Part shown: one piece after another, positions 1 through 64,000 of the stretch
Position numbering within the stretch: position 1 is the first letter of the stretch
Layout of the letters: each line of letters starts with the position of its first letter
Assembly (NCBI RefSeq): GCF_036322705.1
Contig: NZ_AP027270.1
Coordinates: 2,047,501 to 2,111,500, forward strand
DNA: 64,000 bases
DNA from: Maricaulis maris
GTDB lineage: Bacteria > Pseudomonadota > Alphaproteobacteria > Caulobacterales > Maricaulaceae
Reading direction: 5' to 3'
The notes under the pieces: generated by a model
What the model was told of the DNA's origin: nothing
The model's database searches: none
Seen by the model: only the letters and a program-made list of their open reading frames with translations
Program-made: the position numbers and the translations under genes

Positions 1-604
1 CGCGCTTGAAATCACCGTCCTTGGTCGCGCGCTGGGCGCGGGCCAGGGTTTCCAGCGCGTAGGCGTCCTGCTGCTCGCGGGTGAACTGGTGTTCCTCCGC
101 GATCATGTCGGCATAAACACCCATCGGCTTTTTCTCGTAGGCATCCTCGAGACCGTCCTGGGCCATGTGGTCCTTGAGGGTGTCATGGCCATACTTGAAG
201 CCGGCGCGGTGGGTCGGCAGCATGTGCGGGGCATTGGTCATCGACTCCATGCCGCCGGCGATAATGATGTCGGCATCCCCCGCCGCGATCGAGGCGCGAC
301 CCATGATCGCCGCCTGCATGCCCGAGCCGCACATCTTGTTGAGCGTGGTGGCTTCAACCGACTTGGGCAGACCGGCCTTGATCGCCGCCTGGCGACCCGG
401 TGCCTGGCCCTGGCCGGCCTGGAGCACATTGCCCATCAGGATCTGGTCGATATCGTCGCCGGCAATGCCGGCTTCTTCCATCGCCGCCTTGACGGCAATG
501 GCGCCGAGTTCATTGGCGGACAGCGGTGCGAGTTCACCGAGCAGGCCACCCATGGGGGTGCGGGCCATGCCGACGATGACGATGGGATCGTCCACAGCAC
601 TCAT
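1..604 (-). CDS. Thiolase (acetyl-CoA acetyltransferase), C-terminus beyond the window edge
   Basis: The first 201 residues of a thiolase, reading out of the window on the left. The family condenses two acetyl-CoA or cleaves acetoacetyl-CoA/3-ketoacyl-CoA, feeding PHB or fatty-acid metabolism. The N-terminus runs MSAVDDPIVIVGMARTPMGG, the usual thiolase opening. The acylated active-site cysteine is C92 in NKMCGSGMQAA, followed by the AGGMESMTNAPHM segment. The His and second Cys of the active site lie outside the window. The start at 604 has a purine-rich AGGAGAGAC just upstream. The next gene, at 647, is divergent. Substrate chain length cannot be told from this half; biosynthetic (PhaA/AtoB-like) is more likely than beta-oxidation because of the short N-terminus. 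Confidence 0.9.
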   Translation of the reverse strand, partial: MSAVDDPIVIVGMARTPMGGLLGELAPLSANELGAIAVKAAMEEAGIAGDDIDQILMGNVLQAGQGQAPGRQAAIKAGLPKSVEATTLNKMCGSGMQAAIMGRASIAAGDADIIIAGGMESMTNAPHMLPTHRAGFKYGHDTLKDHMAQDGLEDAYEKKPMGVYADMIAEEHQFTREQQDAYALETLARAQRATKDGDFKR

Positions 605-646
605 TTTGTCTCTCCTCTGGGATCAGTCTTGTTTAGTCTGGCGCGC

Positions 647-1153
647 ATGATCGAATTATGCGGCACAGCGTCAAGTTTTTTCGCAGATGCAAAACGGGCG
701 GTCCGGAAATGCCCGACATTGTCCGATTGGGGGCAATCACTTCTAATCCTTGCCCTATTTGCCCTCGCCGCTGGCGTGGTGAACGCAGTTGAGCCCCTGT
801 TCAAGTTTTCCGTGACCCCTGACCCGAGCGGCCTGTTAGCGATAGCAGCAGTGGCATTTCTTGTTCCGGCCCTCGCTGAAGAGCTGGTCTTTCGAGTCGT
901 CCTCGGCGGCCGGACCGGCCGGATCCGGGCCGGCCTGGCGATCCTCGCTTTCATGCTCTGGCACCCGCTCCAGGTCTGGCTGGGCCTGCCGATGGCGCAG
1001 CCTGTCTTTGTCGAGCCGGGCTTCCTCGCGATCACCGCCCTGCTGGGCCTGACCTGCACAGTCCTCTACCGGCGTTCCGGCTCGATCTGGCCGGCAATCC
1101 TGTTTCACTGGCTGCTTGTGGTCGCCTGGAAAGGCCTGACACTCCCCGCCTGA
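647..1153 (+). CDS. Small CPBP-family intramembrane protein (CAAX protease/bacteriocin-processing type)
   Basis: A 168-aa, mostly hydrophobic protein with the CPBP (Abi) signature: the glutamate pair and arginine in AEELVFR (E78, E79, R83), a histidine in the next helix (WHPLQ, H106) and a third in FHWLL (H154). Families with this signature are membrane proteases or protease-like proteins; the substrate here is unknown. About four hydrophobic stretches are visible (residues 30-50, 62-77, 95-115, 125-160). I chose ATG 647 because an upstream in-frame extension is only the antisense of the thiolase gene. It is shorter than typical CPBP proteins (200-300 aa). It is divergent from the thiolase with a gap of about 40 nt, which must hold both promoters. 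Confidence 0.65.
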   Translation: MIELCGTASSFFADAKRAVRKCPTLSDWGQSLLILALFALAAGVVNAVEPLFKFSVTPDPSGLLAIAAVAFLVPALAEELVFRVVLGGRTGRIRAGLAILAFMLWHPLQVWLGLPMAQPVFVEPGFLAITALLGLTCTVLYRRSGSIWPAILFHWLLVVAWKGLTLPA

Positions 1154-1194
1154 TCATGGCGACCCGGTATTGCGACCTGGCACAGGCGAACCGC

Positions 1195-1929
1195 CTAGCG
1201 CTCGCAGGCCTCAACCTGACCCAGCTCGCAAGCCTGAGCGAAACGCCGTTGCGCCTGTTGGGCATCGCGGCGCATGGTCTGGGCGCCATCACGGCCACGC
1301 TCGAACATCAGGGCAAGCTCGAAACAGGCCCGGCCACTGCCCGCCTCGCAGGCCGCCGTGCAGTCGTCCTGCTTGCGCATGCGGCCCGGGAAGTTGCCAA
1401 AACACGCGGCCTGCGAGGCCTGCAGGCTATCGCGCCCCATGCCGGCGAGAATGTCGGCCAGTCGCGCACACCCGTCCGAGAACCCGCCCTCACAGGATTG
1501 CCGCGACAATTCCAGTGCCTGCTCACGCTCGCCCGCATTGCCCTCCTCGAAGAAACCGGCCGCCTGCCAGCACGCCATATTGCTGCCATTGCGGCAGCCC
1601 GACAGGGCGACCGGAAGGTAGACGTCCCGGTCATAGCGCGGACCGATATACGGGTTGGGCGTATTGATCCGCTCGAACAGCCAGCACGAGCGGTCCGAGC
1701 CCAGCGAGCAGCCGCGCAAATGCAGCTCAACCGCCTCATCGGTCAGCCAGTAACCGGAATCGCGGCGCTGCAGCACACCACTGGCATAATTGCAGGCGAA
1801 CGCCTCGCCCGCCTCGCAGGCCTCCAGCCAGGGCTCAACGTCCGGCTCCGGCGGCTGGGCACGCGCCGCCCCGTTCATCAGCAGGCCGGTCATCACCAAG
1901 CCGGTCAGGAGGATCAGGAGAAAACGCAT
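1195..1929 (-). CDS. Secreted cysteine-rich Sel1/TPR-like repeat protein
   Basis: A 244-aa protein that begins MRFLLILLTGLVMTGLLMNG and has a signal-peptide profile with likely cleavage after ARA. The mature part has repeated short helical units with paired cysteines: CEAGEAFACNYA, CSLGSDRSCWL, CRNGSNMACWQA, CEGGFSDGCARLA, CEAGSGRACFELA, CELGQVEACER. The spacing C-x(4-6)-G-x-x-x-x-C resembles Sel1-like repeats of the beta-lactamase HcpA type, where each pair forms a disulfide. The protein is probably periplasmic and involved in protein contacts; no enzymatic motif is seen. I chose 1929 because the signal sequence starts exactly there; the upstream extension is low-complexity and unconvincing. 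It is convergent with the CPBP gene. Confidence 0.65.
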   Translation of the reverse strand: MRFLLILLTGLVMTGLLMNGAARAQPPEPDVEPWLEACEAGEAFACNYASGVLQRRDSGYWLTDEAVELHLRGCSLGSDRSCWLFERINTPNPYIGPRYDRDVYLPVALSGCRNGSNMACWQAAGFFEEGNAGEREQALELSRQSCEGGFSDGCARLADILAGMGRDSLQASQAACFGNFPGRMRKQDDCTAACEAGSGRACFELALMFERGRDGAQTMRRDAQQAQRRFAQACELGQVEACER

Positions 1930-2579
1930 CAGGCCTCGCAAGGTTCGAGCACAGGATAGGCGGCGCCCACCGGGCCCGGCAAGCACCGAGATCGCCACGA
2001 CGCTTGGCGCCTGGCGGTCTGGGCAGAGGAGGGAGCGGGATGCCGGCCGGAGCCGATAAAGCGCTGGATTGATAAGGGTAGCTTCGACAAGCATCCCGCA
2101 CGCGGAGATTTCCCGGACGCTCTCGCCCCCGATTCCAATGCGACCGGTAGATGGGGTCGGTCGTTTAGTGCCCCGCGACCATGCCGCACGCCCTGCCGGA
2201 GTATCGGGATGTCACCCCCGTACGCGGACAGGCTCCGCACGCTTCCGGGCACAAGTGACTGAGCTCGCGCCTCCCGTCCCGAAAACCGCACGCATTATCG
2301 CGTGGGGTCGAGGGGGTGCGGATAAGTTTTTGTCGGCGCGGCACTTTCCCTCCCCCTGGGGAGAGGGTCAGGGTGAGGGGTAAATCGCGGCATTTCCCGG
2401 AGAATCCCCCTCATCCGCCCCTCCGGGGCACCTTCTCCCAAGGGAGAAGGAAGGGCTCTGAGGCGGGGGATAAAGCAGAGTATGGGGGTGGAGAGCGCCT
2501 CGCCTGCGCGGGACGTGCATCCGGGATGACACGCGAACGCGTGGCGCGAACAACAGCACCCTGCCCCATTCAGCCTGTC
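1930..2579. other. 650-bp intergenic stretch with no convincing gene
   Basis: Open frames here lack plausible starts and have no family resemblance. The stretch contains the inverted repeat at 2348-2450 (listed separately) and otherwise nothing I recognise. It separates the 3' end of selD from the 5' end of the Cys-rich repeat protein, so the latter's promoter should lie near 1930-2100. Confidence 0.5.
2348..2450. repeat. Composite inverted repeat, probable dispersed REP-like element
   Basis: Two related arms face each other. The left arm (2348-2380) read in reverse gives CCCCTCACCCTGACCCTCTC and onward. The right arm (2407-2450) reads CCCCTCATCCGCCCCTCCGG and onward. Each arm ends in its own small hairpin; the right one is CCTTCTCCC-AA-GGGAGAAGG (2431-2450). 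This layout is typical of intergenic palindromic elements scattered through alphaproteobacterial genomes. It sits about 130 bp beyond the 3' end of selD and could also act as an mRNA 3' hairpin. Confidence 0.6.
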
Positions 2580-3644
2580 CTAGACCAGGGCGATCCCCTC
2601 ACCGGCCTCGATGCGGCCGATTACGGCGGCATCGCTGTGGCCGGCCTTGTGGAAGTGAGCCAGCACGGCCTCGGCGCTGTCGGGCGCACAGCTGACCAGC
2701 AGGCCGCCGGAGGTTTGCGGGTCGCACCACAGGGTCTCGTCGAGGCCGGACCAGTCGGCCGGTCGGCCGGTCACCGCCGCGCCGACGGCGGCCCAGTTTC
2801 GACCGGACGCGCCGGTCCGGACGCCGGCGGCCGCCAGGCTGCGCGCTTCGGCGAAGACGGGGACTGCCCTGCGCTCGATCACGGCCCGCACACCGGCGCC
2901 GTCGCACATTTCGCCGAGATGACCGAGCAGGCCGAAGCCGGTGACATCGGTCGCGGCATGAACGCCGCCGAGCGCGGCCAAGCCCGCACCCGGCGTATTG
3001 AGGCGCGTGGTCGAGGCGACCATCTGCGCATAGCCGTCCGGCGAAAGACGGTCCTGTTTGAGCGCCGCCGAGAAGATTCCGATACCGATCGGCTTGCCGA
3101 GAATGAGGACATCACCGGGACGCGCCCCGGAATTGGTCAAAAGGCGGTCGGGATGGACCGTGCCGAGCGCCACGAGGCCGTAGATCGGCTCGGCCGCGTC
3201 GATCGAGTGTCCGCCGGCAATCGGGGCACCGGCCGCTTCGGCGACCGAACGTCCACCGGCGAGGATGGCGCGGATCATCTCCGGCGGCAGCTTGCCGACG
3301 GGCATGCCGACGAGGGCGAGGCAGAAGATCGGCGTCGCGCCCATGGCATAGACATCAGACAGGGCATTGGTTGCGGCGATTTTCCCGAAGGTCTCCGGGT
3401 CGTCGACAATCGGGGTGAAGAAGTCCGTTGTGGCGACCAGCGCCGTCTCGTCATTGATGCGCCAGACCGCCGCGTCATCGCGGGTGGAGGCGTCGACGAT
3501 GAGGTCCCGGGGCAGTGGAAAGGCCGAGGGCGCCCCCAGAATGTCGCTGAGAACAGCCGGGTCGAGCTTGCAGCCGCAGCCGCCGCCATGGGCCAGTGCA
3601 CTCAACCGGATCGGCGCTGTGTCATCCATCATCACGAACCTCAT
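2580..3644 (-). CDS. selD: Selenide, water dikinase (selenophosphate synthetase)
   Basis: Makes selenophosphate, the selenium donor, from selenide and ATP. The N-terminal flexible loop carries GGGCGCK; the residue that is Sec or Cys in the family is Cys here (C23), followed by the essential lysine K26. The AIRS-like fold shows TTDFFTPIVDDP, IAATNALSDVYAMG, GGHSID and DVTGFGLLGHL in the expected order, ending with the WCDPQTSGGLL motif. Length is about 354 aa, normal for SelD. Start 3644 is used; an alternative ATG at 3632 has a better-placed AGG. It is divergent from mnmH with only 21 bp between them. No selA or selB is visible, so its product probably serves tRNA modification. Confidence 0.95.
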   Translation of the reverse strand: MRFVMMDDTAPIRLSALAHGGGCGCKLDPAVLSDILGAPSAFPLPRDLIVDASTRDDAAVWRINDETALVATTDFFTPIVDDPETFGKIAATNALSDVYAMGATPIFCLALVGMPVGKLPPEMIRAILAGGRSVAEAAGAPIAGGHSIDAAEPIYGLVALGTVHPDRLLTNSGARPGDVLILGKPIGIGIFSAALKQDRLSPDGYAQMVASTTRLNTPGAGLAALGGVHAATDVTGFGLLGHLGEMCDGAGVRAVIERRAVPVFAEARSLAAAGVRTGASGRNWAAVGAAVTGRPADWSGLDETLWCDPQTSGGLLVSCAPDSAEAVLAHFHKAGHSDAAVIGRIEAGEGIALV

Positions 3645-3665
3645 CTTTTTGGCTAGTCTGCCGGA

Positions 3666-4745
3666 ATGACCGGGATCGACACGCCGATGCAACGAATTGC
3701 CACCACTGATGACCTATCCGCGCGCGGATTGGAACGCTTCGATGCCATCATTGATGTGCGCTCGCCATCCGAGTTTGCCGAGGACCATCTGCCCGGTGCC
3801 ATCAACCTGCCGGTTCTCGACGATGCCGAGCGGGCCAAGGTCGGCACGCACTACACCCAGGTCTCCGTCTTCGAGGCGCGCCGCATGGGCGCCGCTATCG
3901 CCGCCCGCAATATCGCGGCGCATCTGGCGAGTGCACTTGCGGACAAGGACAAGCGCTTCAAGCCACTGGTCTATTGCTGGCGCGGCGGCATGCGCTCGCA
4001 ATCCATGGCGACCATCCTCGCGGCGGTCGGCTGGAAAACGACACTGGTCGAGGGCGGCTACCGGACCTGGCGGCGCCAGGTCAGCGCCGCGCTGGACGAT
4101 GAGGCCCCGCTGCCGGTCATCCTGATTGACGGCCAGACCGGCACCGCCAAGACGCAACTGCTGCATGTGCTGGCAGCGCGCGGCGAGCAGGTCATCGATC
4201 TGGAGGGGCTGGCCAACCATCGCGGCTCGATCTTTGGTCATTTCGCCGACATCCCGCAGCCGAGCCAGAAGGCGTTCGAGAGCGCCATCTGGTGCACCTT
4301 GCGGGATCTGGACCCCGGGCGTCCGGTCTATGTCGAGGCGGAAAGCCGCCAGGTCGGCCAGCGCCGCGTCCCGCCGCGCCTGTGGGCGGCCATGCAGGCC
4401 GCGCCGCGGATCGAGATCCAGGCGACCGTTCACGAGCGCGCCCGCTTCCTGATGACCGCCTATCCCGACCTGCCGCGCGATACCGAAAAGCTGGTCGATG
4501 CCATCGACGGTCTGCGACGGTTTCAGTCCCGGTCCGATATCGAACGCTGGCTGGAGATGGCCCGGACCGGCGATTTTGAAGCGCTCGCAGCGGCGCTGGT
4601 CACGGCCCATTACGACCCCGCCTATGACCGCGCCCGCAAGCGCGATGGCGAGGCGGTCAAACGGGCAGTCCTGAGCACGGACAGCCTGTCCGACGAGGCG
4701 CTGGAAGACCTGGCAGACCAGGTTCTGGCGATCCGCCCGGCCTAG
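3666..4745 (+). CDS. mnmH: tRNA 2-selenouridine synthase
   Basis: MnmH (SelU/YbbB) replaces sulfur by selenium in 2-thiouridine at the wobble position of Lys, Glu and Gln tRNAs, using selenophosphate and geranyl diphosphate. The 359-aa protein has an N-terminal rhodanese domain with the catalytic cysteine in YCWRGGMRS (C104). A C-terminal P-loop domain begins with DGQTGTAKTQLL (G156 to T163), where one glycine of the usual GxxGxGK is replaced by alanine. It lies head-to-head with selD, which supplies its substrate. Its end is 3 nt from the stop of the convergent DUF3137 gene. A later ATG at 3687 is possible, but the first is used because the extra residues resemble family N-termini. Confidence 0.93.
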   Translation: MTGIDTPMQRIATTDDLSARGLERFDAIIDVRSPSEFAEDHLPGAINLPVLDDAERAKVGTHYTQVSVFEARRMGAAIAARNIAAHLASALADKDKRFKPLVYCWRGGMRSQSMATILAAVGWKTTLVEGGYRTWRRQVSAALDDEAPLPVILIDGQTGTAKTQLLHVLAARGEQVIDLEGLANHRGSIFGHFADIPQPSQKAFESAIWCTLRDLDPGRPVYVEAESRQVGQRRVPPRLWAAMQAAPRIEIQATVHERARFLMTAYPDLPRDTEKLVDAIDGLRRFQSRSDIERWLEMARTGDFEALAAALVTAHYDPAYDRARKRDGEAVKRAVLSTDSLSDEALEDLADQVLAIRPA

Positions 4746-4748
4746 ACC

Positions 4749-5720
4749 CTAGACGCCCTGGCGCGCCTCGTGCTCGTTCAGGGCCGACGGCGCGATCAGG
4801 AGATCGATCAGCGCCGTGATGTGGTTCAGGTCGTCGATGATTTTCGAGAACCGCCCCTCTTCCGTCAGCGGCTTCAGCATCGAGCCGGCCTCGAAGAGAT
4901 TGCCGGTCTCCGCCGCGATGATCAGCTCGCCCTGACCACTGTCCTGGTCGAACAGCGCCCGGACATTCTTGCCTTTCAGCGTGGTTTCCAGCGCCAGCAA
5001 TCGCTCCATGAAGGAGGGTGTCAGCATATAGCGGGCAAGGACCTGATCATTGCCATACACCTCGAAGGCTTTCTCGAAGACCGGATCGACGAGGCCGATC
5101 CGCTCCAGCTTGACGCCGCCAAAGGAGCGGCCGAGCGCGTTCAGACCGTTGAACACACCCTGGTCCCGGCTGATGACGGTGATGCCCTCGACCTTGCGCG
5201 GGAAGGTGATGCGGATGATCACGCCGCGAAAGACGGTGACATAGCTCGTGCTCTTGCCGGTCTTGCGGCGCTGTTTGAGATCGGCCTCATAGAGTTCGAA
5301 ATCACAGCCGTCGCGCTCACCGGTGAAATGGTCCTCGAAGGTCTGGCGGTCGGAGGACGGCAGTAGCCCGAAGGTCCGCAGGCGATCGAACCGCGCCGGA
5401 GCGTAGGGCTTGAGCTGATAGGTCAGCCCCAGCGTCTCGGCGATCGTCATGTTGAGTTCGAGCTTGATCCGCTTGGCCAGCGACGCCACGCCGGTATTGC
5501 CGATGATGAAGCCCAGAAACGGCCCCAGGATGATGAGGAACATCAGCGGGCCCGGGTCTTCAATCACCCCGAAAAAGGCCGCAGCCCCGATCAGCCCGAC
5601 CGCCACACCGACGCCGAGCCAAATCCAGCGCAGGCGGACGACCCGTTTGCGTTCTTCCTCCAGCTCGGCCAGCCAGGGCGCAAGCCGCTCATCCCAGACC
5701 GTCTGGAAGCGTTCGTCCAT
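4749..5720 (-). CDS. DUF3137 family membrane protein
   Basis: A 323-aa protein of the DUF3137 family, function unknown. Two adjacent membrane helices lie near residues 30-50 (WIWLGVGVAVGLIGAAAFF) and 58-77 (PLMFLIILGPFLGFIIGNTG). They follow a short charged N-terminal helix and precede a large soluble domain containing the family-typical FELYEADL and VFRGVIIRI strands. The start overlaps the valS stop in a TAATG junction, so it is probably translated together with valS. It converges with mnmH. Confidence 0.8.
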   Translation of the reverse strand: MDERFQTVWDERLAPWLAELEEERKRVVRLRWIWLGVGVAVGLIGAAAFFGVIEDPGPLMFLIILGPFLGFIIGNTGVASLAKRIKLELNMTIAETLGLTYQLKPYAPARFDRLRTFGLLPSSDRQTFEDHFTGERDGCDFELYEADLKQRRKTGKSTSYVTVFRGVIIRITFPRKVEGITVISRDQGVFNGLNALGRSFGGVKLERIGLVDPVFEKAFEVYGNDQVLARYMLTPSFMERLLALETTLKGKNVRALFDQDSGQGELIIAAETGNLFEAGSMLKPLTEEGRFSKIIDDLNHITALIDLLIAPSALNEHEARQGV

Positions 5721-8407
5721 TACATCCCCTCGAGCCGGGCCAGGGCTTCGGCCATCTTGGCTTTCTGACCGGCATAGTCTTCAAGCTTTTCGCGCTGTTC
5801 GGCAACCACCTCGACGGGAGCATTGGCGACGAATTTTTCGTTTCCGAGCTTTTTCTCGAGCCGGCTGATCTCGCCGTCGAGCTTGGCGACTTCCTTGGAG
5901 AGACGGTCCTTTTCGGCGGCAAAATCGATGACGCCTTCCAGCGGCAGGGCGAGCGTGGTCGTGCCGAGAACTGTCTGGGCCGAGGCGGGAGGGACGGCCT
6001 CGGCGGTCGAGACCTCCGACAGGCGCGCCATGCGCTTGATCAGGGCTTCGTGACGGGCAAAGCGCTCGGTGGTGACGGCATCGGCCCCGACGGCCACCAG
6101 CGGCAGCTGGGCCCCGGCGGGGATGTTCATCTCGGCGCGCAGGCGGCGGATATCGGTGATCAGATTGATCAGCCAGTCCATCTCGGCGGTGGCGTCGACG
6201 TTTTGCAGGCCGTCGAGCTGCGGCCAGTCGGCGACAATCAGATGGCTGTCGCGGGTGCCGGTCTGGCTCCACAGCTCCTCGGTGACGAAGGGCATGAAGG
6301 GGTGCAGCATCTTGAGCGCCTGATCGAGAACGAAGGCGGTCGTCGCCCGGGTCTCGGCCTTGGCCGCCTCATCCTCGCCATTGAAGAGCGGCTTGGCGAA
6401 TTCCAGGTGCCAGTCGCAGAACACATTCCACACGAAGCGATAGGCGGCGGCCGCGGCGTCGTTGAAGCGATAGCCCTCAAGCCCGGCATTGATCGCCTCG
6501 ACCGCCTGGGCGGCTTCCGACAGGATCCACTTGTTGACGGTCTGGGTGACGGTCTTGGGGTCGAACCCGGCCGGCACGACGCATTCATTCATCTCGGCAA
6601 AACGGGCGGCATTCCACAGCTTGGTGCCGAAATTGCGATAGCCCTCGACGCGTTCCTTGGACATGCGGATATCGCGGCCCTGCCCGGCCTGGGCGGCCAG
6701 GGTGAAGCGCACGGCGTCCGCACCATATTCGTCAATCAGCTCCAGCGGGTCGATCACATTGCCCTTGGACTTGGACATTTTCTGACCCTTCTCGTCACGG
6801 ACGAGGGCGTGGATATAGACGTCCTTGAAGGGCACTTGCGGCTTTCCGTCGGCATCCTTCATGAAGTGAAGGCCCTGCATCATCATGCGGGCGACCCAGA
6901 AGAAGATGATGTCGAAGGCGGTGATCAGAACCGAGGTCGGATAGAATTTCTCGACCAGCTCCGGCGTGTCATCCGGCCAGCCCAGCGTCGAGAAGGGCCA
7001 GAGCGCGGAGGAAAACCAGGTGTCGAGGACGTCTTCGTCCTGGCTCAGCGGAACGTCCTTGCCATCCTTCGCCCGCGCCTGTTCGGCAGCCTCGGCTTCG
7101 CTCTCGGCGACGAAGACATTGCCGTCCTCGTCATACCAGGCCGGAACCCGATGCCCCCACCAGAGCTGGCGCGAGATGCACCAGGGCTGGATGTTGCGCA
7201 TCCATTCAAAATAGGTCTTTTCCCAGGTCTTGGGGTGGAAGGTGGTGCGACCATCCTCGACGGCAGCGATGGCCTCCTTGGCCAGCTCGCCCGCATTCAC
7301 ATACCACTGATCGGTCAGCCAGGGCTCGATGACGACGCCGGAGCGGTCGCCATAGGGCTGCTGGATGACCTTGTCCTCGACGGCGCGCAGAAGGCCCAGC
7401 TCGTCCATTTTCGCGACCAGCTTCTTGCGGGCTTCGAACCGATCGAGACCACGCCATTCAGCCGGAATCCGATCGAGACCACCGGTGCCGTCATCCTCGT
7501 TCAGGAGACGCGCTTCACGGTCGAGAATATTGACCTTGGGCAGGTCGTGACGCTTGCCGACCTCGAAATCGTTGAAGTCGTGCGCCGGGGTGATCTTCAC
7601 ACAGCCCGTGCCCTGCTCCGGGTCGGCATGCTCGTCGGCGACGATCGGGATTTCGACATTGGCGATCGGCAACATGATCGTCTTGCCGATCAGGTGCTGG
7701 TAGCGCTCATCGTCCGGGTGGACGGCGACAGCGCTGTCACCGAGCACGGTTTCCGGGCGCGTCGTGGCGACCACCAGCTCACCGGAGCCATCGGCCAGCG
7801 GATAGGCGAAATGCCAGAAATGGCCCTGGGTCTCGCGGTTCTCGACCTCGAGGTCGGAGATCGCGGTCTGGAAGTGCGGATCCCAGTTCACCAGGCGTTT
7901 ATCGCGGTAGATCAGGCCCTGCTGGTGCAGTTCGACGAACACCTTGAGGACGGCCTTCGACAGGCCCTCATCCAGGGTGAAGCGCTCACGCGACCAGTCG
8001 CAGGTCGCGCCGAGACGGCGCAGCTGCTGCATGATGGCGCCGCCACTTTCTTCCTTCCATTCCCAGACGCGTTTGATGAAGGCCTCACGGCCCATGTCGC
8101 GGCGGGAGATATTGCCTTCCTGCGCGAGCTGGCGCTCGACCACCATCTGGGTGGCGATGCCGGCATGGTCGGTGCCCGGCTGCCACAGCACGGAGCAACC
8201 CAGCATGCGCTTGTAGCGGACCAGAACGTCCTGCAGCGTATTGTTCAGCGCGTGGCCGATATGCAGACGACCGGTGACGTTGGGCGGCGGAATGACGATC
8301 GAGAAGGCCTCGGCCTTGTCGTCATTTTTCGGCTTGAAGGCGCCGCTGTCTTCCCAGGCCTGATAGATCCGGGTTTCCGCGTCATTCGGATTGAAGGTCT
8401 TGTCCAT
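5720..8407 (-). CDS. valS: Valyl-tRNA synthetase
   Basis: A class I synthetase of 895 aa that charges tRNA-Val. The catalytic Rossmann fold begins with [13 protein letters not shown] (HIGH at residues 49-52). The KMSKS signature is present as [12 protein letters not shown]. Between them lies the CP1 editing domain with [17 protein letters not shown] and [17 protein letters not shown]. The last 70 residues are charged and helical ([19 protein letters not shown]), the usual ValS C-terminal coiled coil that contacts the tRNA. I chose ATG 8407 ([11 protein letters not shown]); an upstream ATG adds only four residues. Its 3' end overlaps the DUF3137 start. The 115-bp gap to cckA contains no obvious hairpin. 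Confidence 0.97.
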
Positions 8408-8522
8408 GATGGTCCGCACTGGCTCTGTGGCGCGTGATCGCGCGTTTGCACCTTTATGGACATCTGACCGGAATTGTCAGCCCGCAAACTGCGGATCAGC
8501 CCCCTCGCCTGCGACAGCGCCC

Positions 8523-11084
8523 CTATTCGCGCCGTTCGCCGAGCTCTTCCTTCACCTTCTCGGCCAACTGGGTGAGCGTGAAGGGTTTGGGCAGGAAGGA
8601 GACGTCCTGCTCCCTCGACAGCGTTTCGGAGAACTGCTCGGCCGCATAGCCGGAGATGAAGACGACCCGGGTATCCTTGAGCATGTCGCGCGCCTTCATC
8701 AGCAGGCCCGGACCATCCAGCCCCGGCATCACCACGTCGGAGATCAGCAGGTCGAACCCCTCCTCGTCATCCTCGAGGATCTCGTAGGCCTCTTCGCCAT
8801 CACAGGCCTCGACCACGTCATAGCCGCGCTTGGTCAGCGTCTTGGCGGCGATCTGGCGAACCGCGTCCTCGTCCTCGACGAGCAGGATGCGGCCGCGACC
8901 GGACAGGTCGGCGGGCGCCTTCTCGACGGTCTTGGCGACCTCGGCCTGCTCCATCTCCACCGCCTCTTCCTCGGTCGGCGCATGGCCCGGCAGGTAGATG
9001 GTGAAGGTCGTGCCCTTGCCGACCTCACTGTCGGCGAACAGGAAGCCGCCGGACTGTTTGACGATGCCGTAGACCGTGGCGAGACCGAGACCGGTGCCCT
9101 TGCCCGCCTCCTTGGTCGTAAAGAAGGGCTCGAAGATCTTCTCCATGGTCGCCTTGTCCATGCCATGCCCCTGATCGGTCACGGCGATGGAGAGCCAGTC
9201 GCCCTCGCGCGGATTGGGAGCGCCGGCACTGCGCACGGTGTCAGCATCGACGCGGGCGGTCTTCACCACCAGCGAGCCGCCACCGTTTTCGCGCATCGCA
9301 TCGCGGGCATTAGCGGCGAGATTGATGATGGCGGTTTCGAGCTGGCCCTTGTCGGCCTTGATCATCGGCAGGTCGCGGCCATGCACGATGTCGAGCCGCA
9401 CCGTCTCCTCGACGATCTGGCGCAGCAGCACCGAGACGTCGGACAGGAGATCGCCGATATCCAGCGTTTCCATGCGGAAGGTCTGCTTGCGCGAGAAGGC
9501 GAGCAGCTTGCGGACCAGGCCGGCGGCGCGAGCCACGGTCTGGTTGATCGCCTGCAGCTCGGAATAGTCCGGATCGCCCACCGGGTGACGGTTCAGGAGT
9601 TCGTCGCAATTGAGCCGGACCGCGGTCAGAAGGTTGTTGAAATCGTGGGCAACACCACCGGCGAGCTGACCGACCGCCTGCATCTTGTTGGCCTGGGAAA
9701 ACTGGCGCTCCAGCTCCTTCCAGGCGGTCACGTCGATGACATAGGCGACGCGCTTGCCGCCGCGGGCAGGGGCAAAGGCGAGGTGGACATAGACGCCCTT
9801 GTCATCGCGATCGAGGCGGGCTTCGGCCGGATCGCTGCTGCCGGCCATCGCCGCGGCGAAGGCGTCGGTCGGCGAACGACCGTCTTCCCAGTTGAACAGG
9901 TCGCAGAACTTGATGCCCGGCAGCGCCTTGCCACCCGAGAGCTGGACCAGGGCCGGGTTGACGTCCTCGATCATGGCGGTCTCCGGATCCGCACCATCAA
10001 GCCGCACCACACCGAACGGCGCATTGCCGAACATGTCGTCCAGGGTCCGGCCGGTCGGTCGGGCTTCGGCGGTATCACTGGCGGCCATCGCCTGGGCGAC
10101 GCCGGGAGGCGCGCCGGTGATCGACAGGCCGTACATCACGGCCCGACCGGCACCGGGATCACCCGGCGCCCACTCGACCGCAATCGCGACCGGGCTTTCA
10201 ATCCCGTCCCGCGCCTTCATGCGGGCATCGATGCGGGCGATGCCCTCACCGCCCCGGGTCTGCAGCACCCGCCGGGCACCATCGCCGGTCAGCATGTCCT
10301 TGAGCGCCGGGAAGGATGCGCCCTCGGCGAGACCCAGCCAGTCGCGCAGCGTGGCATTGCCCATCGGGATGTCGCCATTGGCGCGCAGCGAGAAGAGCGC
10401 AACCGGTGAATGCTGGGACCAGTCGGCCAGAGCGCCGGCCGCCCCGCCATCGCGATCCCCGGAGGGCATTAGCCGCCACAGGATCAGGCCGCCCTCCTGC
10501 GGTGCCGCTTCGAGGTGAAAGCGCTGTACGCCGTGCTCGCCCAGATCGAGCGGCGGCAGGAGTTCGCGGGCGCTGTCGCCCTGGGCCGCCGCGCGCGCCA
10601 GCCGATACACCGTTCCGTCGCCGCCACCGGATCCGGCCCACAGCCGGTCCACGGTCGGCAGGCCAAAGCTCTGACCGAAGCCACCTGCCTTGCGCGCCAG
10701 CTCGCGATAGGCCGCATTGGCCCAGCGCGCTGCGCCGCGCTGATCGGAGATCAGCACCGGGTCCGGAAACCCGTCCATGGCAGCAAAACCGATATCGGTG
10801 GTGCTCGGAGCCTGATTGCGCACGACCTGGCGCCGCATGGTCTGCCCCGCCGCCTCGCCGGCAGCGATTGCAAACAGGATCAGTACCGCAATGACCGCCA
10901 GTCCGAACAGATAGACGAGACCATGGCCGCCATCCTGGCCGGCGCCGATCAGGGCCACGGCAGCCGCCGCCACGGCAATGCAGCCGCAGACCCAGAAGGC
11001 AACACGCCCGGCCGGTTTCGACCAGAACGGCTTGCGTTCGATATTGGCATCGACTTGCGGGGTCGGCGGGGAGGTATCGGCCAT
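8523..11084 (-). CDS. cckA: Cell-cycle hybrid sensor histidine kinase CckA
   Basis: CckA is the top kinase of the alphaproteobacterial CckA-ChpT-CtrA/CpdR relay that controls replication, division and flagellar genes. The 853-aa protein has two membrane helices (about residues 26-48 and 55-77), PAS-like sensory regions (about 100-320 and 345-455), and a HisKA segment [18 protein letters not shown] with phosphorylated H480. An ATPase domain follows (N-box near [12 protein letters not shown]-box [13 protein letters not shown]). The C-terminal receiver has acidic pocket VEDED, D783 in [12 protein letters not shown], and K833 in LPKPF. Start 11084 has GGAG 8 nt upstream. Its position just downstream of flhB-fliR-fliQ matches Caulobacter. 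No H or D residue needed for catalysis is missing. Confidence 0.95.
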
Positions 11085-11124
11085 GGGAGGGCTCCGGCGC
11101 GAATCAGGACTTTGAACGATCAGT

Positions 11125-12216
11125 CTACTCGCTCGGACGGTATCGTGCGCGCCGTCCCTGAGTGAGGGAGAGGACGTAGCCGACCACTTTGGCCACGGCC
11201 TGGAAATGCTCGGTCGGGATTTCCGCGTCGAGGTCGGCGGTCGCGTGCAGCGCCCGCGCCAGGGGCGGATCCTCGACGATGGGGACACTATGCTCGGCGC
11301 CGACCTCGCGGATGCGCAAGGCGACCTCGTCGACACCCTTGGCGACACAGATCGGGGCCGGCGTCTCGCCCTGAACATAATACAGCGCGATGGCATAGTG
11401 GGTCGGGTTGGTGACGATCACGGTGGCGTCGGGGACCTTGGTCATCATCCGGCGCTGGGCCCGCTCATGGCGCAGCTGGCGCAGCTTGGCCCGGACCAGC
11501 GGGTCACCCTCGGACTGCTTCATCTCGTCCTTGATCTCGCGCCGCGACATCCGGTTGCGCTTCATGAAGCTCTGGCGCTGGAAGACATAGTCGAGGGCCG
11601 CGATCACCGCGTAGACGATCAGGGCCGCGAGCAGCAGCTCGATCGCGCCTTGCCGGACCAGCGGCAGCAAAGCGGTGATGTCGAGCGCCGGCATGCCGGC
11701 CAGGATCTCGCGCTTGGGGTAGATAACGAGAAAGGCCGCCACGGCGACCAGTGCCATCTTGCCGACGCCCTTGAGGAAGTTGGCCAGGCCCTGGGGTCCG
11801 AAATTGCGTTTGAAACCCTCGATCGGATTGATCTTGTCGAATTTGGGCTGGATCTTTTCCGTCGTGAACAACATGCCCTGCTGCACGTAGTGACCGGCGA
11901 AACCAGCGACCGCGAACATCGCGATCGGCAGGCCGACGGCGGCCACGACCTGCCAGGACAGGGTCTGCATCAGCGTCATCATCGCGCCTGGCTCAATCGC
12001 GAAGCGGTGCGGCTGTTCGAAGAAAATCTCCATCGACCCGGCCAGCGCGCGCGCCATCATGGGAAAGATGAAGCTCAGCAGGGCCAGACCGGAGGCGAGG
12101 ATGAACCAGCCCGGGATTTCCTGCGACTTGGCGACATCGCCTTTCTCGCGTGCGTCATCCAGCCGCCGCTGGGTGGGTTCCTCGGTTTTCTGGCTGTCGT
12201 CTTCGCCTTCGGCCAT
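11125..12216 (-). CDS. flhB: Flagellar type III export switch protein FlhB
   Basis: FlhB sits at the inner-membrane export gate and switches secretion from rod/hook to filament proteins. The 363-aa protein starts with the charged DDSQKTEEPTQRRLDDAREKG, has four membrane segments, and contains the NPTHYAIAL autocleavage site between N and P. The linker and C-terminal cytoplasmic domain (KGVDEVALRIREVG, VVEDPPLARAL) are complete. It is 18 nt downstream of fliR and upstream of cckA, so fliQ-fliR-flhB form one transcription unit that may run into cckA (gap 40 nt). Confidence 0.96.
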   Translation of the reverse strand: MAEGEDDSQKTEEPTQRRLDDAREKGDVAKSQEIPGWFILASGLALLSFIFPMMARALAGSMEIFFEQPHRFAIEPGAMMTLMQTLSWQVVAAVGLPIAMFAVAGFAGHYVQQGMLFTTEKIQPKFDKINPIEGFKRNFGPQGLANFLKGVGKMALVAVAAFLVIYPKREILAGMPALDITALLPLVRQGAIELLLAALIVYAVIAALDYVFQRQSFMKRNRMSRREIKDEMKQSEGDPLVRAKLRQLRHERAQRRMMTKVPDATVIVTNPTHYAIALYYVQGETPAPICVAKGVDEVALRIREVGAEHSVPIVEDPPLARALHATADLDAEIPTEHFQAVAKVVGYVLSLTQGRRARYRPSE

Positions 12217-12233
12217 GCGTGCTCAGCCTTCCC

Positions 12234-12986
12234 TCAGTTCATGTCCAGCGCGAAGCGCTGCATGCGCTCCAGCCAGACGGCGCTCATCGCGCCAACGGCG
12301 ATCGCGAGGATGAACAGTCCGACGAGGATGTTCGACGGCATCGCGATGAAGAAGATTTGCGCCTGCGGCATGAGTCGCGAGAGTATCCCCAGCGCGAAAT
12401 AGAACAAGAGGCCGTACATGATCAGCGGCGAGGCCAGCTGGATGCCGAGACGGAAGGCATCGGCGAACGCGGTCAGCGCCCAGTCGGCGGCATCGGCCAT
12501 CGAGGGCATCGCCCCGGGCTCGAACACCACGTAGGAGTTGAGTGCCATCTGCAGCAACATGTGATGGGTATTGGTGGCCAGCAGCAAGAGCAGGAAGGTC
12601 AGGTTCAAGTAGGTGGCAATCAGCGCCCCTTGCGAGCCTTGCGACGGGTCGAAGGACTGGGCCATGGCGAGACCGGTCTGCATGCCGATCACCTGGCCGG
12701 CGACCGCCGCGGTCGAAACCAGCATGCGCGCGACCGCGCCGATCATCAGGCCGGTGATGACCTCACCGATGACAATCCCCGCCATCGCCAGTGGCTGCGG
12801 CGGCATGGCCGGCAGCGAGGGCGCAATGATCGGCGCCATGATCAGGCATAGCAGCAGGGCGAAGACCAGGCGGATCCGGACCGGAATCGATGGCTCACCA
12901 AAACCGGGCAGCAGCATCAGGATGGCGCCCAGCCGGGCAAAGACCAGGCCCGCCGCATAGACCAGGGCTGGCAGTTCCGGGATCAT
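12234..12986 (-). CDS. fliR: Flagellar export gate protein FliR
   Basis: FliR is the single-copy subunit of the FliP5-FliQ4-FliR1 export gate. The 250-aa protein has at least six hydrophobic segments and the characteristic FARLGAILMLLPGFGEPSIP opening and AMAQSFDPSQGSQ loop. Its ATG overlaps the fliQ stop (ATGA), indicating translational coupling. The frame is open further upstream, but that extension is antisense-quality sequence inside fliQ, so the coupled ATG at 12986 is chosen. Confidence 0.95.
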   Translation of the reverse strand: MIPELPALVYAAGLVFARLGAILMLLPGFGEPSIPVRIRLVFALLLCLIMAPIIAPSLPAMPPQPLAMAGIVIGEVITGLMIGAVARMLVSTAAVAGQVIGMQTGLAMAQSFDPSQGSQGALIATYLNLTFLLLLLATNTHHMLLQMALNSYVVFEPGAMPSMADAADWALTAFADAFRLGIQLASPLIMYGLLFYFALGILSRLMPQAQIFFIAMPSNILVGLFILAIAVGAMSAVWLERMQRFALDMN

Positions 12987-13246
12987 GGATTGGCGATCCG
13001 GTCGAAGATCATCGTCATGAAGCCGGCCATCAGCCCGCCCATCAGGGGCAGGAAGAGCAGCAGGGCGATGAAGATCGCGATGATCTTCGGGACGAAGACC
13101 AAGGTCATTTCCTGAACCTGGGTCAGGGCCTGGAACAAGGCGATCGTGACACCCACAGCGAGGCCGACCAGCATGACGGGTGCCGCCATAGCCAGCATGA
13201 GCCAAATGGCTTCTCTCGCAAAATCAAGGACTTCAGGTCCGGTCAC
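12983..13246 (-). CDS. fliQ: Flagellar export gate protein FliQ
   Basis: An 87-aa protein with two transmembrane hairpin helices (EAIWLMLAMAAPVMLVGLAV and IIAIFIALLLFLPLMGGLM), the usual size and layout of FliQ. It forms part of the export channel with FliP and FliR. It is the first gene of the fliQ-fliR-flhB unit. The 112-bp gap to the divergent DUF885 gene should hold its promoter; TTAA half-sites at 13288 and 13318 could be weak CtrA contacts, but neither fits the full TTAA-N7-TTAAC pattern. Confidence 0.95.
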   Translation of the reverse strand: MTGPEVLDFAREAIWLMLAMAAPVMLVGLAVGVTIALFQALTQVQEMTLVFVPKIIAIFIALLLFLPLMGGLMAGFMTMIFDRIANP

Positions 13247-13358
13247 GGGTCTCGCCTCAGCACCAGCGGGGAGAATCGGTTGAAAGATTAAGTATATTTA
13301 CGGATGCCTTCGCGGCATTAAGAAAACGTCAATTCTGGTAAACGGGGACAAACCTGCC

Positions 13359-15248
13359 ATGCGCCTACATTTCCTACTCGCCGGAGCCAGCGCCCTGGCC
13401 CTGGCCGCAGCCTGCACACCGGCCGACGAAACCGAAACGGCCGCCATTGCCACACAGGCAGCGGTTGCCGAAAACATGGCGGGCGACACTTCCCCGGCCG
13501 AGCAGACCGAAACCGAACGCCTCTATGCCTGGTTCCAGGAGCAGTTCGAGGCCGAACTTGCCTATAACCCGATCGGCAAGACCTATCTGGGCATGATTGA
13601 TGACCTGGAAGCCTATGGCCAGTGGGATGACCCCAGCGAGCAGGCCTATCGCGACAGCCTGCAGCGCTCCGCCGAACGCCAGCGCTACATGCGGGAGAAT
13701 TTCGACTATGGCGCGCTGACCCCGGAAGCCCAGATCACCTGGCGCTTCTCCGAATTCATCCACGAGAACAATTCCCAGCAGTCCGAGTTCTGGGACCACA
13801 ACTACATCTTTTCGTCCTTCTTCGGCCCCCACACCGGCCTGGCCACGACGCTGATTGGCTACCACCGGATCGACAATGTCGACCACGCCGAGGCCTATGT
13901 CAGCCGTCTGCTGGGTCTGGGCGACGTGCTCGACGTCAACACGCAGCAAGCCGATGACCGGGCGCGGCAAGGCGTGCTCGCGCCGGCCTTCGCCTATCCG
14001 ATCATCATTGAGGCCGCACAGCGTTTCGTGACCGGTGCCCCGTTCGATGACAGCGGTGGGGACTCGCCGCTGTGGGCCGATTTCAAGGGCAAGCTGGGCG
14101 AAATCGAGCTGGATGATGCGACCCGTCAGGATCTGCTCGATCGCGCCGAGGCGGCTCTGCTGACTGGCGTCGGTCCGGCCTATGACCGGCTGATCACAAC
14201 CATGCAGGCCCATGCCGCTATGGCCGGTGACGCCAATAACGGCGCCTGGTCCCTGCCGGAGGGCGAGGCCTTCTATCGCAGCCAGCTGATGAACTACACC
14301 ACCCGCACCGACCTGACCGCGGACCAGATCCACCAGACCGGCCTTGATGAAGTTGCGCGGATCCATGGCGAGATGCGGGCGATCATGGAGCAGGTCGGCT
14401 TCGAGGGCTCACTGCAGGACTTCTTCGAGCACCTGCGCACCAGTGACGAGTTCTACTACGAGGACTCCGAGGCCGGACGGGCGCGTTATCTCGAGGAATC
14501 GGCCGCCATGATCCGGCAAATCGAGCAGGCCGCTCCGGACTTCTTCGGCCAGCTGCCGCAAGCCCAGCTCGAGGTTCGCGCCGTCGAGGACTACCGTATC
14601 ACAACCGCGACCGGCGCCTTCTATGAGCCGGGATCGCTCGATGGAACCCGGCCCGGCGCCTACTATGTCAACCTCGCCAATATGCGCGACAACCCGACCT
14701 ATTTGATGGAGTCGCTCGCCTATCACGAGGGATCGCCGGGTCACCACTTCCAGTCATCGCTGGCGCAGGAGCTCGAGAACGCGCCGATGTTCCAGCGCCT
14801 GCAATGGTATTCCGCCTATGGCGAAGGCTGGGCGCTCTATGCCGAGAACCTGGGCAAGGACATGGGCTTCTTCACCGACCCCTACCAGGATTTCGGCCGC
14901 CTCTCCTATGAGGTCTTCCGGGCGGCCCGCCTCGTCGTCGACACCGGCATCCACCATCTGCAATGGAGCGAGCAGGAAGCAGTCGATTACATGCTGGCCG
15001 CAACCCCGATGCCGGAAGGCGATATCGCCAATGAGGTGCGTCGCTACATGGTATGGCCGGGTCAGGCGGTCTCCTACAAGGTCGGAATGATGACCATTCT
15101 CGACCTGCGCCAGCGCGCCATGGACCAGCTGGGCGATGATTTCAGCTATGGCGAGTTCCACGACATTGTCCTGACCAATGGCTCCATCCCGCTGACCCTG
15201 CTGGAAGAGCTGGTCGATGCGTGGATCGCACGCAAGCTGGCCGAGTAG
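13359..15248 (+). CDS. DUF885 family lipoprotein, probable metallohydrolase (copy 1 of 3)
   Basis: A 629-aa exported lipoprotein: MRLHFLLAGASALALAAACT ends in a lipobox with the cysteine at residue 19. The DUF885 domain fills the rest. A metal-binding signature YHEGSPGHHFQ (H456, E457, H462, H463) resembles a split zinc-peptidase motif; a second conserved block is YSAYGEGWALYAENLGKDMG. Family members are uncharacterised, but a peptidase-like role at the cell surface or periplasm is plausible. It is the first of three tandem paralogs; the 165-bp gap to copy 2 lets each have its own promoter. It is divergent from fliQ. Confidence 0.85.
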   Translation: MRLHFLLAGASALALAAACTPADETETAAIATQAAVAENMAGDTSPAEQTETERLYAWFQEQFEAELAYNPIGKTYLGMIDDLEAYGQWDDPSEQAYRDSLQRSAERQRYMRENFDYGALTPEAQITWRFSEFIHENNSQQSEFWDHNYIFSSFFGPHTGLATTLIGYHRIDNVDHAEAYVSRLLGLGDVLDVNTQQADDRARQGVLAPAFAYPIIIEAAQRFVTGAPFDDSGGDSPLWADFKGKLGEIELDDATRQDLLDRAEAALLTGVGPAYDRLITTMQAHAAMAGDANNGAWSLPEGEAFYRSQLMNYTTRTDLTADQIHQTGLDEVARIHGEMRAIMEQVGFEGSLQDFFEHLRTSDEFYYEDSEAGRARYLEESAAMIRQIEQAAPDFFGQLPQAQLEVRAVEDYRITTATGAFYEPGSLDGTRPGAYYVNLANMRDNPTYLMESLAYHEGSPGHHFQSSLAQELENAPMFQRLQWYSAYGEGWALYAENLGKDMGFFTDPYQDFGRLSYEVFRAARLVVDTGIHHLQWSEQEAVDYMLAATPMPEGDIANEVRRYMVWPGQAVSYKVGMMTILDLRQRAMDQLGDDFSYGEFHDIVLTNGSIPLTLLEELVDAWIARKLAE

Positions 15249-15413
15249 CGGCCGTGCCCGCGCGGCCGGTTTGACATCGCTGACAGGCCGCGCACTATTC
15301 CGAGACCGGATTTGTCCAGCCGTCGCCCCTTCGACCGGGGCGGCGGCTGGACTATGTAAAGAGACGGCCCGTCTGGTCTGGGAGAGAGACCGGGCGCGCC
15401 AGGGGAGACAATC

Positions 15414-17294
15414 ATGACCAAGACCCGCGCCTGGCTCGCCACGGCCTCCATCGCTGTTCTGATGGCCGCCTGCTCACCGCCCTCCAATCCTGCCGGGAAC
15501 ACGGATCCGGCGCCGGCGGAGACCTCGGCAGCGGCCAGCGAGCAGACTGAAAGCGAACGCCTCTACGCCTGGTTCGCGGAGCTTTTCGAAGCCGATCTGG
15601 CGCGCTCGCCGCAGCAGCAGACGGGGCTGGGACGGATTGACGATCTCACCGCCTATGGCCAGTGGGATGATGTCAGCGATGAGGCTGCAGAGGCGACGCA
15701 ACAACGCCGCATCGAGCGCCTCGCCACCATGCGCGAGCGCTATGACTATGACGCGCTCGATCGGGATGCGCGGGTCTCCTACCGGGTCTTTGAATACCTG
15801 CAGGAAACCGGCATCCGCCAATACGGCTTCCGCGACCAGACTTACGTCTTCACCCAGATGTTCGGCCCCCATACCGGCATGCCCTCGACCCTGATCGGTC
15901 AGCACCGGGTCGAAACTGTCGCCCACGCCGAGGCCTATATCTCGCGCCTTGCCGGGATCGGTCCGATCTTCGACACACTGATCGCCCGCGCCGACGCGCG
16001 CGCCGAAGCCGGCGTCATCCCGCCGCGCTTTGCCTTTGAATACCTGCTCGGCAACACCCGGGCCGTCATTACTGGCGCCCCGTTTGACGACAGCGATGCA
16101 GTCTCGCCGCTGCTGGCCGACTTCACCGCGAAGGTCGAGGCGCTCGACGTCGATGACGCGGTCAGGGCCGACCTGATCAGCCGCGGCACCGCCGCCCTCA
16201 CCGAAACCGTCGGGCCGGCCTATGAGCGCCTGCTGGCGATCTTCGAGCGCCACCAGGACATGGCCGATGATCGCGACGGCGCCTGGAAGCTGCCGCGCGG
16301 CGAGGCCTATTACGAGAGCCAGCTGGCGGCCTTCACCACCCTGCCCGATCTGTCGCCGCAGGAAGTCCATGATACCGGTCTGGCCGAGATCGCCCGCATC
16401 CACGAAGAGATGCGCGGCATCATGGAACAGGTCGGCTTTGAGGGCTCGCTGCAGGACTTCTTCGAGTTCATGCGCACCGACCCGCAATTCTACTATCCCA
16501 ATACCGATGAAGGCCGGGCCGCCTATATGGCCGCGGTCGGTGGGATCTTCGACCGGGTCCGCGGCGTCCTGCCGGACTATTTCGACACCATGCCGCAAGG
16601 CGAGATGGTGGTGCGCGAAGTCGAGCCCTATCGCGCGGCCGGTTCTCCGACAGCCTTTTACAGCTCCGGCTCACTCGATGGATCGCGGCCCGGCGTCTAT
16701 TACGCCAATACCCTGAACATGCGGAACCTGCCGATCTACCAGATGGAAACGCTGGCCTATCACGAGGGCATTCCCGGCCACCATTTCCAGCTCACCCTGG
16801 GACAGGAGCAGGAAGGCACACCGATGTTCCAGCGTTTCCTCTACCTGTCGGCCTTCGGCGAGGGCTGGGCGCTCTATGCCGAGAGCCTGGGCAAGGACAT
16901 GGGCATGTTCACCGATCCCTATCAGGACTTCGGCCGTCTCGCCTACGAGCTGTGGCGTGCCGGACGCCTGGTCGTGGATACCGGCATCCACTCGCTGCGC
17001 TGGTCGCGCGAGGAGGCGATCGACTATTTGCGGACCAACACCTCCTTCACCGTGGAAGAGATCACCCGCGAGGTCGAGCGCTATATCGTCTGGCCGGGCC
17101 AGGCGACCTCCTACAAGACCGGCCAGATGCGGATCCAGCAATTGCGCGACTTTGCCCAGGCCGAACTGGGTGACGCCTTCGACTATGGCGAATTTCATGA
17201 CGTGGTGCTGACCAATGGCTCGCTGCCGCTGGCGGTCCTGACCGAGCTGATCAATGACTATGTCGAAGAAAAACGGGCCGGATCGGCCGAGTAG
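15414..17294 (+). CDS. DUF885 family lipoprotein, probable metallohydrolase (copy 2 of 3)
   Basis: A 626-aa paralog of its neighbours. The lipobox MAAC gives a lipidated cysteine at residue 20, followed by a Pro/Ala/Ser/Thr-rich linker that tethers the domain. The metal motif is YHEGIPGHHFQL (H450, E451, H456, H457). The block YLSAFGEGWALYAESLGKDMG is shared with copy 1. The start at 15414 has a GGGGAGA purine tract just upstream. The stop lies 22 nt before the start of copy 3, so copies 2 and 3 are probably co-transcribed. Confidence 0.85.
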   Translation: MTKTRAWLATASIAVLMAACSPPSNPAGNTDPAPAETSAAASEQTESERLYAWFAELFEADLARSPQQQTGLGRIDDLTAYGQWDDVSDEAAEATQQRRIERLATMRERYDYDALDRDARVSYRVFEYLQETGIRQYGFRDQTYVFTQMFGPHTGMPSTLIGQHRVETVAHAEAYISRLAGIGPIFDTLIARADARAEAGVIPPRFAFEYLLGNTRAVITGAPFDDSDAVSPLLADFTAKVEALDVDDAVRADLISRGTAALTETVGPAYERLLAIFERHQDMADDRDGAWKLPRGEAYYESQLAAFTTLPDLSPQEVHDTGLAEIARIHEEMRGIMEQVGFEGSLQDFFEFMRTDPQFYYPNTDEGRAAYMAAVGGIFDRVRGVLPDYFDTMPQGEMVVREVEPYRAAGSPTAFYSSGSLDGSRPGVYYANTLNMRNLPIYQMETLAYHEGIPGHHFQLTLGQEQEGTPMFQRFLYLSAFGEGWALYAESLGKDMGMFTDPYQDFGRLAYELWRAGRLVVDTGIHSLRWSREEAIDYLRTNTSFTVEEITREVERYIVWPGQATSYKTGQMRIQQLRDFAQAELGDAFDYGEFHDVVLTNGSLPLAVLTELINDYVEEKRAGSAE

Positions 17295-17316
17295 AAGACC
17301 AAGAAGGGGTATGACT

Positions 17317-19194
17317 ATGCGACTTTCACACCTGGCCGCCGGCGTCTCGGCGCTCGCCCTCCTGACAGCCTGCAATGCCGCTGACGAGACCGGCGCGACA
17401 TCAGAGGCGATGCCGGCTGAAACCGCCGCAACAACCGAGACCCTGGCCGATGCGGCCTCGCAGACCGCCGAGGAAACCGAGTCCGATCGCCTCAATGCCT
17501 GGTTCCAGGAGGTGTTTGACCGCGACGTCGCGCGTTCGCCGATGACCCAGACCTTCCTCGGCATGAAGACCAATTACGACCAGTGGTCCGATGCCTCGCC
17601 GGAATTCGCGCAGGAAAGCTTCGAACTCGGGCAGGCGGACCTCGCCCACATGCGCGAAACCTTCGACTACGACGCGCTCGATGACAGCGCCCAGCTGTCC
17701 TGGCACCTGTTCGAGTACGACGCTGAACGCTCGGCCGAAGGCCAGCGCTGGATTGACCATCGCTACACCTTCACCCCGCGTTCGGGACCGCACATGAATG
17801 CGGCCTCCTTCCTGATCAACAACCACCGGGTCGACACCGTCGAGGATGCCGAGGCCTATATCGGCCGCCTGCGCAATCTGCCGGTCTATATGGACCAGAG
17901 CATCGCCAATTCGCGGCGCTCGGCGGAGATCGGTGTGCTGACACCGCTCTGGACCTATGAGCCGATGATCACGACCGCGCGCAACATCATCTCCGGCGCC
18001 CCGTTCGATGATGGCGAGGCCAGCCCCCTGCTGGCCGATTTCACCGGCAAAGTCGAAGCGCTCGGGCTTGAGGCCGACGAGCAGGCGCGCCTGATCAGCG
18101 AGGCCGAGGCCGCCCTGACCGAAGCCGTCGCCCCGGCCTATGAGCGTGTGATCGCCCTGTTCGAGGAGCAGGCCGCCGTCGCCACCGAGGATGATGGCGT
18201 CTGGAAACACCCCGATGGCGGTGAGTTCTACAACTACCTGCTCAATGGCTATACGACGATGGACCTGTCGGCCGAGGAGATCCACCAGCTCGGCCTGTCG
18301 GAAGTCGCCCGCATCCATGACGAGATGCGCGCAATCATGGAACAGGTTGGCTATGAGGGGTCGCTGCAGGACTTCTTCGAATTCATGCGCACCGACGAAC
18401 AGTTCTACTACCCCAATACCGATCAGGGGCGTGACGACTACCTCGCCGACGCAACGGCACTGATCGACACCATGCGTGAAACCCTGCCGCAGATGTTCAA
18501 CACCTTCCCGCGGGCCGAAATGGAAGTGCGCCGGGTCGAGATCTTCCGTCAGGACAGTGCCGGCAAGGCCTTCTACCAGCGCCCGGCCCCGAACGGCTCC
18601 CGCCCGGGCGTCTATTATGCCAACCTGCGCGACATGTCGCTGATGCCGACCTACCAGATGGAGGCGCTCGCCTATCACGAGGGCATTCCGGGTCACCACA
18701 TGCAGCTGGCGATCATGCAGGAGCTCGAGGGCGTGCCGGCCTTCCGGCGTTTCGGCGGCTATACCGCCTATACCGAAGGCTGGGGTCTCTACACCGAGTA
18801 TCTGCCCAAGGAATACGGCTTCTACTCGGACCCCTATTCCGACTTCGGCCGACTGGCGATGGAGTTGTGGCGGGCCTGCCGACTGGTCGTCGACACCGGT
18901 CTGCACAGCCAGCAATGGACGCGTCAGGAAGCGGTCGACTACCTGGCCGAGAACACGCCCAACCCGTTGGGCGACAGCATCGCCGCGATCGATCGCTACA
19001 TCGTCTATCCGGGCCAGGCGACAGCCTACAAGGTCGGCATGCTCGAAATCCTGCGCCTGCGCGGTGTCGCCGAGGAAGCTCTTGGTGATCGCTATGACAT
19101 CCGCGATTTCCACGACGTCGTCCTGACCCAGGGCGCGATGCCGCTCTCGGTCCTCGAGCAACGCGTCAATGCATGGATCGCCGACGCCGAGTAA
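17317..19194 (+). CDS. DUF885 family lipoprotein, probable metallohydrolase (copy 3 of 3)
   Basis: A 625-aa paralog with the signal MRLSHLAAGVSALALLTACN (lipidated C19). I chose ATG 17317, not 17311 or the far-upstream frame start, because AAGGGG lies 7 nt before it and the N-terminus then matches copy 1. The metal motif is YHEGIPGHHMQL (H454, E455, H460, H461). It is the most divergent copy: the aromatic block reads YTAYTEGWGLYTEYLPKEYG. A strong terminator follows at 19221. Confidence 0.85.
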   Translation: MRLSHLAAGVSALALLTACNAADETGATSEAMPAETAATTETLADAASQTAEETESDRLNAWFQEVFDRDVARSPMTQTFLGMKTNYDQWSDASPEFAQESFELGQADLAHMRETFDYDALDDSAQLSWHLFEYDAERSAEGQRWIDHRYTFTPRSGPHMNAASFLINNHRVDTVEDAEAYIGRLRNLPVYMDQSIANSRRSAEIGVLTPLWTYEPMITTARNIISGAPFDDGEASPLLADFTGKVEALGLEADEQARLISEAEAALTEAVAPAYERVIALFEEQAAVATEDDGVWKHPDGGEFYNYLLNGYTTMDLSAEEIHQLGLSEVARIHDEMRAIMEQVGYEGSLQDFFEFMRTDEQFYYPNTDQGRDDYLADATALIDTMRETLPQMFNTFPRAEMEVRRVEIFRQDSAGKAFYQRPAPNGSRPGVYYANLRDMSLMPTYQMEALAYHEGIPGHHMQLAIMQELEGVPAFRRFGGYTAYTEGWGLYTEYLPKEYGFYSDPYSDFGRLAMELWRACRLVVDTGLHSQQWTRQEAVDYLAENTPNPLGDSIAAIDRYIVYPGQATAYKVGMLEILRLRGVAEEALGDRYDIRDFHDVVLTQGAMPLSVLEQRVNAWIADAE

Positions 19195-19220
19195 ACGGCG
19201 ACCTTGCCGCCAACGAGACC

Positions 19221-19253
19221 GGCCTCCCGGCAGATGTCGGGAGGCCGTTTTTG
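19221..19253 (+). terminator. Rho-independent terminator of the DUF885 array
   Basis: A 9-bp stem GGCCTCCCG / CGGGAGGCC with a short loop, followed by GTTTTTG. It starts 27 nt after the stop of the third DUF885 gene. Confidence 0.85.
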
Positions 19254-19265
19254 TATCGGACCACG

Positions 19266-19292
19266 AAAAAGCCCCGACCAGGGCCGGGGCTT
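19266..19292 (-). terminator. Rho-independent terminator of the flgB-flgC-fliE operon
   Basis: Stem GCCCCG / CGGGGC with AAAAA on its left, which is a U-tract when read on the minus strand. It lies 27 nt past the fliE stop and back-to-back with the DUF885 terminator. Confidence 0.8.
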
Positions 19293-19318
19293 GTCATGAC
19301 AGCGCGGGCGGTCCGGCG

Positions 19319-19639
19319 TCAGATCGGCATGCGCAGGATTTCCTGGTAGGCCTTCACCACCTCGTCGCGCACGGCGACGACCGTCTCGAGCGAGATCTCG
19401 GCCGCGGACACCGCGGTTACAACGTCGATCAGTTCCGCCTCACCGGCAGCCCCGGCGGCGGTCATCCGCTCGGACATGGCCAGGGTCTGGCCGGTATCGG
19501 CGATGGCACTGGTGACCATCGAGCCGAAATCCATGCCGCCACCGGTCGCGGCTGCGTCCTGGCTCGACCCCATGGCGGATTGCTGGGCGGTACGGATCGC
19601 GGCTTGGTACGCCTGGACGGCGGAGAGATCAGCGGCCAT
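19319..19639 (-). CDS. fliE: Flagellar hook-basal body protein FliE
   Basis: FliE is the adaptor between the MS ring and the rod. The 106-aa protein has the typical C-terminal half AEISLETVVAVRDEVVKAYQEILRMPI and a variable N-terminus. It is the last gene of flgB-flgC-fliE and is followed by a terminator. Length is normal for the family. Confidence 0.93.
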   Translation of the reverse strand: MAADLSAVQAYQAAIRTAQQSAMGSSQDAAATGGGMDFGSMVTSAIADTGQTLAMSERMTAAGAAGEAELIDVVTAVSAAEISLETVVAVRDEVVKAYQEILRMPI

Positions 19640-19683
19640 GGACTGTGTCCTTCATCCTGTTTCTAGGGCTCGCGTCCGCTGTT

Positions 19684-20097
19684 CTAGCGGCGCAGCAGAT
19701 CGAGCGCCCGCTCCTGCATGCGGCGGGCATTCTCGATCATGTTGAGATTGGCTTCGTAGGTGCGCATGGCTTCGCGCATGTCCATCATCTCGACCAGCGT
19801 CTGCACGTTGGAGGTCTGGACATAGCCCTCCGCATTCGCGGCCGGGTGACCGGGATCGAACTCCAGTGTGAAGTCGCTCTGGTCATAGGCAACATCGGTC
19901 ATGCGCACGGCATTGAGCCCGGTCGCGCGATCGAGTTCGGCCTCGAAGACCGGGACCTGACGGCGATAGGGCTCACCGCCCGCCTCGCGGGAGGTGGAGT
20001 CGGCGTTGGCAATATTTTCCGAGATGATCCGCATCCGCGCGGCTTGCGCCCGCATGCCGAAGGCGGAGATTTGCATGGCGTCTGAAGCGTTACCCAT
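19684..20097 (-). CDS. flgC: Flagellar proximal rod protein FlgC
   Basis: A 137-aa rod protein with the N-terminal motif MRIISENIANADSTSREAGG and the C-terminal NVQTLVEMMDMREAMRTYEANLNMI, which together form the D0 helical coiled coil of axial proteins. It lies between flgB (10 nt gap) and fliE (44 nt gap) in the usual order. Confidence 0.95.
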   Translation of the reverse strand: MGNASDAMQISAFGMRAQAARMRIISENIANADSTSREAGGEPYRRQVPVFEAELDRATGLNAVRMTDVAYDQSDFTLEFDPGHPAANAEGYVQTSNVQTLVEMMDMREAMRTYEANLNMIENARRMQERALDLLRR

Positions 20098-20107
20098 CGA
20101 TCACTCC

Positions 20108-20548
20108 CTAGCGGCCCGGCGCGCGGATCGCGGTCCGCAGCAGGCCAATGCTTTTCTGGTACAGGGTCACCGCGCTCTCATAGCGCATGCGGTTTTCCTG
20201 GGCCCGGACCATCTGTTCTTCAATCACGACCGAGTTGCCGTTGACGGTCGTCTCGGAGTCCGGGCTCTCGCTGGCTTGCCACAAGGACGACGACCCGCCG
20301 TCTGCGCCGGACGCCGGGATATGACCGGCATTGGTGGTGGTCAGGCGCAGGGCTCCCCGACCGCCGGTCTCACCGCCACTCATCTGCGAGCGCAGGGCTG
20401 CATGGAAGTCGGACTCGTCCAGGTCACGCGGCGTATAGCCGGGCGTATTCGCGTTGGCGACGTTCTCCGCGATCACCTGTTGGCGGTCGGCGTGAAAACT
20501 CATCGATTGTCGAAGCAGTGCCAGGACCGGCACGTCATCGGGCCGCAT
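20108..20548 (-). CDS. flgB: Flagellar proximal rod protein FlgB
   Basis: A 146-aa rod protein. The N-terminus MSFHADRQQVIAENVANANT and C-terminus MRYESAVTLYQKSIGLLRTAI are the conserved axial helices. It is the first gene of the flgB-flgC-fliE operon; its start at 20548 is 47 bp from the CtrA box at 20595, a good distance for a CtrA-driven early flagellar promoter. Confidence 0.94.
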   Translation of the reverse strand: MRPDDVPVLALLRQSMSFHADRQQVIAENVANANTPGYTPRDLDESDFHAALRSQMSGGETGGRGALRLTTTNAGHIPASGADGGSSSLWQASESPDSETTVNGNSVVIEEQMVRAQENRMRYESAVTLYQKSIGLLRTAIRAPGR

Positions 20549-20594
20549 GTGCGAATCCCCTTTCCTATTCGTGAACGAAGGTGGTCCCGCACGG

Positions 20595-20610
20595 TTAACG
20601 GCGGCTTAAC
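20595..20610. promoter_or_regulatory. Perfect CtrA box between divergent flgB and fliO operons
   Basis: TTAA-CGGCGGC-TTAAC matches the CtrA consensus TTAA-N7-TTAAC exactly. Because the left half is GTTAAC, the reverse strand also reads TTAA-GCCGCCG-TTAAC, so the site is symmetric and could serve both divergent operons. In Caulobacter, CtrA activates early flagellar operons from such sites. Confidence 0.8.
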
Positions 20611-20655
20611 CGCATCACCCCACACAGTCATCATTGATTATGAGGCCTCACCGCG

Positions 20656-20988
20656 ATGTCGGATATCGTCACCTGGACCAGCTATCTGTTCGCCATCTCC
20701 ATCCTGGTCGTCCTGCTCGGCGGGCTCGGCCTGTTCGGCTATGCGGTCCAGAAGGGCTGGCTGTTGCAGCAGATGACCGGGCTGCGCCGCATCGGTGGCC
20801 ATGAGCGGCGTCTGAAAATCAGGGAGACGCTCGTGATTGACCCGCGCCGCCGGCTCGTGATTCTCCAGGCCGACGGGGCCGAGCACGTGGTTTTGCTCGG
20901 TATGGAGCGCGAGACCGTGTTGTCGACAGCCCCGGCCAGACCGGACCTTGATGCCGCCCCCTCGCCGGCCGTGGAGCGATCCGCATGA
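20656..20988 (+). CDS. fliO: Flagellar biosynthesis protein FliO
   Basis: A 110-aa protein with one N-terminal membrane helix (YLFAISILVVLLGGLGLFGYA) and a small cytoplasmic domain with the FliO-type IRETLVIDPRRRLVILQADG strand pair. FliO assists assembly of FliP in the export gate. Its stop overlaps the fliP start (ATGA), so the two are coupled. It is transcribed away from the shared CtrA box. Confidence 0.85.
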   Translation: MSDIVTWTSYLFAISILVVLLGGLGLFGYAVQKGWLLQQMTGLRRIGGHERRLKIRETLVIDPRRRLVILQADGAEHVVLLGMERETVLSTAPARPDLDAAPSPAVERSA

Positions 20989-21740
20989 GCGCGCGCAAGG
21001 GTCTGTGGGCCTGCCTCGCCCTTTTCCTGCTCGGCCTGATCACCCTGGCCGGCTTTCAGGCGGAAGCGCAGACCGTCACGATTGAAGCCGGTCAGGAAGG
21101 CGCCCTGACCGAGCGTGTGCTGCAGCTGATCGCGCTGCTGACTGTTCTTTCGCTGGCCCCCTCCATCGTCATCATGACGACGAGTTTCGTGCGCATCATT
21201 GTGGTCCTGTCCCTGCTGCGGACCGGCCTCGGCCTGCAGCAGAGCCCGCCCAATGCCGTGCTGGTCTCGCTGGCCATCTTCCTGACCGGCTTCATCATGG
21301 CGCCGGTCTTCACGCAGTCCTATGAGGACGGCATCCAGCCCCTGCTGGCGGAGGAAATCGAGCTGACCGAGGCGTTCGATCGCTCGACCGGCCCGCTCAA
21401 GACCTTCATGCTCACCCATGTGCGCGAGGACGACCTCGCCCTCTTCATCGACATGTCCCAGCAGGCCGTGCCGGAGACGCCGGAGGATACCTCCTTCTGG
21501 GTGGTCGCGCCCGCCTTCATGATCTCCGAATTGCGGCGCGCCTTCGAGATCGGCTTCCTGCTTTTCATCCCCTTCCTGATCATCGACCTCGTGGTCGCCT
21601 CGATCCTGATGTCGATGGGCATGATGATGCTGCCGCCCATCGTCATCTCGCTACCGTTCAAGCTGATCTTCTTCGTGCTCGTTGACGGCTGGCGACTGGT
21701 CGTCGGATCGCTGGTGCAGAGTTTCGGGACGCTGAACTGA
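20985..21740 (+). CDS. fliP: Flagellar export gate protein FliP
   Basis: A 251-aa gate protein. It has an N-terminal cleavable signal (ends near FQAEAQ), then the family motifs SLAPSIVIMTTSFVRIIVVLSLL, LRTGLGLQQSPPNAVL and FLIIDLVVASILMSMGMMMLPP. Length and architecture are normal. It overlaps fliO and converges with the STAS-like gene 4 nt away, with no room for a terminator. Confidence 0.97.
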   Translation: MSARKGLWACLALFLLGLITLAGFQAEAQTVTIEAGQEGALTERVLQLIALLTVLSLAPSIVIMTTSFVRIIVVLSLLRTGLGLQQSPPNAVLVSLAIFLTGFIMAPVFTQSYEDGIQPLLAEEIELTEAFDRSTGPLKTFMLTHVREDDLALFIDMSQQAVPETPEDTSFWVVAPAFMISELRRAFEIGFLLFIPFLIIDLVVASILMSMGMMMLPPIVISLPFKLIFFVLVDGWRLVVGSLVQSFGTLN

Positions 21741-21744
21741 CGTC

Positions 21745-22125
21745 TCAGCCCTTGGCCGGATCATCCGCCAGCAGCCATTTGTTGGCCGCGCCCAGCGCAT
21801 CATTGCCAAAGACCCGTACCGGCATGGGCAGGAAGATCGCCGTGCCCTGGACCATCGCCGCCATGACGTGATCATCGGTGACGACAGCAATGCGGGTGAT
21901 GTCCTTCAGATGGTCGAGGCCGAGCCGCATGTCGGCCCACATCGCTCCGGCGGTAAAGCCGTCAAACTCAGGTCCGAACCAGTACAGCATCGCGACCGGG
22001 CCGTGCGCGGCAATCGCCGCCTCGAGGCCGGGGACGAGGGCATCTGAATAGTCGGATGCAGACAGGGTGCCGACGGCCTTGGCCACCACGACACCGGATG
22101 TTTCGCCCGTTTCAACAAGGATCAT
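21745..22125 (-). CDS. SpoIIAA/STAS-like domain protein
   Basis: A 126-aa protein of the STAS/SEC14-like (DUF3478) type: an opening strand MILVETGETSGVVVAKAVGT, a central helix YSDALVPGLEAAI, and the strand IAVVTDD followed by VRVFGNDALGAANKWLL. Proteins of this fold usually bind lipids, nucleotides or a partner protein; no function is known for this one. There is no signal peptide. It lies between fliP (convergent) and the TPR gene, but a 91-bp gap and a different family make it unlikely to belong to the flagellar operon. Confidence 0.6.
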   Translation of the reverse strand: MILVETGETSGVVVAKAVGTLSASDYSDALVPGLEAAIAAHGPVAMLYWFGPEFDGFTAGAMWADMRLGLDHLKDITRIAVVTDDHVMAAMVQGTAIFLPMPVRVFGNDALGAANKWLLADDPAKG

Positions 22126-22216
22126 GACAGGTCTCCTTCAAAGACCTCTCCTTGGTTAGGCTCTAATACCCGCAATGAACACAGGGGAAATCGTCACAGG
22201 ACGATGAAGGCGCGCC

Positions 22217-25200
22217 TCAGCTCGGGCCGCCGCCGTTGACGAAGCGGGCCCGGAACGGCTCCATGAAGGCATCCAGCGTATCAATCGAGGCAATCCGCGA
22301 CGCCATGTCGGTGAAGCGGACATTGCCCGGCGTGGCATCGTCATTGGTCAAAAGGCCGAAGGCGGCAGCCTGGTCAGTCGCGGCCATGGCCTCGCCATAG
22401 CGCTCTCCCAGACGGACCGCACTATCGGTGTCGCGGGCCAGGCTATAGGCGATCGCGGCCCGCAGGACATCGTCCTGCTCGGTGGGCTCGAGCGGGCTGG
22501 CCTCGGCGAAGCGATTGCCGAGAATGCCCTCGAGCCGACGCCCGGCATTGCGCCAGTCGCGCTGGGTCCAGGCAACATCGGCGCGCAGACGGCTGGCCGC
22601 CTCGGACTGGTCGGATGCAATCAGCTCGAGCGCCTGCTCGGCCCGGCCCATCTCTGACAGCGCCCGGGCTTCCAGCAGATAGCGTTCATCCACCATTGCC
22701 TCCGGCAGGCCGGCAATGCGGGATCTGCGGATCGTGTTGAGGGCATCCTCATAGCGGCGATCCATCAGGTAGACGATGGCGAGGTCCGTCGCGACGCGGG
22801 CGCGGGCCAGGGGTTCGCGCAGACGGTAATCGACCTGGTGCTGCAAAAGCTCCGCAGCCGGGTCCAAAAGGTCAAAGGCGATCAGCCGGTCGGCGAGCCG
22901 CCGGATCATGCGGTCACCATCGGTGCCGATCGGCGCCAGGTTCTGGTATTGATAAAAGATCGCGACCGCTTCGACCGGGTCCATCCGATCAGCCTCGCCG
23001 TCGAGAAAGAGACGGCGGAAGATCGATACCATGTCCTCACCGATGCGGCGTCCGGCCTCGGATTCGGGGAAGCGCGCCTGCGCGGTCGCCATGGTCTCGA
23101 GGCCGCGGGCGAAATCACCGGCCTGGACATAGAGCTCACCGAGGGTGCGTACGGTTTCCAGCTCGATGGTATCGCCGCGCCAGCGGAAACGGAGATTCTC
23201 CAGATTCTCGATCGCCTCGGCCCGGCTGATCTGGCCGTCGGCGAGCTGCAGCCGGTAGAGATCGTACAGGGCGCGGGCTTCCGCCTCGGCATAGCCTGAT
23301 GTTGACAGCGCATCGAGACGGCTGAGGGCCTCCGACAGGTTGCCACCCGCCTCAGCCAGCCGTGCCGCCACGTAATTGGCGTCCAGCTGGGTCTGCCAGT
23401 CCGGATCACCGGCCTCGACCGCATAGAGATATTCCTGCGCCGCTGCAGTATCACCGAGCTCAAGCGCGGCCAGGGCGTGCGCGGCATTGAACCGGGCCTG
23501 CCACTCCGCCGGATAGTGATAAATGGTGGCCTCGCCCGTATTGAAGCGGCGCCGGGCATCCTGCCAGCGCTGCTCGCGCACCGCGATCATGGCTCGCCAG
23601 AGATCGGCCCCCGGGTCCTGGGCCAGGGACGGGTGAGCGAAATACTCCGCCGCATCATCAAGGCGGTACATCAAATAGCTTGCGACGCCCTGGATGGAGC
23701 GGACATGCGGATCGTTGGCGAGTTGTGGCTCGGCCTCGATCGCCAGCTGGACCATGCCAAGGGCCTCCGGCGCGAGATCACGCGCCAGCAGGAAACGGGC
23801 GAGCGCGATCTGCCCGTCTGTCCCCTCCTCCAGAGCAGTCCGGCGCAGGCGGGCATTCCATTCCGTGTTGAAAGCGCCGGCGCCGCGCCAGGCATCGAAA
23901 TACATCAGCGCCGGCGAGGAGATATTCGCCAGCACGGACCCTTCGCCGTCGGACCGTCCTGCGGTCGCGGTGGCGGCAGGCGTCAGATCAAGGCCCGTGG
24001 GGCGACTGATGGCGGCACCGCCGCCGATCAACTCGATCTCGATATCCTCGGCGATCACCTGAACCGCTGCGCCCTGGGCGCTCGGCAGCAGGGCACCGCC
24101 GACGAATTCGCTGCGGGCGATCAGGCCCTGGATCGGACCCATGGCCGTGATCACGCCAATCCGGTCGCCGACCACGGGATCATCGATCCAGCGGATCGCG
24201 TGCGCATTGGCGATATCCATCAGGATGCGCCCCGGACGACCGCGACGCGCATCGCGTCGCACATTGATCGGGCGGGGCGGCGAGTCGATCCGTTCCGACA
24301 GCACGACCGACCAACGATTGCCATCAAGCCGGGCCTCGGCCTGGGAGGTCGACGGCACGATGATCCGCGCGGCACTGTAGGTCTCGCCCGTCACCGCGGA
24401 ATAATTGCGGACATGGCGCCGGCCGGCACCATCGAGTTCGTCCAGGTTGAGCGCGGCCGCTGCGTCAAACACGATCCAGATCGCTTCGCCACGCCGGAAC
24501 ACCGCCATGCCGAGCGGCGCGGCCCAGTCAAAGTCGATCCGCAGGTCCCCGTTGAAGTCGGACACTTCAGCCCGGACGACACCGTCATCGGGCAGCGGGC
24601 TCGGCCCGGTCATGACGGGCTGCAGCATCGTCGGCTGTGCCGCTTGTGGCCGGGGCCCGGTCTCCACCGACGGCTCGGACTCGACCGGGGGTTCATCGCT
24701 GGTGGAGGCCTGCCGGGTCATCGGCGCAGCGGCCGGTTGCGACGTGGCCGGGGTCGGGGTCGGCCGGGGATTGGCGGCGGCCACCGTCTCTTCGGCAGCC
24801 GCATCTGTGGTGGCATCAGCCCGGTTGGCGATGGCCTCGGCATCGGCGGCTTCACCGAGCTCGGCCAGCAAGGTGGCAGCGTCGACAAAGGCCGGATCGG
24901 GCAGGTCGATGGCAACCCGGCCATCCTCACCCCAGGCCCGCACCTCGACACCGGGCTCAACCGTCAGCCGGAGCACGAATTCATCGCCCTCACGCCGGGC
25001 GTCGAGGCCCTGAAGGAAGCGCGGCGGCGAGCCGGACAACCGGCTCAGATCAATGTCAGCAGGCTCGGCAAAGCGCACCTCCGCGACATTGCCAGTCTGC
25101 TCGAGCGTGAACGCGACCTCACGCGGCCAGAGCAGCTCGATCCGTGTATATTCGGTGGCCTGGCCGACCCGGTAGCGGACCGGCAAGGCCTCGGCGGGCG

Positions 25201-25687
25201 GCGGTGGTGGTGGTGGCAGCGCGGCTTGCTCGGCCGCCAGTCGGGCGGCCTCGATTTCGCGCGCTTCGCGCGGCGACACGATGTCAGCCGGTCGGGCGCC
25301 CCCCACCGGGACAAAATCAATCGCGACCTGGTCATAGCTTGCCGAGGTATAGGCCTCGACGCTCTGGTTGAGGGCAATGCGCAAGGTCGACCCGTCAGGA
25401 TCAAGCCGGGCCCTCGCCGCCAGGCCGGACAGCTCTCCGACCAGCGTCGATACATCCGCCTCGAGCGGCTCGCTGAGACGGGCGATCAGAACCGTGTGCT
25501 CAACCCGGACATCGGCCACCGGCAGGTTGTCGGCAACGCTGTCGTCATAGTCGATGAGCAGGCGCAGCGAATTCTCACCGCGCTCGACGCTCAGTGTCGC
25601 CGGCGTTTGCGCCAGCGCGGTCGAAGCCAGAAGCAGTGGCAGAAGGCTTCCGGCCAGACGGCCAATATGTCTAGCCGCCTTCGGCAA
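22217..25687 (-). CDS. Very large exported TPR protein of the fliL-fliM-motE operon
   Basis: A 1156-aa protein with an N-terminal signal (RLAGSLLPLLLASTALAQ). I chose the TTG start at 25687 because GGAGG lies 7 nt upstream; it overlaps the end of motE by 17 nt. Residues 30-130 and 165-290 contain beta-rich repeats that look AMIN-like (ENSLRLLIDYDDS, EFVLRLTVEPGVEVRAWG). A poly-Pro run lies at 158-164 and a Pro/Thr/Ala linker at about 300-370. The second half (from about residue 610) is helical TPR-like repeats. It is probably periplasmic. MotE in rhizobia is a chaperone for the periplasmic motility protein MotC, so this may be a MotC-like client, but no sequence identity with MotC is claimed. 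Confidence 0.75.
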   Translation of the reverse strand: MPKAARHIGRLAGSLLPLLLASTALAQTPATLSVERGENSLRLLIDYDDSVADNLPVADVRVEHTVLIARLSEPLEADVSTLVGELSGLAARARLDPDGSTLRIALNQSVEAYTSASYDQVAIDFVPVGGARPADIVSPREAREIEAARLAAEQAALPPPPPPPAEALPVRYRVGQATEYTRIELLWPREVAFTLEQTGNVAEVRFAEPADIDLSRLSGSPPRFLQGLDARREGDEFVLRLTVEPGVEVRAWGEDGRVAIDLPDPAFVDAATLLAELGEAADAEAIANRADATTDAAAEETVAAANPRPTPTPATSQPAAAPMTRQASTSDEPPVESEPSVETGPRPQAAQPTMLQPVMTGPSPLPDDGVVRAEVSDFNGDLRIDFDWAAPLGMAVFRRGEAIWIVFDAAAALNLDELDGAGRRHVRNYSAVTGETYSAARIIVPSTSQAEARLDGNRWSVVLSERIDSPPRPINVRRDARRGRPGRILMDIANAHAIRWIDDPVVGDRIGVITAMGPIQGLIARSEFVGGALLPSAQGAAVQVIAEDIEIELIGGGAAISRPTGLDLTPAATATAGRSDGEGSVLANISSPALMYFDAWRGAGAFNTEWNARLRRTALEEGTDGQIALARFLLARDLAPEALGMVQLAIEAEPQLANDPHVRSIQGVASYLMYRLDDAAEYFAHPSLAQDPGADLWRAMIAVREQRWQDARRRFNTGEATIYHYPAEWQARFNAAHALAALELGDTAAAQEYLYAVEAGDPDWQTQLDANYVAARLAEAGGNLSEALSRLDALSTSGYAEAEARALYDLYRLQLADGQISRAEAIENLENLRFRWRGDTIELETVRTLGELYVQAGDFARGLETMATAQARFPESEAGRRIGEDMVSIFRRLFLDGEADRMDPVEAVAIFYQYQNLAPIGTDGDRMIRRLADRLIAFDLLDPAAELLQHQVDYRLREPLARARVATDLAIVYLMDRRYEDALNTIRRSRIAGLPEAMVDERYLLEARALSEMGRAEQALELIASDQSEAASRLRADVAWTQRDWRNAGRRLEGILGNRFAEASPLEPTEQDDVLRAAIAYSLARDTDSAVRLGERYGEAMAATDQAAAFGLLTNDDATPGNVRFTDMASRIASIDTLDAFMEPFRARFVNGGGPS

Positions 25688-26402
25688 TCCGCGCCTCCAG
25701 CTCGGCCACCGTCTCGGGCAGGTTGGACCGGCTCGCCATGCGCTCGGTGAGCGCAGCAGCCGCACCCGTATTCATCTCGGCCAGGATGGAGCCGAAGACA
25801 CGCTGCGACATGCGCGAGGCAATCTGCAGCTGGGTTTCCATGTCGAGTGTGGCGATCCGCTCCGACGCGTCGCGCGGTTCCATGGCGGAATACCAGGCAA
25901 CGATCACGCCCATATCCGCATCCTCACGATCCGAGAGCTCGCCGGACAGGGTTTCAATCTGCTCGCGCAGCGCGTTGAGCTCGGAGATCTTGGTATCGAC
26001 CCGCTGTTCCATCGCCAGCATCAGCGCTTCGCGGGTTTCGAGGTCGCGCTCGCGGGCATCCAGCTCGCCGGAGCGCTCGCGGAGACGATAGATCACACGC
26101 TCTTCCTCGGCGGTGCGAACCCCGCTGGCGACCCGCTCGCTGAAGGCAGCCGAGGCATCCGCCTCGGTTGGCGTGCCGAGGATCGGCGCCGACTGGGCAT
26201 GTTCGGCCGGCATGATCGGCGCGTCAGGCTCAGCGGCCGCACCGTCATCGCCATGCGCCTGTGCGCTGGCTTCCGCTGCCATGGCACTGCCCTGGGCATC
26301 CCACCATTCAGCCGCCCCATTGGCGATCGACAGGGATTTGAGGCCCAGCAGTCCGCACATCAGGACCGCAAGGACGGTGAAAAAGCGAAGCGGCTCGCGC
26401 AT
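25671..26402 (-). CDS. motE: MotE-like protein with coiled coil and MgtE_N-type C-terminus
   Basis: A 243-aa protein with an N-terminal signal/anchor (FFTVLAVLMCGLLGLKSLSI), an acidic Ala-rich linker, a long coiled coil (about residues 95-165, VIYRLRERSGELDARERDLE), and a C-terminal helical domain ADMGVIVAWYSAMEPRDASE seen in MotE and MgtE N-terminal domains. Known MotE proteins are periplasmic chaperones needed for motility. It starts 4 nt after DUF6468 and its 3' end overlaps the start of the large TPR gene, which suggests their products work together. Confidence 0.75.
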   Translation of the reverse strand: MREPLRFFTVLAVLMCGLLGLKSLSIANGAAEWWDAQGSAMAAEASAQAHGDDGAAAEPDAPIMPAEHAQSAPILGTPTEADASAAFSERVASGVRTAEEERVIYRLRERSGELDARERDLETREALMLAMEQRVDTKISELNALREQIETLSGELSDREDADMGVIVAWYSAMEPRDASERIATLDMETQLQIASRMSQRVFGSILAEMNTGAAAALTERMASRSNLPETVAELEARIAEGG

Positions 26403-26406
26403 GGCG

Positions 26407-26799
26407 CTACCTCACATCCTTGAGATCATTGATGATGCGGGAGCCAGCCCCGTCCGGAAAAATATCAGCGGCGCGGCGGCGCGGCGCGCGGCGCTGCGCG
26501 AGATTATCGGCCTTGCGGTCCGCATTGCCCGTGACCAGGCGCAACTCGTCGGCCAGCACACGCGCGTCAGCGACACGCTTTTCCAGGACCTCGGCGGACT
26601 GGGCGGTCGCCCGCTCGAGCGCACCAAGGCTGGCCCGGGCGCGATCGGTGGCCTCATTGAGCGCAATCACCGACTCGCGGACACCGTCCTGCCCCTTCTT
26701 GAGCGCACTCAGACGGCGATCGACGCGCCAGCACATGACCACAGCCACGACCAGCAGCGCAGCGACGAGACCTTCGAATATCAGGGCGGCGAGTGTCAT
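26407..26799 (-). CDS. DUF6468 protein, membrane-anchored, in the motor operon
   Basis: A 130-aa protein with one N-terminal helix (AALIFEGLVAALLVVAVVMCW) and a charged helical tail (GVRESVIALNEATDRARASL) likely to form a coiled coil in the cytoplasm. Family DUF6468 is found between fliM and motE in many alphaproteobacteria; its role is unknown. The ATG at 26799 overlaps the fliM stop (ATGA), so it is coupled to the switch protein. The last 25 residues are Arg-rich (RRAPRRRAADIF). Confidence 0.7.
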   Translation of the reverse strand: MTLAALIFEGLVAALLVVAVVMCWRVDRRLSALKKGQDGVRESVIALNEATDRARASLGALERATAQSAEVLEKRVADARVLADELRLVTGNADRKADNLAQRRAPRRRAADIFPDGAGSRIINDLKDVR

Positions 26800-27926
26800 G
26801 CGAACCTCATCATCGCTTTCTTGGCCCCTGGCGAGAGCGGTCCGCTCAGTCGCAGGGCAACATTGTGTCCTATGCGGCCCATCCGGCCGCGGGTCAGGGG
26901 AACATTGCCGCAACGCAGCTCGACATCACTGGTCGGCGATGCATCGAGATACAGCGTGTCCCCCACTTTCAGGTTGGCGACCGTTCCGAGTGAAATGCGT
27001 TGCTCGTCGAGCACGGCCTGGACTTCCATCTTGGTCGACCAGAGCTCGGTCGCCAGGTGGCCTTCCCAGATATTGTCGCGTCCGAACTTTTCCCCCATGA
27101 ACTGCTGGAGCAACATCTTCCGGATGGGCTCCAGAGTCGCATAAGGCAGCAAGAGCTCGATTCGACCACCGCGGTCTTCCATGTCGATCCGCAGCTTGAC
27201 CAGGATGGCCGCATTGGCCGGCCGGGCGATCGCGGCGAAGCGCGGATTGGTCTCGACGCGCTCAAGGTCAAAATCGACCTCGGTCAGCGGCTGGAACGCC
27301 TGCTTGGCATCGCCGAGGACAACTTCGATCATGCGCTGGACCAGCATCCGCTCGATCGTGGTGTAGGGGCGCCCCTCGATCCGCATGGCCGAGGTGCCGC
27401 GGCGTCCGCCGAGCAGAACGTCGACGATCGAATAGATCAGGTTGGAATCGACCGTCAGCAGGCCGTAATTGTCGAGCTGCTGGGCCCGGAAGACAGCGAG
27501 AATGGCGGGCAGCGGAATGGAATTCAGATAGTCGCCGAAGCGGATCGACGAGATATTGTCGAGCGAGACCTCGACATTGTCCGACGTGAAATTGCGCAGC
27601 GATGTCGTCATCAGACGCACGAGACGGTCGAAGACGATCTCGAGCATCGGCAGGCGCTCATAGGAGACCAGGGCCGAATTGATGATGGCGCGGATGCCGG
27701 ACTTGTCCCCAGCGTCGTCGTCCGAGAGCGAGAAGCCGAGCAGGCTGTCGATCTCGTCCTGGTTGAGGATGCGCTCGGCACCGCCGCCGACGGTCGGCAG
27801 GTCCTGATCACTGTCATCCGCACCGACCATGGCCTCCCATTCGGACGCCAGGTCGAGGTCGTCACCGTCCTCGGCCATGGCCTCCCATTCGGCCGCCAAT
27901 GCATCTTGGTCCATATCGTCAGACAT
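26796..27926 (-). CDS. fliM: Flagellar motor switch protein FliM
   Basis: A C-ring switch component that binds CheY-P and FliG. In its 376 aa, the N-terminus carries a tandem acidic repeat (LAAEWEAMAEDGDDLDLASE and again SEWEAMVGADDSD) before the LNQDEIDSLLGF motif. The middle domain has GGRRGTSAMRIEGRPYTTIE and the C-terminal SPOA domain has LRCGNVPLTRGRMGRIGHNVA. The N-terminal CheY-binding motif is preceded by about 55 extra residues, longer than in E. coli. It is 29 nt downstream of fliL. Confidence 0.96.
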   Translation of the reverse strand: MSDDMDQDALAAEWEAMAEDGDDLDLASEWEAMVGADDSDQDLPTVGGGAERILNQDEIDSLLGFSLSDDDAGDKSGIRAIINSALVSYERLPMLEIVFDRLVRLMTTSLRNFTSDNVEVSLDNISSIRFGDYLNSIPLPAILAVFRAQQLDNYGLLTVDSNLIYSIVDVLLGGRRGTSAMRIEGRPYTTIERMLVQRMIEVVLGDAKQAFQPLTEVDFDLERVETNPRFAAIARPANAAILVKLRIDMEDRGGRIELLLPYATLEPIRKMLLQQFMGEKFGRDNIWEGHLATELWSTKMEVQAVLDEQRISLGTVANLKVGDTLYLDASPTSDVELRCGNVPLTRGRMGRIGHNVALRLSGPLSPGAKKAMMRFA

Positions 27927-27955
27927 GTGCGTGCTTTCCGTTGGTCCTGACAGGC

Positions 27956-28519
27956 CTAGTCGACAAGAAGGAGTTGCTGGATCAGGACCGCATCGACCTG
28001 AGCCGGCTCGATCGCCATGTTGACCCGGCGCAGCAATTCCAGACGAAGGCGGTTCTGACCGGCCGAGCCGTAGATCTCGTCTTCGCGAAGCTCGCGCAGG
28101 AACATGATATACTGGTCCATCACCCGGTCGACATGCTCTTCGAGGATCGGACCGAGGTCGGACCGGCTCGACTCAAAGGTCACCTGGAGCTGGATGATGA
28201 TCGGACGGCCGGTCGAGGAGCGGATATTCGTCGTGATCGTCTCTTCGGTCCCGTCGCCTTCGCGCAGGTTGTAATAATATACTTCATCGGTCGAGTGGGC
28301 CTCAGCGGCGCCATGACCGTCAGCGGCCTCGCCGTGACCGGCATCGGCATGCTGTTCCTCGTCATCACCGCCGCCGGCGAACATCATGAATCCACCGACG
28401 CCCGCGAGCAGCAGGATCAGCACGGGCAAACCGATAAAAAGAACCAATTTCAAAGGGTTCTTCTTCGGCTTTTCCTCGCCTTCTGCACCGTCTTCGATGT
28501 CGTCGTTGTCGTCAGCCAT
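27956..28519 (-). CDS. fliL: Flagellar basal body-associated protein FliL
   Basis: A 187-aa single-pass protein that helps the stator at the inner membrane. It has an acidic N-terminus (MADDNDDIEDGAEGEEKPKK), one helix (LVLFIGLPVLILLLAGVGGF), a His/Asp-rich linker and the stomatin-like FliL domain (IIIQLQVTFESSRSDLGPIL). Start 28519 has a GGGAG upstream. It is the first gene of the fliL-fliM-DUF6468-motE-TPR operon. Two TTAA sites at 28556 and 28572 lie just upstream but 12 nt apart, not a standard CtrA box. Confidence 0.92.
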   Translation of the reverse strand: MADDNDDIEDGAEGEEKPKKNPLKLVLFIGLPVLILLLAGVGGFMMFAGGGDDEEQHADAGHGEAADGHGAAEAHSTDEVYYYNLREGDGTEETITTNIRSSTGRPIIIQLQVTFESSRSDLGPILEEHVDRVMDQYIMFLRELREDEIYGSAGQNRLRLELLRRVNMAIEPAQVDAVLIQQLLLVD

Positions 28520-28598
28520 GGTCTCGCTCCCAGTCCGGGGAATCATCTGATCCCATTAACGGTGAGCGCGGTTAACGTTTCGTAGTGATTGGCGGCGG

Positions 28599-28652
28599 CC
28601 CGGCAACTTCTTCCCAGTGCTGTGACGGTCTTTGCCGGAAAGGCTTGCCGGG
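28599..28652. promoter_or_regulatory. Cluster of CCGGCAA/TTGCCGG elements upstream of flgF
   Basis: CCCGGCAA (28599-28606) is followed by TTGCCGG (28632) and TTGCCGGG (28645). They lie about 50-100 bp upstream of the sigma-54 promoter of flgF and share the half-site of the palindromes near flgI and the flagellins. They are likely enhancer sites for the FlbD-type activator. Confidence 0.5.
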
Positions 28653-28701
28653 CTTTTCCGCGCGCCTTCGTCAACCTCTTGTTTTCCATGAAAATTAACC
28701 T

Positions 28702-28716
28702 TGGCACGCGGCATGC
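28702..28716 (+). promoter_or_regulatory. Sigma-54 promoter of the flgF-flgG-flgA-flgH operon
   Basis: TGGCAC-GCGGC-ATGC: the GG and GC cores are 10 nt apart as sigma-54 requires. It ends 66 nt before the flgF start. Confidence 0.8.
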
Positions 28717-28781
28717 AGCTGGTCCGGTAACTGCCGCGCAATGACGACGGCGGACCCCAGGCTCCAGAAAGGAACCGCCCG

Positions 28782-29531
28782 ATGGACAACGCTATGATGA
28801 TCGGCCTGTCGCGCCAGATGACCCTTCGGCGGTCAATGGACGTCGTGGCCAATAATATCGCCAACGCCAACACTGCCGGCTTCAAGGTCGAATCCCTGCT
28901 GCTGGAGAATCGCGCTGCACCCACCGCCGAACACGCGGACGGACCCACCGACATCCAGTTCGTGAATACGTGGGGCATGGGCCGCGATTTTGGCCAGGGC
29001 GAACTGGCTTTCACCGGCCGTGAATTCGACCTCGCGATCGAGGGCGACGGCTTCTTCGCCGTCGACGCAAACGGCCAGGAACAATACAGCCGCGATGGCC
29101 GCTTCCGCCTCGACGCTGCCGGCCAGCTGGTCGCCGCCGATGGCTCGCCCGTCATTGATGGCGACACGCGCGGCCCGATCCTGATCGACTCGACTGCCGG
29201 CAATATCGAAGTCGTCAATGGCGGCACCATCATGCAGAACGGCCAGCAAGTCGGCCGGATCGGCGTGTTCGACATCGCCAACCGGGCGGAGATGTCCAAG
29301 CAGGGCAATGGCCGCTACACGATCCCGCCGTCCAACGACCCGGCCGACCAGCCCCTGGCCCTGCTCGACCCGACCGTTCGTCAGGGTTTCATCGAGCAGT
29401 CCAACGTCCAGTCCATTCTCGAGCTCACCGACATGATGTCTGTCATGCGCAGCTACCAGTCGGTCTCGAAGTTTCTTGAACAAGCAGAAGATCTGAGCAA
29501 GCGCGCCATCGAGCGCCTTGGCCGGATCTGA
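28782..29531 (+). CDS. flgF: Flagellar proximal rod protein FlgF
   Basis: A 249-aa rod protein. It has the axial N-terminal helix SRQMTLRRSMDVVANNIANAN, the DLAIEGDGFFAV motif in the D1 domain and the C-terminal helix SVMRSYQSVSKFLEQAEDLS. It is the first gene of flgF-flgG-flgA-flgH, driven by the sigma-54 promoter at 28702. The start has AGAAAGGA 9 nt upstream. Length is typical. Confidence 0.95.
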   Translation: MDNAMMIGLSRQMTLRRSMDVVANNIANANTAGFKVESLLLENRAAPTAEHADGPTDIQFVNTWGMGRDFGQGELAFTGREFDLAIEGDGFFAVDANGQEQYSRDGRFRLDAAGQLVAADGSPVIDGDTRGPILIDSTAGNIEVVNGGTIMQNGQQVGRIGVFDIANRAEMSKQGNGRYTIPPSNDPADQPLALLDPTVRQGFIEQSNVQSILELTDMMSVMRSYQSVSKFLEQAEDLSKRAIERLGRI

Positions 29532-29547
29532 TCGGAGGAGACCGAAT

Positions 29548-30333
29548 ATGCGTGCTCTCACCACCGCCGCCACCGGCATGCAGGCCCAACAGCTCAATGT
29601 CGAAGTAATCTCGAACAACCTGGCCAACATGAACACGACCGGGTTCAAGCGCCAGCGGGCCGAGTTCCAGGACCTCCTCTATCAGAACGTCCAGCAGATG
29701 GGCATGGACAGCTCCGATGCCGGCACGATCGTGCCGACCGGTGTCCAGGTCGGTCTCGGCGTCCAGACGGCCTCGATCTACCGCATTACCGAACAGGGCG
29801 CCCTCTCGAACACGGGCAACCCGTTCGACCTGGCGATTTCCGGCCATGGTTATTTCCGCGTCCAGATGCCCGACGGCTCGGACGGCTATACGCGCGCCGG
29901 CAATTTCTCGATCAGCCCGCAAGGCGAACTGGTCACCACGGACGGCTATACCGTCGCCCCGGGCATTGCCATCCCGCAGGGCTCGCGCGAGATCGCCATC
30001 AATGCCCAGGGCCAGGTCCAGGCCCTGATCGACGGCCAGACCGATCCCCAGACGGTTGGTCAGCTCGAGCTGGCAACCTTCTTCAACGAGGCCGGCCTTG
30101 AAGCCCGCGGCGACAACCTCTTCCTCGAGTCCGCGGCCTCCGGCGCCGCGAACACCGGCACGCCGGGATCGCCGGGCTTCGGGTCGATCCGCCAAGGCTT
30201 CGTCGAGACCTCGAACGTCAACTCGGTGTCGGAAATCACGGCCCTGATCCAGGCCCAGCGCGCCTATGAAATGAATGCCCGCGTCATCACGGCCTCGGAC
30301 GAGATGATGGCCGCTTCGTCCAACCTTCGCTAA
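29548..30333 (+). CDS. flgG: Flagellar distal rod protein FlgG
   Basis: A 261-aa rod protein of standard length. The N-terminus MRALTTAATGMQAQQLNVEV and SNNLANMNTTGFK motif identify it, with the FlgG-specific YQNVQQMGMDSSDAGTIVPT loop and C-terminal ALIQAQRAYEMNARVITASD. ATG 29548 is chosen because GGAGGA lies upstream; the frame extends into flgF but that part is not FlgG-like. It is 16 nt after flgF. Confidence 0.97.
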   Translation: MRALTTAATGMQAQQLNVEVISNNLANMNTTGFKRQRAEFQDLLYQNVQQMGMDSSDAGTIVPTGVQVGLGVQTASIYRITEQGALSNTGNPFDLAISGHGYFRVQMPDGSDGYTRAGNFSISPQGELVTTDGYTVAPGIAIPQGSREIAINAQGQVQALIDGQTDPQTVGQLELATFFNEAGLEARGDNLFLESAASGAANTGTPGSPGFGSIRQGFVETSNVNSVSEITALIQAQRAYEMNARVITASDEMMAASSNLR

Positions 30334-30345
30334 CGGGAGCGCTAG

Positions 30346-31290
30346 ATGATCCGCACAAGCCTCATCGCACTCGCCTGCCTCACCACGGCCCCGTTTGCGA
30401 CCTCCGCAGCATCGGCCGCCGACACGGTCGTGCTGCGGGAAACCATCCGCGTCGACAGCCCCCACATCACGCTGGGCGACCTGTTCGACATCGCCGGTCC
30501 GCGGGCCGACATTGTCGTCGCCCGGGCCCCGGCTCCCGGCAGCCGCACGGCCCTGGACGTCAACTATGTCCGCCGCATTGCCCTGGAAAACGACCTCGAC
30601 TGGGCCAATGCGGCCGGTGTGCAGCGGCTCTCGATCGAGCGCGCCAGCCGCGTCGTGTCGGCTGACACGCTCACCAACATGCTTGAAGGCGAGCTCTTCG
30701 CCTCGGAGGGTCGGGTGCACGACGTCCAGCTCTCCAACACGGCGATGGCGCTTCACGCACCGCTCGACAGCGTTGGCGGGCCGGAGATCCACGACCTCTC
30801 CTTCGACAGCCGCTCCGGCATGCTGGCGGCCGAAATCGCTCCCTATCACGGTGCCCAGACGGTGCGTGTGACCGGGCGCGCCTATGCCACGGTCGAGCTG
30901 CCGGTTCTGGCCCGCCCGGTCGCGGCGGGGCAGGAAATCACCGCCAGCGACATCACCTGGATCAGCCATCGCGCAGACCGGCTGCGTCCCGACGCCATTC
31001 TCGACCCCGACGCCCTGATCGGGCTGGAGGCCCGCCGCGCCCTGCGCCCGAACGAGCCGCTGCGGGGCTATGACCTGCAGCGTCCGCTGATGGTCGAACG
31101 CGGCGATCTGGTCACCCTCGTGTTTGCGGTGCCCGGCATCCAGCTGACCGTGCGCGCCCGCGCCATGGAAGATGCCGCCGACGGCGAAGTCGTCCGCTTC
31201 GTCAACCTGCAGTCCAACCGTACGGTCGAGGCCCTCGTCGATGGCCCGGGCCGGGCCCGCGTCGGCGCTTCGCCGACCGCCAGCTTCTGA
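30346..31290 (+). CDS. flgA: Flagellar P-ring assembly chaperone FlgA
   Basis: A 314-aa periplasmic chaperone for FlgI. A signal peptide (MIRTSLIALACLTTAPFATS, likely cleaved after SAA) is followed by a variable N-domain and the C-terminal SAF-type domain with VARPVAAGQEITASDITWI and ALRPNEPLRGYDLQRP. It is longer than the E. coli protein (219 aa) because of an extended N-domain, as in Caulobacter. It is 12 nt after flgG. Confidence 0.93.
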   Translation: MIRTSLIALACLTTAPFATSAASAADTVVLRETIRVDSPHITLGDLFDIAGPRADIVVARAPAPGSRTALDVNYVRRIALENDLDWANAAGVQRLSIERASRVVSADTLTNMLEGELFASEGRVHDVQLSNTAMALHAPLDSVGGPEIHDLSFDSRSGMLAAEIAPYHGAQTVRVTGRAYATVELPVLARPVAAGQEITASDITWISHRADRLRPDAILDPDALIGLEARRALRPNEPLRGYDLQRPLMVERGDLVTLVFAVPGIQLTVRARAMEDAADGEVVRFVNLQSNRTVEALVDGPGRARVGASPTASF

Positions 31291-31306
31291 TCGAGGAGGT
31301 CAGATC

Positions 31307-32062
31307 ATGATCCGCAAGTTCGCCATACTCGCCCTCGCTGCCGCCGCCCTGCAGGCCTGTGCCGCCACCGATCGCCTGTCCTATGTCGGCCAGACACCGC
31401 CGATGACCCCGATCCAGAACCCGGCCGATCTCGCCGGAACCGGACCGTCACAACTGCCGATGCCGATGCCGCGCGTCCCGCAGCAACGCTATGCGGCAGC
31501 CGGTGTCGCGAACAATTCGCTGTGGAATGCCAACTCCCCGACCTTCTTCGGCGATCCGCGGGCTGACCAGGTCGGCGATATTGTCACCGTCAATATCGAC
31601 ATCTCCGACAGCGCCCAGCTCAACAACACCACCAACCGCAGCCGGACCTCGGCCGAGGACAGCGACCTGACCAATTTCCTGGGCGCTGACCTGACCGCTT
31701 TCTTCAATGACAATATCGACCCGACCTCGATGACCAGCCTCGGCTCATCCTCCTCGCTGGCCGGATCGGGTTCGGTCAACCGGACTGAAAGCATCTCGCT
31801 GACCGTTGCCGCCCTCGTCACCCAGGTCTTGCCGAATGGCAATCTGGTCATCGCCGGACGCCAGGAAGTCCGGGTCAACAACGAGGTCCGCGAACTTCTC
31901 ATCACCGGCATTGCGCGTCCGCAGGACATCGGATCGGACAACACGATCGCCCACACGCAAATCGCCGAAGCCCGCATTTCCTACGGCGGCCGCGGACATC
32001 TCAGCGATGTCCAGCGCCCGCGCTATGGCCAGGAACTCTACGACATCCTGATGCCATTCTAG
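31307..32062 (+). CDS. flgH: Flagellar L-ring lipoprotein FlgH
   Basis: The outer-membrane ring of the basal body. The 251-aa protein has a lipobox LQAC (lipidated C18), then NNSLWNANSPTFFGDPRADQ, VGDIVTVNIDISDSAQLNNT and the C-terminal IAEARISYGGRGHLSDVQRP. Start 31307 is preceded by GAGGAGG. It is the last gene of its operon; a terminator follows at 32094. Confidence 0.96.
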   Translation: MIRKFAILALAAAALQACAATDRLSYVGQTPPMTPIQNPADLAGTGPSQLPMPMPRVPQQRYAAAGVANNSLWNANSPTFFGDPRADQVGDIVTVNIDISDSAQLNNTTNRSRTSAEDSDLTNFLGADLTAFFNDNIDPTSMTSLGSSSSLAGSGSVNRTESISLTVAALVTQVLPNGNLVIAGRQEVRVNNEVRELLITGIARPQDIGSDNTIAHTQIAEARISYGGRGHLSDVQRPRYGQELYDILMPF

Positions 32063-32093
32063 GACACGAACCCCCGCCACCATCGGGAACAAC

Positions 32094-32130
32094 TGGGCCG
32101 TTACGCCAAGCGCGTGACGGCCCATTTTTT
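32094..32130 (+). terminator. Rho-independent terminator of the flgF-flgH operon
   Basis: TGGGCCGT (32094-32101) pairs with ACGGCCCA (32117-32124), followed by TTTTTTATT. It lies 31 nt past the flgH stop. Confidence 0.85.
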
Positions 32131-32220
32131 ATTTCAAATCATAGGATTGACGCGGGCGTCACGCAGCCACGGTGGTGCATCAGGGGGCATGGCGCGGCAT
32201 CAATACGCTTGCGAAAGCCG

Positions 32221-32241
32221 TCACGGGTCACGGGTCACGGG
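32221..32241. repeat. Three tandem copies of a 7-mer TCACGGG
   Basis: Three head-to-tail copies of TCACGGG in the gap between flgH and dksA. It is too short to interpret, and could vary in length between strains. Confidence 0.6.
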
Positions 32242-32279
32242 TCGTCGAAAGGCTGGTACGCACCGCCGCCACGACCGTC

Positions 32280-32708
32280 CTAGCTGTCGCGGTGAACACG
32301 CTCTTTGCGTTCGTGACGCTCCTGGGCTTCCAGGCTGAGCGTCGCGACGGGACGGGCGTCGAGGCGGGCGAGCGAGATCGGCTCACCGGTCTCGTCACAA
32401 TAACCGTATTCGTCTTCGTCGAGGCGTCGCAGGGCTTTCTCGATCTTGGAGATCAGCTTGCGCTGACGATCACGGGCGCGCAGCTCCAGCGATCGGTCGG
32501 TCTCGGTCGAGGCGCGGTCAGCCAGGTCCGGCAAGGCGCCCATGTCTTCCTGCAGATTGGTGATCGTCGAGCGGCTCTCCCGGAGGATGTCATCCTTCCA
32601 GGCTTTGAGCTTGCGGCGGAAATACTCTTTCTGCCGGTCATTCATGAACGGCTCGTCTTCCGACGGGAAGTAATCCTTGGGCAATTCGATCGGTTCAGCT
32701 TCGCTCAT
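32280..32708 (-). CDS. dksA: RNA polymerase-binding transcription factor DksA
   Basis: DksA enters the secondary channel of RNA polymerase and works with ppGpp. The 142-aa protein has the N-terminal coiled coil with the tip motif DLADRA (DxxDxA, residues 61-66). The C-terminal zinc-finger region EYGYCDETGEPISLARLDAR keeps only one of the four usual cysteines (C104; none elsewhere), as in the alphaproteobacterial form, so zinc is probably not bound in the standard way. Its place after flgH matches the Caulobacter order. It converges with flgH. Confidence 0.92.
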   Translation of the reverse strand: MSEAEPIELPKDYFPSEDEPFMNDRQKEYFRRKLKAWKDDILRESRSTITNLQEDMGALPDLADRASTETDRSLELRARDRQRKLISKIEKALRRLDEDEYGYCDETGEPISLARLDARPVATLSLEAQERHERKERVHRDS

Positions 32709-32868
32709 CGCTTCCCACTCAACTCAACGCAGTCCAGCGCTCTCCCCCAGAAAGCGGGCGGAGAATATGCACGGAGCGGCCCAAGTCAATGTGGAGACGC
32801 TGTAGCAACGCCCGTACAGGCCCGCCAATAGCGGAAAACCTTGTATGATTTGTGTCGGAAACGGTGGT

Positions 32869-33279
32869 TTAGCTGAACTTGGCCAGCTCGACCGCAGCAC
32901 GGGTCTCGACCTCGTCGAGTGCGGCCTCGAGGCGCGCATCATTGGTCGCGTCACGGCGGGTCTGCAAAAGGTCCATCAGCGCGACCAGCTTGGCGCGTGG
33001 CAGACCGCCCTCGAGGAGCGCGATCTTGAACTCGTCCAGCATGTCCAGCACATCGAAGGCACGGTCGGTGGCACGCTTGCGGGCATGCGTGAAATCCTCG
33101 ACCCCCTGCAGGGCCAGAATGGCGTCCACCGACTGGACCGAGGAGACCGCGCTGGCCGTCATTCCGCCCGACGCCTTGGCCGGCATGTCCAGCTTGAATC
33201 CCTCACCGGAGGCGCCCGACGTGGTCTTGCGCTTGCCGGCGGAAACAGAGCTGGTGGAGCTGGGTCCGGAGACTTTCAT
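32869..33279 (-). CDS. fliX: Flagellar assembly regulator FliX
   Basis: FliX couples completion of the early basal body to activation of FlbD and thus to sigma-54 flagellar genes in Caulobacter. The 136-aa protein has a Ser/Gly-rich N-terminus (MKVSGPSSTSSVSAGKRKTT) and a helical C-terminal half (ATDRAFDVLDMLDEFKIALL). ATG 33279 is used because Caulobacter FliX starts similarly; in-frame ATGs at 33291 and above cannot be excluded. It is divergent from flgI with a perfect CtrA box 51 bp upstream. Confidence 0.9.
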   Translation of the reverse strand: MKVSGPSSTSSVSAGKRKTTSGASGEGFKLDMPAKASGGMTASAVSSVQSVDAILALQGVEDFTHARKRATDRAFDVLDMLDEFKIALLEGGLPRAKLVALMDLLQTRRDATNDARLEAALDEVETRAAVELAKFS

Positions 33280-33329
33280 GGCGGGAATCATTTCCTCGTG
33301 ATGACGCATCATGGATGCAGTCGGGCCGC

Positions 33330-33345
33330 TTAACAGAGCCTTAAC
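33330..33345. promoter_or_regulatory. Perfect CtrA box upstream of fliX
   Basis: TTAA-CAGAGCC-TTAAC, an exact TTAA-N7-TTAAC match, 51 bp upstream of the fliX start and on the fliX side of the fliX-flgI gap. It probably places fliX in the CtrA-driven class. Confidence 0.75.
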
Positions 33346-33358
33346 CCAAGCCGCCGGA

Positions 33359-33406
33359 CCGGCAAAATCTGCCGGTCTCGGCGTGCAGGCGGCGGGATTT
33401 TCCGCC
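33359..33406. promoter_or_regulatory. Two palindromes upstream of the flgI sigma-54 promoter, likely FlbD enhancer sites
   Basis: CCGGCAAAATCTGCCGG (33359-33375) has 6-bp perfect arms; GGCGG-GATTTT-CCGCC (33391-33406) is a second palindrome. They lie 75-120 bp upstream of the sigma-54 promoter at 33479, where enhancers for sigma-54 activators sit. Confidence 0.6.
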
Positions 33407-33478
33407 CGGCACACCCAGACCATACCGCCCAAGCCATTGTTTTCAAGCGTCTTATTTTATTAACCAAAAGCGGCAAAC

Positions 33479-33493
33479 TGGCACGGCTCTGGC
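33479..33493 (+). promoter_or_regulatory. Sigma-54 promoter of flgI
   Basis: TGGCAC-GGCTC-TGGC: the GG and GC cores are 10 nt apart; the -12 element has G instead of the usual T at its second base. It ends 36 nt before flgI. Confidence 0.7.
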
Positions 33494-33528
33494 AAGGTCG
33501 TGGGCGAACACGTTCCGGAGACTGCAAA

Positions 33529-34644
33529 ATGCGTCTGATCATCGCCCTGCTCGCCACCCTCGCTTTCGCCGCCCCGACCCTGGCGTCGTCGCGAATCAAG
33601 GACATGGTCGATGTCGAGGATGTGCGCGACAATCACCTCGTCGGTTACGGCCTGGTCGTCGGCCTGGATGGCAGCGGCGACAGCCTGCGCAACTCGGCCT
33701 TCACCAACCAGTCGCTGAACGCGATGCTGGAACACTTCAACGTCAATACCCGCGACGCGAACCTCAATACCCGCAATGTCGCGGCTGTGATGGTCACCGC
33801 CTCGCTGCCGGCCTTCTCCTCCCAGGGCAGCCGGATGGATGTCACGGTCTCCGCGATCGGCGATTCCTCCAGCCTGCAGGGTGGCGTCCTGATCGCCACC
33901 CCGCTGTTCGACAGCCATGGCCGGGCCTGGGCCGTTGCCCAGGGCTCGCTGGCGGTCGGCGGGTTCGAGGCCGGTGGCGATGCCGCCGTGATCACCCGCG
34001 GCGTCCCGACCTCCGGCCGCATCGCCAATGGTGCGCTGGTCGAGAACCCGTTCGAGGGCACCGGCGTCGATCCCTGGGCCGAGATCGCCAATCGCGACAG
34101 CCTGCGCCTGTCCCTGCGCAACCCCGACATCACCACTGCCCGGCGCATGGCCGACGCGATCAATGCCTATGTCGGCCCCGGCTCGGCCCGGGCGTCGGAC
34201 CCGAGCACGGTGACCCTGATGCGCCCCGGCCATTTCGAGGGCGACATGATCGACCTGCTGGCCGAAGTCGAGCAGCTGCGCGTCGAGGCCGACATCCCGG
34301 CCCGCGTCATCATCGACGAGAATACCGGCACCATCGTCATGGGCGAGAATGTCCGCGTCTCCACCGTCGCCATCGCCCAGGGCAATCTGACCATCACGGT
34401 CACCGAAAGCCCGATCGCCAGCCAGCCGGCGCCCTTCTCTCAAGGCGAGACGGTTGTCCTGCCACGCACCGATGTCTCGGTCAGTGAAGACAACATGCAA
34501 CTGGGTGTGCTCGAGGAAAGCGTGTCGCTGAGCCAGCTTGTCGACGGGCTCAATGCGATGGGTGTCAGCCCGCGCGACATGATCACCATCCTCCAGGCCA
34601 TCAAGGCAGCGGGCGCGCTGCAGGCCGAGATCGAGGTACTCTGA
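33529..34644 (+). CDS. flgI: Flagellar P-ring protein FlgI
   Basis: A 371-aa periplasmic ring protein. A signal peptide (MRLIIALLATLAFAAPTLAS) precedes SRIKDMVDVEDVRDNHLVGY and GLVVGLDGSGDSL, the family hallmark. The C-terminal VSLSQLVDGLNAMGVSPRDM motif and ILQAIKAAGALQAEI end are intact. It is the first gene of flgI-flgJ-flbY and is preceded by a sigma-54 promoter. The flgJ-like gene starts 3 nt after its stop. Confidence 0.97.
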   Translation: MRLIIALLATLAFAAPTLASSRIKDMVDVEDVRDNHLVGYGLVVGLDGSGDSLRNSAFTNQSLNAMLEHFNVNTRDANLNTRNVAAVMVTASLPAFSSQGSRMDVTVSAIGDSSSLQGGVLIATPLFDSHGRAWAVAQGSLAVGGFEAGGDAAVITRGVPTSGRIANGALVENPFEGTGVDPWAEIANRDSLRLSLRNPDITTARRMADAINAYVGPGSARASDPSTVTLMRPGHFEGDMIDLLAEVEQLRVEADIPARVIIDENTGTIVMGENVRVSTVAIAQGNLTITVTESPIASQPAPFSQGETVVLPRTDVSVSEDNMQLGVLEESVSLSQLVDGLNAMGVSPRDMITILQAIKAAGALQAEIEVL

Positions 34645-34646
34645 TC

Positions 34647-34973
34647 ATGGACGGGATGCTCGAACTCCAGCTCGCCAACGCAACCGGTGCCGGCCGCACC
34701 CAGGGCGCTCCGGCCCTCGGGGGTGCGCGCAACGAGACCGAGGCGCGCGCGATTGCCGAGGACTTCGAGAGCTTCTTCCTGTCGCAGATGATCGAACAGA
34801 TGTTTGCGCAGACGGGCGAAGAGAACCCGTTCGGCGGCGGCGCCGGCGAGCGCGCCTTCACCGGCCTGCTGCACGAGGAATACGCCAAGGTGATGGCGCA
34901 GTCGGGCGGGCTCGGCCTCGCCGACCGCCTGACATCAGAAATCCTGCGTTACCAGGAATCCGGGGAGATCTAG
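34647..34973 (+). CDS. flgJ: FlgJ-like rod-binding protein (N-terminal domain only)
   Basis: A 108-aa protein equal to the rod-capping N-domain of FlgJ: AEDFESFFLSQMIEQMFAQT, the GERAFTGLLHEEYAKVMAQS stretch and GLADRLTSEILR. It lacks the C-terminal muramidase domain, as in other alphaproteobacteria, so cell-wall opening must be done by a separate enzyme. It sits 3 nt after flgI and 2 nt before the next gene. Confidence 0.88.
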   Translation: MDGMLELQLANATGAGRTQGAPALGGARNETEARAIAEDFESFFLSQMIEQMFAQTGEENPFGGGAGERAFTGLLHEEYAKVMAQSGGLGLADRLTSEILRYQESGEI

Positions 34974-34974
34974 A

Positions 34975-35424
34975 ATGACCGAACTTGCTGCTGGCAACCC
35001 TGCTGAACGTGCCGAAGGCCTGCTCAGACTGACCCGTCGCCTGACCGACTTGATCAATGAAGAGACGCGCCTGTTCCAGGATCGTCGCCCGCAGGACGCG
35101 CTTGGCCTGCAGGACGAGAAATCCCAGCTCGCCAACATCTACCGCGCCGAAGTGGCCCGCGCCCGCAAGGAACCGACCCGGTTCGCCGGCGCCCCGGCCC
35201 CGATCAAGACGGCGCTACGCGAAGCGACCCAGAACTTCCACGCCTCGCTGGCCGAGAATGGCCGCATTGTCGGCGCATTGAAGACGGTCACAGAAGGTGT
35301 GGTCAAGGCGATCGCCGATGAAGCCTCGCGCCAGCGTTCGACCGCCGGCGGCTATGGTCCCGGCGCGGCCCAGCGCACGGCGCAAGGCGGCAGTTTCGCC
35401 ATCGCGGTCAATCGCACGGCCTGA
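34975..35424 (+). CDS. flbY: FlbY/FlgN-like flagellar protein
   Basis: A 149-aa, mostly helical cytoplasmic protein that follows flgI-flgJ, the place of flbY in Caulobacter. Its shape (long helices LLRLTRRLTDLINEETRLFQ and LREATQNFHASLAENGRIVG) resembles the FlgN/FliT type of export chaperones. No catalytic motif is present. The start is directly after the flgJ-like stop, so translation is coupled. The symbol rests on synteny and general resemblance. Confidence 0.65.
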   Translation: MTELAAGNPAERAEGLLRLTRRLTDLINEETRLFQDRRPQDALGLQDEKSQLANIYRAEVARARKEPTRFAGAPAPIKTALREATQNFHASLAENGRIVGALKTVTEGVVKAIADEASRQRSTAGGYGPGAAQRTAQGGSFAIAVNRTA

Positions 35425-35508
35425 TCACCCTCCCGGTTCACACCGAACAACCCGACGTATTTACGCGGCGGTCTCCGGCTGGCATGTCACGGCCAACGGA
35501 GCCGCCAC

Positions 35509-36183
35509 ATGTCCATCCCGTCACCCGACACCCCTGACGATATTCCCGCTGGCATCGCCTATCGCGACTGGGCCGCTGTCTATGACAGCAATGAGAACCG
35601 CACCCGCGATCTCGACGCCTCCTGCCTGATCGCGGCCGATCTGCCGCTGGCCGGTGCGACGGTCGTCGAATTCGGCGCCGGCACCGGCAAGAACACCGCC
35701 CATCTCGCACGCCAGGCCACCCGCGTCACCGCGATGGACCTGTCACCGGACATGCTGGCGCGCGCCCACAAGCGCGGTCTGGGCGACCATGTCCGCTTCA
35801 TCGAACATGACATCACCGGCCCCTGGCCTGTCGAACCGGCTTCGGCCGATCTGGTGGTCGGCAATCTGGTGCTGGAACATGTCCGCGATCTGGCGCCGGT
35901 CCTGGTCGAGGCTGCAAAGGCCCTGCGTCCGGGCGGACGGCTTTACCTGTCCGAACTTCATCCGTTCCGGCAATTGCGCGGCAGCCAGGCCCGTTTCGAG
36001 CGGGCCGATGGCAGCGCCGCCCGGGTCGAGGCCTATTATCATGGCGTATCGGAGTATCTGGCTGCCGCGCAGGCAGCCGGCCTGGCCTTGCTAAGCCTGG
36101 ATGAACCGATTGAGCACGGTGCCACGATCGGTGCCGAAACACCGCCGCGCCTGCTGGTCCTGCAATTCGTGAAAACCGCCTAG
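35509..36183 (+). CDS. Class I SAM-dependent methyltransferase
   Basis: A 224-aa methyltransferase. The SAM-binding motif I is VVEFGAGTGKNTAHLA, motif II is VTAMDLSPDMLARA, and a motif IV-like VVGNLVLEHVRDLAPVL precedes ALRPGGRLYLSEL. The substrate is unknown; UbiE/small-molecule type is likely. It lies between flbY and flaEY, so it could act on a flagellin or sugar, but this is only position. Its stop shares CTAG with the convergent flaEY stop. Confidence 0.75.
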   Translation: MSIPSPDTPDDIPAGIAYRDWAAVYDSNENRTRDLDASCLIAADLPLAGATVVEFGAGTGKNTAHLARQATRVTAMDLSPDMLARAHKRGLGDHVRFIEHDITGPWPVEPASADLVVGNLVLEHVRDLAPVLVEAAKALRPGGRLYLSELHPFRQLRGSQARFERADGSAARVEAYYHGVSEYLAAAQAAGLALLSLDEPIEHGATIGAETPPRLLVLQFVKTA

Positions 36184-38930
36184 AAGTAGAGACCGCCGGA
36201 CGCGGAACCCGAGTTCAGACGCGCCAGCCCGGCCTGGTAATTGGCGAGCTGGGAATTGTAGTAGGCCGGAACCGTGCCGCCCTTCTTGCCGGCCTGCGGC
36301 CCCTTCAGCAATTCCTTCAGGGCGGGATCCATGGTCAGGTCACGATAGGCACGCTGGATCTTGGACAAGGCGTCCTGGATCGCCTCCATCGCACTCTCCG
36401 CCGAGTCCTTTTCCTTCAGGGACAGGGCATTGGGCAGGCCAAGCGCGAACAACGGCGGTCCGTCGCTCGTCTTCTTGTCCTTGTCGAGCAGGGAGCCGGT
36501 ATTGACGATCGCCCCCGGCGACATGCCGAGTGACTTGAGCAGGTCACGGCCTTCACTGCCGGCAAACAGCTCGATCGTCGAACCCTCTGCCGCCTTGATC
36601 CGCAACATGTCGCCATCGCTGGAGCGGCGCACATCGGCGCTGCCGCTCAGGACCAGCTTGGCGTTGATCTTGAAGGTCAGCGACCGCATCGTGTCATCGG
36701 CGTCGATCGAGATTTTCTTCCGGCGGCCGCCATCGACAGACAGGTAGAAGAAGTCATCGGCGCGGGCCGAGCTGCGGTCGGTCACGACGCGGCTGTCGGA
36801 ATAGGTCAGCGTGCCGGTCGGCAGGCCGAGCGCATCAAGCACGCTGTCATCGGTGGTCGAGAGGGCGAGGCCGGTCGCTTCGGCCAGACCGCCGCGCCCG
36901 GAAACCTGGGTCGACCAGTCGAGCGCGCCGGTGGTGCCATCAAGCCGGGCCGCGAAGGCATCGCGCTCGCCATTGAGGGTTCCGCCATTGATCCCGCCCA
37001 GCGTCTTGCCGGCGATGTAGATCTTGCCGTTGTCGACCTGGATGCCGGCCGCACTGTCGTCCGAGTCAGAGCCGACAAAGGTCAGAAAATCCGTGGACGG
37101 CGCGGCGCCGTCGGTCAGCTTCATGACGAAGGCATCGCGCACGCCGCCGGCATGCGCGGAGACGGGCGCGGTCGGGGCAAAGCTGCTGCCGGCTGCACCG
37201 GTCACATAAATGCCGCTCGCATCGATCGCGAGACCACCGATCCGGCCATCATCCAGATCGCCGAAATCCTGTTCCCAGAGCGCGGCAGAGGTATCGTCGG
37301 CGACGTCGAACTTGCGCAGGACGGCGCGGCCATCCTCCTCGCTGGCGACAACCAGATTGCCGTCTTCGGCAATGGCGATCGCGGATACTTTTTCATCACC
37401 GGTCGAACCGATGGACCGGGTCCAGAGCGTGGTGCCGCTGGCGTCGATGGCGCGGACATAACCGTCGCTGGTGCCGCCAGCATAATTATCGTCGCCAAAG
37501 GCACCGGCCGACTTGCCGGCGACATAGACCGTCCCGTCGTCGCCTATGGCGACCGTTCCGGCCTGGTCATCCTTGGTGCCGCCGAAGCGTTGGGTCCACT
37601 GCTCGACACCGCTGGCCGAGTATTTGACCACGACACTGTCGCTGCCACCGATCCGGGTGCTGTCACCGAGGCCGCCCTCGACCTTGCCCGCGACCACGAC
37701 ATTGCCGTCAGCGTCGGTAGCGATCGACAGGCCCTCGGCACTTTCGGCCGCGCCAAGCACACGGCTCCAGACGCGATTGCCGGTCGAATCATATTTGGCC
37801 AGCACCAGGTCCTGATCACCCTTGAGCGTCTGACCGTCGGTCGAGGCCGTTGTGTGTCCGACAACGAAGATACCGCCGTCACTGGACGCCACTGTCGCCT
37901 TGATCTCGAGCGGATTGTCTTCCTGCTTGATCCGGGTCTCACCCTCTTCGCCACCGACCACGGCCACTTCGGTCTCGTTCGGATCGGCGCTGAAGCGGGT
38001 TGTGTACCCGGTCTGCGTCGTGCCGCTGGCGAGGTCGGTGAGCTTGATCACCTGGCCGCCGGCAGTGTCGTTGATGCCGGAAACGCCGGCAAGATAAAGC
38101 GCCGGCTCAGCCGCCGAAGCCGAGAAGGAAATCGTCTCTGTGGACACACCGGCGATCAGGAAGCCGTAGTTGTTGCCCGGCACCACGCCGACATCATTCT
38201 TCTCGCCGATCTTGGTCCGCTCGAAGCGCGAGATCACGCCGGCGGCTTCCAGCTGCGTGTTGATGTGGTCGGAGATATTGTCGAGATTGCGCGTGGTGGC
38301 GCCCATATCGGCCAAGTCGATATTGATCGTCTGCGTGACACCACTCTTTTTCACCGAGATCGAGAACTGGACATCGCCGGTCAGGCTGGCGACCTCGGCG
38401 TCGAAATCGCCGCTGTGGATCGTATCGGTCTTGTATTGCGAAGTCCCGCGTGTGATCGCGACCTCGCTCTCGATCTTGGAGAGTTGCTCGCCCTTCAGAA
38501 GGGTCAGGCCGTCCAGGTCCATGTCATCAAAGAAGCTGTCGAACTGGGCCAGGCCGGACTGGAAACTCTTGTCGAGGAAATCACGCCGGCTGTCCGTCGT
38601 GGTCTTCTCCTTGGCTTCCTCGGCGAGCGAGGCCAGGCGCTTGAGACCCTGATGGAGGGAAAACAGCTGCTTGTAGTCATCCGGTCCATCAAGGCCGGAG
38701 AATTCACGATCAGGATTGTTGAAGAAGATGCCGTTGGCGAGGACCTTGCGGCTCATCTCTTCCAGCGTCATCAAATTCGGGGAGCCGAGCTCCCAGGGCG
38801 CAGCCGGCTTGGCGGGCTGACTACGGCTGGACGCGCTCGTCGACAACGCCGTGGACGAGGCAAGCGAGGTGTTGATACGTGAGTTGTACCACCCCGTCAG
38901 AACTCCAACATCCAGCCCGATCACGCTCAC
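36180..38930 (-). CDS. flaEY: FlaEY-like flagellar protein with beta-propeller repeats
   Basis: A 916-aa protein similar in size and setting to Caulobacter FlaEY, which lies next to the flagellin-modification genes and affects flagellin. The central part (about residues 330-640) has repeats such as DGTVYVAGKSAGAFGDDNYA and GIYVTGAAG that look like SBBP/quinoprotein beta-propeller blades. The flanks are helical and the last residues are Gly/Ser-rich. The GTG start at 38930 has AAAGGA 8 nt upstream and gives MSVIGLDVGVLTGWYNSRIN. It has no signal peptide. Whether it acts in regulation or is an exported, filament-associated protein is open. It is divergent from flmA. Confidence 0.65.
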   Translation of the reverse strand: MSVIGLDVGVLTGWYNSRINTSLASSTALSTSASSRSQPAKPAAPWELGSPNLMTLEEMSRKVLANGIFFNNPDREFSGLDGPDDYKQLFSLHQGLKRLASLAEEAKEKTTTDSRRDFLDKSFQSGLAQFDSFFDDMDLDGLTLLKGEQLSKIESEVAITRGTSQYKTDTIHSGDFDAEVASLTGDVQFSISVKKSGVTQTINIDLADMGATTRNLDNISDHINTQLEAAGVISRFERTKIGEKNDVGVVPGNNYGFLIAGVSTETISFSASAAEPALYLAGVSGINDTAGGQVIKLTDLASGTTQTGYTTRFSADPNETEVAVVGGEEGETRIKQEDNPLEIKATVASSDGGIFVVGHTTASTDGQTLKGDQDLVLAKYDSTGNRVWSRVLGAAESAEGLSIATDADGNVVVAGKVEGGLGDSTRIGGSDSVVVKYSASGVEQWTQRFGGTKDDQAGTVAIGDDGTVYVAGKSAGAFGDDNYAGGTSDGYVRAIDASGTTLWTRSIGSTGDEKVSAIAIAEDGNLVVASEEDGRAVLRKFDVADDTSAALWEQDFGDLDDGRIGGLAIDASGIYVTGAAGSSFAPTAPVSAHAGGVRDAFVMKLTDGAAPSTDFLTFVGSDSDDSAAGIQVDNGKIYIAGKTLGGINGGTLNGERDAFAARLDGTTGALDWSTQVSGRGGLAEATGLALSTTDDSVLDALGLPTGTLTYSDSRVVTDRSSARADDFFYLSVDGGRRKKISIDADDTMRSLTFKINAKLVLSGSADVRRSSDGDMLRIKAAEGSTIELFAGSEGRDLLKSLGMSPGAIVNTGSLLDKDKKTSDGPPLFALGLPNALSLKEKDSAESAMEAIQDALSKIQRAYRDLTMDPALKELLKGPQAGKKGGTVPAYYNSQLANYQAGLARLNSGSASGGLYF

Positions 38931-39106
38931 CGCGAAAATCCTTTTCACCTGACTGCTCACAATGCGCCCGAAACACGAAGAAAGTGTTGCCAGACAAGGT
39001 AAACCGGATCGAGACAAGTTGAGGGAGCCGGCCCGGGCCCGGCGGCCTGCCGGGTGGCTGACACGGGCGGCCAAAACCTGTTACCGTCGGGGCGACACAA
39101 ACAGGC

Positions 39107-39122
39107 CTAACGCCGCGTTAAC
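39107..39122. promoter_or_regulatory. CtrA-like box between flaEY and flmA
   Basis: CTAA-CGCCGCG-TTAAC differs from TTAA-N7-TTAAC at one base only. It is 48 bp upstream of flmA, a plausible activation position, and could also affect the divergent flaEY. Confidence 0.5.
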
Positions 39123-39169
39123 CTTGCCAGCGCAGCGTCGATCACTGGATACGAATCGCGAGGCCCAGC

Positions 39170-40243
39170 ATGTCGAACCGGACAGCGACCCAACTGCCTT
39201 TCGAGGAAATGATGAACCAACGCTCCTTCCTCGACCCGCGCATGCCACTGGATGGCAAAACCATTCTCGTCACCGGCGGGACGGGCTCGTTCGGCCGCAA
39301 GCTGACCGAGACCATCTGTGCGGAATACAAGCCCAAGAAGCTGATCATCTTCTCGCGTGACGAACTCAAACAGTATGAAATGGCTCAGGATTTTTCGCCC
39401 AGCGATTATCCCTTCCTGCGCTATTTCATCGGCGATGTGCGCGATGAGTCGCGGCTCGACCAGGCCATGCGGGACGTCGATATCGTCATCCACGCCGCGG
39501 CGCTGAAGCATGTCCCGATCGCCGAATACAATCCGTTCGAGTGCATCAAGACCAATGTCATGGGCGCCGAGAATGTGGTGCGGGCCGCGATCAAGCGTGG
39601 CGTCAGCCATGTCTGCGCCCTGTCCACGGACAAGGCCGCCAACCCGATCAATCTCTATGGCGCCTCTAAACTGGCGGCGGATAAAATATTCACCGCGGCC
39701 CAGCACATGGGTGGTGAGGGCGGACCGGTCTTTTCAGTGGTGCGCTACGGCAATGTGGTCGGTTCGCGCGGCTCGGTCATTCCCTATTTCCGCCGCCTGA
39801 TCGATTCGGGCGCCAAGGAATTGCCGATCACGGATCCGCGCATGACCCGCTTCTGGATCACCCTCGAGCAGGGCGTCAATTTCGTCCTGTCGAGCCTGTC
39901 CATGGCCCGCGGCGGCGAGATCTTCGTGCCGAAGATTCCCTCCATGAGCACCGCCGACCTGGCCCGTACGATGGCGCCGCATCTGCCGCACAAGGTGATT
40001 GGCATCCGGCCCGGCGAGAAGCTGCACGAAATCATGATTCCGGAAGATGATGCCCGGAGCACGATCGAGCTCGTTGACCGCTTCGCCATCCTGCCCGCAC
40101 ATGGCGCCAAGGTGACGGCGCGCTACCTGGCTACCGGTGGCCATCTGGTCCCGGACGGGTTCAGCTATGCCTCGAACACCAATCCGGAACAGCTCACAGA
40201 CGCGGCCCTGCGCCAACTGATCGGCATGGCCGCCGCGGCCTAG
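39170..40243 (+). CDS. flmA: UDP-GlcNAc 4,6-dehydratase/5-epimerase (PseB-type), first step of pseudaminic-acid synthesis
   Basis: A 357-aa extended SDR enzyme that converts UDP-GlcNAc to the 4-keto-6-deoxy sugar that starts the nonulosonic-acid pathway for flagellin. The NAD(P) site is TGGTGSFGRK; LIIFSRDELKQYEMAQDF is typical of PseB; the catalytic part reads STDKAANPINLYGASKLAAD (YxxxK). Start 39170 (MSNRTATQL) is used; ATG at 39209 (MMNQRSF) is possible. It shares its stop codon bases with flmB, which performs the next step, in a convergent CTAG overlap. Confidence 0.9.
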   Translation: MSNRTATQLPFEEMMNQRSFLDPRMPLDGKTILVTGGTGSFGRKLTETICAEYKPKKLIIFSRDELKQYEMAQDFSPSDYPFLRYFIGDVRDESRLDQAMRDVDIVIHAAALKHVPIAEYNPFECIKTNVMGAENVVRAAIKRGVSHVCALSTDKAANPINLYGASKLAADKIFTAAQHMGGEGGPVFSVVRYGNVVGSRGSVIPYFRRLIDSGAKELPITDPRMTRFWITLEQGVNFVLSSLSMARGGEIFVPKIPSMSTADLARTMAPHLPHKVIGIRPGEKLHEIMIPEDDARSTIELVDRFAILPAHGAKVTARYLATGGHLVPDGFSYASNTNPEQLTDAALRQLIGMAAAA

Positions 40244-41406
40244 GTGCCAAGCGCCGCCGCAAGGGCGTCGGTCACGCGACCGGGATCCTCATCCGTCATG
40301 CCGAAAAAGAGCGGCAGGGACAGGGTGCGCGCGTAATAGCGCCGCGCACCCGGCAGGTCCTGCCGGCCATAGCGCGCCGTGTAGAAAGGCTGGTCGGGGA
40401 CCGGGATATAGTGGACCTGGCTGCCGATCCCCTGCCCGGCGAGCGCGGCCATGATCTCGCCCCGGCTCCGGCCGATCGCCTCGAAATCGATCCGCACCGG
40501 ATAGAGGTGGAGGCAGGGATCACAGTCCGGCGTGCGCTGCAACGGCGCGACAGGCAGGTTGGCCCGGGACAATGCGGCATCATAAGCCTGTGCCAGCTCC
40601 CGGCGGCGGGCCGTGAACGCGCCCAGCCGCCGAAGCTGGGACAGGGCGAGCGCAGCCTGGATGTCGCTGAGCCGGTAATTCCACCCCAAGGCCTGCATTT
40701 CGTGCCACCAGGGCTCGCTCTCGCTGCGCTCGTGCCGGGCTGTGTCGCGCTCGATGCCGTGGCTGCGCAGCAGCCGCATCCGGCGCGCCAGCGCGGCGTC
40801 GCGGGTCGTCACCATGCCGCCCTCGCCCGCCGCGATCGTCTTGACCGGGTGAAAAGAGAAGGTCGCCGCGCGCGCATGACGGCCATTGCCGACCGGCTCG
40901 CCCTTCCAGCGGGAACCGACGGCGTGGCAGGCGTCCTCCACGAGCACAGCGCCCGCCGCCGAGACCAGCTCAGCCATCTCGTCAATCGCCTCGCACTGGC
41001 CGGCCAGATGGACCTGGAGCGCGACACGGGCGTGGCCGTCGGCCCGGCCGATCGCCTCTGCCAGACTGGCCGGCGTCATCAGCCCGGTGTCGGGATCGAC
41101 ATCCGCGAACACAACCTCCGCGCCACAATACAAGGCCGCATTCGCGGTCGCCATGAAGGTAATCGCCGGCACGATGCAGACATCGCCGGGCCCCACCCCC
41201 TCGGCGGCAAGGGCCAGATGGAGCGCGGTCGTGCCATTGGAGCAGGCGACGGCATGGTCGGCTCCGACCGCCTCGGCGAAGGCCTCTTCGAGCGCCTCGA
41301 TTGTCGGACCGGTCGTCAACCAGTCGCCGCGCAGCACTTCGACCACGGCCGCGATATCGCTGTGATCGATTGACTGGCGCCCATAGGGCAGAAACCGATT
41401 GGCCAT
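40240..41406 (-). CDS. flmB: PLP-dependent sugar aminotransferase (PseC-type)
   Basis: A 388-aa DegT/DnrJ/EryC1 aminotransferase that aminates the FlmA product at C4. PLP lysine K189 lies in FSFHPVKTIAAGEGG; SNGTTALHLALAA and VEDACHAVGSRW are other cofactor-binding parts. It opens with MANRFLPYGRQSIDHSDIAA, a standard start for the family. It is on the strand opposite flmA and shares the CTAG stop junction, so the two are separately expressed. The upstream neighbour on the same strand is flagellin copy 1. Confidence 0.9.
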   Translation of the reverse strand: MANRFLPYGRQSIDHSDIAAVVEVLRGDWLTTGPTIEALEEAFAEAVGADHAVACSNGTTALHLALAAEGVGPGDVCIVPAITFMATANAALYCGAEVVFADVDPDTGLMTPASLAEAIGRADGHARVALQVHLAGQCEAIDEMAELVSAAGAVLVEDACHAVGSRWKGEPVGNGRHARAATFSFHPVKTIAAGEGGMVTTRDAALARRMRLLRSHGIERDTARHERSESEPWWHEMQALGWNYRLSDIQAALALSQLRRLGAFTARRRELAQAYDAALSRANLPVAPLQRTPDCDPCLHLYPVRIDFEAIGRSRGEIMAALAGQGIGSQVHYIPVPDQPFYTARYGRQDLPGARRYYARTLSLPLFFGMTDEDPGRVTDALAAALGT

Positions 41407-41539
41407 GGCCGGTACTCCCTGCGGCAGCGCCGGCTCTGCGGCGCCTGACCGTGCTCTGGATCATGGATTGAGTCGCCGAAACGGAAACGGCCCCCGAAAG
41501 CCGGGAGCCGCGCCGTGGTGGTGGAGACTGCCGGGCGGC

Positions 41540-42373
41540 TTAGCCGCCGAAGAGGTTCAGGATGATCTGCGGCTGGCCATTGGCGATGGACAGCGCCTGG
41601 ACACCCAGCTGCTGCTTGACCTGGAGGGCCTGCAGGTTGGCGCTTTCAACGGCCAGGTCAGCATCGACGAGGTTGCCGACACCCTTGGTCAGGGAGTCCA
41701 CAAGGCGACCGACGAAGTTGGAGTGCGCTTCCAGCTTCTTGGTGTCCGAGCCGAGATTGGCGAGGGCCTGGTTCACATTGTCGAGCGAGGTCTTGATCGC
41801 GGCGACGGCTGCGGTGGCGAGGGTCACGGTGCCGAGGCTGGCGGTGTTGGCGATCGTGATGATCGTGCCGCCAATGCTCATGTCCTGGGATTTCAGGGTG
41901 ACCGAGCGAGCCGCGTCGGCATCCGCGAGGAACTCGATGCCGTTGGTGATCGTGCCGTTGAGGATATTCGCGCCGTCGAATTCGGCATTCTGAAGAATGA
42001 CATTGACCTGGTCGAGCAGCGCCTTGAAATCACCGTCATAAGCCTGCCGGGAGAAGGTATCGAGCGAGGGGTCCATCGCCGCAGTCGCTTTCTCGCGCAT
42101 CTGCACCAGAAGATCCGAGATCGACTCGCCGGCGGCCAGCGCCACGTCACCAATCGTCGTCGCCCGGTCGAGCCCGGTCTGGACGGCACCGAGGGCGCGG
42201 ATATCGGCCCGCATGCCCTGTGCAACCGCGTAGATCGCCGTATTGTCCTTGGCGCCCGCGACCTTCAGGCCGGTATTGATGCGGTTCTGAACACCCAACA
42301 TGTCGTCATTGGTCTTGTTCAGGTTTTGCAGAGCGATCATCGCTCCGGTGTTGGTGTGGACGCTCATAGTCAT
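41540..42373 (-). CDS. Flagellin (divergent copy 1)
   Basis: A 277-aa flagellin with the N-terminal coiled-coil sequence MIALQNLNKTNDDMLGVQNR and C-terminal QQLGVQALSIANGQPQIILN. The central variable part is short, as in Caulobacter 25-29 kDa flagellins. It differs clearly from the other two copies (for example NTAIYAVAQGMRADIRALGA against GGVYAIAQKMRSDVAGYGAV). I chose ATG 42373 (MTMSVHTN) for its GGGAG 9 nt upstream. A sigma-54 promoter lies at 42433. It is likely a class-IV filament gene subject to FlbT/FlaF control and FlmG glycosylation. Confidence 0.93.
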   Translation of the reverse strand: MTMSVHTNTGAMIALQNLNKTNDDMLGVQNRINTGLKVAGAKDNTAIYAVAQGMRADIRALGAVQTGLDRATTIGDVALAAGESISDLLVQMREKATAAMDPSLDTFSRQAYDGDFKALLDQVNVILQNAEFDGANILNGTITNGIEFLADADAARSVTLKSQDMSIGGTIITIANTASLGTVTLATAAVAAIKTSLDNVNQALANLGSDTKKLEAHSNFVGRLVDSLTKGVGNLVDADLAVESANLQALQVKQQLGVQALSIANGQPQIILNLFGG

Positions 42374-42432
42374 TGCGACATTCTCCCGCGATCTCAATCA
42401 CCGCCATTCAGCGGCTGTTCGGAACGGGTTGC

Positions 42433-42447
42433 GCAAGAGCCGTGCCG
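42433..42447 (-). promoter_or_regulatory. Sigma-54 promoter of flagellin copy 1
   Basis: Read on the minus strand: CGGCAC-GGCTC-TTGC, with the GG and GC cores 10 nt apart. It is about 60 nt upstream of the start. TTGCCGGG elements at about 42531 and 42564 lie 85-120 bp further upstream and are likely enhancers. Confidence 0.75.
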
Positions 42448-42597
42448 TTTTGGCACGCCACGTAAAACGTAGTTGATTCATATAGTTGAGTGAGAGTTAG
42501 CGTCGCTTGGGCGGATCGGTCAACCCGCGCTTGCCGGGACAAATATGCCCGGGGGGTCAATTTTTGCCGGGTCAGACGCCCGGTTCGGCCCGGATCA

Positions 42598-42963
42598 CTA
42601 GGCCCGCTGATCGATCAGCCCGGCACTGCGCGTGCGGAGGAATTCCATCAGATCGCCGTGCTTTTCCGGCGGCCAGCGGCGAACGGTTTCGCCGGTATCC
42701 TGGTCGACCAGGAGGTAGATGTACTCGCCCGACTTATCATCCTGGAGGATCTTCAGGCGCGAGTTGCCCAAGGCCTCGGCCGCCAGACGCTCGAGGTCTG
42801 CGGACGACTGTTCGGGCCGGTTGCCCGTCGCAGCCGAACGGTCGGCGTCCTGAACAGGCTCTACCCGCCGCACGCCTTCGCGTGGACGGTCAGTTGAAAT
42901 GTCTCTGCTCTCGGCGATGGGTGCCAGGGGAGCAGATCTCGGATTGAACACCGTTTCTGCCAT
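42598..42963 (-). CDS. flaG: FlaG family protein
   Basis: A 121-aa protein. Its C-terminal half (NSRLKILQDDKSGEYIYLLV, DQDTGETVRRWPPEKHGDLM) is the FlaG domain. FlaG proteins affect filament length or flagellin export. The N-terminal half is Arg/Asp-rich and variable. It lies between flagellin copies 1 and 2 on the same strand. Confidence 0.88.
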   Translation of the reverse strand: MAETVFNPRSAPLAPIAESRDISTDRPREGVRRVEPVQDADRSAATGNRPEQSSADLERLAAEALGNSRLKILQDDKSGEYIYLLVDQDTGETVRRWPPEKHGDLMEFLRTRSAGLIDQRA

Positions 42964-43061
42964 TTTTCTGTTCGCTGACGCGGATGCGTCGGCGCCTCAT
43001 ACATTCTTCGCGTCGACCGCGGAGGCGGATGGCGGAGCGAACTCCGCCATCCAGTCCGCGA

Positions 43062-43886
43062 TTAACGGAAGTAACCCAGGATCGTGCTGGGCGCCGAGTT
43101 GGCGATCGACAGAGCCTGAACGCCAAGCTGTTGCTTGACCTGCAGGGACTGAAGACGCGCGCTCTCTTTGGCCAGGTCTGCATCGACCAGGTTGCCGATA
43201 CCCTTTTCCAGGGCGTCAGACAGCTTGCCGACGAAACCCTTGTGGATCTCCAGCGACTTGGACGCGGTGCCGAGCTTGGCCAGCGAAGCGTTCAGGTTGT
43301 CGAGAGAGGTTTCGATCGTGGCGACGAGCGTGGACGCATCGCCAGCCGAGGCGAAGGACGCCGCTGCGGCGACCGTCACGACGCCACCAGCCAGAGAGAA
43401 GTTCTGGTCGGAAATGGTGATCGTGTTGGAACCGTCAGCATTGGCCAGGGCCGAGATCGAGGTGACCGAACCATTAATCAGGTTCGTGCCGTTGAACTCG
43501 GCATTGGAGACGATCGTGGTCACCTGGTCGCGGAGGGCCTTGAAGTCCTCGTTGAGCGCGGTGCGCGAGGCCGTGTCGAGCGAATTGTCGGACCCGGCGA
43601 GCGCCTTTTCCTTCATCTCGATCAGGATGTCGCCGATGGCCTCACCGGCTGCCAGAGCCACGTCCGTGGTCGACGCGGCCAGATCCAGCGATTGGCCGAC
43701 AGCGCCATACCCGGCAACGTCCGAACGCATTTTCTGGGCGATCGCGTAGACGCCGCCATTATCCTTGGCGGATGCAATAGCCAGACCGGTGTTGATGCGG
43801 TTCTGGACCTGCTCCATGTCACGGTTGGTCTGGTTGAGGTTCTGCAGCGCAACCATGGCGCCGGCATTGGTGTTGATTGTAGCCAT
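43062..43886 (-). CDS. Flagellin (copy 2)
   Basis: A 274-aa flagellin beginning MATINTNAGAMVALQNLNQT and ending QQLGVQALSIANSAPSTILG. It is about 80% identical by eye with copy 3, including the central TISDQNFSLAGGVVTVAAAA region, so the two are recent duplicates. The start at 43886 is clear; the open frame upstream is promoter sequence. A sigma-54 promoter lies at 43960. A perfect 11-bp stem with a CGAA loop (43027-43052) follows the gene but has no U-tract. Confidence 0.95.
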   Translation of the reverse strand: MATINTNAGAMVALQNLNQTNRDMEQVQNRINTGLAIASAKDNGGVYAIAQKMRSDVAGYGAVGQSLDLAASTTDVALAAGEAIGDILIEMKEKALAGSDNSLDTASRTALNEDFKALRDQVTTIVSNAEFNGTNLINGSVTSISALANADGSNTITISDQNFSLAGGVVTVAAAASFASAGDASTLVATIETSLDNLNASLAKLGTASKSLEIHKGFVGKLSDALEKGIGNLVDADLAKESARLQSLQVKQQLGVQALSIANSAPSTILGYFR

Positions 43887-43959
43887 TTCTTGGCCCTTTC
43901 CATTCTGGTGATGCGCGGACGTTCTGCCCGCCGGGTCTTCTGACCCACACAAAGGAAGA

Positions 43960-43974
43960 GCAAAGCTGGTGCCA
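43960..43974 (-). promoter_or_regulatory. Sigma-54 promoter of flagellin copy 2
   Basis: On the minus strand: TGGCAC-CAGCT-TTGC, an exact match to the sigma-54 consensus, 74 nt upstream of the start codon. Confidence 0.85.
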
Positions 43975-44016
43975 GTTGGTGATTGACCTCGAAGGTTAAT
44001 TCCGAGTCGCGTGATT

Positions 44017-44122
44017 CGGCGGGATGTTTTTGCCCGGTCGATTGTTCCGCGGTAACCATTCACTCGGCAGAATCTGCCGCTTCAGGGGGCGAAATCACCA
44101 GGCAATTTTTGCCGATCGGCAA
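44017..44122. promoter_or_regulatory. Palindrome cluster upstream of flagellin copy 2, likely FlbD enhancers
   Basis: CGGCGGGATGTTTTTGCCCG starts at 44017; CGGCA-GAATC-TGCCG at 44065-44079 has the same design as the flgI palindrome; TTGCCGATCGGCAA at 44109-44122 is a perfect 14-bp palindrome. They lie 45-150 bp upstream of the sigma-54 promoter at 43960. Confidence 0.6.
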
Positions 44123-44132
44123 GATTTTATGA

Positions 44133-44148
44133 TTAATTTCAGGTTAAT
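44133..44148. promoter_or_regulatory. CtrA-like box in the flagellin 2-3 gap
   Basis: TTAA-TTTCAGG-TTAAT matches the CtrA consensus except for the last base. It is about 250 bp upstream of flagellin copy 2, so a role in transcription of that gene would be from a distance; it may be chance in this AT-richer gap. Confidence 0.35.
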
Positions 44149-44191
44149 GGCTGAAAATGGACATGCCAAAGCGCCAGCGCCGGCGAATCTG

Positions 44192-44227
44192 AAAAAAATG
44201 ACCGGGATCGCCATGAGGCGATCCCGG
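44192..44227 (-). terminator. Rho-independent terminator of flagellin copy 3
   Basis: An 11-bp stem CCGGGATCGCC / GGCGATCCCGG with an ATGA loop, and seven A on its left (a U-tract on the minus strand). It starts 11 nt past the flagellin stop. Confidence 0.88.
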
Positions 44228-44237
44228 CCGGACGAAC

Positions 44238-45065
44238 TTAGCCGAAGAACGACAGAATGGTCTGCGGAGCCTGGTTGGCGATGGAGAGTGCCTGGACACC
44301 CAGCTGCTGCTTGACTTGCAGCGACTGGAGCCGTGCACTTTCCTTGGCCAGGTCGGCGTCGACCAGATTGCCAATTCCGACTTCCAGCGCGTCGGACAGC
44401 TTCGTCGTGAAGTTCTTGTGAATTTCCAAGGACTTCGAAGCAGTTCCGAGCTTTGCCAGAGCCGTACTCAGATTGTCGAGAGACGTTCCGATCGTCGTCA
44501 CAAGTGTCGACGCGTCTCCTGCCGATGCGAAGGAACTCGTCGCAGCCACCGTCACGACACCACCGCCCAGAGTAAAGTTCTGGTCGGAAATGGTGATCGT
44601 GTTGGAGCCGTCAGAGTTGGCCAGAGCCGAGACAGAGGTCACAGTCCCGTTGATCAGGTTTGTGCCGTTGAACTCAGCATTGGAGGTAATCGTGGCGATC
44701 TGATCCCGCAGGGCCTTGAAGTCTTCGTTCAGGGCCGTCCGCGAGGACGCATCAAGCGTTGCATCAGATGCCGCGAGCGCCTTCTCCTTCATCTCGATCA
44801 GGATATCCGAAATTGCCTCACCGGCAGCCAGAGCCACATCGGTGACAGACGTCGCGAGGTCCAGGCTTTGCCCGACCACACCATAACCATTGACCTGGGA
44901 GCGCATGCGTTGGGCGACGGCGTACACGCCGCCATTATCCTTCGCACTGGCAATTTCCAGGCCTGTGTTGATGCGATTCTGAACCTCGTTCATGTCCATG
45001 TTCGTCTTGTTCAGATTCTGCAGGGCAATCATCGCCCCAGCGTTGGTGTTGACAGAAAGTGCCAT
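44238..45065 (-). CDS. Flagellin (copy 3)
   Basis: A 275-aa flagellin beginning MALSVNTNAGAMIALQNLNK. It is very close to copy 2 in the conserved ends and much of the centre (TISDQNFTLGGGVVTVAATS). ATG 45065 is chosen by alignment with copy 2; five more in-frame residues lie upstream. Its own sigma-54 promoter (45140) and terminator (44192) make it a single-gene unit. Serine/threonine residues in the centre are possible glycosylation sites. Confidence 0.95.
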   Translation of the reverse strand: MALSVNTNAGAMIALQNLNKTNMDMNEVQNRINTGLEIASAKDNGGVYAVAQRMRSQVNGYGVVGQSLDLATSVTDVALAAGEAISDILIEMKEKALAASDATLDASSRTALNEDFKALRDQIATITSNAEFNGTNLINGTVTSVSALANSDGSNTITISDQNFTLGGGVVTVAATSSFASAGDASTLVTTIGTSLDNLSTALAKLGTASKSLEIHKNFTTKLSDALEVGIGNLVDADLAKESARLQSLQVKQQLGVQALSIANQAPQTILSFFG

Positions 45066-45139
45066 TGTTGTGCTCTCCATTCTGGATGCGTGTCAGGTCG
45101 AATTTTTCGGCCCTGAGCGTTTTGCTCGGGACTGACTTC

Positions 45140-45154
45140 GCAAGCACCGTGCCG
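45140..45154 (-). promoter_or_regulatory. Sigma-54 promoter of flagellin copy 3
   Basis: On the minus strand: CGGCAC-GGTGC-TTGC with 10 nt between the GG and GC cores, 75 nt upstream of the start. Confidence 0.78.
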
Positions 45155-45200
45155 TTAGGACGACACATTATCCGATGGAAAAACAGTCGGTTAGGACATT

Positions 45201-45229
45201 AAAAAAGGCACCTTCCGGAGAAGGTGCCT
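45201..45229 (-). terminator. Rho-independent terminator of flbT-flaF
   Basis: Stem AGGCACCTT / AAGGTGCCT with six A on its left, 37 nt past the flaF stop on the minus strand. Confidence 0.85.
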
Positions 45230-45247
45230 GTTCCTGCCTGCCCGTTA

Positions 45248-45262
45248 TTGCCGCCTCGGCAA
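45248..45262. promoter_or_regulatory. TTGCCG-CCT-CGGCAA palindrome, likely FlbD enhancer of flagellin copy 3
   Basis: A palindrome with 6-bp perfect arms, about 95 bp upstream of the sigma-54 promoter of flagellin copy 3. It begins just past the flaF stop codon. Confidence 0.6.
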
Positions 45263-45265
45263 TTC

Positions 45266-45646
45266 TTACCCCGCGGCCTGCTCCGCGCTGGCATTGGCCT
45301 GGGGCATGAGCCCCTGCATCACGGTCCGGTTGATATCAACCAGATCGTCGATGGCGTCCGGATTGCGCATGGCGAAGCTGCCATGCTTGTACACGAAGAT
45401 TGACAGCGAGATGATGGCGGCCCGCAAGGACTCGGGCAGCTTGTTGTCCTGGCTCGCACAATCCAGCGCCAGATTGCTCCAGACGCGGCGGTTCCAGTCG
45501 ATCGCCTGCGCACGTTCTCGAACCGATTCCATGGGCAGGGTCTTGGCGTTCATGAGCGAGCGCGTTACCTGGGCGAAAAGCCGGTATTCGGTCGCGCGCG
45601 GATCTTCCGCGCGTGCCGCGGTCTTCTGATAAGCTTGGAAGGACAT
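45266..45646 (-). CDS. flaF: Flagellin biosynthesis regulator FlaF
   Basis: A 126-aa protein of the FlaF family, required for flagellin synthesis and secretion in Caulobacter. MSFQAYQKTAARAEDPRATE and VWSNLALDCASQDNKLPESL are family regions. It overlaps the flbT stop by one base (TGATG), so flbT and flaF are translated together. Confidence 0.93.
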   Translation of the reverse strand: MSFQAYQKTAARAEDPRATEYRLFAQVTRSLMNAKTLPMESVRERAQAIDWNRRVWSNLALDCASQDNKLPESLRAAIISLSIFVYKHGSFAMRNPDAIDDLVDINRTVMQGLMPQANASAEQAAG

Positions 45647-46032
45647 CAGCTCAGTCTCTCGGCTTCATAGGTCATCAGTTTGCGGCAGCCCAGAAGCGCC
45701 TTGTAGTGCTCGCCGGCCATCACATCGCGGCTGACATTGACGCACAGGCCGAGGGTGCCGGGATCCGAGACGACGCCCATGAACTCGTTCATGCGAAGCA
45801 CGAATTCGTCATAGAGCTTGTCGTCATTCTTGTCGGACAGATACATCATCATGATCGGGAAATAGATGCGCTTGACGGGCGTATCGACGTCCGCGGCGTG
45901 CAGGATGTCTTTCTCTCGGAGAACAGACGCCTTGTTCTGCAGCACAAGATTGGCCCGACGGTCGCCATTCTCGATGACGGCTCCGTTCAGGACAAACTTC
46001 TCGCCGGGTTTGAGCGAGATTTTGAGCGGCAT
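45646..46032 (-). CDS. flbT: Flagellin mRNA regulator FlbT
   Basis: FlbT binds the 5' UTR of flagellin mRNA and lowers its stability until the hook is complete. The 128-aa protein has MPLKISLKPGEKFVLNGAVI and VKRIYFPIMMMYLSDKNDDK, typical of the family. Start 46032 is chosen because the family begins at this methionine. It is divergent from flmG across a 167-bp gap. Confidence 0.95.
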   Translation of the reverse strand: MPLKISLKPGEKFVLNGAVIENGDRRANLVLQNKASVLREKDILHAADVDTPVKRIYFPIMMMYLSDKNDDKLYDEFVLRMNEFMGVVSDPGTLGLCVNVSRDVMAGEHYKALLGCRKLMTYEAERLS

Positions 46033-46199
46033 GAGGTCCCTCCGGTCCACAAATGATGCGAGCGATGTCGGTCGCGGCGCACAGGTTGGCAATATGGGGT
46101 GAAGAAAACGTTTCCAGCCCGCCGCTGCGGCATCATCGAATATTAGCGAGTTCTTAAAGCGAATCTCATGCCTTGGCTTCCAGAATCGAGGCAGGACTT

Positions 46200-48002
46200 A
46201 TGACCATGCAGGATGCGACCGCTCTCGACCTTGATGCGGAGATCTCCGCCGAGGCCGAAACCGAGAAGAACGAAACCCGCGACGCGGTGCCGATCGGCGC
46301 CCAGGCCATTCGTGTGGATGCGCATGTTGATCGCATCCCGGCCGACCGGCGTCGGGTCTTCCAGAAAGTCGCAGCGCTGGCAAAGCGCGCCATGAAAACG
46401 TCTGCCGAGGGTGACAATGTTGCCGCGGCCCGCCTTGCCCACAAGGCGTACCTGCTGGCCCCGGACATGGCCCTGACCAACCATGTGCTCGGCCTGATGC
46501 TCTATAATCTCGGCCGCTTGTCGCGGGCCCTCGATTTCTTCGAGACAGCCTGGAAGATCGATCCCAACGACGCCGAGATCTACCAGAAGCTCGGACTGGT
46601 CGCCTGGAAGCTGAACATGCTGGAGGCGGCCGAGAAATTCTACCGCCTGCAATACAAGCTCGCCCCGACAGCGGTTGATGCCGCGATCAACCTGGGCGGC
46701 GTGCTGCGCGATGGCGGCAAGTTCGAGGAAGCCATCGAGATCCTGCGGACCGCCATTTATGCCCACCAGGAGAATTACGAGCTCTGGAACTCGATGGGCA
46801 CCGTCATCAATGACAGCGGGGATCCGGTCCAGGCGCGCACCTTCTACGAGGAAGCCTTGCGCCTGAAGCCCGACTATGGCCGGGCCCACAACAACATGGC
46901 CAATATCCACGAGCTTCTGGGCGAGCCCGAACTCGCCATTCCGCACTTTGATGCCGCCCTCAAGGATCCCGCTGATCCAATGGAAGAGGCCACCATGCGG
47001 CATGGCCGGTCGATGGTTCTTCTTGCCGCCGGCCGTATCGAGGAAGGCTGGGCGGCCAATGAGAGCCGCCTCGACCCGAACCGGGCCCAGGCGACCTTGT
47101 TCACGATGAAGATTCCCTTCTGGGACGGGACTGATCCGGAGCAGCTGCGCGGCAAGACCCTGCTGCTTGTCGGCGAACAGGGCCTCGGCGACGAAGTCAT
47201 CTTCATGAATGTGGTCAACGACCTGCTCGAGGCTGTCGGTCCCGAAGGCGAGCTGCGCATCGCCTGCGAATACCGCCTGATGCCGCTGGTCAAACGCTCC
47301 TTCCCCGCGGCCGTGGTCGGCCATCACATGTCCGCAAACATCGAGGGCCGTGACGTCCGGGTTGTGAAGGAGCTGGAGGATGGCGCTGATTTCTGGACGC
47401 CGATGGCGACGCCATTGCGCGGCCTCCGCAAGAGCCTCGAGTCCTTCCCGGACGAGGCCGGTTTCCTGGTCGCCGATCCCGAGCTGCAGGCGGGCTTCCG
47501 CGCCCAGATCGCCGGCTTCGGCAGCGGCCTGAAAGTCGGCATCCTGTGGAAGTCCCTCAACATGAATGCCCGGCGCTCACGCTTCTTCTCCGCCTTTGAT
47601 GCCTGGGAGGGCGTCCTCAATACGCCGGGTGTCGACTTCATCAACCTGCAATACGGCAAGGTCGACGACGAGCTGGCGCTGGCCCGGGAACGCTTCGGTG
47701 TCACCGTGCACCAGCCGACCGACATCGATCTCAAGATGGATCTCGACAAGGTCGCGGCCTACGCCTCGGCCTGTGACCTCGTGCTCGGACCGATGAACGC
47801 AACCTCCAACCTCGCCGCTGCCTGTGGCGGCAAGGTCTGGTTCATCCATGCGCGGTCCTCGACCTGGACCCTGCTCGGCACCGATCGGCAGCACTGGTAC
47901 CCGCAGACCCGGTCCTTCTTCGGCACCGGCTTCCAGGACTGGGACAACACCATGGCCCGTGTCGCCAGCGAGCTGGCAGCCCTGGCCGGCAGGCCGGGCT
48001 GA
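46200..48002 (+). CDS. flmG: Flagellin glycosyltransferase FlmG (TPR plus glycosyltransferase domain)
   Basis: In Caulobacter, FlmG binds flagellin through TPRs and adds pseudaminic acid. The 600-aa protein has about six TPRs from residue 55 to 270 (ALDFFETAWKIDPNDAEIYQ, EAAEKFYRLQYKLAPTAVDA and others). A GT-B-like C-terminal domain follows, with LLLVGEQGLGDEVIFMNVVN, KVGILWKSLNMNARRS and CDLVLGPMNATSNLAAACGG. I chose ATG 46200 for GAGG 8 nt upstream; TTG 46173 and ATG 46206 are alternatives. It is the first gene of a probable operon with flmD, the sulfotransferase, ATP-grasp, SpsF and NeuB genes. Confidence 0.9.
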   Translation: MTMQDATALDLDAEISAEAETEKNETRDAVPIGAQAIRVDAHVDRIPADRRRVFQKVAALAKRAMKTSAEGDNVAAARLAHKAYLLAPDMALTNHVLGLMLYNLGRLSRALDFFETAWKIDPNDAEIYQKLGLVAWKLNMLEAAEKFYRLQYKLAPTAVDAAINLGGVLRDGGKFEEAIEILRTAIYAHQENYELWNSMGTVINDSGDPVQARTFYEEALRLKPDYGRAHNNMANIHELLGEPELAIPHFDAALKDPADPMEEATMRHGRSMVLLAAGRIEEGWAANESRLDPNRAQATLFTMKIPFWDGTDPEQLRGKTLLLVGEQGLGDEVIFMNVVNDLLEAVGPEGELRIACEYRLMPLVKRSFPAAVVGHHMSANIEGRDVRVVKELEDGADFWTPMATPLRGLRKSLESFPDEAGFLVADPELQAGFRAQIAGFGSGLKVGILWKSLNMNARRSRFFSAFDAWEGVLNTPGVDFINLQYGKVDDELALARERFGVTVHQPTDIDLKMDLDKVAAYASACDLVLGPMNATSNLAAACGGKVWFIHARSSTWTLLGTDRQHWYPQTRSFFGTGFQDWDNTMARVASELAALAGRPG

Positions 48003-48006
48003 GCGC

Positions 48007-48951
48007 ATGTCGGCGCGGCTCGCCATCCGCTGCGACGGCTCCACCACGATCGGTCTGGGCCATGTCATGCGCTGCGGAGCCCTGGCCAATGCGCTGGTTG
48101 ATGAAGGCGCCTCGGTCGCCTGGCTGACCACCATACCACAGTACCGCCCGGCGGATCTCGATGGTCGCATCGAAATCGTGACGCTGGCCAGCGATGACGC
48201 GCTGGCCGGCGCCCTCGCCTCGCGCGGCATCCGGCATCTGGTCGCCGACTGGAAGCAGACCGACCCGGACAGGGTCGCCGCGCTGCGCGCCGCCGGCCAC
48301 GCGGTCACGCTGGTCGGCAATTTCCTGCACGGCGCCGTGCCCGACCTGCATGTGCGCCAGGGCTTCCTGCCCGCCCTGTCCCCGTCCGGCGCACCGGCGC
48401 TGAGCGGCCCGCGCTATCTCCTCCTGTCAAAACCCTATCAGGACCTGCCGGAGCGCATGGTCAGTGACCGGCCGACCCGCGTCCTGCTCTCGCTTGGCGG
48501 GACGGTAACGCCGCTGCTGGACCGGATCGCCGAGCGCCTCGCCCTGTCCTTCCCGGATCTCGACCTTGACCGGCGCGGACCTGCCGGTAGCGGGGCCGTG
48601 CCGCCGCTGGTCGCGGCTTTGACGAAGGCCGATATCGGTATTCTCGCCGGGGGGACGACGCTGCACGAGGCTGCGGCGACCGGCTTGCCGACCATCTGCA
48701 TCCCGATCGCGCCCAATCAGTTCGAGCGCGCCGAGCAATTCGAGAGCGTCGGCCTGGGCCTCAGTCTCAACCCGTCCGATCCCGGTTTCGAGCGCCAGTT
48801 CGAGACCAGCCTTGCGGCCCTGGCCGGCGATGCCGGACGGCGTCGGGGCATGGCCCGGACGGCGCAGGCCCTGGTCGATGGCGGCGGCGCCGGCCGGGTC
48901 GCCCGACACCTTCTCGGCCTGGCAGCGACGACGGCGGCGGAATCGCAGTAA
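48007..48951 (+). CDS. flmD: UDP-sugar hydrolase of the PseG/SpsG type
   Basis: A 314-aa GT-B fold enzyme that removes UDP from the 2,4-diamino sugar before condensation with PEP. The N-terminal DGSTTIGLGHVMRCGALANA motif (GxGHxxR) is typical of PseG/SpsG. The C-terminal half has ADIGILAGGTTLHEAAATGL and CIPIAPNQFERAEQFESVGL. ATG is 4 nt after the flmG stop, so translation is coupled. It fits as FlmD in the Caulobacter scheme. Confidence 0.87.
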   Translation: MSARLAIRCDGSTTIGLGHVMRCGALANALVDEGASVAWLTTIPQYRPADLDGRIEIVTLASDDALAGALASRGIRHLVADWKQTDPDRVAALRAAGHAVTLVGNFLHGAVPDLHVRQGFLPALSPSGAPALSGPRYLLLSKPYQDLPERMVSDRPTRVLLSLGGTVTPLLDRIAERLALSFPDLDLDRRGPAGSGAVPPLVAALTKADIGILAGGTTLHEAAATGLPTICIPIAPNQFERAEQFESVGLGLSLNPSDPGFERQFETSLAALAGDAGRRRGMARTAQALVDGGGAGRVARHLLGLAATTAAESQ

Positions 48952-49036
48952 ACCCTTAAGGCTCAACAGGTCCATTGGACCTTCAACCGGTGTGTGATTC
49001 GCGCCGGCCACGCGACAAAGAGGACCGGACCGAGAC

Positions 49037-50035
49037 ATGACCCGCACGACGAAGACTGCGAGCAGCGGCGCAACAGGCCGGACAGGCGTCGAGACCGCCG
49101 GCGCGGGCCAGGTCTGGCCGAACTTCCTCGTCATCGGCGCGCCCAAATCCGGCACCACCTCGCTCTATCACTACCTGAGCCAGCATCCCGATGTCTTCCT
49201 GTCGAAGGTGCGCAAGGAAGGCCGCTTCTTTTCCGGTGTCGGTGACGGCTCGGTCTATTGGCCTGACTTCTATCATTTCGACACGGCGCCCGATGTCAGC
49301 GATTACCAGGCCCTGTTTGCCGACCATGACGGCCAGGCGCGGATCGGTGATGTCTCGCCGGACTATTACGCCTACGCATCGATCGCGGCGCGCCGGGTGG
49401 TGACCTATTGCGGCAACGAGACCCGGATCATCGCCATCCTGCGCAATCCGGTCGACCGGACCTATTCGCACTATCTCCAGAATGTCCGCCGTGACGCCGA
49501 GTTCTACTCCTTCGAACAGGCCCTCGCCGATGAACCGCGACGGATCGCGGCCAATTGGGGCTTCCAGTGGCTCTATGCCGATACCGGTCGCTATGCCGAC
49601 CGGCTGCGCCAATATCGTGACCGCTTCGACTCCATGCTGATCCTGCTGCAGGACGAACTCGATCAGGACGGACCGGGCACGGTGCGCCGCATCTTCGAGT
49701 TTCTCGGCATCGATGCCGAGGTCCCGGTGACCGTCGAGCAGCGCTACAATACCGGCGGCATTCCGCGCTCCAAGATGAGCATTCTGGACGGCGCCCATGA
49801 TCACCGCGTCGGGGAAAGCTTCGAGACGCTCCATGCCGAGCTGGTGGCTCCGGTCAGTGGCGTCTCAGGCGCGACCAGCGCCGACGGGGTCTATCCACCG
49901 ATTGATGACAGCAAGGTCTCCATCCCGCCGATGGCGGAGGCGACCCGCGCCAGCCTGCAGGCAAGGTTCGAGCCGGAGATTGTCGCGCTCGAGGACCTGC
50001 TCGGTCGATCGCTCGACCTGTGGCGGCCGGCATGA
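49037..50035 (+). CDS. PAPS-dependent sulfotransferase in the flagellin-sugar operon
   Basis: A 332-aa cytoplasmic sulfotransferase. The 5'-phosphosulfate-binding loop is IGAPKSGTTSLYHYL (G35 to T41) and the 3'-phosphate motif is LRNPVDRTYSHYLQ (R136 to S144). The family moves sulfate from PAPS to hydroxyls of sugars, lipids or proteins. It is 85 nt after flmD, and its last codons overlap the ATP-grasp gene (ATGA). Sulfation of the sugar or of flagellin is inferred from position. The first 25 residues are Thr/Gly-rich and may not be conserved. Confidence 0.82.
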   Translation: MTRTTKTASSGATGRTGVETAGAGQVWPNFLVIGAPKSGTTSLYHYLSQHPDVFLSKVRKEGRFFSGVGDGSVYWPDFYHFDTAPDVSDYQALFADHDGQARIGDVSPDYYAYASIAARRVVTYCGNETRIIAILRNPVDRTYSHYLQNVRRDAEFYSFEQALADEPRRIAANWGFQWLYADTGRYADRLRQYRDRFDSMLILLQDELDQDGPGTVRRIFEFLGIDAEVPVTVEQRYNTGGIPRSKMSILDGAHDHRVGESFETLHAELVAPVSGVSGATSADGVYPPIDDSKVSIPPMAEATRASLQARFEPEIVALEDLLGRSLDLWRPA

Positions 50036-51081
50036 GTCTCGCGGCGCTCAGCAAAGGCGTCCTGGTCACCGGCGTCGGCGCACCGCCGGGTCTGGGCACA
50101 CTGCGCTCGCTGCGCGGCGCCGACCCGGCACTCACCCTGGTGGCCGCCGACATCAATCCGCTCGCCGGCGGCATGTTCGAGCCGGGCACGCAAAGCGTGG
50201 TCCTGCCCTCGGCCCGCGATCCGGAGGCCTATCGCAGCGCCGTGAAAGCGGTCTGCGAGACCCGGGGTCTCGACATCATCATTCCGGGATCGGAAGCGGA
50301 AATCGCCGCACTTGCCCCGGTCGCCCGGTCCTGGACAGAAGCCGGACTGCGCGTCCCCGTCGCCGACCCGGAGGTGATCGCCTTCGGGATCGACAAGGGC
50401 CTGCTTCTCGACCGGGTCAAGGCGCTCGGCCTGCCGCATCCGCAGACCTTGCAACCGGGCTGCGAGGGCGACCTCGCCCAATGGAGCGGCGGCTTTCCCT
50501 GTGTCGTCAAACCCCGCACCTCGCGCGGCGCGCGCGGCGTCAGCTACCCCGCCAATGCCCGCGAACTTGCCGCCATCTGGCGCGACACCGCGGCCGAGCA
50601 TGGCCCGTGCGTCGTCCAGCAACGGATCCCGGGCGGCGCGGACACTGTCTACACGATCGGCTCGATGTGGAATCACGGCCAGCTGGTCGTCTCCACCCTG
50701 CATCGCAAGCTGCAGACCAATCCGCCCAGCGGCGGCGTCGCGGTAGCCGGTGAGACAGTTGTGGATCCCGCGCTGATGGCCGCCGGGATCGCCGTACTGG
50801 AAGCCTCCGGTCCCTGGCACGGCCTCGCTGCGGTCGAGCTGAAACGTCCGGCACCCGACGCGCCCGCCTATCTGCTGGAGATCAATCCGCGCATGTGGGG
50901 CTTTGGGTATCTGATGACGCTGGCCGGCCTCAATATTCCCGCCTTGCTGGTGCGCATGCTGGCCGGTCCCGAGCATCTGGCTGGCCATCTCCCGTCAACC
51001 TTTCCGCCCTACGCTCCCACCCGTATGGTCCGAACCTGGCAGGACATCGAGATTCCGCCGACCGAGGAGGGGCAAGCGTGA
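50032..51081 (+). CDS. ATP-grasp ligase-like protein
   Basis: A 349-aa protein related to the ATP-grasp part of carbamoyl-phosphate synthase. The N-terminal Rossmann-like domain has VLVTGVGAPPGLGTLRSL. The ATP-grasp domain has FPCVVKPRTSRGARGVSYPA (lysine that contacts ATP) and the metal-binding AVELKRPAPDAPAYLLEINP (ExN). ATP-grasp enzymes form amide or thioester bonds from carboxylates, so this may attach an amino acid or acyl group to the sugar amine, but the substrate is unknown. The ATG overlaps the sulfotransferase stop, and its stop overlaps the next gene's GTG, indicating tight coupling. Confidence 0.78.
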   Translation: MSLAALSKGVLVTGVGAPPGLGTLRSLRGADPALTLVAADINPLAGGMFEPGTQSVVLPSARDPEAYRSAVKAVCETRGLDIIIPGSEAEIAALAPVARSWTEAGLRVPVADPEVIAFGIDKGLLLDRVKALGLPHPQTLQPGCEGDLAQWSGGFPCVVKPRTSRGARGVSYPANARELAAIWRDTAAEHGPCVVQQRIPGGADTVYTIGSMWNHGQLVVSTLHRKLQTNPPSGGVAVAGETVVDPALMAAGIAVLEASGPWHGLAAVELKRPAPDAPAYLLEINPRMWGFGYLMTLAGLNIPALLVRMLAGPEHLAGHLPSTFPPYAPTRMVRTWQDIEIPPTEEGQA

Positions 51082-51806
51082 CCCGAACCGTTGCCGTCAT
51101 CCAGGCCCGCACCGGCTCCAACCGGCTGCCGGGAAAGGTCCTGGAACCGCTGCATGACGATGTCTCGTTGCTGGCCTATCAGTGCCGCCATCTGCGCCGG
51201 ATCGACGGCGTCGACGAACTGGTCATCGCCACCACCACCAATCCGGACGATGACGCGGTTGTCGCACTGGCCGACCGCGAGGGCATCCGCGCCTTTCGCG
51301 GATCGGAGGAGGATGTGCTGTCGCGCTTCCTGCTGGTCGCCGACCGGACCGACGCCAGGACGCTGGTCCGCATTACCTCCGACAGCCCGTTTCGCGACCC
51401 GCAGGTGATCGCCCGCTGTGTCGCCGGACATGTCGCCGAAACGGCAGACTATACCCGCCCCAGCGCCGACCACCTGCCCAAGGGCCTGCGCGCCGAGGTC
51501 GTCGAGACCGCCATCCTGCGCCAGCTCGACGCGGCGCCGGAGACAACCCTGCGCGACCGGGAACATGTGACCGTCTTCATCCGCGACCATCTCGACCGCT
51601 TCCGCTGCCATACCGTCGATTTCCCGGAAGCCTTGCGGCGTCCCGATTTCGACGTATCGGTCGACACGATCGAGGATCTCGCCCTCGTCCGGGCTCTTTA
51701 CAATGCCCTCACCGAGCGCGGCTGGCCGGTCGATACTGCGCATTTGTGCCGGCTGTACGACGAGACCCACGTCCTGAAATCCATCATCACCAACCTGGCC
51801 CTCTGA
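51078..51806 (+). CDS. SpsF-type nucleotidyltransferase, probable CMP-nonulosonate synthetase
   Basis: A 242-aa enzyme. TVAVIQARTGSNRLPGKVLE is the nucleotide-binding signature of SpsF/CMP-KDO synthetase relatives; FRGSEEDVLSRFLLVADRT and TLVRITSDSPFRDPQVIARC follow. In B. subtilis spsE-spsF-spsG encode an analogous set. The probable role is CMP activation of the nonulosonic acid made by NeuB, equivalent to FlmC/PseF although the subfamily differs. The GTG at 51078 is chosen because it overlaps the ATP-grasp stop (GTGA) and follows GAGGAGGGG; earlier frame residues are not family-like. Confidence 0.8.
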   Translation: MTRTVAVIQARTGSNRLPGKVLEPLHDDVSLLAYQCRHLRRIDGVDELVIATTTNPDDDAVVALADREGIRAFRGSEEDVLSRFLLVADRTDARTLVRITSDSPFRDPQVIARCVAGHVAETADYTRPSADHLPKGLRAEVVETAILRQLDAAPETTLRDREHVTVFIRDHLDRFRCHTVDFPEALRRPDFDVSVDTIEDLALVRALYNALTERGWPVDTAHLCRLYDETHVLKSIITNLAL

Positions 51807-51809
51807 CCC

Positions 51810-52727
51810 ATGACCCACATTGATGTGATCGCCGAAATCGGCTCCAACCATGGCGGCGACCTCGACGAGGCCAAGCGCTATATCGCGGCCTGCGCAAAGG
51901 CCGGCGCCGATGTCGTCAAATTCCAGACCCTGACCCGCGAAGGCCTGATCGCGCGCTTCGTGAAAGACGGCGACGGCAAGGTGGTCGAGAACCCGAAATT
52001 TGCCGGCTTCGGCAATGCCGGCCTGCCCGATGACTGGCACGCGCCGCTGAAAGCCTGCGCCGAGGACAATGGCGTCGAATTCATGTCGACGCCCTTCTCG
52101 CTGGACGCCGTCGCCCTGATGGAGAGCCTCGGCATCAAGCGCTACAAGATCGCCTCGGGCGACCTCACCTTCACCCCGCTGCTGGAGGCACTGGGCGCGA
52201 CCGGCAAACCGCTCATCCTGTCGACCGGCGCCAGCTATCTGGACGAGGTCGCCACGGCCGTCGGGACGCTGTCCCGCGCCGGGTGCACCGATCTCACCGT
52301 GCTGCACTGCGCCGCCAGCTATCCGCCGGCCTGGGACGATCTCAACCTGTCGGCAATCACCACGCTGAGGGCAACGCTGGGCCTGCCGGTCGGCCTGTCG
52401 GACCATTCCCCGGGCGCCATGGCACCGATCGCCGCCGCCGCACTGGGCGCGGTCTTGATCGAGAAGCACGTGACCTTCGACCGGACTACGCCCGGCCCGG
52501 ATCATCCGTTCGCGATGGAGATGGACGAGCTGGCGGCGATGATCGCCGACCTGCGTCATCTCGAGCTGGCGCTCGGCGACGGGATCAAGAAGCCGGCCGC
52601 GAGCGAGATCCACCGCCGCCGCAATCTGCGTCGGGGCCGCTATGACGCGACGACGGGGAAGCCGGACGATCAGGGCCGCGACTGGCTCCGCCCGCAGCAC
52701 GCGCCGGACGAGCGCGCCGAATTCTGA
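51810..52727 (+). CDS. neuB: NeuB/PseI-type nonulosonic acid synthase with shortened C-terminus
   Basis: Condenses the diamino sugar with PEP to give a nine-carbon sugar. The TIM barrel is intact: VIAEIGSNHGGDLDEAK, KAGADVVKFQT, EFMSTPFSLDAVA, RYKIASGDLTFTPLL, VLHCAASYPPAW, GLSDHSPGAMAP and IEKHVTFDRTTPGPDHPFAM. The protein is only 305 aa; relatives are about 330-350 aa with a C-terminal SAF (antifreeze-like) domain. Here only the start of that region (RRRNLRRGRYD) and an unrelated tail remain. It starts 3 nt after SpsF and ends the operon before the terminator at 52780. Confidence 0.9.
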   Translation: MTHIDVIAEIGSNHGGDLDEAKRYIAACAKAGADVVKFQTLTREGLIARFVKDGDGKVVENPKFAGFGNAGLPDDWHAPLKACAEDNGVEFMSTPFSLDAVALMESLGIKRYKIASGDLTFTPLLEALGATGKPLILSTGASYLDEVATAVGTLSRAGCTDLTVLHCAASYPPAWDDLNLSAITTLRATLGLPVGLSDHSPGAMAPIAAAALGAVLIEKHVTFDRTTPGPDHPFAMEMDELAAMIADLRHLELALGDGIKKPAASEIHRRRNLRRGRYDATTGKPDDQGRDWLRPQHAPDERAEF

Positions 52728-52779
52728 CGACGCCGGGACCTGGCCGCGCCGGAAGCGGCCCGCGCCCCCAAAACAAAAA

Positions 52780-52805
52780 CGCCCGCCGGACCGGCGGGCG
52801 TTTTC
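52780..52805. terminator. Bidirectional terminator between neuB and the cupin gene
   Basis: CGCCCGCCGG pairs with CCGGCGGGCG, with AAAAC on the left and GTTTTC on the right, so it can end both convergent units. Confidence 0.85.
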
Positions 52806-52823
52806 GTGACGGAGGACGGGACG

Positions 52824-53537
52824 CTATTTGGTCCGGATGGCGTCGATCTTGGAGGCCGAGACGCCGTCGACGATCGTGCGGTTGATCATCGGGTGGTTCT
52901 CGTCCTGCGGACCGAAATCACTGTCCGGGTGATAGGCAATGACCCGCATCTCGCTGTCGAAGGTGCGGAATTTGTGATTGCCCTCATAGGGGATGCGGAA
53001 CATCACGCCCGGCTCGAGCGGGATGATGCCTTCCGGCGTCTCGCACTCGCCACGGCCCGAGAACACCACACCGATCCGGTCGGACGGGTGGGTGTGCGGG
53101 GTCTGGTCAATGCCCGGCGGGAAATAGAGCAGGTTGAGGCAGGGATCGCCCATCTTGACCGGCGCGATCAGCAGGCTGTCGGTGCAGCCGTCGATATATT
53201 TCAGCCGGCCCTTGGGCTCGACCGGGCCACCGATCATGAAGAAGGCCTGGTGGAACTCACGCGCCATCACGATGCCGCGTCCACCGGATACGGTGAGCGC
53301 GTTGTTGGCCGAGAAATACATGCCGGCCTGGAGCCTGAACTGGCCGGACGCGGTGACCAGCGTCGCCTCGCCCTCCTGGACAAAGCCGAAATAGGCCGTG
53401 TCGACATTGCCCAGTTCGAGCACGTCACCGTCCCAGGCATGCAGCGTCGTCGGGAAGTTCGGATCGCAATCCGCCACTTTCCCGGTCAGCCATTCGAAGG
53501 CGTAAAAATTCTGGGTCCGAATCATCCCGTCAGCCAT
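52824..53537 (-). CDS. Cupin-fold protein of unknown function
   Basis: A 237-aa protein with two cupin halves; the second has the motif HTHPSDRIGVVFSGRGECET and PGVMFRIPYEGNHKFRTF, with histidines that could bind a metal. The first half (GFVQEGEATLVTASGQFRLQ) is less typical. It might be a dioxygenase, isomerase or binding protein. I chose ATG 53537 because AGGATCC precedes it; the longer frame is antisense to the MoxR gene. It converges with neuB at the shared terminator, so it is not in that operon. Confidence 0.6.
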   Translation of the reverse strand: MADGMIRTQNFYAFEWLTGKVADCDPNFPTTLHAWDGDVLELGNVDTAYFGFVQEGEATLVTASGQFRLQAGMYFSANNALTVSGGRGIVMAREFHQAFFMIGGPVEPKGRLKYIDGCTDSLLIAPVKMGDPCLNLLYFPPGIDQTPHTHPSDRIGVVFSGRGECETPEGIIPLEPGVMFRIPYEGNHKFRTFDSEMRVIAYHPDSDFGPQDENHPMINRTIVDGVSASKIDAIRTK

Positions 53538-53681
53538 GGATCCTGCACCTCTTCCATATTGCCGCCCCACTCGACGGGATTCGTCTTTACAGTCCCTTAA
53601 TCGACGCGTGTTGGCAGCGCATACAAAATTAGCGGCCTCTCGCCTCTGGAGACATGCGACCAATCGCGCTAGATGGCGTGT

Positions 53682-54560
53682 ATGCGCTTTGAAGGTACAG
53701 ATCAGTACGTTGCTGATGGAGAACTGAGCGCCGCGGTCAACGCCGCGGTGGCTCTCGAGCGTCCGCTCCTCGTCAAGGGTGAGCCGGGCACGGGGAAGAC
53801 CGAGCTGGCCAAACAGGTCGCCCAGGCGATGGGCATGCCGCTCATAGAATGGCACGTCAAATCAACGACGAAGGCCCGCCAGGGGCTTTACGAGTATGAC
53901 GCCGTGGCGCGCCTGCGCGACAGCCAGCTGGGCGATGACCGCGTCCATGACATCAACAACTACATCCGCAAGGGCAAGCTGTGGGAGGCCTTCGCCGCCC
54001 CCGAGCGCTCTGTGCTGCTGATCGACGAGATCGACAAGGCCGACATCGAATTCCCCAACGATCTCCTGCAGGAGCTCGACCGGATGGAATTCCATGTCTA
54101 CGAGACCGGCGAGACCATCAAGGCAGCCAATCGCCCGGTCATCATCATCACCTCGAACAATGAGAAGGAATTGCCGGACGCCTTCCTGCGCCGCTGTTTC
54201 TTCCACTTCATTGCCTTCCCCGACGAAGCGACCATGCGCAAGATCGTCGAGGTCCATTATCCCGGCCTGAAGGGTCGCCTCCTGTCGGAAGCGCTGACCC
54301 TCTTCTACCAGATCCGCGATGTGCCCGGCGTCAAGAAGAAGCCCTCGACCTCGGAGCTGCTCGACTGGCTCAAACTCCTGCTGGTCGAAGACATCGACGC
54401 CTCGGTCCTGGCCGAGCGCGACCCGCGCAAGCTGATCCCGCCCCTGCACGGCGCCCTCCTGAAGAACGAGCAGGACGTGATGCTGTTCGAAAAACTCTCC
54501 TTCATGGTGCGTCGGCCGGGTGGCCCCGGTGACGGCCCGCGTGGTCCGGGCGCGGCTTAG
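53682..54560 (+). CDS. MoxR-type AAA+ ATPase
   Basis: A 292-aa ATPase with Walker A VKGEPGTGKTELA (G33 to T40), Walker B VLLIDEIDKAD (D115, E116), sensor-1 IIITSNNEKELPDAF and arginine finger region FLRRCFFHFI. MoxR ATPases work as chaperones with a von Willebrand A protein that binds metal and is often next to them. The typical partner (VWA, 59279) is 4.7 kb downstream. ATG 53682 (MRFEGTDQYVA) is chosen by resemblance to family starts; ATG 53673 is close by. The C-terminal tail is Gly/Pro/Arg-rich. Confidence 0.9.
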   Translation: MRFEGTDQYVADGELSAAVNAAVALERPLLVKGEPGTGKTELAKQVAQAMGMPLIEWHVKSTTKARQGLYEYDAVARLRDSQLGDDRVHDINNYIRKGKLWEAFAAPERSVLLIDEIDKADIEFPNDLLQELDRMEFHVYETGETIKAANRPVIIITSNNEKELPDAFLRRCFFHFIAFPDEATMRKIVEVHYPGLKGRLLSEALTLFYQIRDVPGVKKKPSTSELLDWLKLLLVEDIDASVLAERDPRKLIPPLHGALLKNEQDVMLFEKLSFMVRRPGGPGDGPRGPGAA

Positions 54561-54581
54561 GCGTCCACGCGAGCACCCACC

Positions 54582-54704
54582 CCATTTTTCCCGGCCGAAG
54601 CCCCGCAGAAGCGGGGCGCAGAGCCGGGACCGACGCGCCTGACAGGCAAGCTATGCGTTTCACGTTGGTCCCGGTTCGCGCAGGTGCGCGTCCGGGAAAA
54701 ATGG
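54582..54704. repeat. Nested palindromic element 1
   Basis: CCATTTTTCCCGG (54582-54594) pairs with CCGGGAAAAATGG (54692-54704). Inside are the hairpin GCCCCGC-AGAA-GCGGGGC (54600-54617) and CCGGGACC/GGTCCCGG (54624, 54667), so the whole can fold as a branched structure. It starts 22 nt after the MoxR stop. Confidence 0.7.
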
Positions 54705-54769
54705 TGTGTGTCATTCTGGATAGTCGCGCTCCGCGTTCACCCCGCCATAAATCCCTTGCCGGGAGTTCG

Positions 54770-54848
54770 CCGTATCCGGTTCTTGAGCTCAAGGGTGAAA
54801 CCGCGAAGCGGCGGATGCGCCGCCCTTGACCTCAAGAACCGGATACGG
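54770..54848. repeat. Palindromic element 2, 26-bp arms
   Basis: The arms at 54770-54795 and 54823-54848 pair over 26 bp with one mismatch; the left begins CCGTATCCGGTTCTTGAG. The loop is itself structured (CCGCGAAGCGG). Confidence 0.75.
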
Positions 54849-54933
54849 CCCGCTGGCTGACAAGGGTTCTATGGATCAGGCTGCGCGAGGCGCGAGGGAA
54901 TGGGCGCTTTTTCTCCCCATACGACCTACGCCC

Positions 54934-55028
54934 TCATCCCACGGTGACCGTAAAGCGGGTTGAGGCAGGGCGTCTGGCCGGGTGGTTGAGGTCCCCCGGA
55001 TCGCGGCGATGCCGCGACCGTGGGATGA
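54934..55028. repeat. Palindromic element 3, 12-bp arms
   Basis: TCATCCCACGGT (54934-54945) pairs with ACCGTGGGATGA (55017-55028). It is the third palindrome in the 616-bp gap between MoxR and the acetyltransferase. I see no gene in 54561-55176; the rest is too short and uninformative. Confidence 0.6.
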
Positions 55029-55176
55029 CGGTGGAAACCGGATCGGATGACCGCTATAAAACGACTTCACTGCAGGAGAGCGCTCAAATGAACATTCGCG
55101 GCTAGACCGCGCCTGACCGGGAGACCGGGGGCGCATTTCGACGATACGAAATCCACCTCCCGCCCGGAGTCTGTTC

Positions 55177-55842
55177 ATGCCTGCTTCTTCCGATACGTCC
55201 GCCTGTCACCACCCCGCCCTCGACCCGATGAACCCCGCCCCGATGCCGGCGGCGCCGTCGATGGCCTATCTCAAACCGCTCATCGCCGGTCATCCCAAGA
55301 TCAGCGCGGGCGATTACAGCTATATCCATTCCTTCGATGATCCGGCGCGCTTTGCCGAGACCCAGCTGAAATACGCCTTCGACTTCATCGAGGACCGTCT
55401 GGAGATCGGCAAATTCTGTTCGATCGCGGCGGACGCCAGTTTCGTGCTCAATGGCGGCAATCATTTTGCCGACCGCCTGTCGAGCTATCCCTTCGCGATC
55501 TTCGGCTGCTGGGGCGAGCCCGATCCCGGTGCCTGGCCGAACAAGGGCGGGATCACCATCGGTCATGATGTCTGGATCGGCTGGGACGCGGTGATCATGC
55601 CCGGAGTCAGCATCGGCCATGGCGCCATCATCGCCGCCAAGTCGGTGGTTACCCGCGACGTCGCGCCCTATGAGATCGTCGGCGGCAACCCGGCACAGCC
55701 GATCCGCAAGCGCTTGCCGGATGATGACATCGAACGCCTGCTGGCACTGGCCTGGTGGGACTGGCCGGCCGAGACGATCCGCGCTGCCTCGGATGCGCTG
55801 ATGAAGGCGGACATCGCGGCGCTCGAGCAGCTGGCGCCATAA
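55177..55842 (+). CDS. Hexapeptide-repeat acetyltransferase (Vat/CatB-like)
   Basis: A 221-aa left-handed beta-helix enzyme. The sequence IGKFCSIAADASFVLNGGNH (the histidine is the usual catalytic one) and VWIGWDAVIMPGVSIGHGAI with AKSVVTRDVAPYEIVGGNPA match xenobiotic/streptogramin-type acetyltransferases. The true substrate could be a sugar or an antibiotic; acquired resistance is not implied. Its start could be 55177 or 55228, 55243 or 55261; residues 1-28 are not family-like. It is in an accessory-looking segment behind palindromic repeats. Confidence 0.75.
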   Translation: MPASSDTSACHHPALDPMNPAPMPAAPSMAYLKPLIAGHPKISAGDYSYIHSFDDPARFAETQLKYAFDFIEDRLEIGKFCSIAADASFVLNGGNHFADRLSSYPFAIFGCWGEPDPGAWPNKGGITIGHDVWIGWDAVIMPGVSIGHGAIIAAKSVVTRDVAPYEIVGGNPAQPIRKRLPDDDIERLLALAWWDWPAETIRAASDALMKADIAALEQLAP

Positions 55843-56086
55843 TCCGGGCCGCAGGCGGCGGGAACCGACACGGCAGCCGGACATCGGGTCGGGGCAGAAG
55901 CCCGCCCCCGCCCTGACCTGGTTGTCGCCCTGCCTTGCCTGCCTTCAGGGCCTTGCCCGCAGACAAAAACAGAAACCTTTTCCGTTTCCGGTTGTCTGAC
56001 CTCCCGGAATATGGAAATTTGCGTCGAAATACTTTCGGCGTAGGCTGAGTGATGACCGAGCTGGGGCCGGTTCCGGGGAGAGAACA

Positions 56087-57325
56087 ATGAAGACGATTGG
56101 ATACTGGATTACCGCGGCTGCAGCCTTCGCACTGAGTGCCTGCGGCAATAATGGCGGCGAGACCCGCGACCTGACGGACGCTGACACCAGCTACCAGTCC
56201 GTCCTGCTCGAACAACTCATCGACGCCCAGCCCGGTGACGTCATCGAGATCCCGGCCGGCGTGTACAGCTTTGACCGCTCGCTCAGCCTGACCGTCGACG
56301 GCGTAACCATTCGCGGTGCCGGGATGGACGAGACCATCCTCAATTTCCAGGACCAGATCAGCGGCGCCGAAGGCCTCATCGTTACGGCCAATGATTTCAC
56401 GCTGGAGAATCTCGCCATCGAGGACACGATCGGCGATGGCCTCAAGGTCAATGGCGGCGAGAACATCATCATCCGCGGCGTGCGCGTGGAATGGACCAAT
56501 GGCTATTCGACCGAGAACGGCGCCTATGGCCTCTATCCGGTGCAGACGACCAATGTGCTGATCGAGGACTCCGTCGCCATCGGCGCCTCGGATGCCGGCA
56601 TCTATGTCGGCCAGTCGCGCAATGTGATCGTGCGCAACAGCCGGGCCGAGTTCAACGTCGCCGGGATCGAGATCGAGAACTGCATCGGGGCCGATGTCTA
56701 CGGCAATACCGCAACCAACAATACCGGCGGCATTCTGGTCTTCAACATGCCCAACCTGCCCCAGCCGGGCTATCACACGCGCGTCTTCGACAATGATGTC
56801 TACGCCAACAATACCGAGAATTTCGGCCATGCCGGCACGCCGGTCGCCAGTGTCCCGGCCGGCTCGGGCATCGTCATCAACTCGAACGACCAGGTCGAGA
56901 TCTTCAATAACCGCCTGGCCGACAACGACACCGCCAACATCATCATCTCCAGCCTGCATTCGACCGGCTATTCCGACTATTCCGTCCAGGAGGGCTTCGA
57001 CCCCTATCCGGAAACCATCTGGATCCATGGCAACACCTATTCCGGTGGCGGTTCCTCGCCGGACGGGCTCGACCTGACGGCGCTCAAGATCGCCATGTTC
57101 GGGCTCAACGGCTCCTTCCCCGACGTGTTGTTCGACGGCTTCATCGACGACGCCAAGCTGGTCGACGGTGTACTGCCGGATGCCTTGCGCCTGTGCGTCG
57201 GCGACCCGGTCGAAGTGCTCAATGCCGATGGCCCGAACGGCTATGGCTCGCCCCGCATGGACACCGAGGCCTTCCAGTGCACGCATGACAGCCTCGCCGG
57301 TGTCGAGCTGGCCTTCGCCGACTAG
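56087..57325 (+). CDS. Parallel beta-helix lipoprotein, partner of a di-heme cytochrome
   Basis: A 412-aa exported lipoprotein with signal MKTIGYWITAAAAFALSACG (lipidated C19). Most of it is a right-handed beta-helix with repeats such as NVLIEDSVAIGASDAGIYVG and NVIVRNSRAEFNVAGIEIEN. Such proteins may bind or break down polysaccharides, but no catalytic residues are clear. It belongs with the neighbouring SO2930-type cytochrome in a conserved pair (TIGR03805/TIGR03806-type families) found in marine bacteria. The 11-nt gap to the cytochrome start indicates an operon. Confidence 0.82.
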   Translation: MKTIGYWITAAAAFALSACGNNGGETRDLTDADTSYQSVLLEQLIDAQPGDVIEIPAGVYSFDRSLSLTVDGVTIRGAGMDETILNFQDQISGAEGLIVTANDFTLENLAIEDTIGDGLKVNGGENIIIRGVRVEWTNGYSTENGAYGLYPVQTTNVLIEDSVAIGASDAGIYVGQSRNVIVRNSRAEFNVAGIEIENCIGADVYGNTATNNTGGILVFNMPNLPQPGYHTRVFDNDVYANNTENFGHAGTPVASVPAGSGIVINSNDQVEIFNNRLADNDTANIIISSLHSTGYSDYSVQEGFDPYPETIWIHGNTYSGGGSSPDGLDLTALKIAMFGLNGSFPDVLFDGFIDDAKLVDGVLPDALRLCVGDPVEVLNADGPNGYGSPRMDTEAFQCTHDSLAGVELAFAD

Positions 57326-57336
57326 GTGGATTGCGC

Positions 57337-58455
57337 GTGTTTTACCGACTGATCCTGCTGGTTGCGGTCGCGCTGGCGGCCTGCTCACCCGCGGCCCCGA
57401 CGCCGCAATACCATGCGAGCGACAACCCCCAGCGCCTCTCGGACTGGGGGCAGCTCGGTCTTGCCGGCGGCGAACTCCGCCTCGCCGACGGGGTTGTGCC
57501 CTACGACCTCAACACGCCGCTCTTCACAGACTATGCGCTCAAGCTGCGGACCATCTGGATGCCCGATGGCCAGACCGCCACCTATCACGAGGGCGAGGTG
57601 CTCGACTTCCCGGTCGGGACGGTCATCACCAAGACCTTCTACTACCCGCTCGCCGACACGCCCGGCCATGTCGCCCGCGGCGATGGCAACAGCCTGACAC
57701 GGGCCGATGGCTCGCTCGACCTGTCGCAGGTCCGGCTGATCGAGACGCGGATCCTGGTGCATCGGGAAACCGGTTGGGCGGCCCTGCCCTATCGCTGGAA
57801 TGCCGAGCAGAATGAGGCCACGCTGCATCGCTATGGCGATGTCGTGCCGCTAACCCTGGTCGATACCGATGGTGCGCAGACGCCCTTCAACTACGTGATG
57901 CCGAACGTCAATCAGTGCGCCAGTTGCCATGCGCCGGATTCCAATACCCGGCTGATCTCTCCGATCGGTCCCAAGCCACGCCACCTGAACCGCGATTTCG
58001 CCTATCCGCAGGGTTCGCAGAACCAGCTCGAACATCTTGTCGAGGTCGGTTATCTGACCGGCGCCCCGGCACCGGCCGACGCGCCGCGCAATGCCGACTG
58101 GTCCGACCCGATGGCCTCTCTCGAGGACCGGGCCCGCGCCTATCTCGACGCCAATTGCTCGCACTGCCACAGCCCGGTCGGCCCCGCCGACACATCCGGC
58201 CTGAACCTCGAACCCGACATCGCCCATGGGCCGGCCCTGGGTCTGTGCAAACTGCCGATCGCGGCGGGGTCCGGCACCGGTGATCGGCGCTACGACATTG
58301 TCCCGGGCGCACCGGATCAGTCGATCCTGCTCTTCCGCATGGATAATGTGGAGCCGGACCAGATGATGCCGGAAGTCGGTCGCTCGACCATCCACACCGA
58401 GGGCATCGCGCTGATCCGGGCGTGGATTGAGAGCCTGCCGGGTGATTGTGGCTGA
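57337..58455 (+). CDS. SO2930-type di-heme c-type cytochrome lipoprotein
   Basis: A 372-aa exported protein. The signal FYRLILLVAVALAACS gives a lipidated cysteine. Two heme-binding CxxCH motifs are present: CASCH (NQCASCHAPDSNTRLISPIG) and CSHCH (ANCSHCHSPVGPADTSGLNL); a C-terminal DNVEPDQMMPEVGRS segment may supply a distal ligand. The role may be electron transfer linked to the beta-helix partner. I chose GTG 57337 because AGGTGG is 7 nt before it; TTG 57331 is only 1 nt away. Its stop TGA abuts the stop of the convergent TetR gene (TGATCA). Confidence 0.85.
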   Translation: MFYRLILLVAVALAACSPAAPTPQYHASDNPQRLSDWGQLGLAGGELRLADGVVPYDLNTPLFTDYALKLRTIWMPDGQTATYHEGEVLDFPVGTVITKTFYYPLADTPGHVARGDGNSLTRADGSLDLSQVRLIETRILVHRETGWAALPYRWNAEQNEATLHRYGDVVPLTLVDTDGAQTPFNYVMPNVNQCASCHAPDSNTRLISPIGPKPRHLNRDFAYPQGSQNQLEHLVEVGYLTGAPAPADAPRNADWSDPMASLEDRARAYLDANCSHCHSPVGPADTSGLNLEPDIAHGPALGLCKLPIAAGSGTGDRRYDIVPGAPDQSILLFRMDNVEPDQMMPEVGRSTIHTEGIALIRAWIESLPGDCG

Positions 58456-59172
58456 TCAGTCGGGATCAGTGGCCGGTTCCGGGGCCAGGTAGGGCGCCAG
58501 ATAGCGCTGCAGCGCCATCAGCGCCTCATTGAAATAGACCTCGCCATCGGCGGGCCGGTCGCGGGTCTCGAAGATCAGGATCTCGGCCGCGCAATAGATT
58601 TCCACCGTCATCCGCGCGACCACGTCCGGGTCGCCACCGTGGAAGCCATCCAGCCCCTGGCGCCACCGGTCCGCCAGCATGCTGGCCAGGCGCAGGTTCC
58701 AAGCCTCCCGCACCGTGCGCAATTCATGCGTCGTCAGGGTCAGTCGGAAGACTGCCCCGTAGGACGGATTTCCGGCCAGGAGACGTCGCAGCCCGAGCAT
58801 CATGCCGGACAGGCTCTGGGCCCAGTCCTGCTCGTCCGGATCGTCCAGGATCGTCATGACGATGCGGTCGGTCTCGGCCTTGAACTCCTCCAGGATGGAG
58901 CGATGAATGGAATAGATATTCGGGAAATAGCGATAGACCGAGCTGACCGGCACGCCGGCTTCGGCGGCCACGGTCGAGGTTGTGATCGCATCGCCCTCAC
59001 CGCGCTCGAGGAGGCGCTTGGTCGCTGCGATGATCGCCGCGATCCGCGCCTGGGACCGCTTCTGGCGCGGCCTGGCACGGCGTTCCAGATCGATCGTTTC
59101 GGTCGGGGCAGGATCAGTCAAACGTCGCCTCTCCGGATTGGCCGGCGCCCGCGGGACCGCCGAAACGATCAA
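58456..59172 (-). CDS. TetR/AcrR family transcriptional regulator
   Basis: A 238-aa repressor-type protein. The N-terminal HTH (TTSTVAAEAGVPVSSVYRYF) is clear; the C-terminal ligand domain is helical (about residues 105-230). The first 37 residues are Arg/Pro-rich and could be absent if translation starts later. It converges with the cytochrome gene with abutting stops, so its target could be the beta-helix/cytochrome operon, but no operator was found. It is divergent from the VWA gene (106-bp gap). Confidence 0.85.
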   Translation of the reverse strand: MIVSAVPRAPANPERRRLTDPAPTETIDLERRARPRQKRSQARIAAIIAATKRLLERGEGDAITTSTVAAEAGVPVSSVYRYFPNIYSIHRSILEEFKAETDRIVMTILDDPDEQDWAQSLSGMMLGLRRLLAGNPSYGAVFRLTLTTHELRTVREAWNLRLASMLADRWRQGLDGFHGGDPDVVARMTVEIYCAAEILIFETRDRPADGEVYFNEALMALQRYLAPYLAPEPATDPD

Positions 59173-59278
59173 AGCGGACCCATAGTCTGTATCCCAGATA
59201 TGGCGCCCCAGGCCGGGATGTCCAAGCGGAAATCAGCCCGCCCCTTTCCTGTCCCGCGAACGCCGCTAGATTGAGCGC

Positions 59279-60454
59279 ATGCTGCACCACTTCTTCACCG
59301 AGCTCCGCGCCGCCAAGATCCCCGTTACGACCCGGGAATACCTCACCCTGCTGGAGGCGCTCGACAAGGGCGTCATCGAGCCGGAGATCGCGCATTTCTA
59401 CTCGGTCAGCCGCGCCGCCCTGGTCAAGGACGAGAAGGATTTCGACAAGTTCGACATGGTCTTCGGTCATGTCTTCAAGGGGGTCGAAATGCTCTCCCAG
59501 ATGTTCGAGGACAAGGAGATCCCGGACGAGTGGCTGCAGGCGATGATGAAGCGCCTGCTCACCGAGGAGGAGATGGCCGAGCTCAAGGCCCTGCCCTTTG
59601 ACGAGCTGATGGAGACCCTCAAGAAGCGCCTGGAAGAGCAGGAGAAGCGTCACGAGGGCGGAAACAAGTGGATCGGCACCGGCGGCACCTCGCCCTTCGG
59701 CCATTCCGGCTATAATCCGGCTGGTGTCCGGATTGGCGGCGAGAGCCAGCACAAGCGCGCGACCAAGGTCTGGGAACAGCGCCGCTACAAGGATCTCGAC
59801 GGCGAGCGCGAGCTCGGCACCCGCAATCTGAAGGTCGCCCTCCGCCGGCTGCGCAAGTTTGCCCGCGATGGCGCCCGCGAGGAGCTTGATCTCGGCGAGA
59901 CCATCGACGCCACCGCCAAACAGGGCTGGCTCGACGTCGTCATGCGGCCGGAACGCCGCAATGCGATCAAGGTGCTTGCCCTGTTCGATGTCGGCGGCTC
60001 GATGGATCCGCACGTGAAGCTGTGCGAGGAGCTGTTCTCGGCGGCCCGCTCGACCTTCAAGAACCTTGAATACTTCTACTTCCACAATTGCCCCTATGAG
60101 GGCATGTGGCGGTCAAACCTGCGCCGCCGCACCGAGACCGTGCCGACCCTGGACGTGATGCACAAATACCCGGCCGACTGGAAGGTCATCCTGGTCGGCG
60201 ATGCCGCCATGGCGCCCTATGAGATCACCCATGACGGGGGTTCGGTCGAGCACTGGAACGAGGAGGCCGGCGCGGTCTGGCTGCAACGCATCGCCGACAC
60301 CTGGCCGCACCTGATCTGGATCAATCCGACGCCGGAAAAATGGTGGGAGCACTCCTACTCCACCCGCCTCGTGCAGGACATTATCGGCGCCGACCGCATG
60401 TTGCCGCTGACGCTGGAAGGTGTGGATGCGGCAATGAAGGAGTTGGCGCGCTAG
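59279..60454 (+). CDS. VWA-domain protein, CoxE-like, probable partner of the MoxR ATPase
   Basis: A 391-aa protein of the CoxE-like family: N-terminal helical part (residues 1-120), charged linker, and a von Willebrand A domain with metal-site motif LALFDVGGSMDPHVKLCEEL. The MIDAS motif is normally DxSxS; here it is DVGGS (D237, S241), so one metal ligand is missing. The TPEKWWEHSYSTRLVQDII end is family-like. MoxR/VWA pairs insert metals or assemble complexes; here the ATPase is 4.7 kb upstream. Confidence 0.85.
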   Translation: MLHHFFTELRAAKIPVTTREYLTLLEALDKGVIEPEIAHFYSVSRAALVKDEKDFDKFDMVFGHVFKGVEMLSQMFEDKEIPDEWLQAMMKRLLTEEEMAELKALPFDELMETLKKRLEEQEKRHEGGNKWIGTGGTSPFGHSGYNPAGVRIGGESQHKRATKVWEQRRYKDLDGERELGTRNLKVALRRLRKFARDGAREELDLGETIDATAKQGWLDVVMRPERRNAIKVLALFDVGGSMDPHVKLCEELFSAARSTFKNLEYFYFHNCPYEGMWRSNLRRRTETVPTLDVMHKYPADWKVILVGDAAMAPYEITHDGGSVEHWNEEAGAVWLQRIADTWPHLIWINPTPEKWWEHSYSTRLVQDIIGADRMLPLTLEGVDAAMKELAR

Positions 60455-60458
60455 CGTC

Positions 60459-61082
60459 TCAGGCCAGCGCGCTCACCCGCCCGTCATCATAGTCCAGCTC
60501 CAGCTCGTTCTCGACCCGGGCGATCCACGACCGGACGCCGAGAAATTCATCGAGATCGAAGCCGCCCTCGTCGGCGACGCGGCTATAGGCGACCAGGGCG
60601 ATGTCGGCGAGGCTGATCGTGCTGCCGACGATGAAGTCCCGTGACAGGAGGCGCATCTCCATCACCCCGAGAGCGCGGCGTCCCCTGGCCATGAGTTGCG
60701 GATCGATCTCGTCATCGCTCAGGCCGGCGAAGGCCTTCTGGAAGCGGCGCACGGCGATGAAGGGCTCGTGGCTGTATTGCTCCCAGAACATCCACTCGAG
60801 CATTTTGGCGTGATCGAACGGATCGGCCGGGATCAACGCCGAGCCTTCAGCGAGATGATGAATGATGGCGTTGGACTGGGCCAGGATGCGGCCGTCCTCG
60901 CGCTCCAGGCAGGGCACCTGTCCGGCCGGGTTGATGGCCAGGAAATCCTCGGTCCGTGTTTCACCCGCGACCACATCAACCTCGACCCAGTGATAGGCCA
61001 GACCGAGCCGGTCAGCGGTCCATTTCACTTTCAGGCAATTGCCGCTGCGGTGATCACCATAGATGCGGACGGGCTGGCTCAT
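60459..61082 (-). CDS. Glutathione S-transferase
   Basis: A 207-aa GST. The thioredoxin-like N-domain has VRIYGDHRSGNCLKVKWTAD and the GSH-binding GQVPCLEREDGRILAQSNAI (cis-Pro and QSNAI). The C-terminal helical domain has GSTISLADIALVAYSRVADE. ATG 61082 is chosen because the family begins here; the upstream extension is antisense. It is convergent with the VWA gene, 4 nt apart. The substrate is unknown. Confidence 0.9.
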   Translation of the reverse strand: MSQPVRIYGDHRSGNCLKVKWTADRLGLAYHWVEVDVVAGETRTEDFLAINPAGQVPCLEREDGRILAQSNAIIHHLAEGSALIPADPFDHAKMLEWMFWEQYSHEPFIAVRRFQKAFAGLSDDEIDPQLMARGRRALGVMEMRLLSRDFIVGSTISLADIALVAYSRVADEGGFDLDEFLGVRSWIARVENELELDYDDGRVSALA

Positions 61083-61252
61083 GACATGACTCTCTTCTGC
61101 TCGGCGGCAGCATAACGCCGCCCGCCGCAAGATCGAGTGACGAAAGCGTGTCGCGCGCAGATGCCACACCGCACGGGCTGTGACAGTCCGACGCTTGGGC
61201 GTCGCCGCGAGCCCGCTTATAAGAGGCGAAACGAGAACAGGTTGCAGCCCGA

Positions 61253-61579
61253 ATGACGACACCGACCCGCCCCGGCATCACCCCGCCCGAAGCCTGCCAG
61301 TCCATGCAGGAAGTCCGCGCCGGCGTCGATGCGCTCGACCGCGAACTGGTCGCCCTGATCGCCGAGCGTGCGCGCTACATGGAAGCCGCCGCCCGCATCA
61401 AGCCGAGCCGCGACGTGGTGCGCGACGAGTGGCGGATCAATGATGTGATCAGCAAGGTCAGCCGTGAAGCCGAGGCCAAGGGGCTGGCAGTCGAGATCGC
61501 CGAGCCGGTCTGGCGGGAGCTCGTGGAACGCTCGATCGCCTATGAGTTCAGTGTCTGGGACTCGACCCGTACCGACTGA
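61253..61579 (+). CDS. Chorismate mutase (AroQ type)
   Basis: A 108-aa all-helical enzyme that converts chorismate to prephenate. VRAGVDALDRELVALIAERA is the first helix with the conserved Arg and Asp; IKPSRDVVRDEWRINDVISK contains the second catalytic basic cluster; PVWRELVERSIAYEF is the third helix. It is a stand-alone enzyme, not fused to dehydratase. It could also be an isochorismate-pyruvate lyase, which has the same fold. Its stop abuts the Hpt stop (TGATCA). Confidence 0.88.
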   Translation: MTTPTRPGITPPEACQSMQEVRAGVDALDRELVALIAERARYMEAAARIKPSRDVVRDEWRINDVISKVSREAEAKGLAVEIAEPVWRELVERSIAYEFSVWDSTRTD

Positions 61580-61918
61580 TCAGTCGAGGCTGGCAAAGGC
61601 CAGCTCGGTCTCGCGGAAACAGCGTTCAACCGCAAGGCGTTCTCCCGGCCAAGACAGCTCGGGCTCCAGCTCCGCGACATCACACACATCGGCAAGGGCA
61701 AAGGCACCGACACCGCGGGCCGCCCCCTTCAGCGTATGGCAGGCGGCACGCCAGCTGGCCGGGTCGCTTGGCGCTTGCATGATCGCCAGGCAGCGATGGG
61801 CCTGCTCGCACATCAGTCCGAGGAGTTCATCGCGCAGGGTCGGATCCCCACCCGTGTAACGGGCGAGATGGACGCTGTCGAAAAGCGGCGGGGCAACAGG
61901 TTTCATGGCGGTATTCAT
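61580..61918 (-). CDS. Stand-alone histidine phosphotransfer (Hpt) protein
   Basis: A 112-aa four-helix protein with the phosphorylation site ACHTLKGAARGVGAFALADV (H61). Hpt proteins carry phosphate between hybrid kinases and response regulators. It is not ChpT, which has a kinase-like dimerisation fold. The partner kinase is unknown; no kinase adjoins it. The start at 61918 has an upstream purine tract; ATG 61906 is also possible. Confidence 0.85.
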   Translation of the reverse strand: MNTAMKPVAPPLFDSVHLARYTGGDPTLRDELLGLMCEQAHRCLAIMQAPSDPASWRAACHTLKGAARGVGAFALADVCDVAELEPELSWPGERLAVERCFRETELAFASLD

Positions 61919-62062
61919 GCCCGCTTTCTACCGAACGAGCCTTAACAGCCCGCTTAACAAACAGTTTGGGCCGCCGCTTTCGCTCATCTTGGTGAATAGG
62001 GCGTTCATATTCCCGTCAGGCGCGAAATGACACGGTCAGGTTCGCAAAATCGGGAGGATCAC

Positions 62063-62524
62063 ATGATCAGATCTGTCAGGATCATCGCCTGCAGCCTTGT
62101 GCTTGCCGTCGGCTTCGGCGGCCTCGCCAGCGCGGCAACGGAGCCAGTCCGCGCTACCCAGCCAGCCGCCAAGCTGACCGCGCAGGGCAGTGAGAAAACG
62201 CTCCAGAGACGACATTATGATCGCCGCCAGCCGGCGCGCGGACGTCACCATTACCGGGATCGCCGATCCTCGCGCGATCACCATGACTATCGCCGGGACC
62301 GCCACGTTTACCGCGGAGGCCGGTATGACAATCGCCGGTATGACTATCGCGGCGGTCGCCAGCATGCCTCGCGCTGCTGGAGCCAGAACCAGCGCTCGCA
62401 TTTCCGCGGACAGCCGGCGCTGATCTCGGTCCGCGTCTGCCGCGACCGTTATGGACGCAGCTATACGGTCCGGGGCTCCGAGCGCCTGGTGCGCTATCTA
62501 CGCGGTGCCCGTCGCCACTGGTAG
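62063..62524 (+). CDS. Small exported Arg/His/Tyr-rich protein
   Basis: A 153-aa protein with a signal peptide (MIRSVRIIACSLVLAVGFGG, likely cut after ASA). The mature part is strongly basic and low-complexity: repeated RR-H-Y-D-R units (HHYRDRRSSRDHHDYRRDRH) followed by a small ordered end with two cysteines (SRCWSQ, VRVCRDRYGRSYTVRG). It resembles RcnB/BA14k-like periplasmic proteins but not closely enough to name. ATG 62063 is chosen for GGAGG 6 nt upstream. A GC-rich palindrome follows at 62576. Confidence 0.6.
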   Translation: MIRSVRIIACSLVLAVGFGGLASAATEPVRATQPAAKLTAQGSEKTLQRRHYDRRQPARGRHHYRDRRSSRDHHDYRRDRHVYRGGRYDNRRYDYRGGRQHASRCWSQNQRSHFRGQPALISVRVCRDRYGRSYTVRGSERLVRYLRGARRHW

Positions 62525-62575
62525 CCCCCGCCGAACCGAGCCCCCGGCCCCGGCCCGGCCGGGCATGAACAGACC

Positions 62576-62606
62576 AGCCCCGCGCCGGGATATCCGGCGC
62601 GGGGCT
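62576..62606. terminator. Perfect 13-bp-arm palindrome past the basic protein gene
   Basis: AGCCCCGCGCCGG pairs with CCGGCGCGGGGCT around a 5-nt loop. It has no T-run on either side, so it may be an mRNA-end stabiliser or a Rho-aided terminator. Confidence 0.5.
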
Positions 62607-62740
62607 GATGCCGTGAGCCGGCTGGGTCAGGCTGCCGGTGAAAGGCCCGGCGATCCTGCATGACAGGCATGTGCAATCCGGCAAAGGAATGGCTTGATTT
62701 TGTCCAGCGGACGCGTATTTTCCGCCGCTTCCCAACCGGC

Positions 62741-62816
<76 letters not shown>

Positions 62817-62969
62817 TTTTCCATTATCCCCGTTCCGCTCGACCCGAGCCGGATGCCGTCGTCGGTGCCGGGGTCGGTGCTCACATGGGATGTGCTCAGG
62901 GCTGCGGGGTATGGATCTGATCCGGCGCGGTGAACACCACAGGGTGCATTGACCGGATGAGCGCCAGGC

Positions 62970-64000
62970 ATGACTGTGGCGCGAACCAGAGCCGGAAGCC
63001 CCATCGTGTCCACCTCGCCTTCCCTGTCGCCGCTGATCGGCGTCGTCCTTCTGATCGTGCTGGCCGGCTGTAGTCATGCGCCGGCTCGCATGCCCGTCAT
63101 TGAGCTGGGCGGCGCCGAAGGCCGTAGCGAACCCATCCTGATCGCCACCACACGGGCGCCCAGCGACGACCCCGCATTACGGCTCTCCACCACACGCGGC
63201 GAGCTGTCCTTTGCCCGGGCCGATGTCTGGGTCCCGGCCAACCGGCTGCCGGGCGAAGTCGTTCTGCCCTCGCGACAGGTTGATCCGGCCCGGGAGTTCG
63301 CCCTCACCGGCTATCAGCCGGACCTGACCCGCAGCGCGTGGTCGGCCATGCTGGAGCGCCAGCTTTTGGCCCTGCCACTGGCCGAGCGCCAGGTCTTCGT
63401 GTTCGTGCATGGCTTCAACACGCCCTTCTCGGACGGGCTCTATCTCAATGCCCAGATCCTCAACGATTTCGGTGTCCGCACGGCGGCTGTCCACTACGCC
63501 TGGCCGTCTGCGGGGCAGTTCCCGGCCTATCTCTATGACCGCGACAGCGCCCAGTATGCGCGCGACGGCCTGGCAGAGGCGCTCGAAGCCATCGCCGACA
63601 GCCCGGCCGTCTCGATCACCATTCTGGCTCACTCGATGGGCTCACTGGTGACGATGGAAGCGCTGCGCCAACTGAGCCTGGAAGGGCGGACGGAGGTGCT
63701 GGGCAAGATCGACCCGGTCATCCTGGCCTCGCCCGACATCGACTTTGACGTCTTCCTCAATCAGCTCGACTCGCTGGACCCGCCGCCCGGGCACATGACG
63801 GTCCTGGTCTCTGATCGTGACCAGGCCCTGATCCTGTCGGACACGCTGCGCGGCGGCGGGCGCTCTCGGCTGGGCATCGGCGCCCAGCGGGATGTGCTTG
63901 TCGATCGCGGACTGGCGGTCGTCGACATGAGCGGGCTGCGCGACGGCACGCTGGTCGGGCATTTCGATTTCGCGGCGTCGGAAACCCTGATGCAGCTGGC
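62970..64000 (+). CDS. DUF900-type alpha/beta hydrolase lipoprotein, cut by the right edge
   Basis: The first 343 codons. It has a lipobox SPLIGVVLLIVLAGCS, then the hydrolase: FVFVHGFNTPFSDGLYLN (oxyanion region), VHYAWPSAGQFPAYLYDRD, and nucleophile elbow ILAHSMGSLVTMEAL (S in HSMG). The catalytic Asp is probably in PVILASPDIDFDVF, and the C-terminal His is near GTLVGHFDFA. It is likely anchored in the outer membrane or periplasm; the substrate is unknown. ATG 62970 gives a long N-region; GTG 63006 is an alternative closer to the lipobox. Confidence 0.82.
   Translation, partial: MTVARTRAGSPIVSTSPSLSPLIGVVLLIVLAGCSHAPARMPVIELGGAEGRSEPILIATTRAPSDDPALRLSTTRGELSFARADVWVPANRLPGEVVLPSRQVDPAREFALTGYQPDLTRSAWSAMLERQLLALPLAERQVFVFVHGFNTPFSDGLYLNAQILNDFGVRTAAVHYAWPSAGQFPAYLYDRDSAQYARDGLAEALEAIADSPAVSITILAHSMGSLVTMEALRQLSLEGRTEVLGKIDPVILASPDIDFDVFLNQLDSLDPPPGHMTVLVSDRDQALILSDTLRGGGRSRLGIGAQRDVLVDRGLAVVDMSGLRDGTLVGHFDFAASETLMQL

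Follow-up and report, generated by a model that had tools for sequence, protein, structure and literature searches.

The described systems to be compared with the locus analyzed here are the Flm/FlmG system of Caulobacter crescentus, the flagellin operon sfmABCDE of Shewanella oneidensis, and the sulfated protein-linked glycans of Halobacterium, each considered from portions of the published articles. In these portions, Caulobacter NeuB is described as receiving substrate-binding residues, including an Arg, from the antifreeze-like domain of its partner subunit (PMC7591256), and part of a further article states that Arg314 may help position the N-acetyl group of ManNAc (PMC6795526). Furthermore, Caulobacter FlmC is described as having no PseF homology, and a triple mutant lacking flmH and two of its paralogs did not phenocopy the losses of other pathway genes, with redundancy reported at the acetylation step (PMC7591256, in part). 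The Shewanella operon encodes a 290-aa NeuB alongside an ATP-grasp protein; the flagellin carries a mono-acetyl nonulosonic acid and a further moiety of 236–264 Da, and deletion of the ATP-grasp gene results in a flagellin shift slightly smaller than in the other deletions (PMC3765264, in part). Sulfated protein-linked glycans occur in Halobacterium, the archaellins of which carry the tetrasaccharide (PMC11980604, in part). By title, the PMC literature yielded no sulfated bacterial flagellin and no sulfotransferase acting on one, which is a weak negative because subscription papers lie mostly outside PMC, and it yielded no study of Maricaulis flagellin glycans; the nearest sulfated or nonulosonic theme was sialylation and sulfation in sludge polymers (PMC10483923, in part). 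The present report is focused on a flagellin-linked gene set of Maricaulis maris, a variant of the Flm/Pse kind, in which a sulfotransferase (ST) and an ATP-grasp ligase are encoded between pseG and the cytidylyltransferase gene.

The window, i.e., the whole 64,000-nucleotide stretch of DNA analyzed, contains this gene set beside the flagellin genes. An FlmG-like TPR glycosyltransferase (46206–48002, + strand; Pfam; start set by eye in an ORF that opens at 46173), named from the sequence-only reading and gene context rather than by direct comparison with Caulobacter FlmG, adjoins flaF, flbT, and flagellin genes, all of which were named by eye. It is followed by a divergent PseG/FlmD-like UDP-sugar hydrolase (48007–48951, +), which scores 82.7 bits, below the cut-off of 153.55; a PseG from the same genus, at locus L155, also falls short of this cut-off with 137 bits. 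After a gap of 85 bp, rather than an overlap, the ST gene (49037–50035, +) opens with ATG, closes with TGA, and is listed intact among the ORFs of the window. Its stop overlaps the start of the ATP-grasp gene as ATGA at 50032–50035, in agreement with the sequence-only reading, which had also placed the ST between flmD and the SpsF/NeuB genes; the ST does lie between them, but its direct neighbor is the ATP-grasp ligase of the carboxylate-amine ligase type (50032–51081, +), for which the Pfam and NCBIfam matches are all below cut-off and the assignment comes from PDB and fold comparisons. A GTGA overlap leads from the ligase gene to an SpsF-type cytidylyltransferase for the CMP-sugar step (51078–51806, +; Pfam), which scores 19.1 bits against the PseF cut-off of 205.7, and the next gene encodes a 305-aa NeuB-family synthase without the SAF/antifreeze domain (51810–52727, +; Pfam and domain scan), with 235.9 bits against the PseI cut-off of 340.25. 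Convergent with neuB is a cupin gene (52824–53525, − strand; Pfam; start codon at 53525 or 53537). The PseB/FlmA dehydratase (39170–40243, +; TIGR03589, 497 bits) and the PseC/FlmB aminotransferase (40240–41406, −; TIGR03588, 472 bits) are both above their cut-offs, and three flagellin genes (41540–45080, −; ORFs recognized by eye) encode the likely sugar acceptors. Among the enzymes of the classical pseudaminic acid pathway, PseB and PseC were found, and PseH, PseG, PseI/NeuB with SAF, and PseF were not found in their classical form. Four features had been absent from the sequence-only reading: the ATP-grasp ligase, the cupin linked to the cassette, the missing PseH, and the NeuB without SAF. 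Scans for promoters and terminators gave chance-level results only. Beside pseB, the window also contains a 964-aa ORF (36180–39074, −) with no Pfam match in a flagellar context; a protein with a similar start (L157, 9824–12559) adjoins cytidylyltransferase and pseB genes.

The ST protein of 332 aa is a PAPS-type sulfotransferase with an NDST/3-OST type fold, as judged from Pfam, PDB sequence matches, alignment, and fold. It matches Sulfotransfer_3 (PF13469; E = 4.6e-13, 50.4 bits, curated cut-off 27) and Sulfotransfer_1 (PF00685; E = 2.3e-11, 44 bits, curated cut-off 22), and no NCBIfam model fits it. The nearest PDB entry by sequence is 3rnl, a bacterial sulfotransferase (E = 1.3e-34), followed by 3-OST-3 and NDST-1. 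Both cofactor motifs named in the sequence-only reading are borne out by an alignment of the protein with its 13 close relatives, in which K37, G39–L43, E61, R136, and S144 are invariant in all 14 sequences, residue 38 is S or A, and P36 is nearly invariant. The segment PKSGTTSL (residues 36–43; 49142–49165, +) and the residues R136 to S144 (49442–49468, +) are, as we take them to be, the 5′-PSB and 3′-PB motifs, respectively, and Glu61 (49217–49219, +) aligns with a Glu of 3-OST-3 in the PDB sequence match, presumably the catalytic base. An AlphaFold2 model built from the 14 aligned sequences (pLDDT 75, pTM 0.77) most resembles 3rnl (E = 1.1e-16, TMt 0.87), with NDST-1 and the 3-OSTs also among the best folds; NDST and 3-OST are equally close and not separable by this comparison, and TPST2 appears at rank 45. 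Pairwise dN/dS against six of the 13 relatives is 0.095–0.248, and the gene is under purifying selection; a chance ORF or pseudogene is ruled out by these values together with the invariant cofactor residues. Transfer of sulfate from PAPS is predicted by family membership, and the protein looks cytosolic, as no obvious signal or membrane segment was seen by eye. The source genome, a single contig of 3.14 Mb, contains seven other Sulfotransfer_1 matches; five other sulfotransferase domains (loci L001, L003, and L005–L007) lie in open frames of 536–701 aa, which are likely multi-domain proteins. An APS kinase is present as well, and because 11 of 14 control genomes also have one, its presence is only permissive.

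The sequence-only reading had made its proposal depend on conservation of the ST beside neuB in relatives, and such conservation was observed. In a search for the ST, confined to a sample of 398 order genomes and run at a threshold of 1e-10, matches were obtained in 86: the source genome, 13 close relatives (54–89% identity; 12 from the genus and one from a sister genus), and 72 genomes with at most 39% identity. Twenty stretches were fetched from 19 genomes with ST matches, and the order flmG-pseG-ST-ATP-grasp-SpsF-neuB is kept in all 13 close relatives among them. Carriers of the cassette include Maricaulis maris DSM 4734, M. salignorans, M. parjimensis, and M. alexandrii. In one of them (G054), a second sugar set is inserted between flmG and pseG; this flmG locus (L042, 4336–12628) thus has two nonulosonic-acid sets in tandem, the ST cassette and a classical set that includes PseH. 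Two more incomplete genus genomes (65% and 69%), found via the ATP-grasp gene, retain the cassette as far as their contigs reach, one contig stopping inside SpsF before NeuB and the other 772 bp past neuB. The ST and the ligase accordingly lie between pseG and SpsF in 16 of 16 cassette genomes, the source genome included, and the two genes overlap in all 13 close relatives (ATGA in 11, GTGA in one, and TGATG in one). In the seven stretches whose ST matches are distant (33–37%), which come from six order genomes, no match to the ATP-grasp protein or neuB was obtained. Identities of PseG, ST, ATP-grasp, SpsF, and NeuB follow that of FlmG, with correlations of 0.85–0.94, and, as the cassette is essentially confined to one clade within the family, co-occurrence counts are not counts of independent events.

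The ATP-grasp ligase and the cupin accompany the ST closely. ATP-grasp matches at 1e-10 occur in 33 of the 137 family genomes, 16 at 53% identity or more and 17 at 32% or less; the 16 with an ortholog (53–86% identity to the protein of the window, which is itself counted) are exactly the cassette genomes, and the ST adjoins in each. A class-wide search at 1e-30, in a 385-genome sample with at most five candidates scored per genome, returned the source genome only. The modeled ligase (pLDDT 84) is similar in fold to carbamoyl phosphate synthase, PurT, and L-amino acid ligases, and a PDB sequence search also gives an L-amino acid ligase (E = 3.8e-5). With a trimmed cupin protein as query, used because the first part of the full 343-aa ORF overlaps a neighboring AAA gene, the cupin was found in 15 of 137 family genomes, namely 14 of the 16 cassette genomes and G133; it is lacking only from the two incomplete cassette genomes, and in G143 it is on a different contig from the ST, at the contig end. 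Short "cupin" matches in L169, L171, and L155 fall in the AAA-overlapping part of the 343-aa ORF and were rejected. Farther away, the single-cell alphaproteobacterial genome AG-359-I23 has a cupin (30%), an ST (47%), and an ATP-grasp protein (34%) in a row (L186, 6319–8952), flanked, as seen by eye, by a glycosyltransferase-like gene and transporter genes. The fetched 14.7 kb, with flanks of 7 kb, contain no match to the nonulosonic-acid genes of the window and no flagellar gene by eye, so that the trio could act on something else there; homologs of PseB (51%), NeuB (34%), and SpsF (35%) are located together at another site of the same genome. In G133 (L282, 3450–10749), the neighborhood of the cupin ortholog (74%) includes an AMP-binding ligase, a glycosyltransferase with a weak match, a different Sulfotransfer_3 protein, WbqC, and an aminotransferase, possibly a parallel system. 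A cupin, an acid-activating ligase, and a sulfotransferase therefore recur together in three settings, one of which has other types of ligase and sulfotransferase. ATP-grasp proteins are not general neighbors of Sulfotransfer_1 proteins: in a survey that kept 79 loci out of 198 relatives, none of the 64 distant loci at 28–39% identity (L187–L250) has a match at 1e-4 in the fetched flanks. Two distant STs (30–37%; L210, 2399–7138, and L218, 7001–11305), in a Symploca and a Sulfurimonas MAG, have a neuB (35%) within approximately 4 kb and no ATP-grasp match.

The third step of the pathway, performed by PseH in the classical version, was searched for with the curated model TIGR03585 and with a profile of four PseH/FlmH proteins (A3). 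The best score in the source genome is 28.3 bits against a cut-off of 93.1, and the profile gives no match at 0.001. Among the 137 family genomes, TIGR03585 matches at 1e-5 in 110 and exceeds its cut-off in only 12; NeuB matches in 80, which include all these 12, and 68 of the 80 neuB-bearing genomes are therefore without a PseH above cut-off. Hence, absence of PseH is weak evidence when taken alone, and other enzymes must often perform the acetylation step. In 25 chosen genomes, the profile detects PseH/FlmH at 133 bits or more in nine, four of the nine being sources of the profile. A strong match is absent from 14 of the 16 cassette genomes, with 32.7 bits as the best score among these, and present in G054 and G143, where it adjoins a second neuB in both. 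The second neuB sets of G103 and the sets of other genera (L158–L166 and L169–L171) were compared only with the window proteins and the PseH queries, and an flmG-linked neuB without a strong PseH also occurs outside the genus (L169).

Four genus genomes (89–94% complete) lack the cassette, and another group of genes is found at the flmG locus or close to it. A PseH–NeuB pair lies at or near flmG in G342 and G390 (PseH loci L152 and L153), and G318 has a formyltransferase, WbqC, PseG, and NeuB there. At the flagellin locus of G384 (L155, 4985–10589), KASIII, a cytidylyltransferase, PseG, an LpxD-like acyltransferase (172.8 bits against a cut-off of 207), and NeuB are encoded, and an acylated nonulosonic acid is suggested by the KASIII and LpxD-like set. 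In G088, which carries the ST cassette, a formyltransferase set is likewise located with the second neuB; formyltransferase candidates are at L154 and L157. The roles of the PseH, LpxD-like, and formyltransferase candidates at step three in these sister genomes would follow from their position and family; the outcome of the flmH triple deletion in Caulobacter counts against this (PMC7591256, in part). A hexapeptide acetyltransferase of the Vat/CatB type (55177–55842, +; below cut-offs), an unlikely candidate for the missing step-three enzyme, is encoded near the cassette in the window and in some but not all relatives; the stretches L045, L046, L049, and L051, as fetched, do not show it, and it is present in the ST-free L152.

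The NeuB of the cassette has undergone a domain loss. At each of the 14 other cassette loci where neuB is complete, the protein runs for 300–308 aa to the stop with a common tail; SAF is absent from all five cassette NeuBs scanned, including that of the window, and present in all three NeuBs of the genus that lie outside the cassette and were scanned. A different N-substituent would be compatible with such a synthase.

We therefore favor, with a probability of roughly 0.57, a variant of the pseudaminic type of pathway: the N-substituent would be set by the ATP-grasp enzyme, and the sugar or this substituent would be sulfated by the ST before transfer by FlmG. PseB and PseC would form a UDP-4-amino sugar, to the amine of which the ligase would couple a carboxylic or amino acid, perhaps with the help of the cupin, in place of acetylation by PseH. 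The ST would then use PAPS in the cytosol to sulfate the sugar or, more probably, the substituent added by the ligase, and the specialized PseG, the SAF-less NeuB, and the SpsF-type cytidylyltransferase would complete the activated sugar, which FlmG would put on flagellin. Given the ATP-grasp ligase, the linked cupin, the missing PseH, and the SAF-less NeuB, sulfate on an unusual N-substituent is no less likely than sulfate on the sugar ring. A sulfated product as such is predicted from the family membership of the ST only, and a sulfated nonulosonic acid on flagellin, which the sequence-only reading had proposed and tentatively regarded as a marine adaptation, would be the most economical reading.

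A tentative alternative, appreciably less probable than this pathway, is that the ST places sulfate on a hydroxyl, in the ring or a side chain, of a normally acylated nonulosonic acid, the ATP-grasp protein being a separate decoration enzyme and an unrecognized acetyltransferase standing in for PseH. The carbohydrate sulfotransferases among the closest folds, the redundant acetylation step of Caulobacter (PMC7591256, in part), and the 68 neuB-bearing family genomes without an over-cut-off PseH agree with it, whereas the SAF-less NeuB and the other step-three candidates in sister genomes point to an unusual N-substituent. The genes may also merely share a location, with the ST, ligase, and cupin making an unrelated sulfated metabolite or envelope glycan, as the L186 trio with no nonulosonic-acid gene in its fetched flanks and the G133 cupin ortholog, which belongs to a separate sugar locus and accompanies a sulfotransferase of another kind, would allow; this is unlikely, given that the ST and ligase are inside the operon between pseG and SpsF in every cassette genome and that the genome of L186 also has the PseB, NeuB, and SpsF homologs together.

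Direct N-sulfonation of the free 4-amine of the PseC product, with the ST acting as NDST does and itself replacing PseH, is slightly less probable still. It would account for the free amine left by PseC in a genome with no strong PseH, and NDST-1 is among the closest folds, but the translationally coupled ligase would then have no clear role and 3-OST, an O-sulfation enzyme, is an equally close fold. Sulfation of the flagellin polypeptide rather than of its sugar is the most improbable of these alternatives: the protein looks cytosolic by eye and is encoded in the flmG operon, yet the best PDB matches besides the uncharacterized 3rnl are carbohydrate sulfotransferases, with TPST2 far down the ranking, the coupled gene encodes a ligase, and the L186 pair has no flagellar gene by eye within 14.7 kb.

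The favored pathway can be extended into a broader proposal, which we hold as doubtful though conceivable: N-acetylation of the nonulosonic precursor would be replaced by a sulfated substituent installed by the ATP-grasp ligase, the synthase would have lost its N-acetyl-contacting domain, and the N-substituent step would be exchangeable, a single genus having acetyl, formyl, acyl, and sulfo-substituent forms of it. If this is true, a route to sulfated nonulosonic acids would be added in bacteria, the ATP-grasp proteins of flagellin loci would gain a testable job, and exchange of the N-substituent step among close relatives would suggest a route to variation of the filament surface.

Compared with known systems, the ST shares its fold, its PAPS motifs, and the aligned Glu with the heparan sulfate enzymes NDST-1 and 3-OST and with PDB 3rnl, whereas identity to the human NDST-1 and 3-OST is only 16–21% in fold alignments. 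Agl30 and Agl31 of Halobacterium salinarum are likewise sulfotransferases for a protein-linked glycan, and their deletions were tested for archaellum-driven motility; the likeness drawn here is one of role, and that system, in the available part of its description, is archaeal and N-linked and involves hexuronic acids rather than a nonulosonic acid (PMC11980604). The Shewanella sfmABCDE operon, also a flagellin operon, similarly combines a short NeuB with an ATP-grasp protein, and the nonulosonic acid there carries a large extra substituent; the two ATP-grasp proteins are likened by family and operon context. By contrast, its five genes, as described in part of the article, include no sulfotransferase and have other partners, with a putative MAF gene located separately (PMC3765264). 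The sequence-only reading knew of no such sulfotransferase gene in the Caulobacter set, and this agrees with the Flm enzyme table and with the main text of the article in its available form, where "sulf" occurs zero times (PMC7591256). The ST, ATP-grasp ligase, and cupin are thus extra in Maricaulis, the source genome has no strong PseH/FlmH, and the cassette NeuB lacks the antifreeze domain that the Caulobacter NeuB is described as having (PMC7591256, in part). What the two systems have in common, according to the same portions, is an FlmG-type TPR glycosyltransferase together with PseB, PseC, PseG, NeuB, and a cytidylyltransferase that is not homologous to PseF (PMC7591256).
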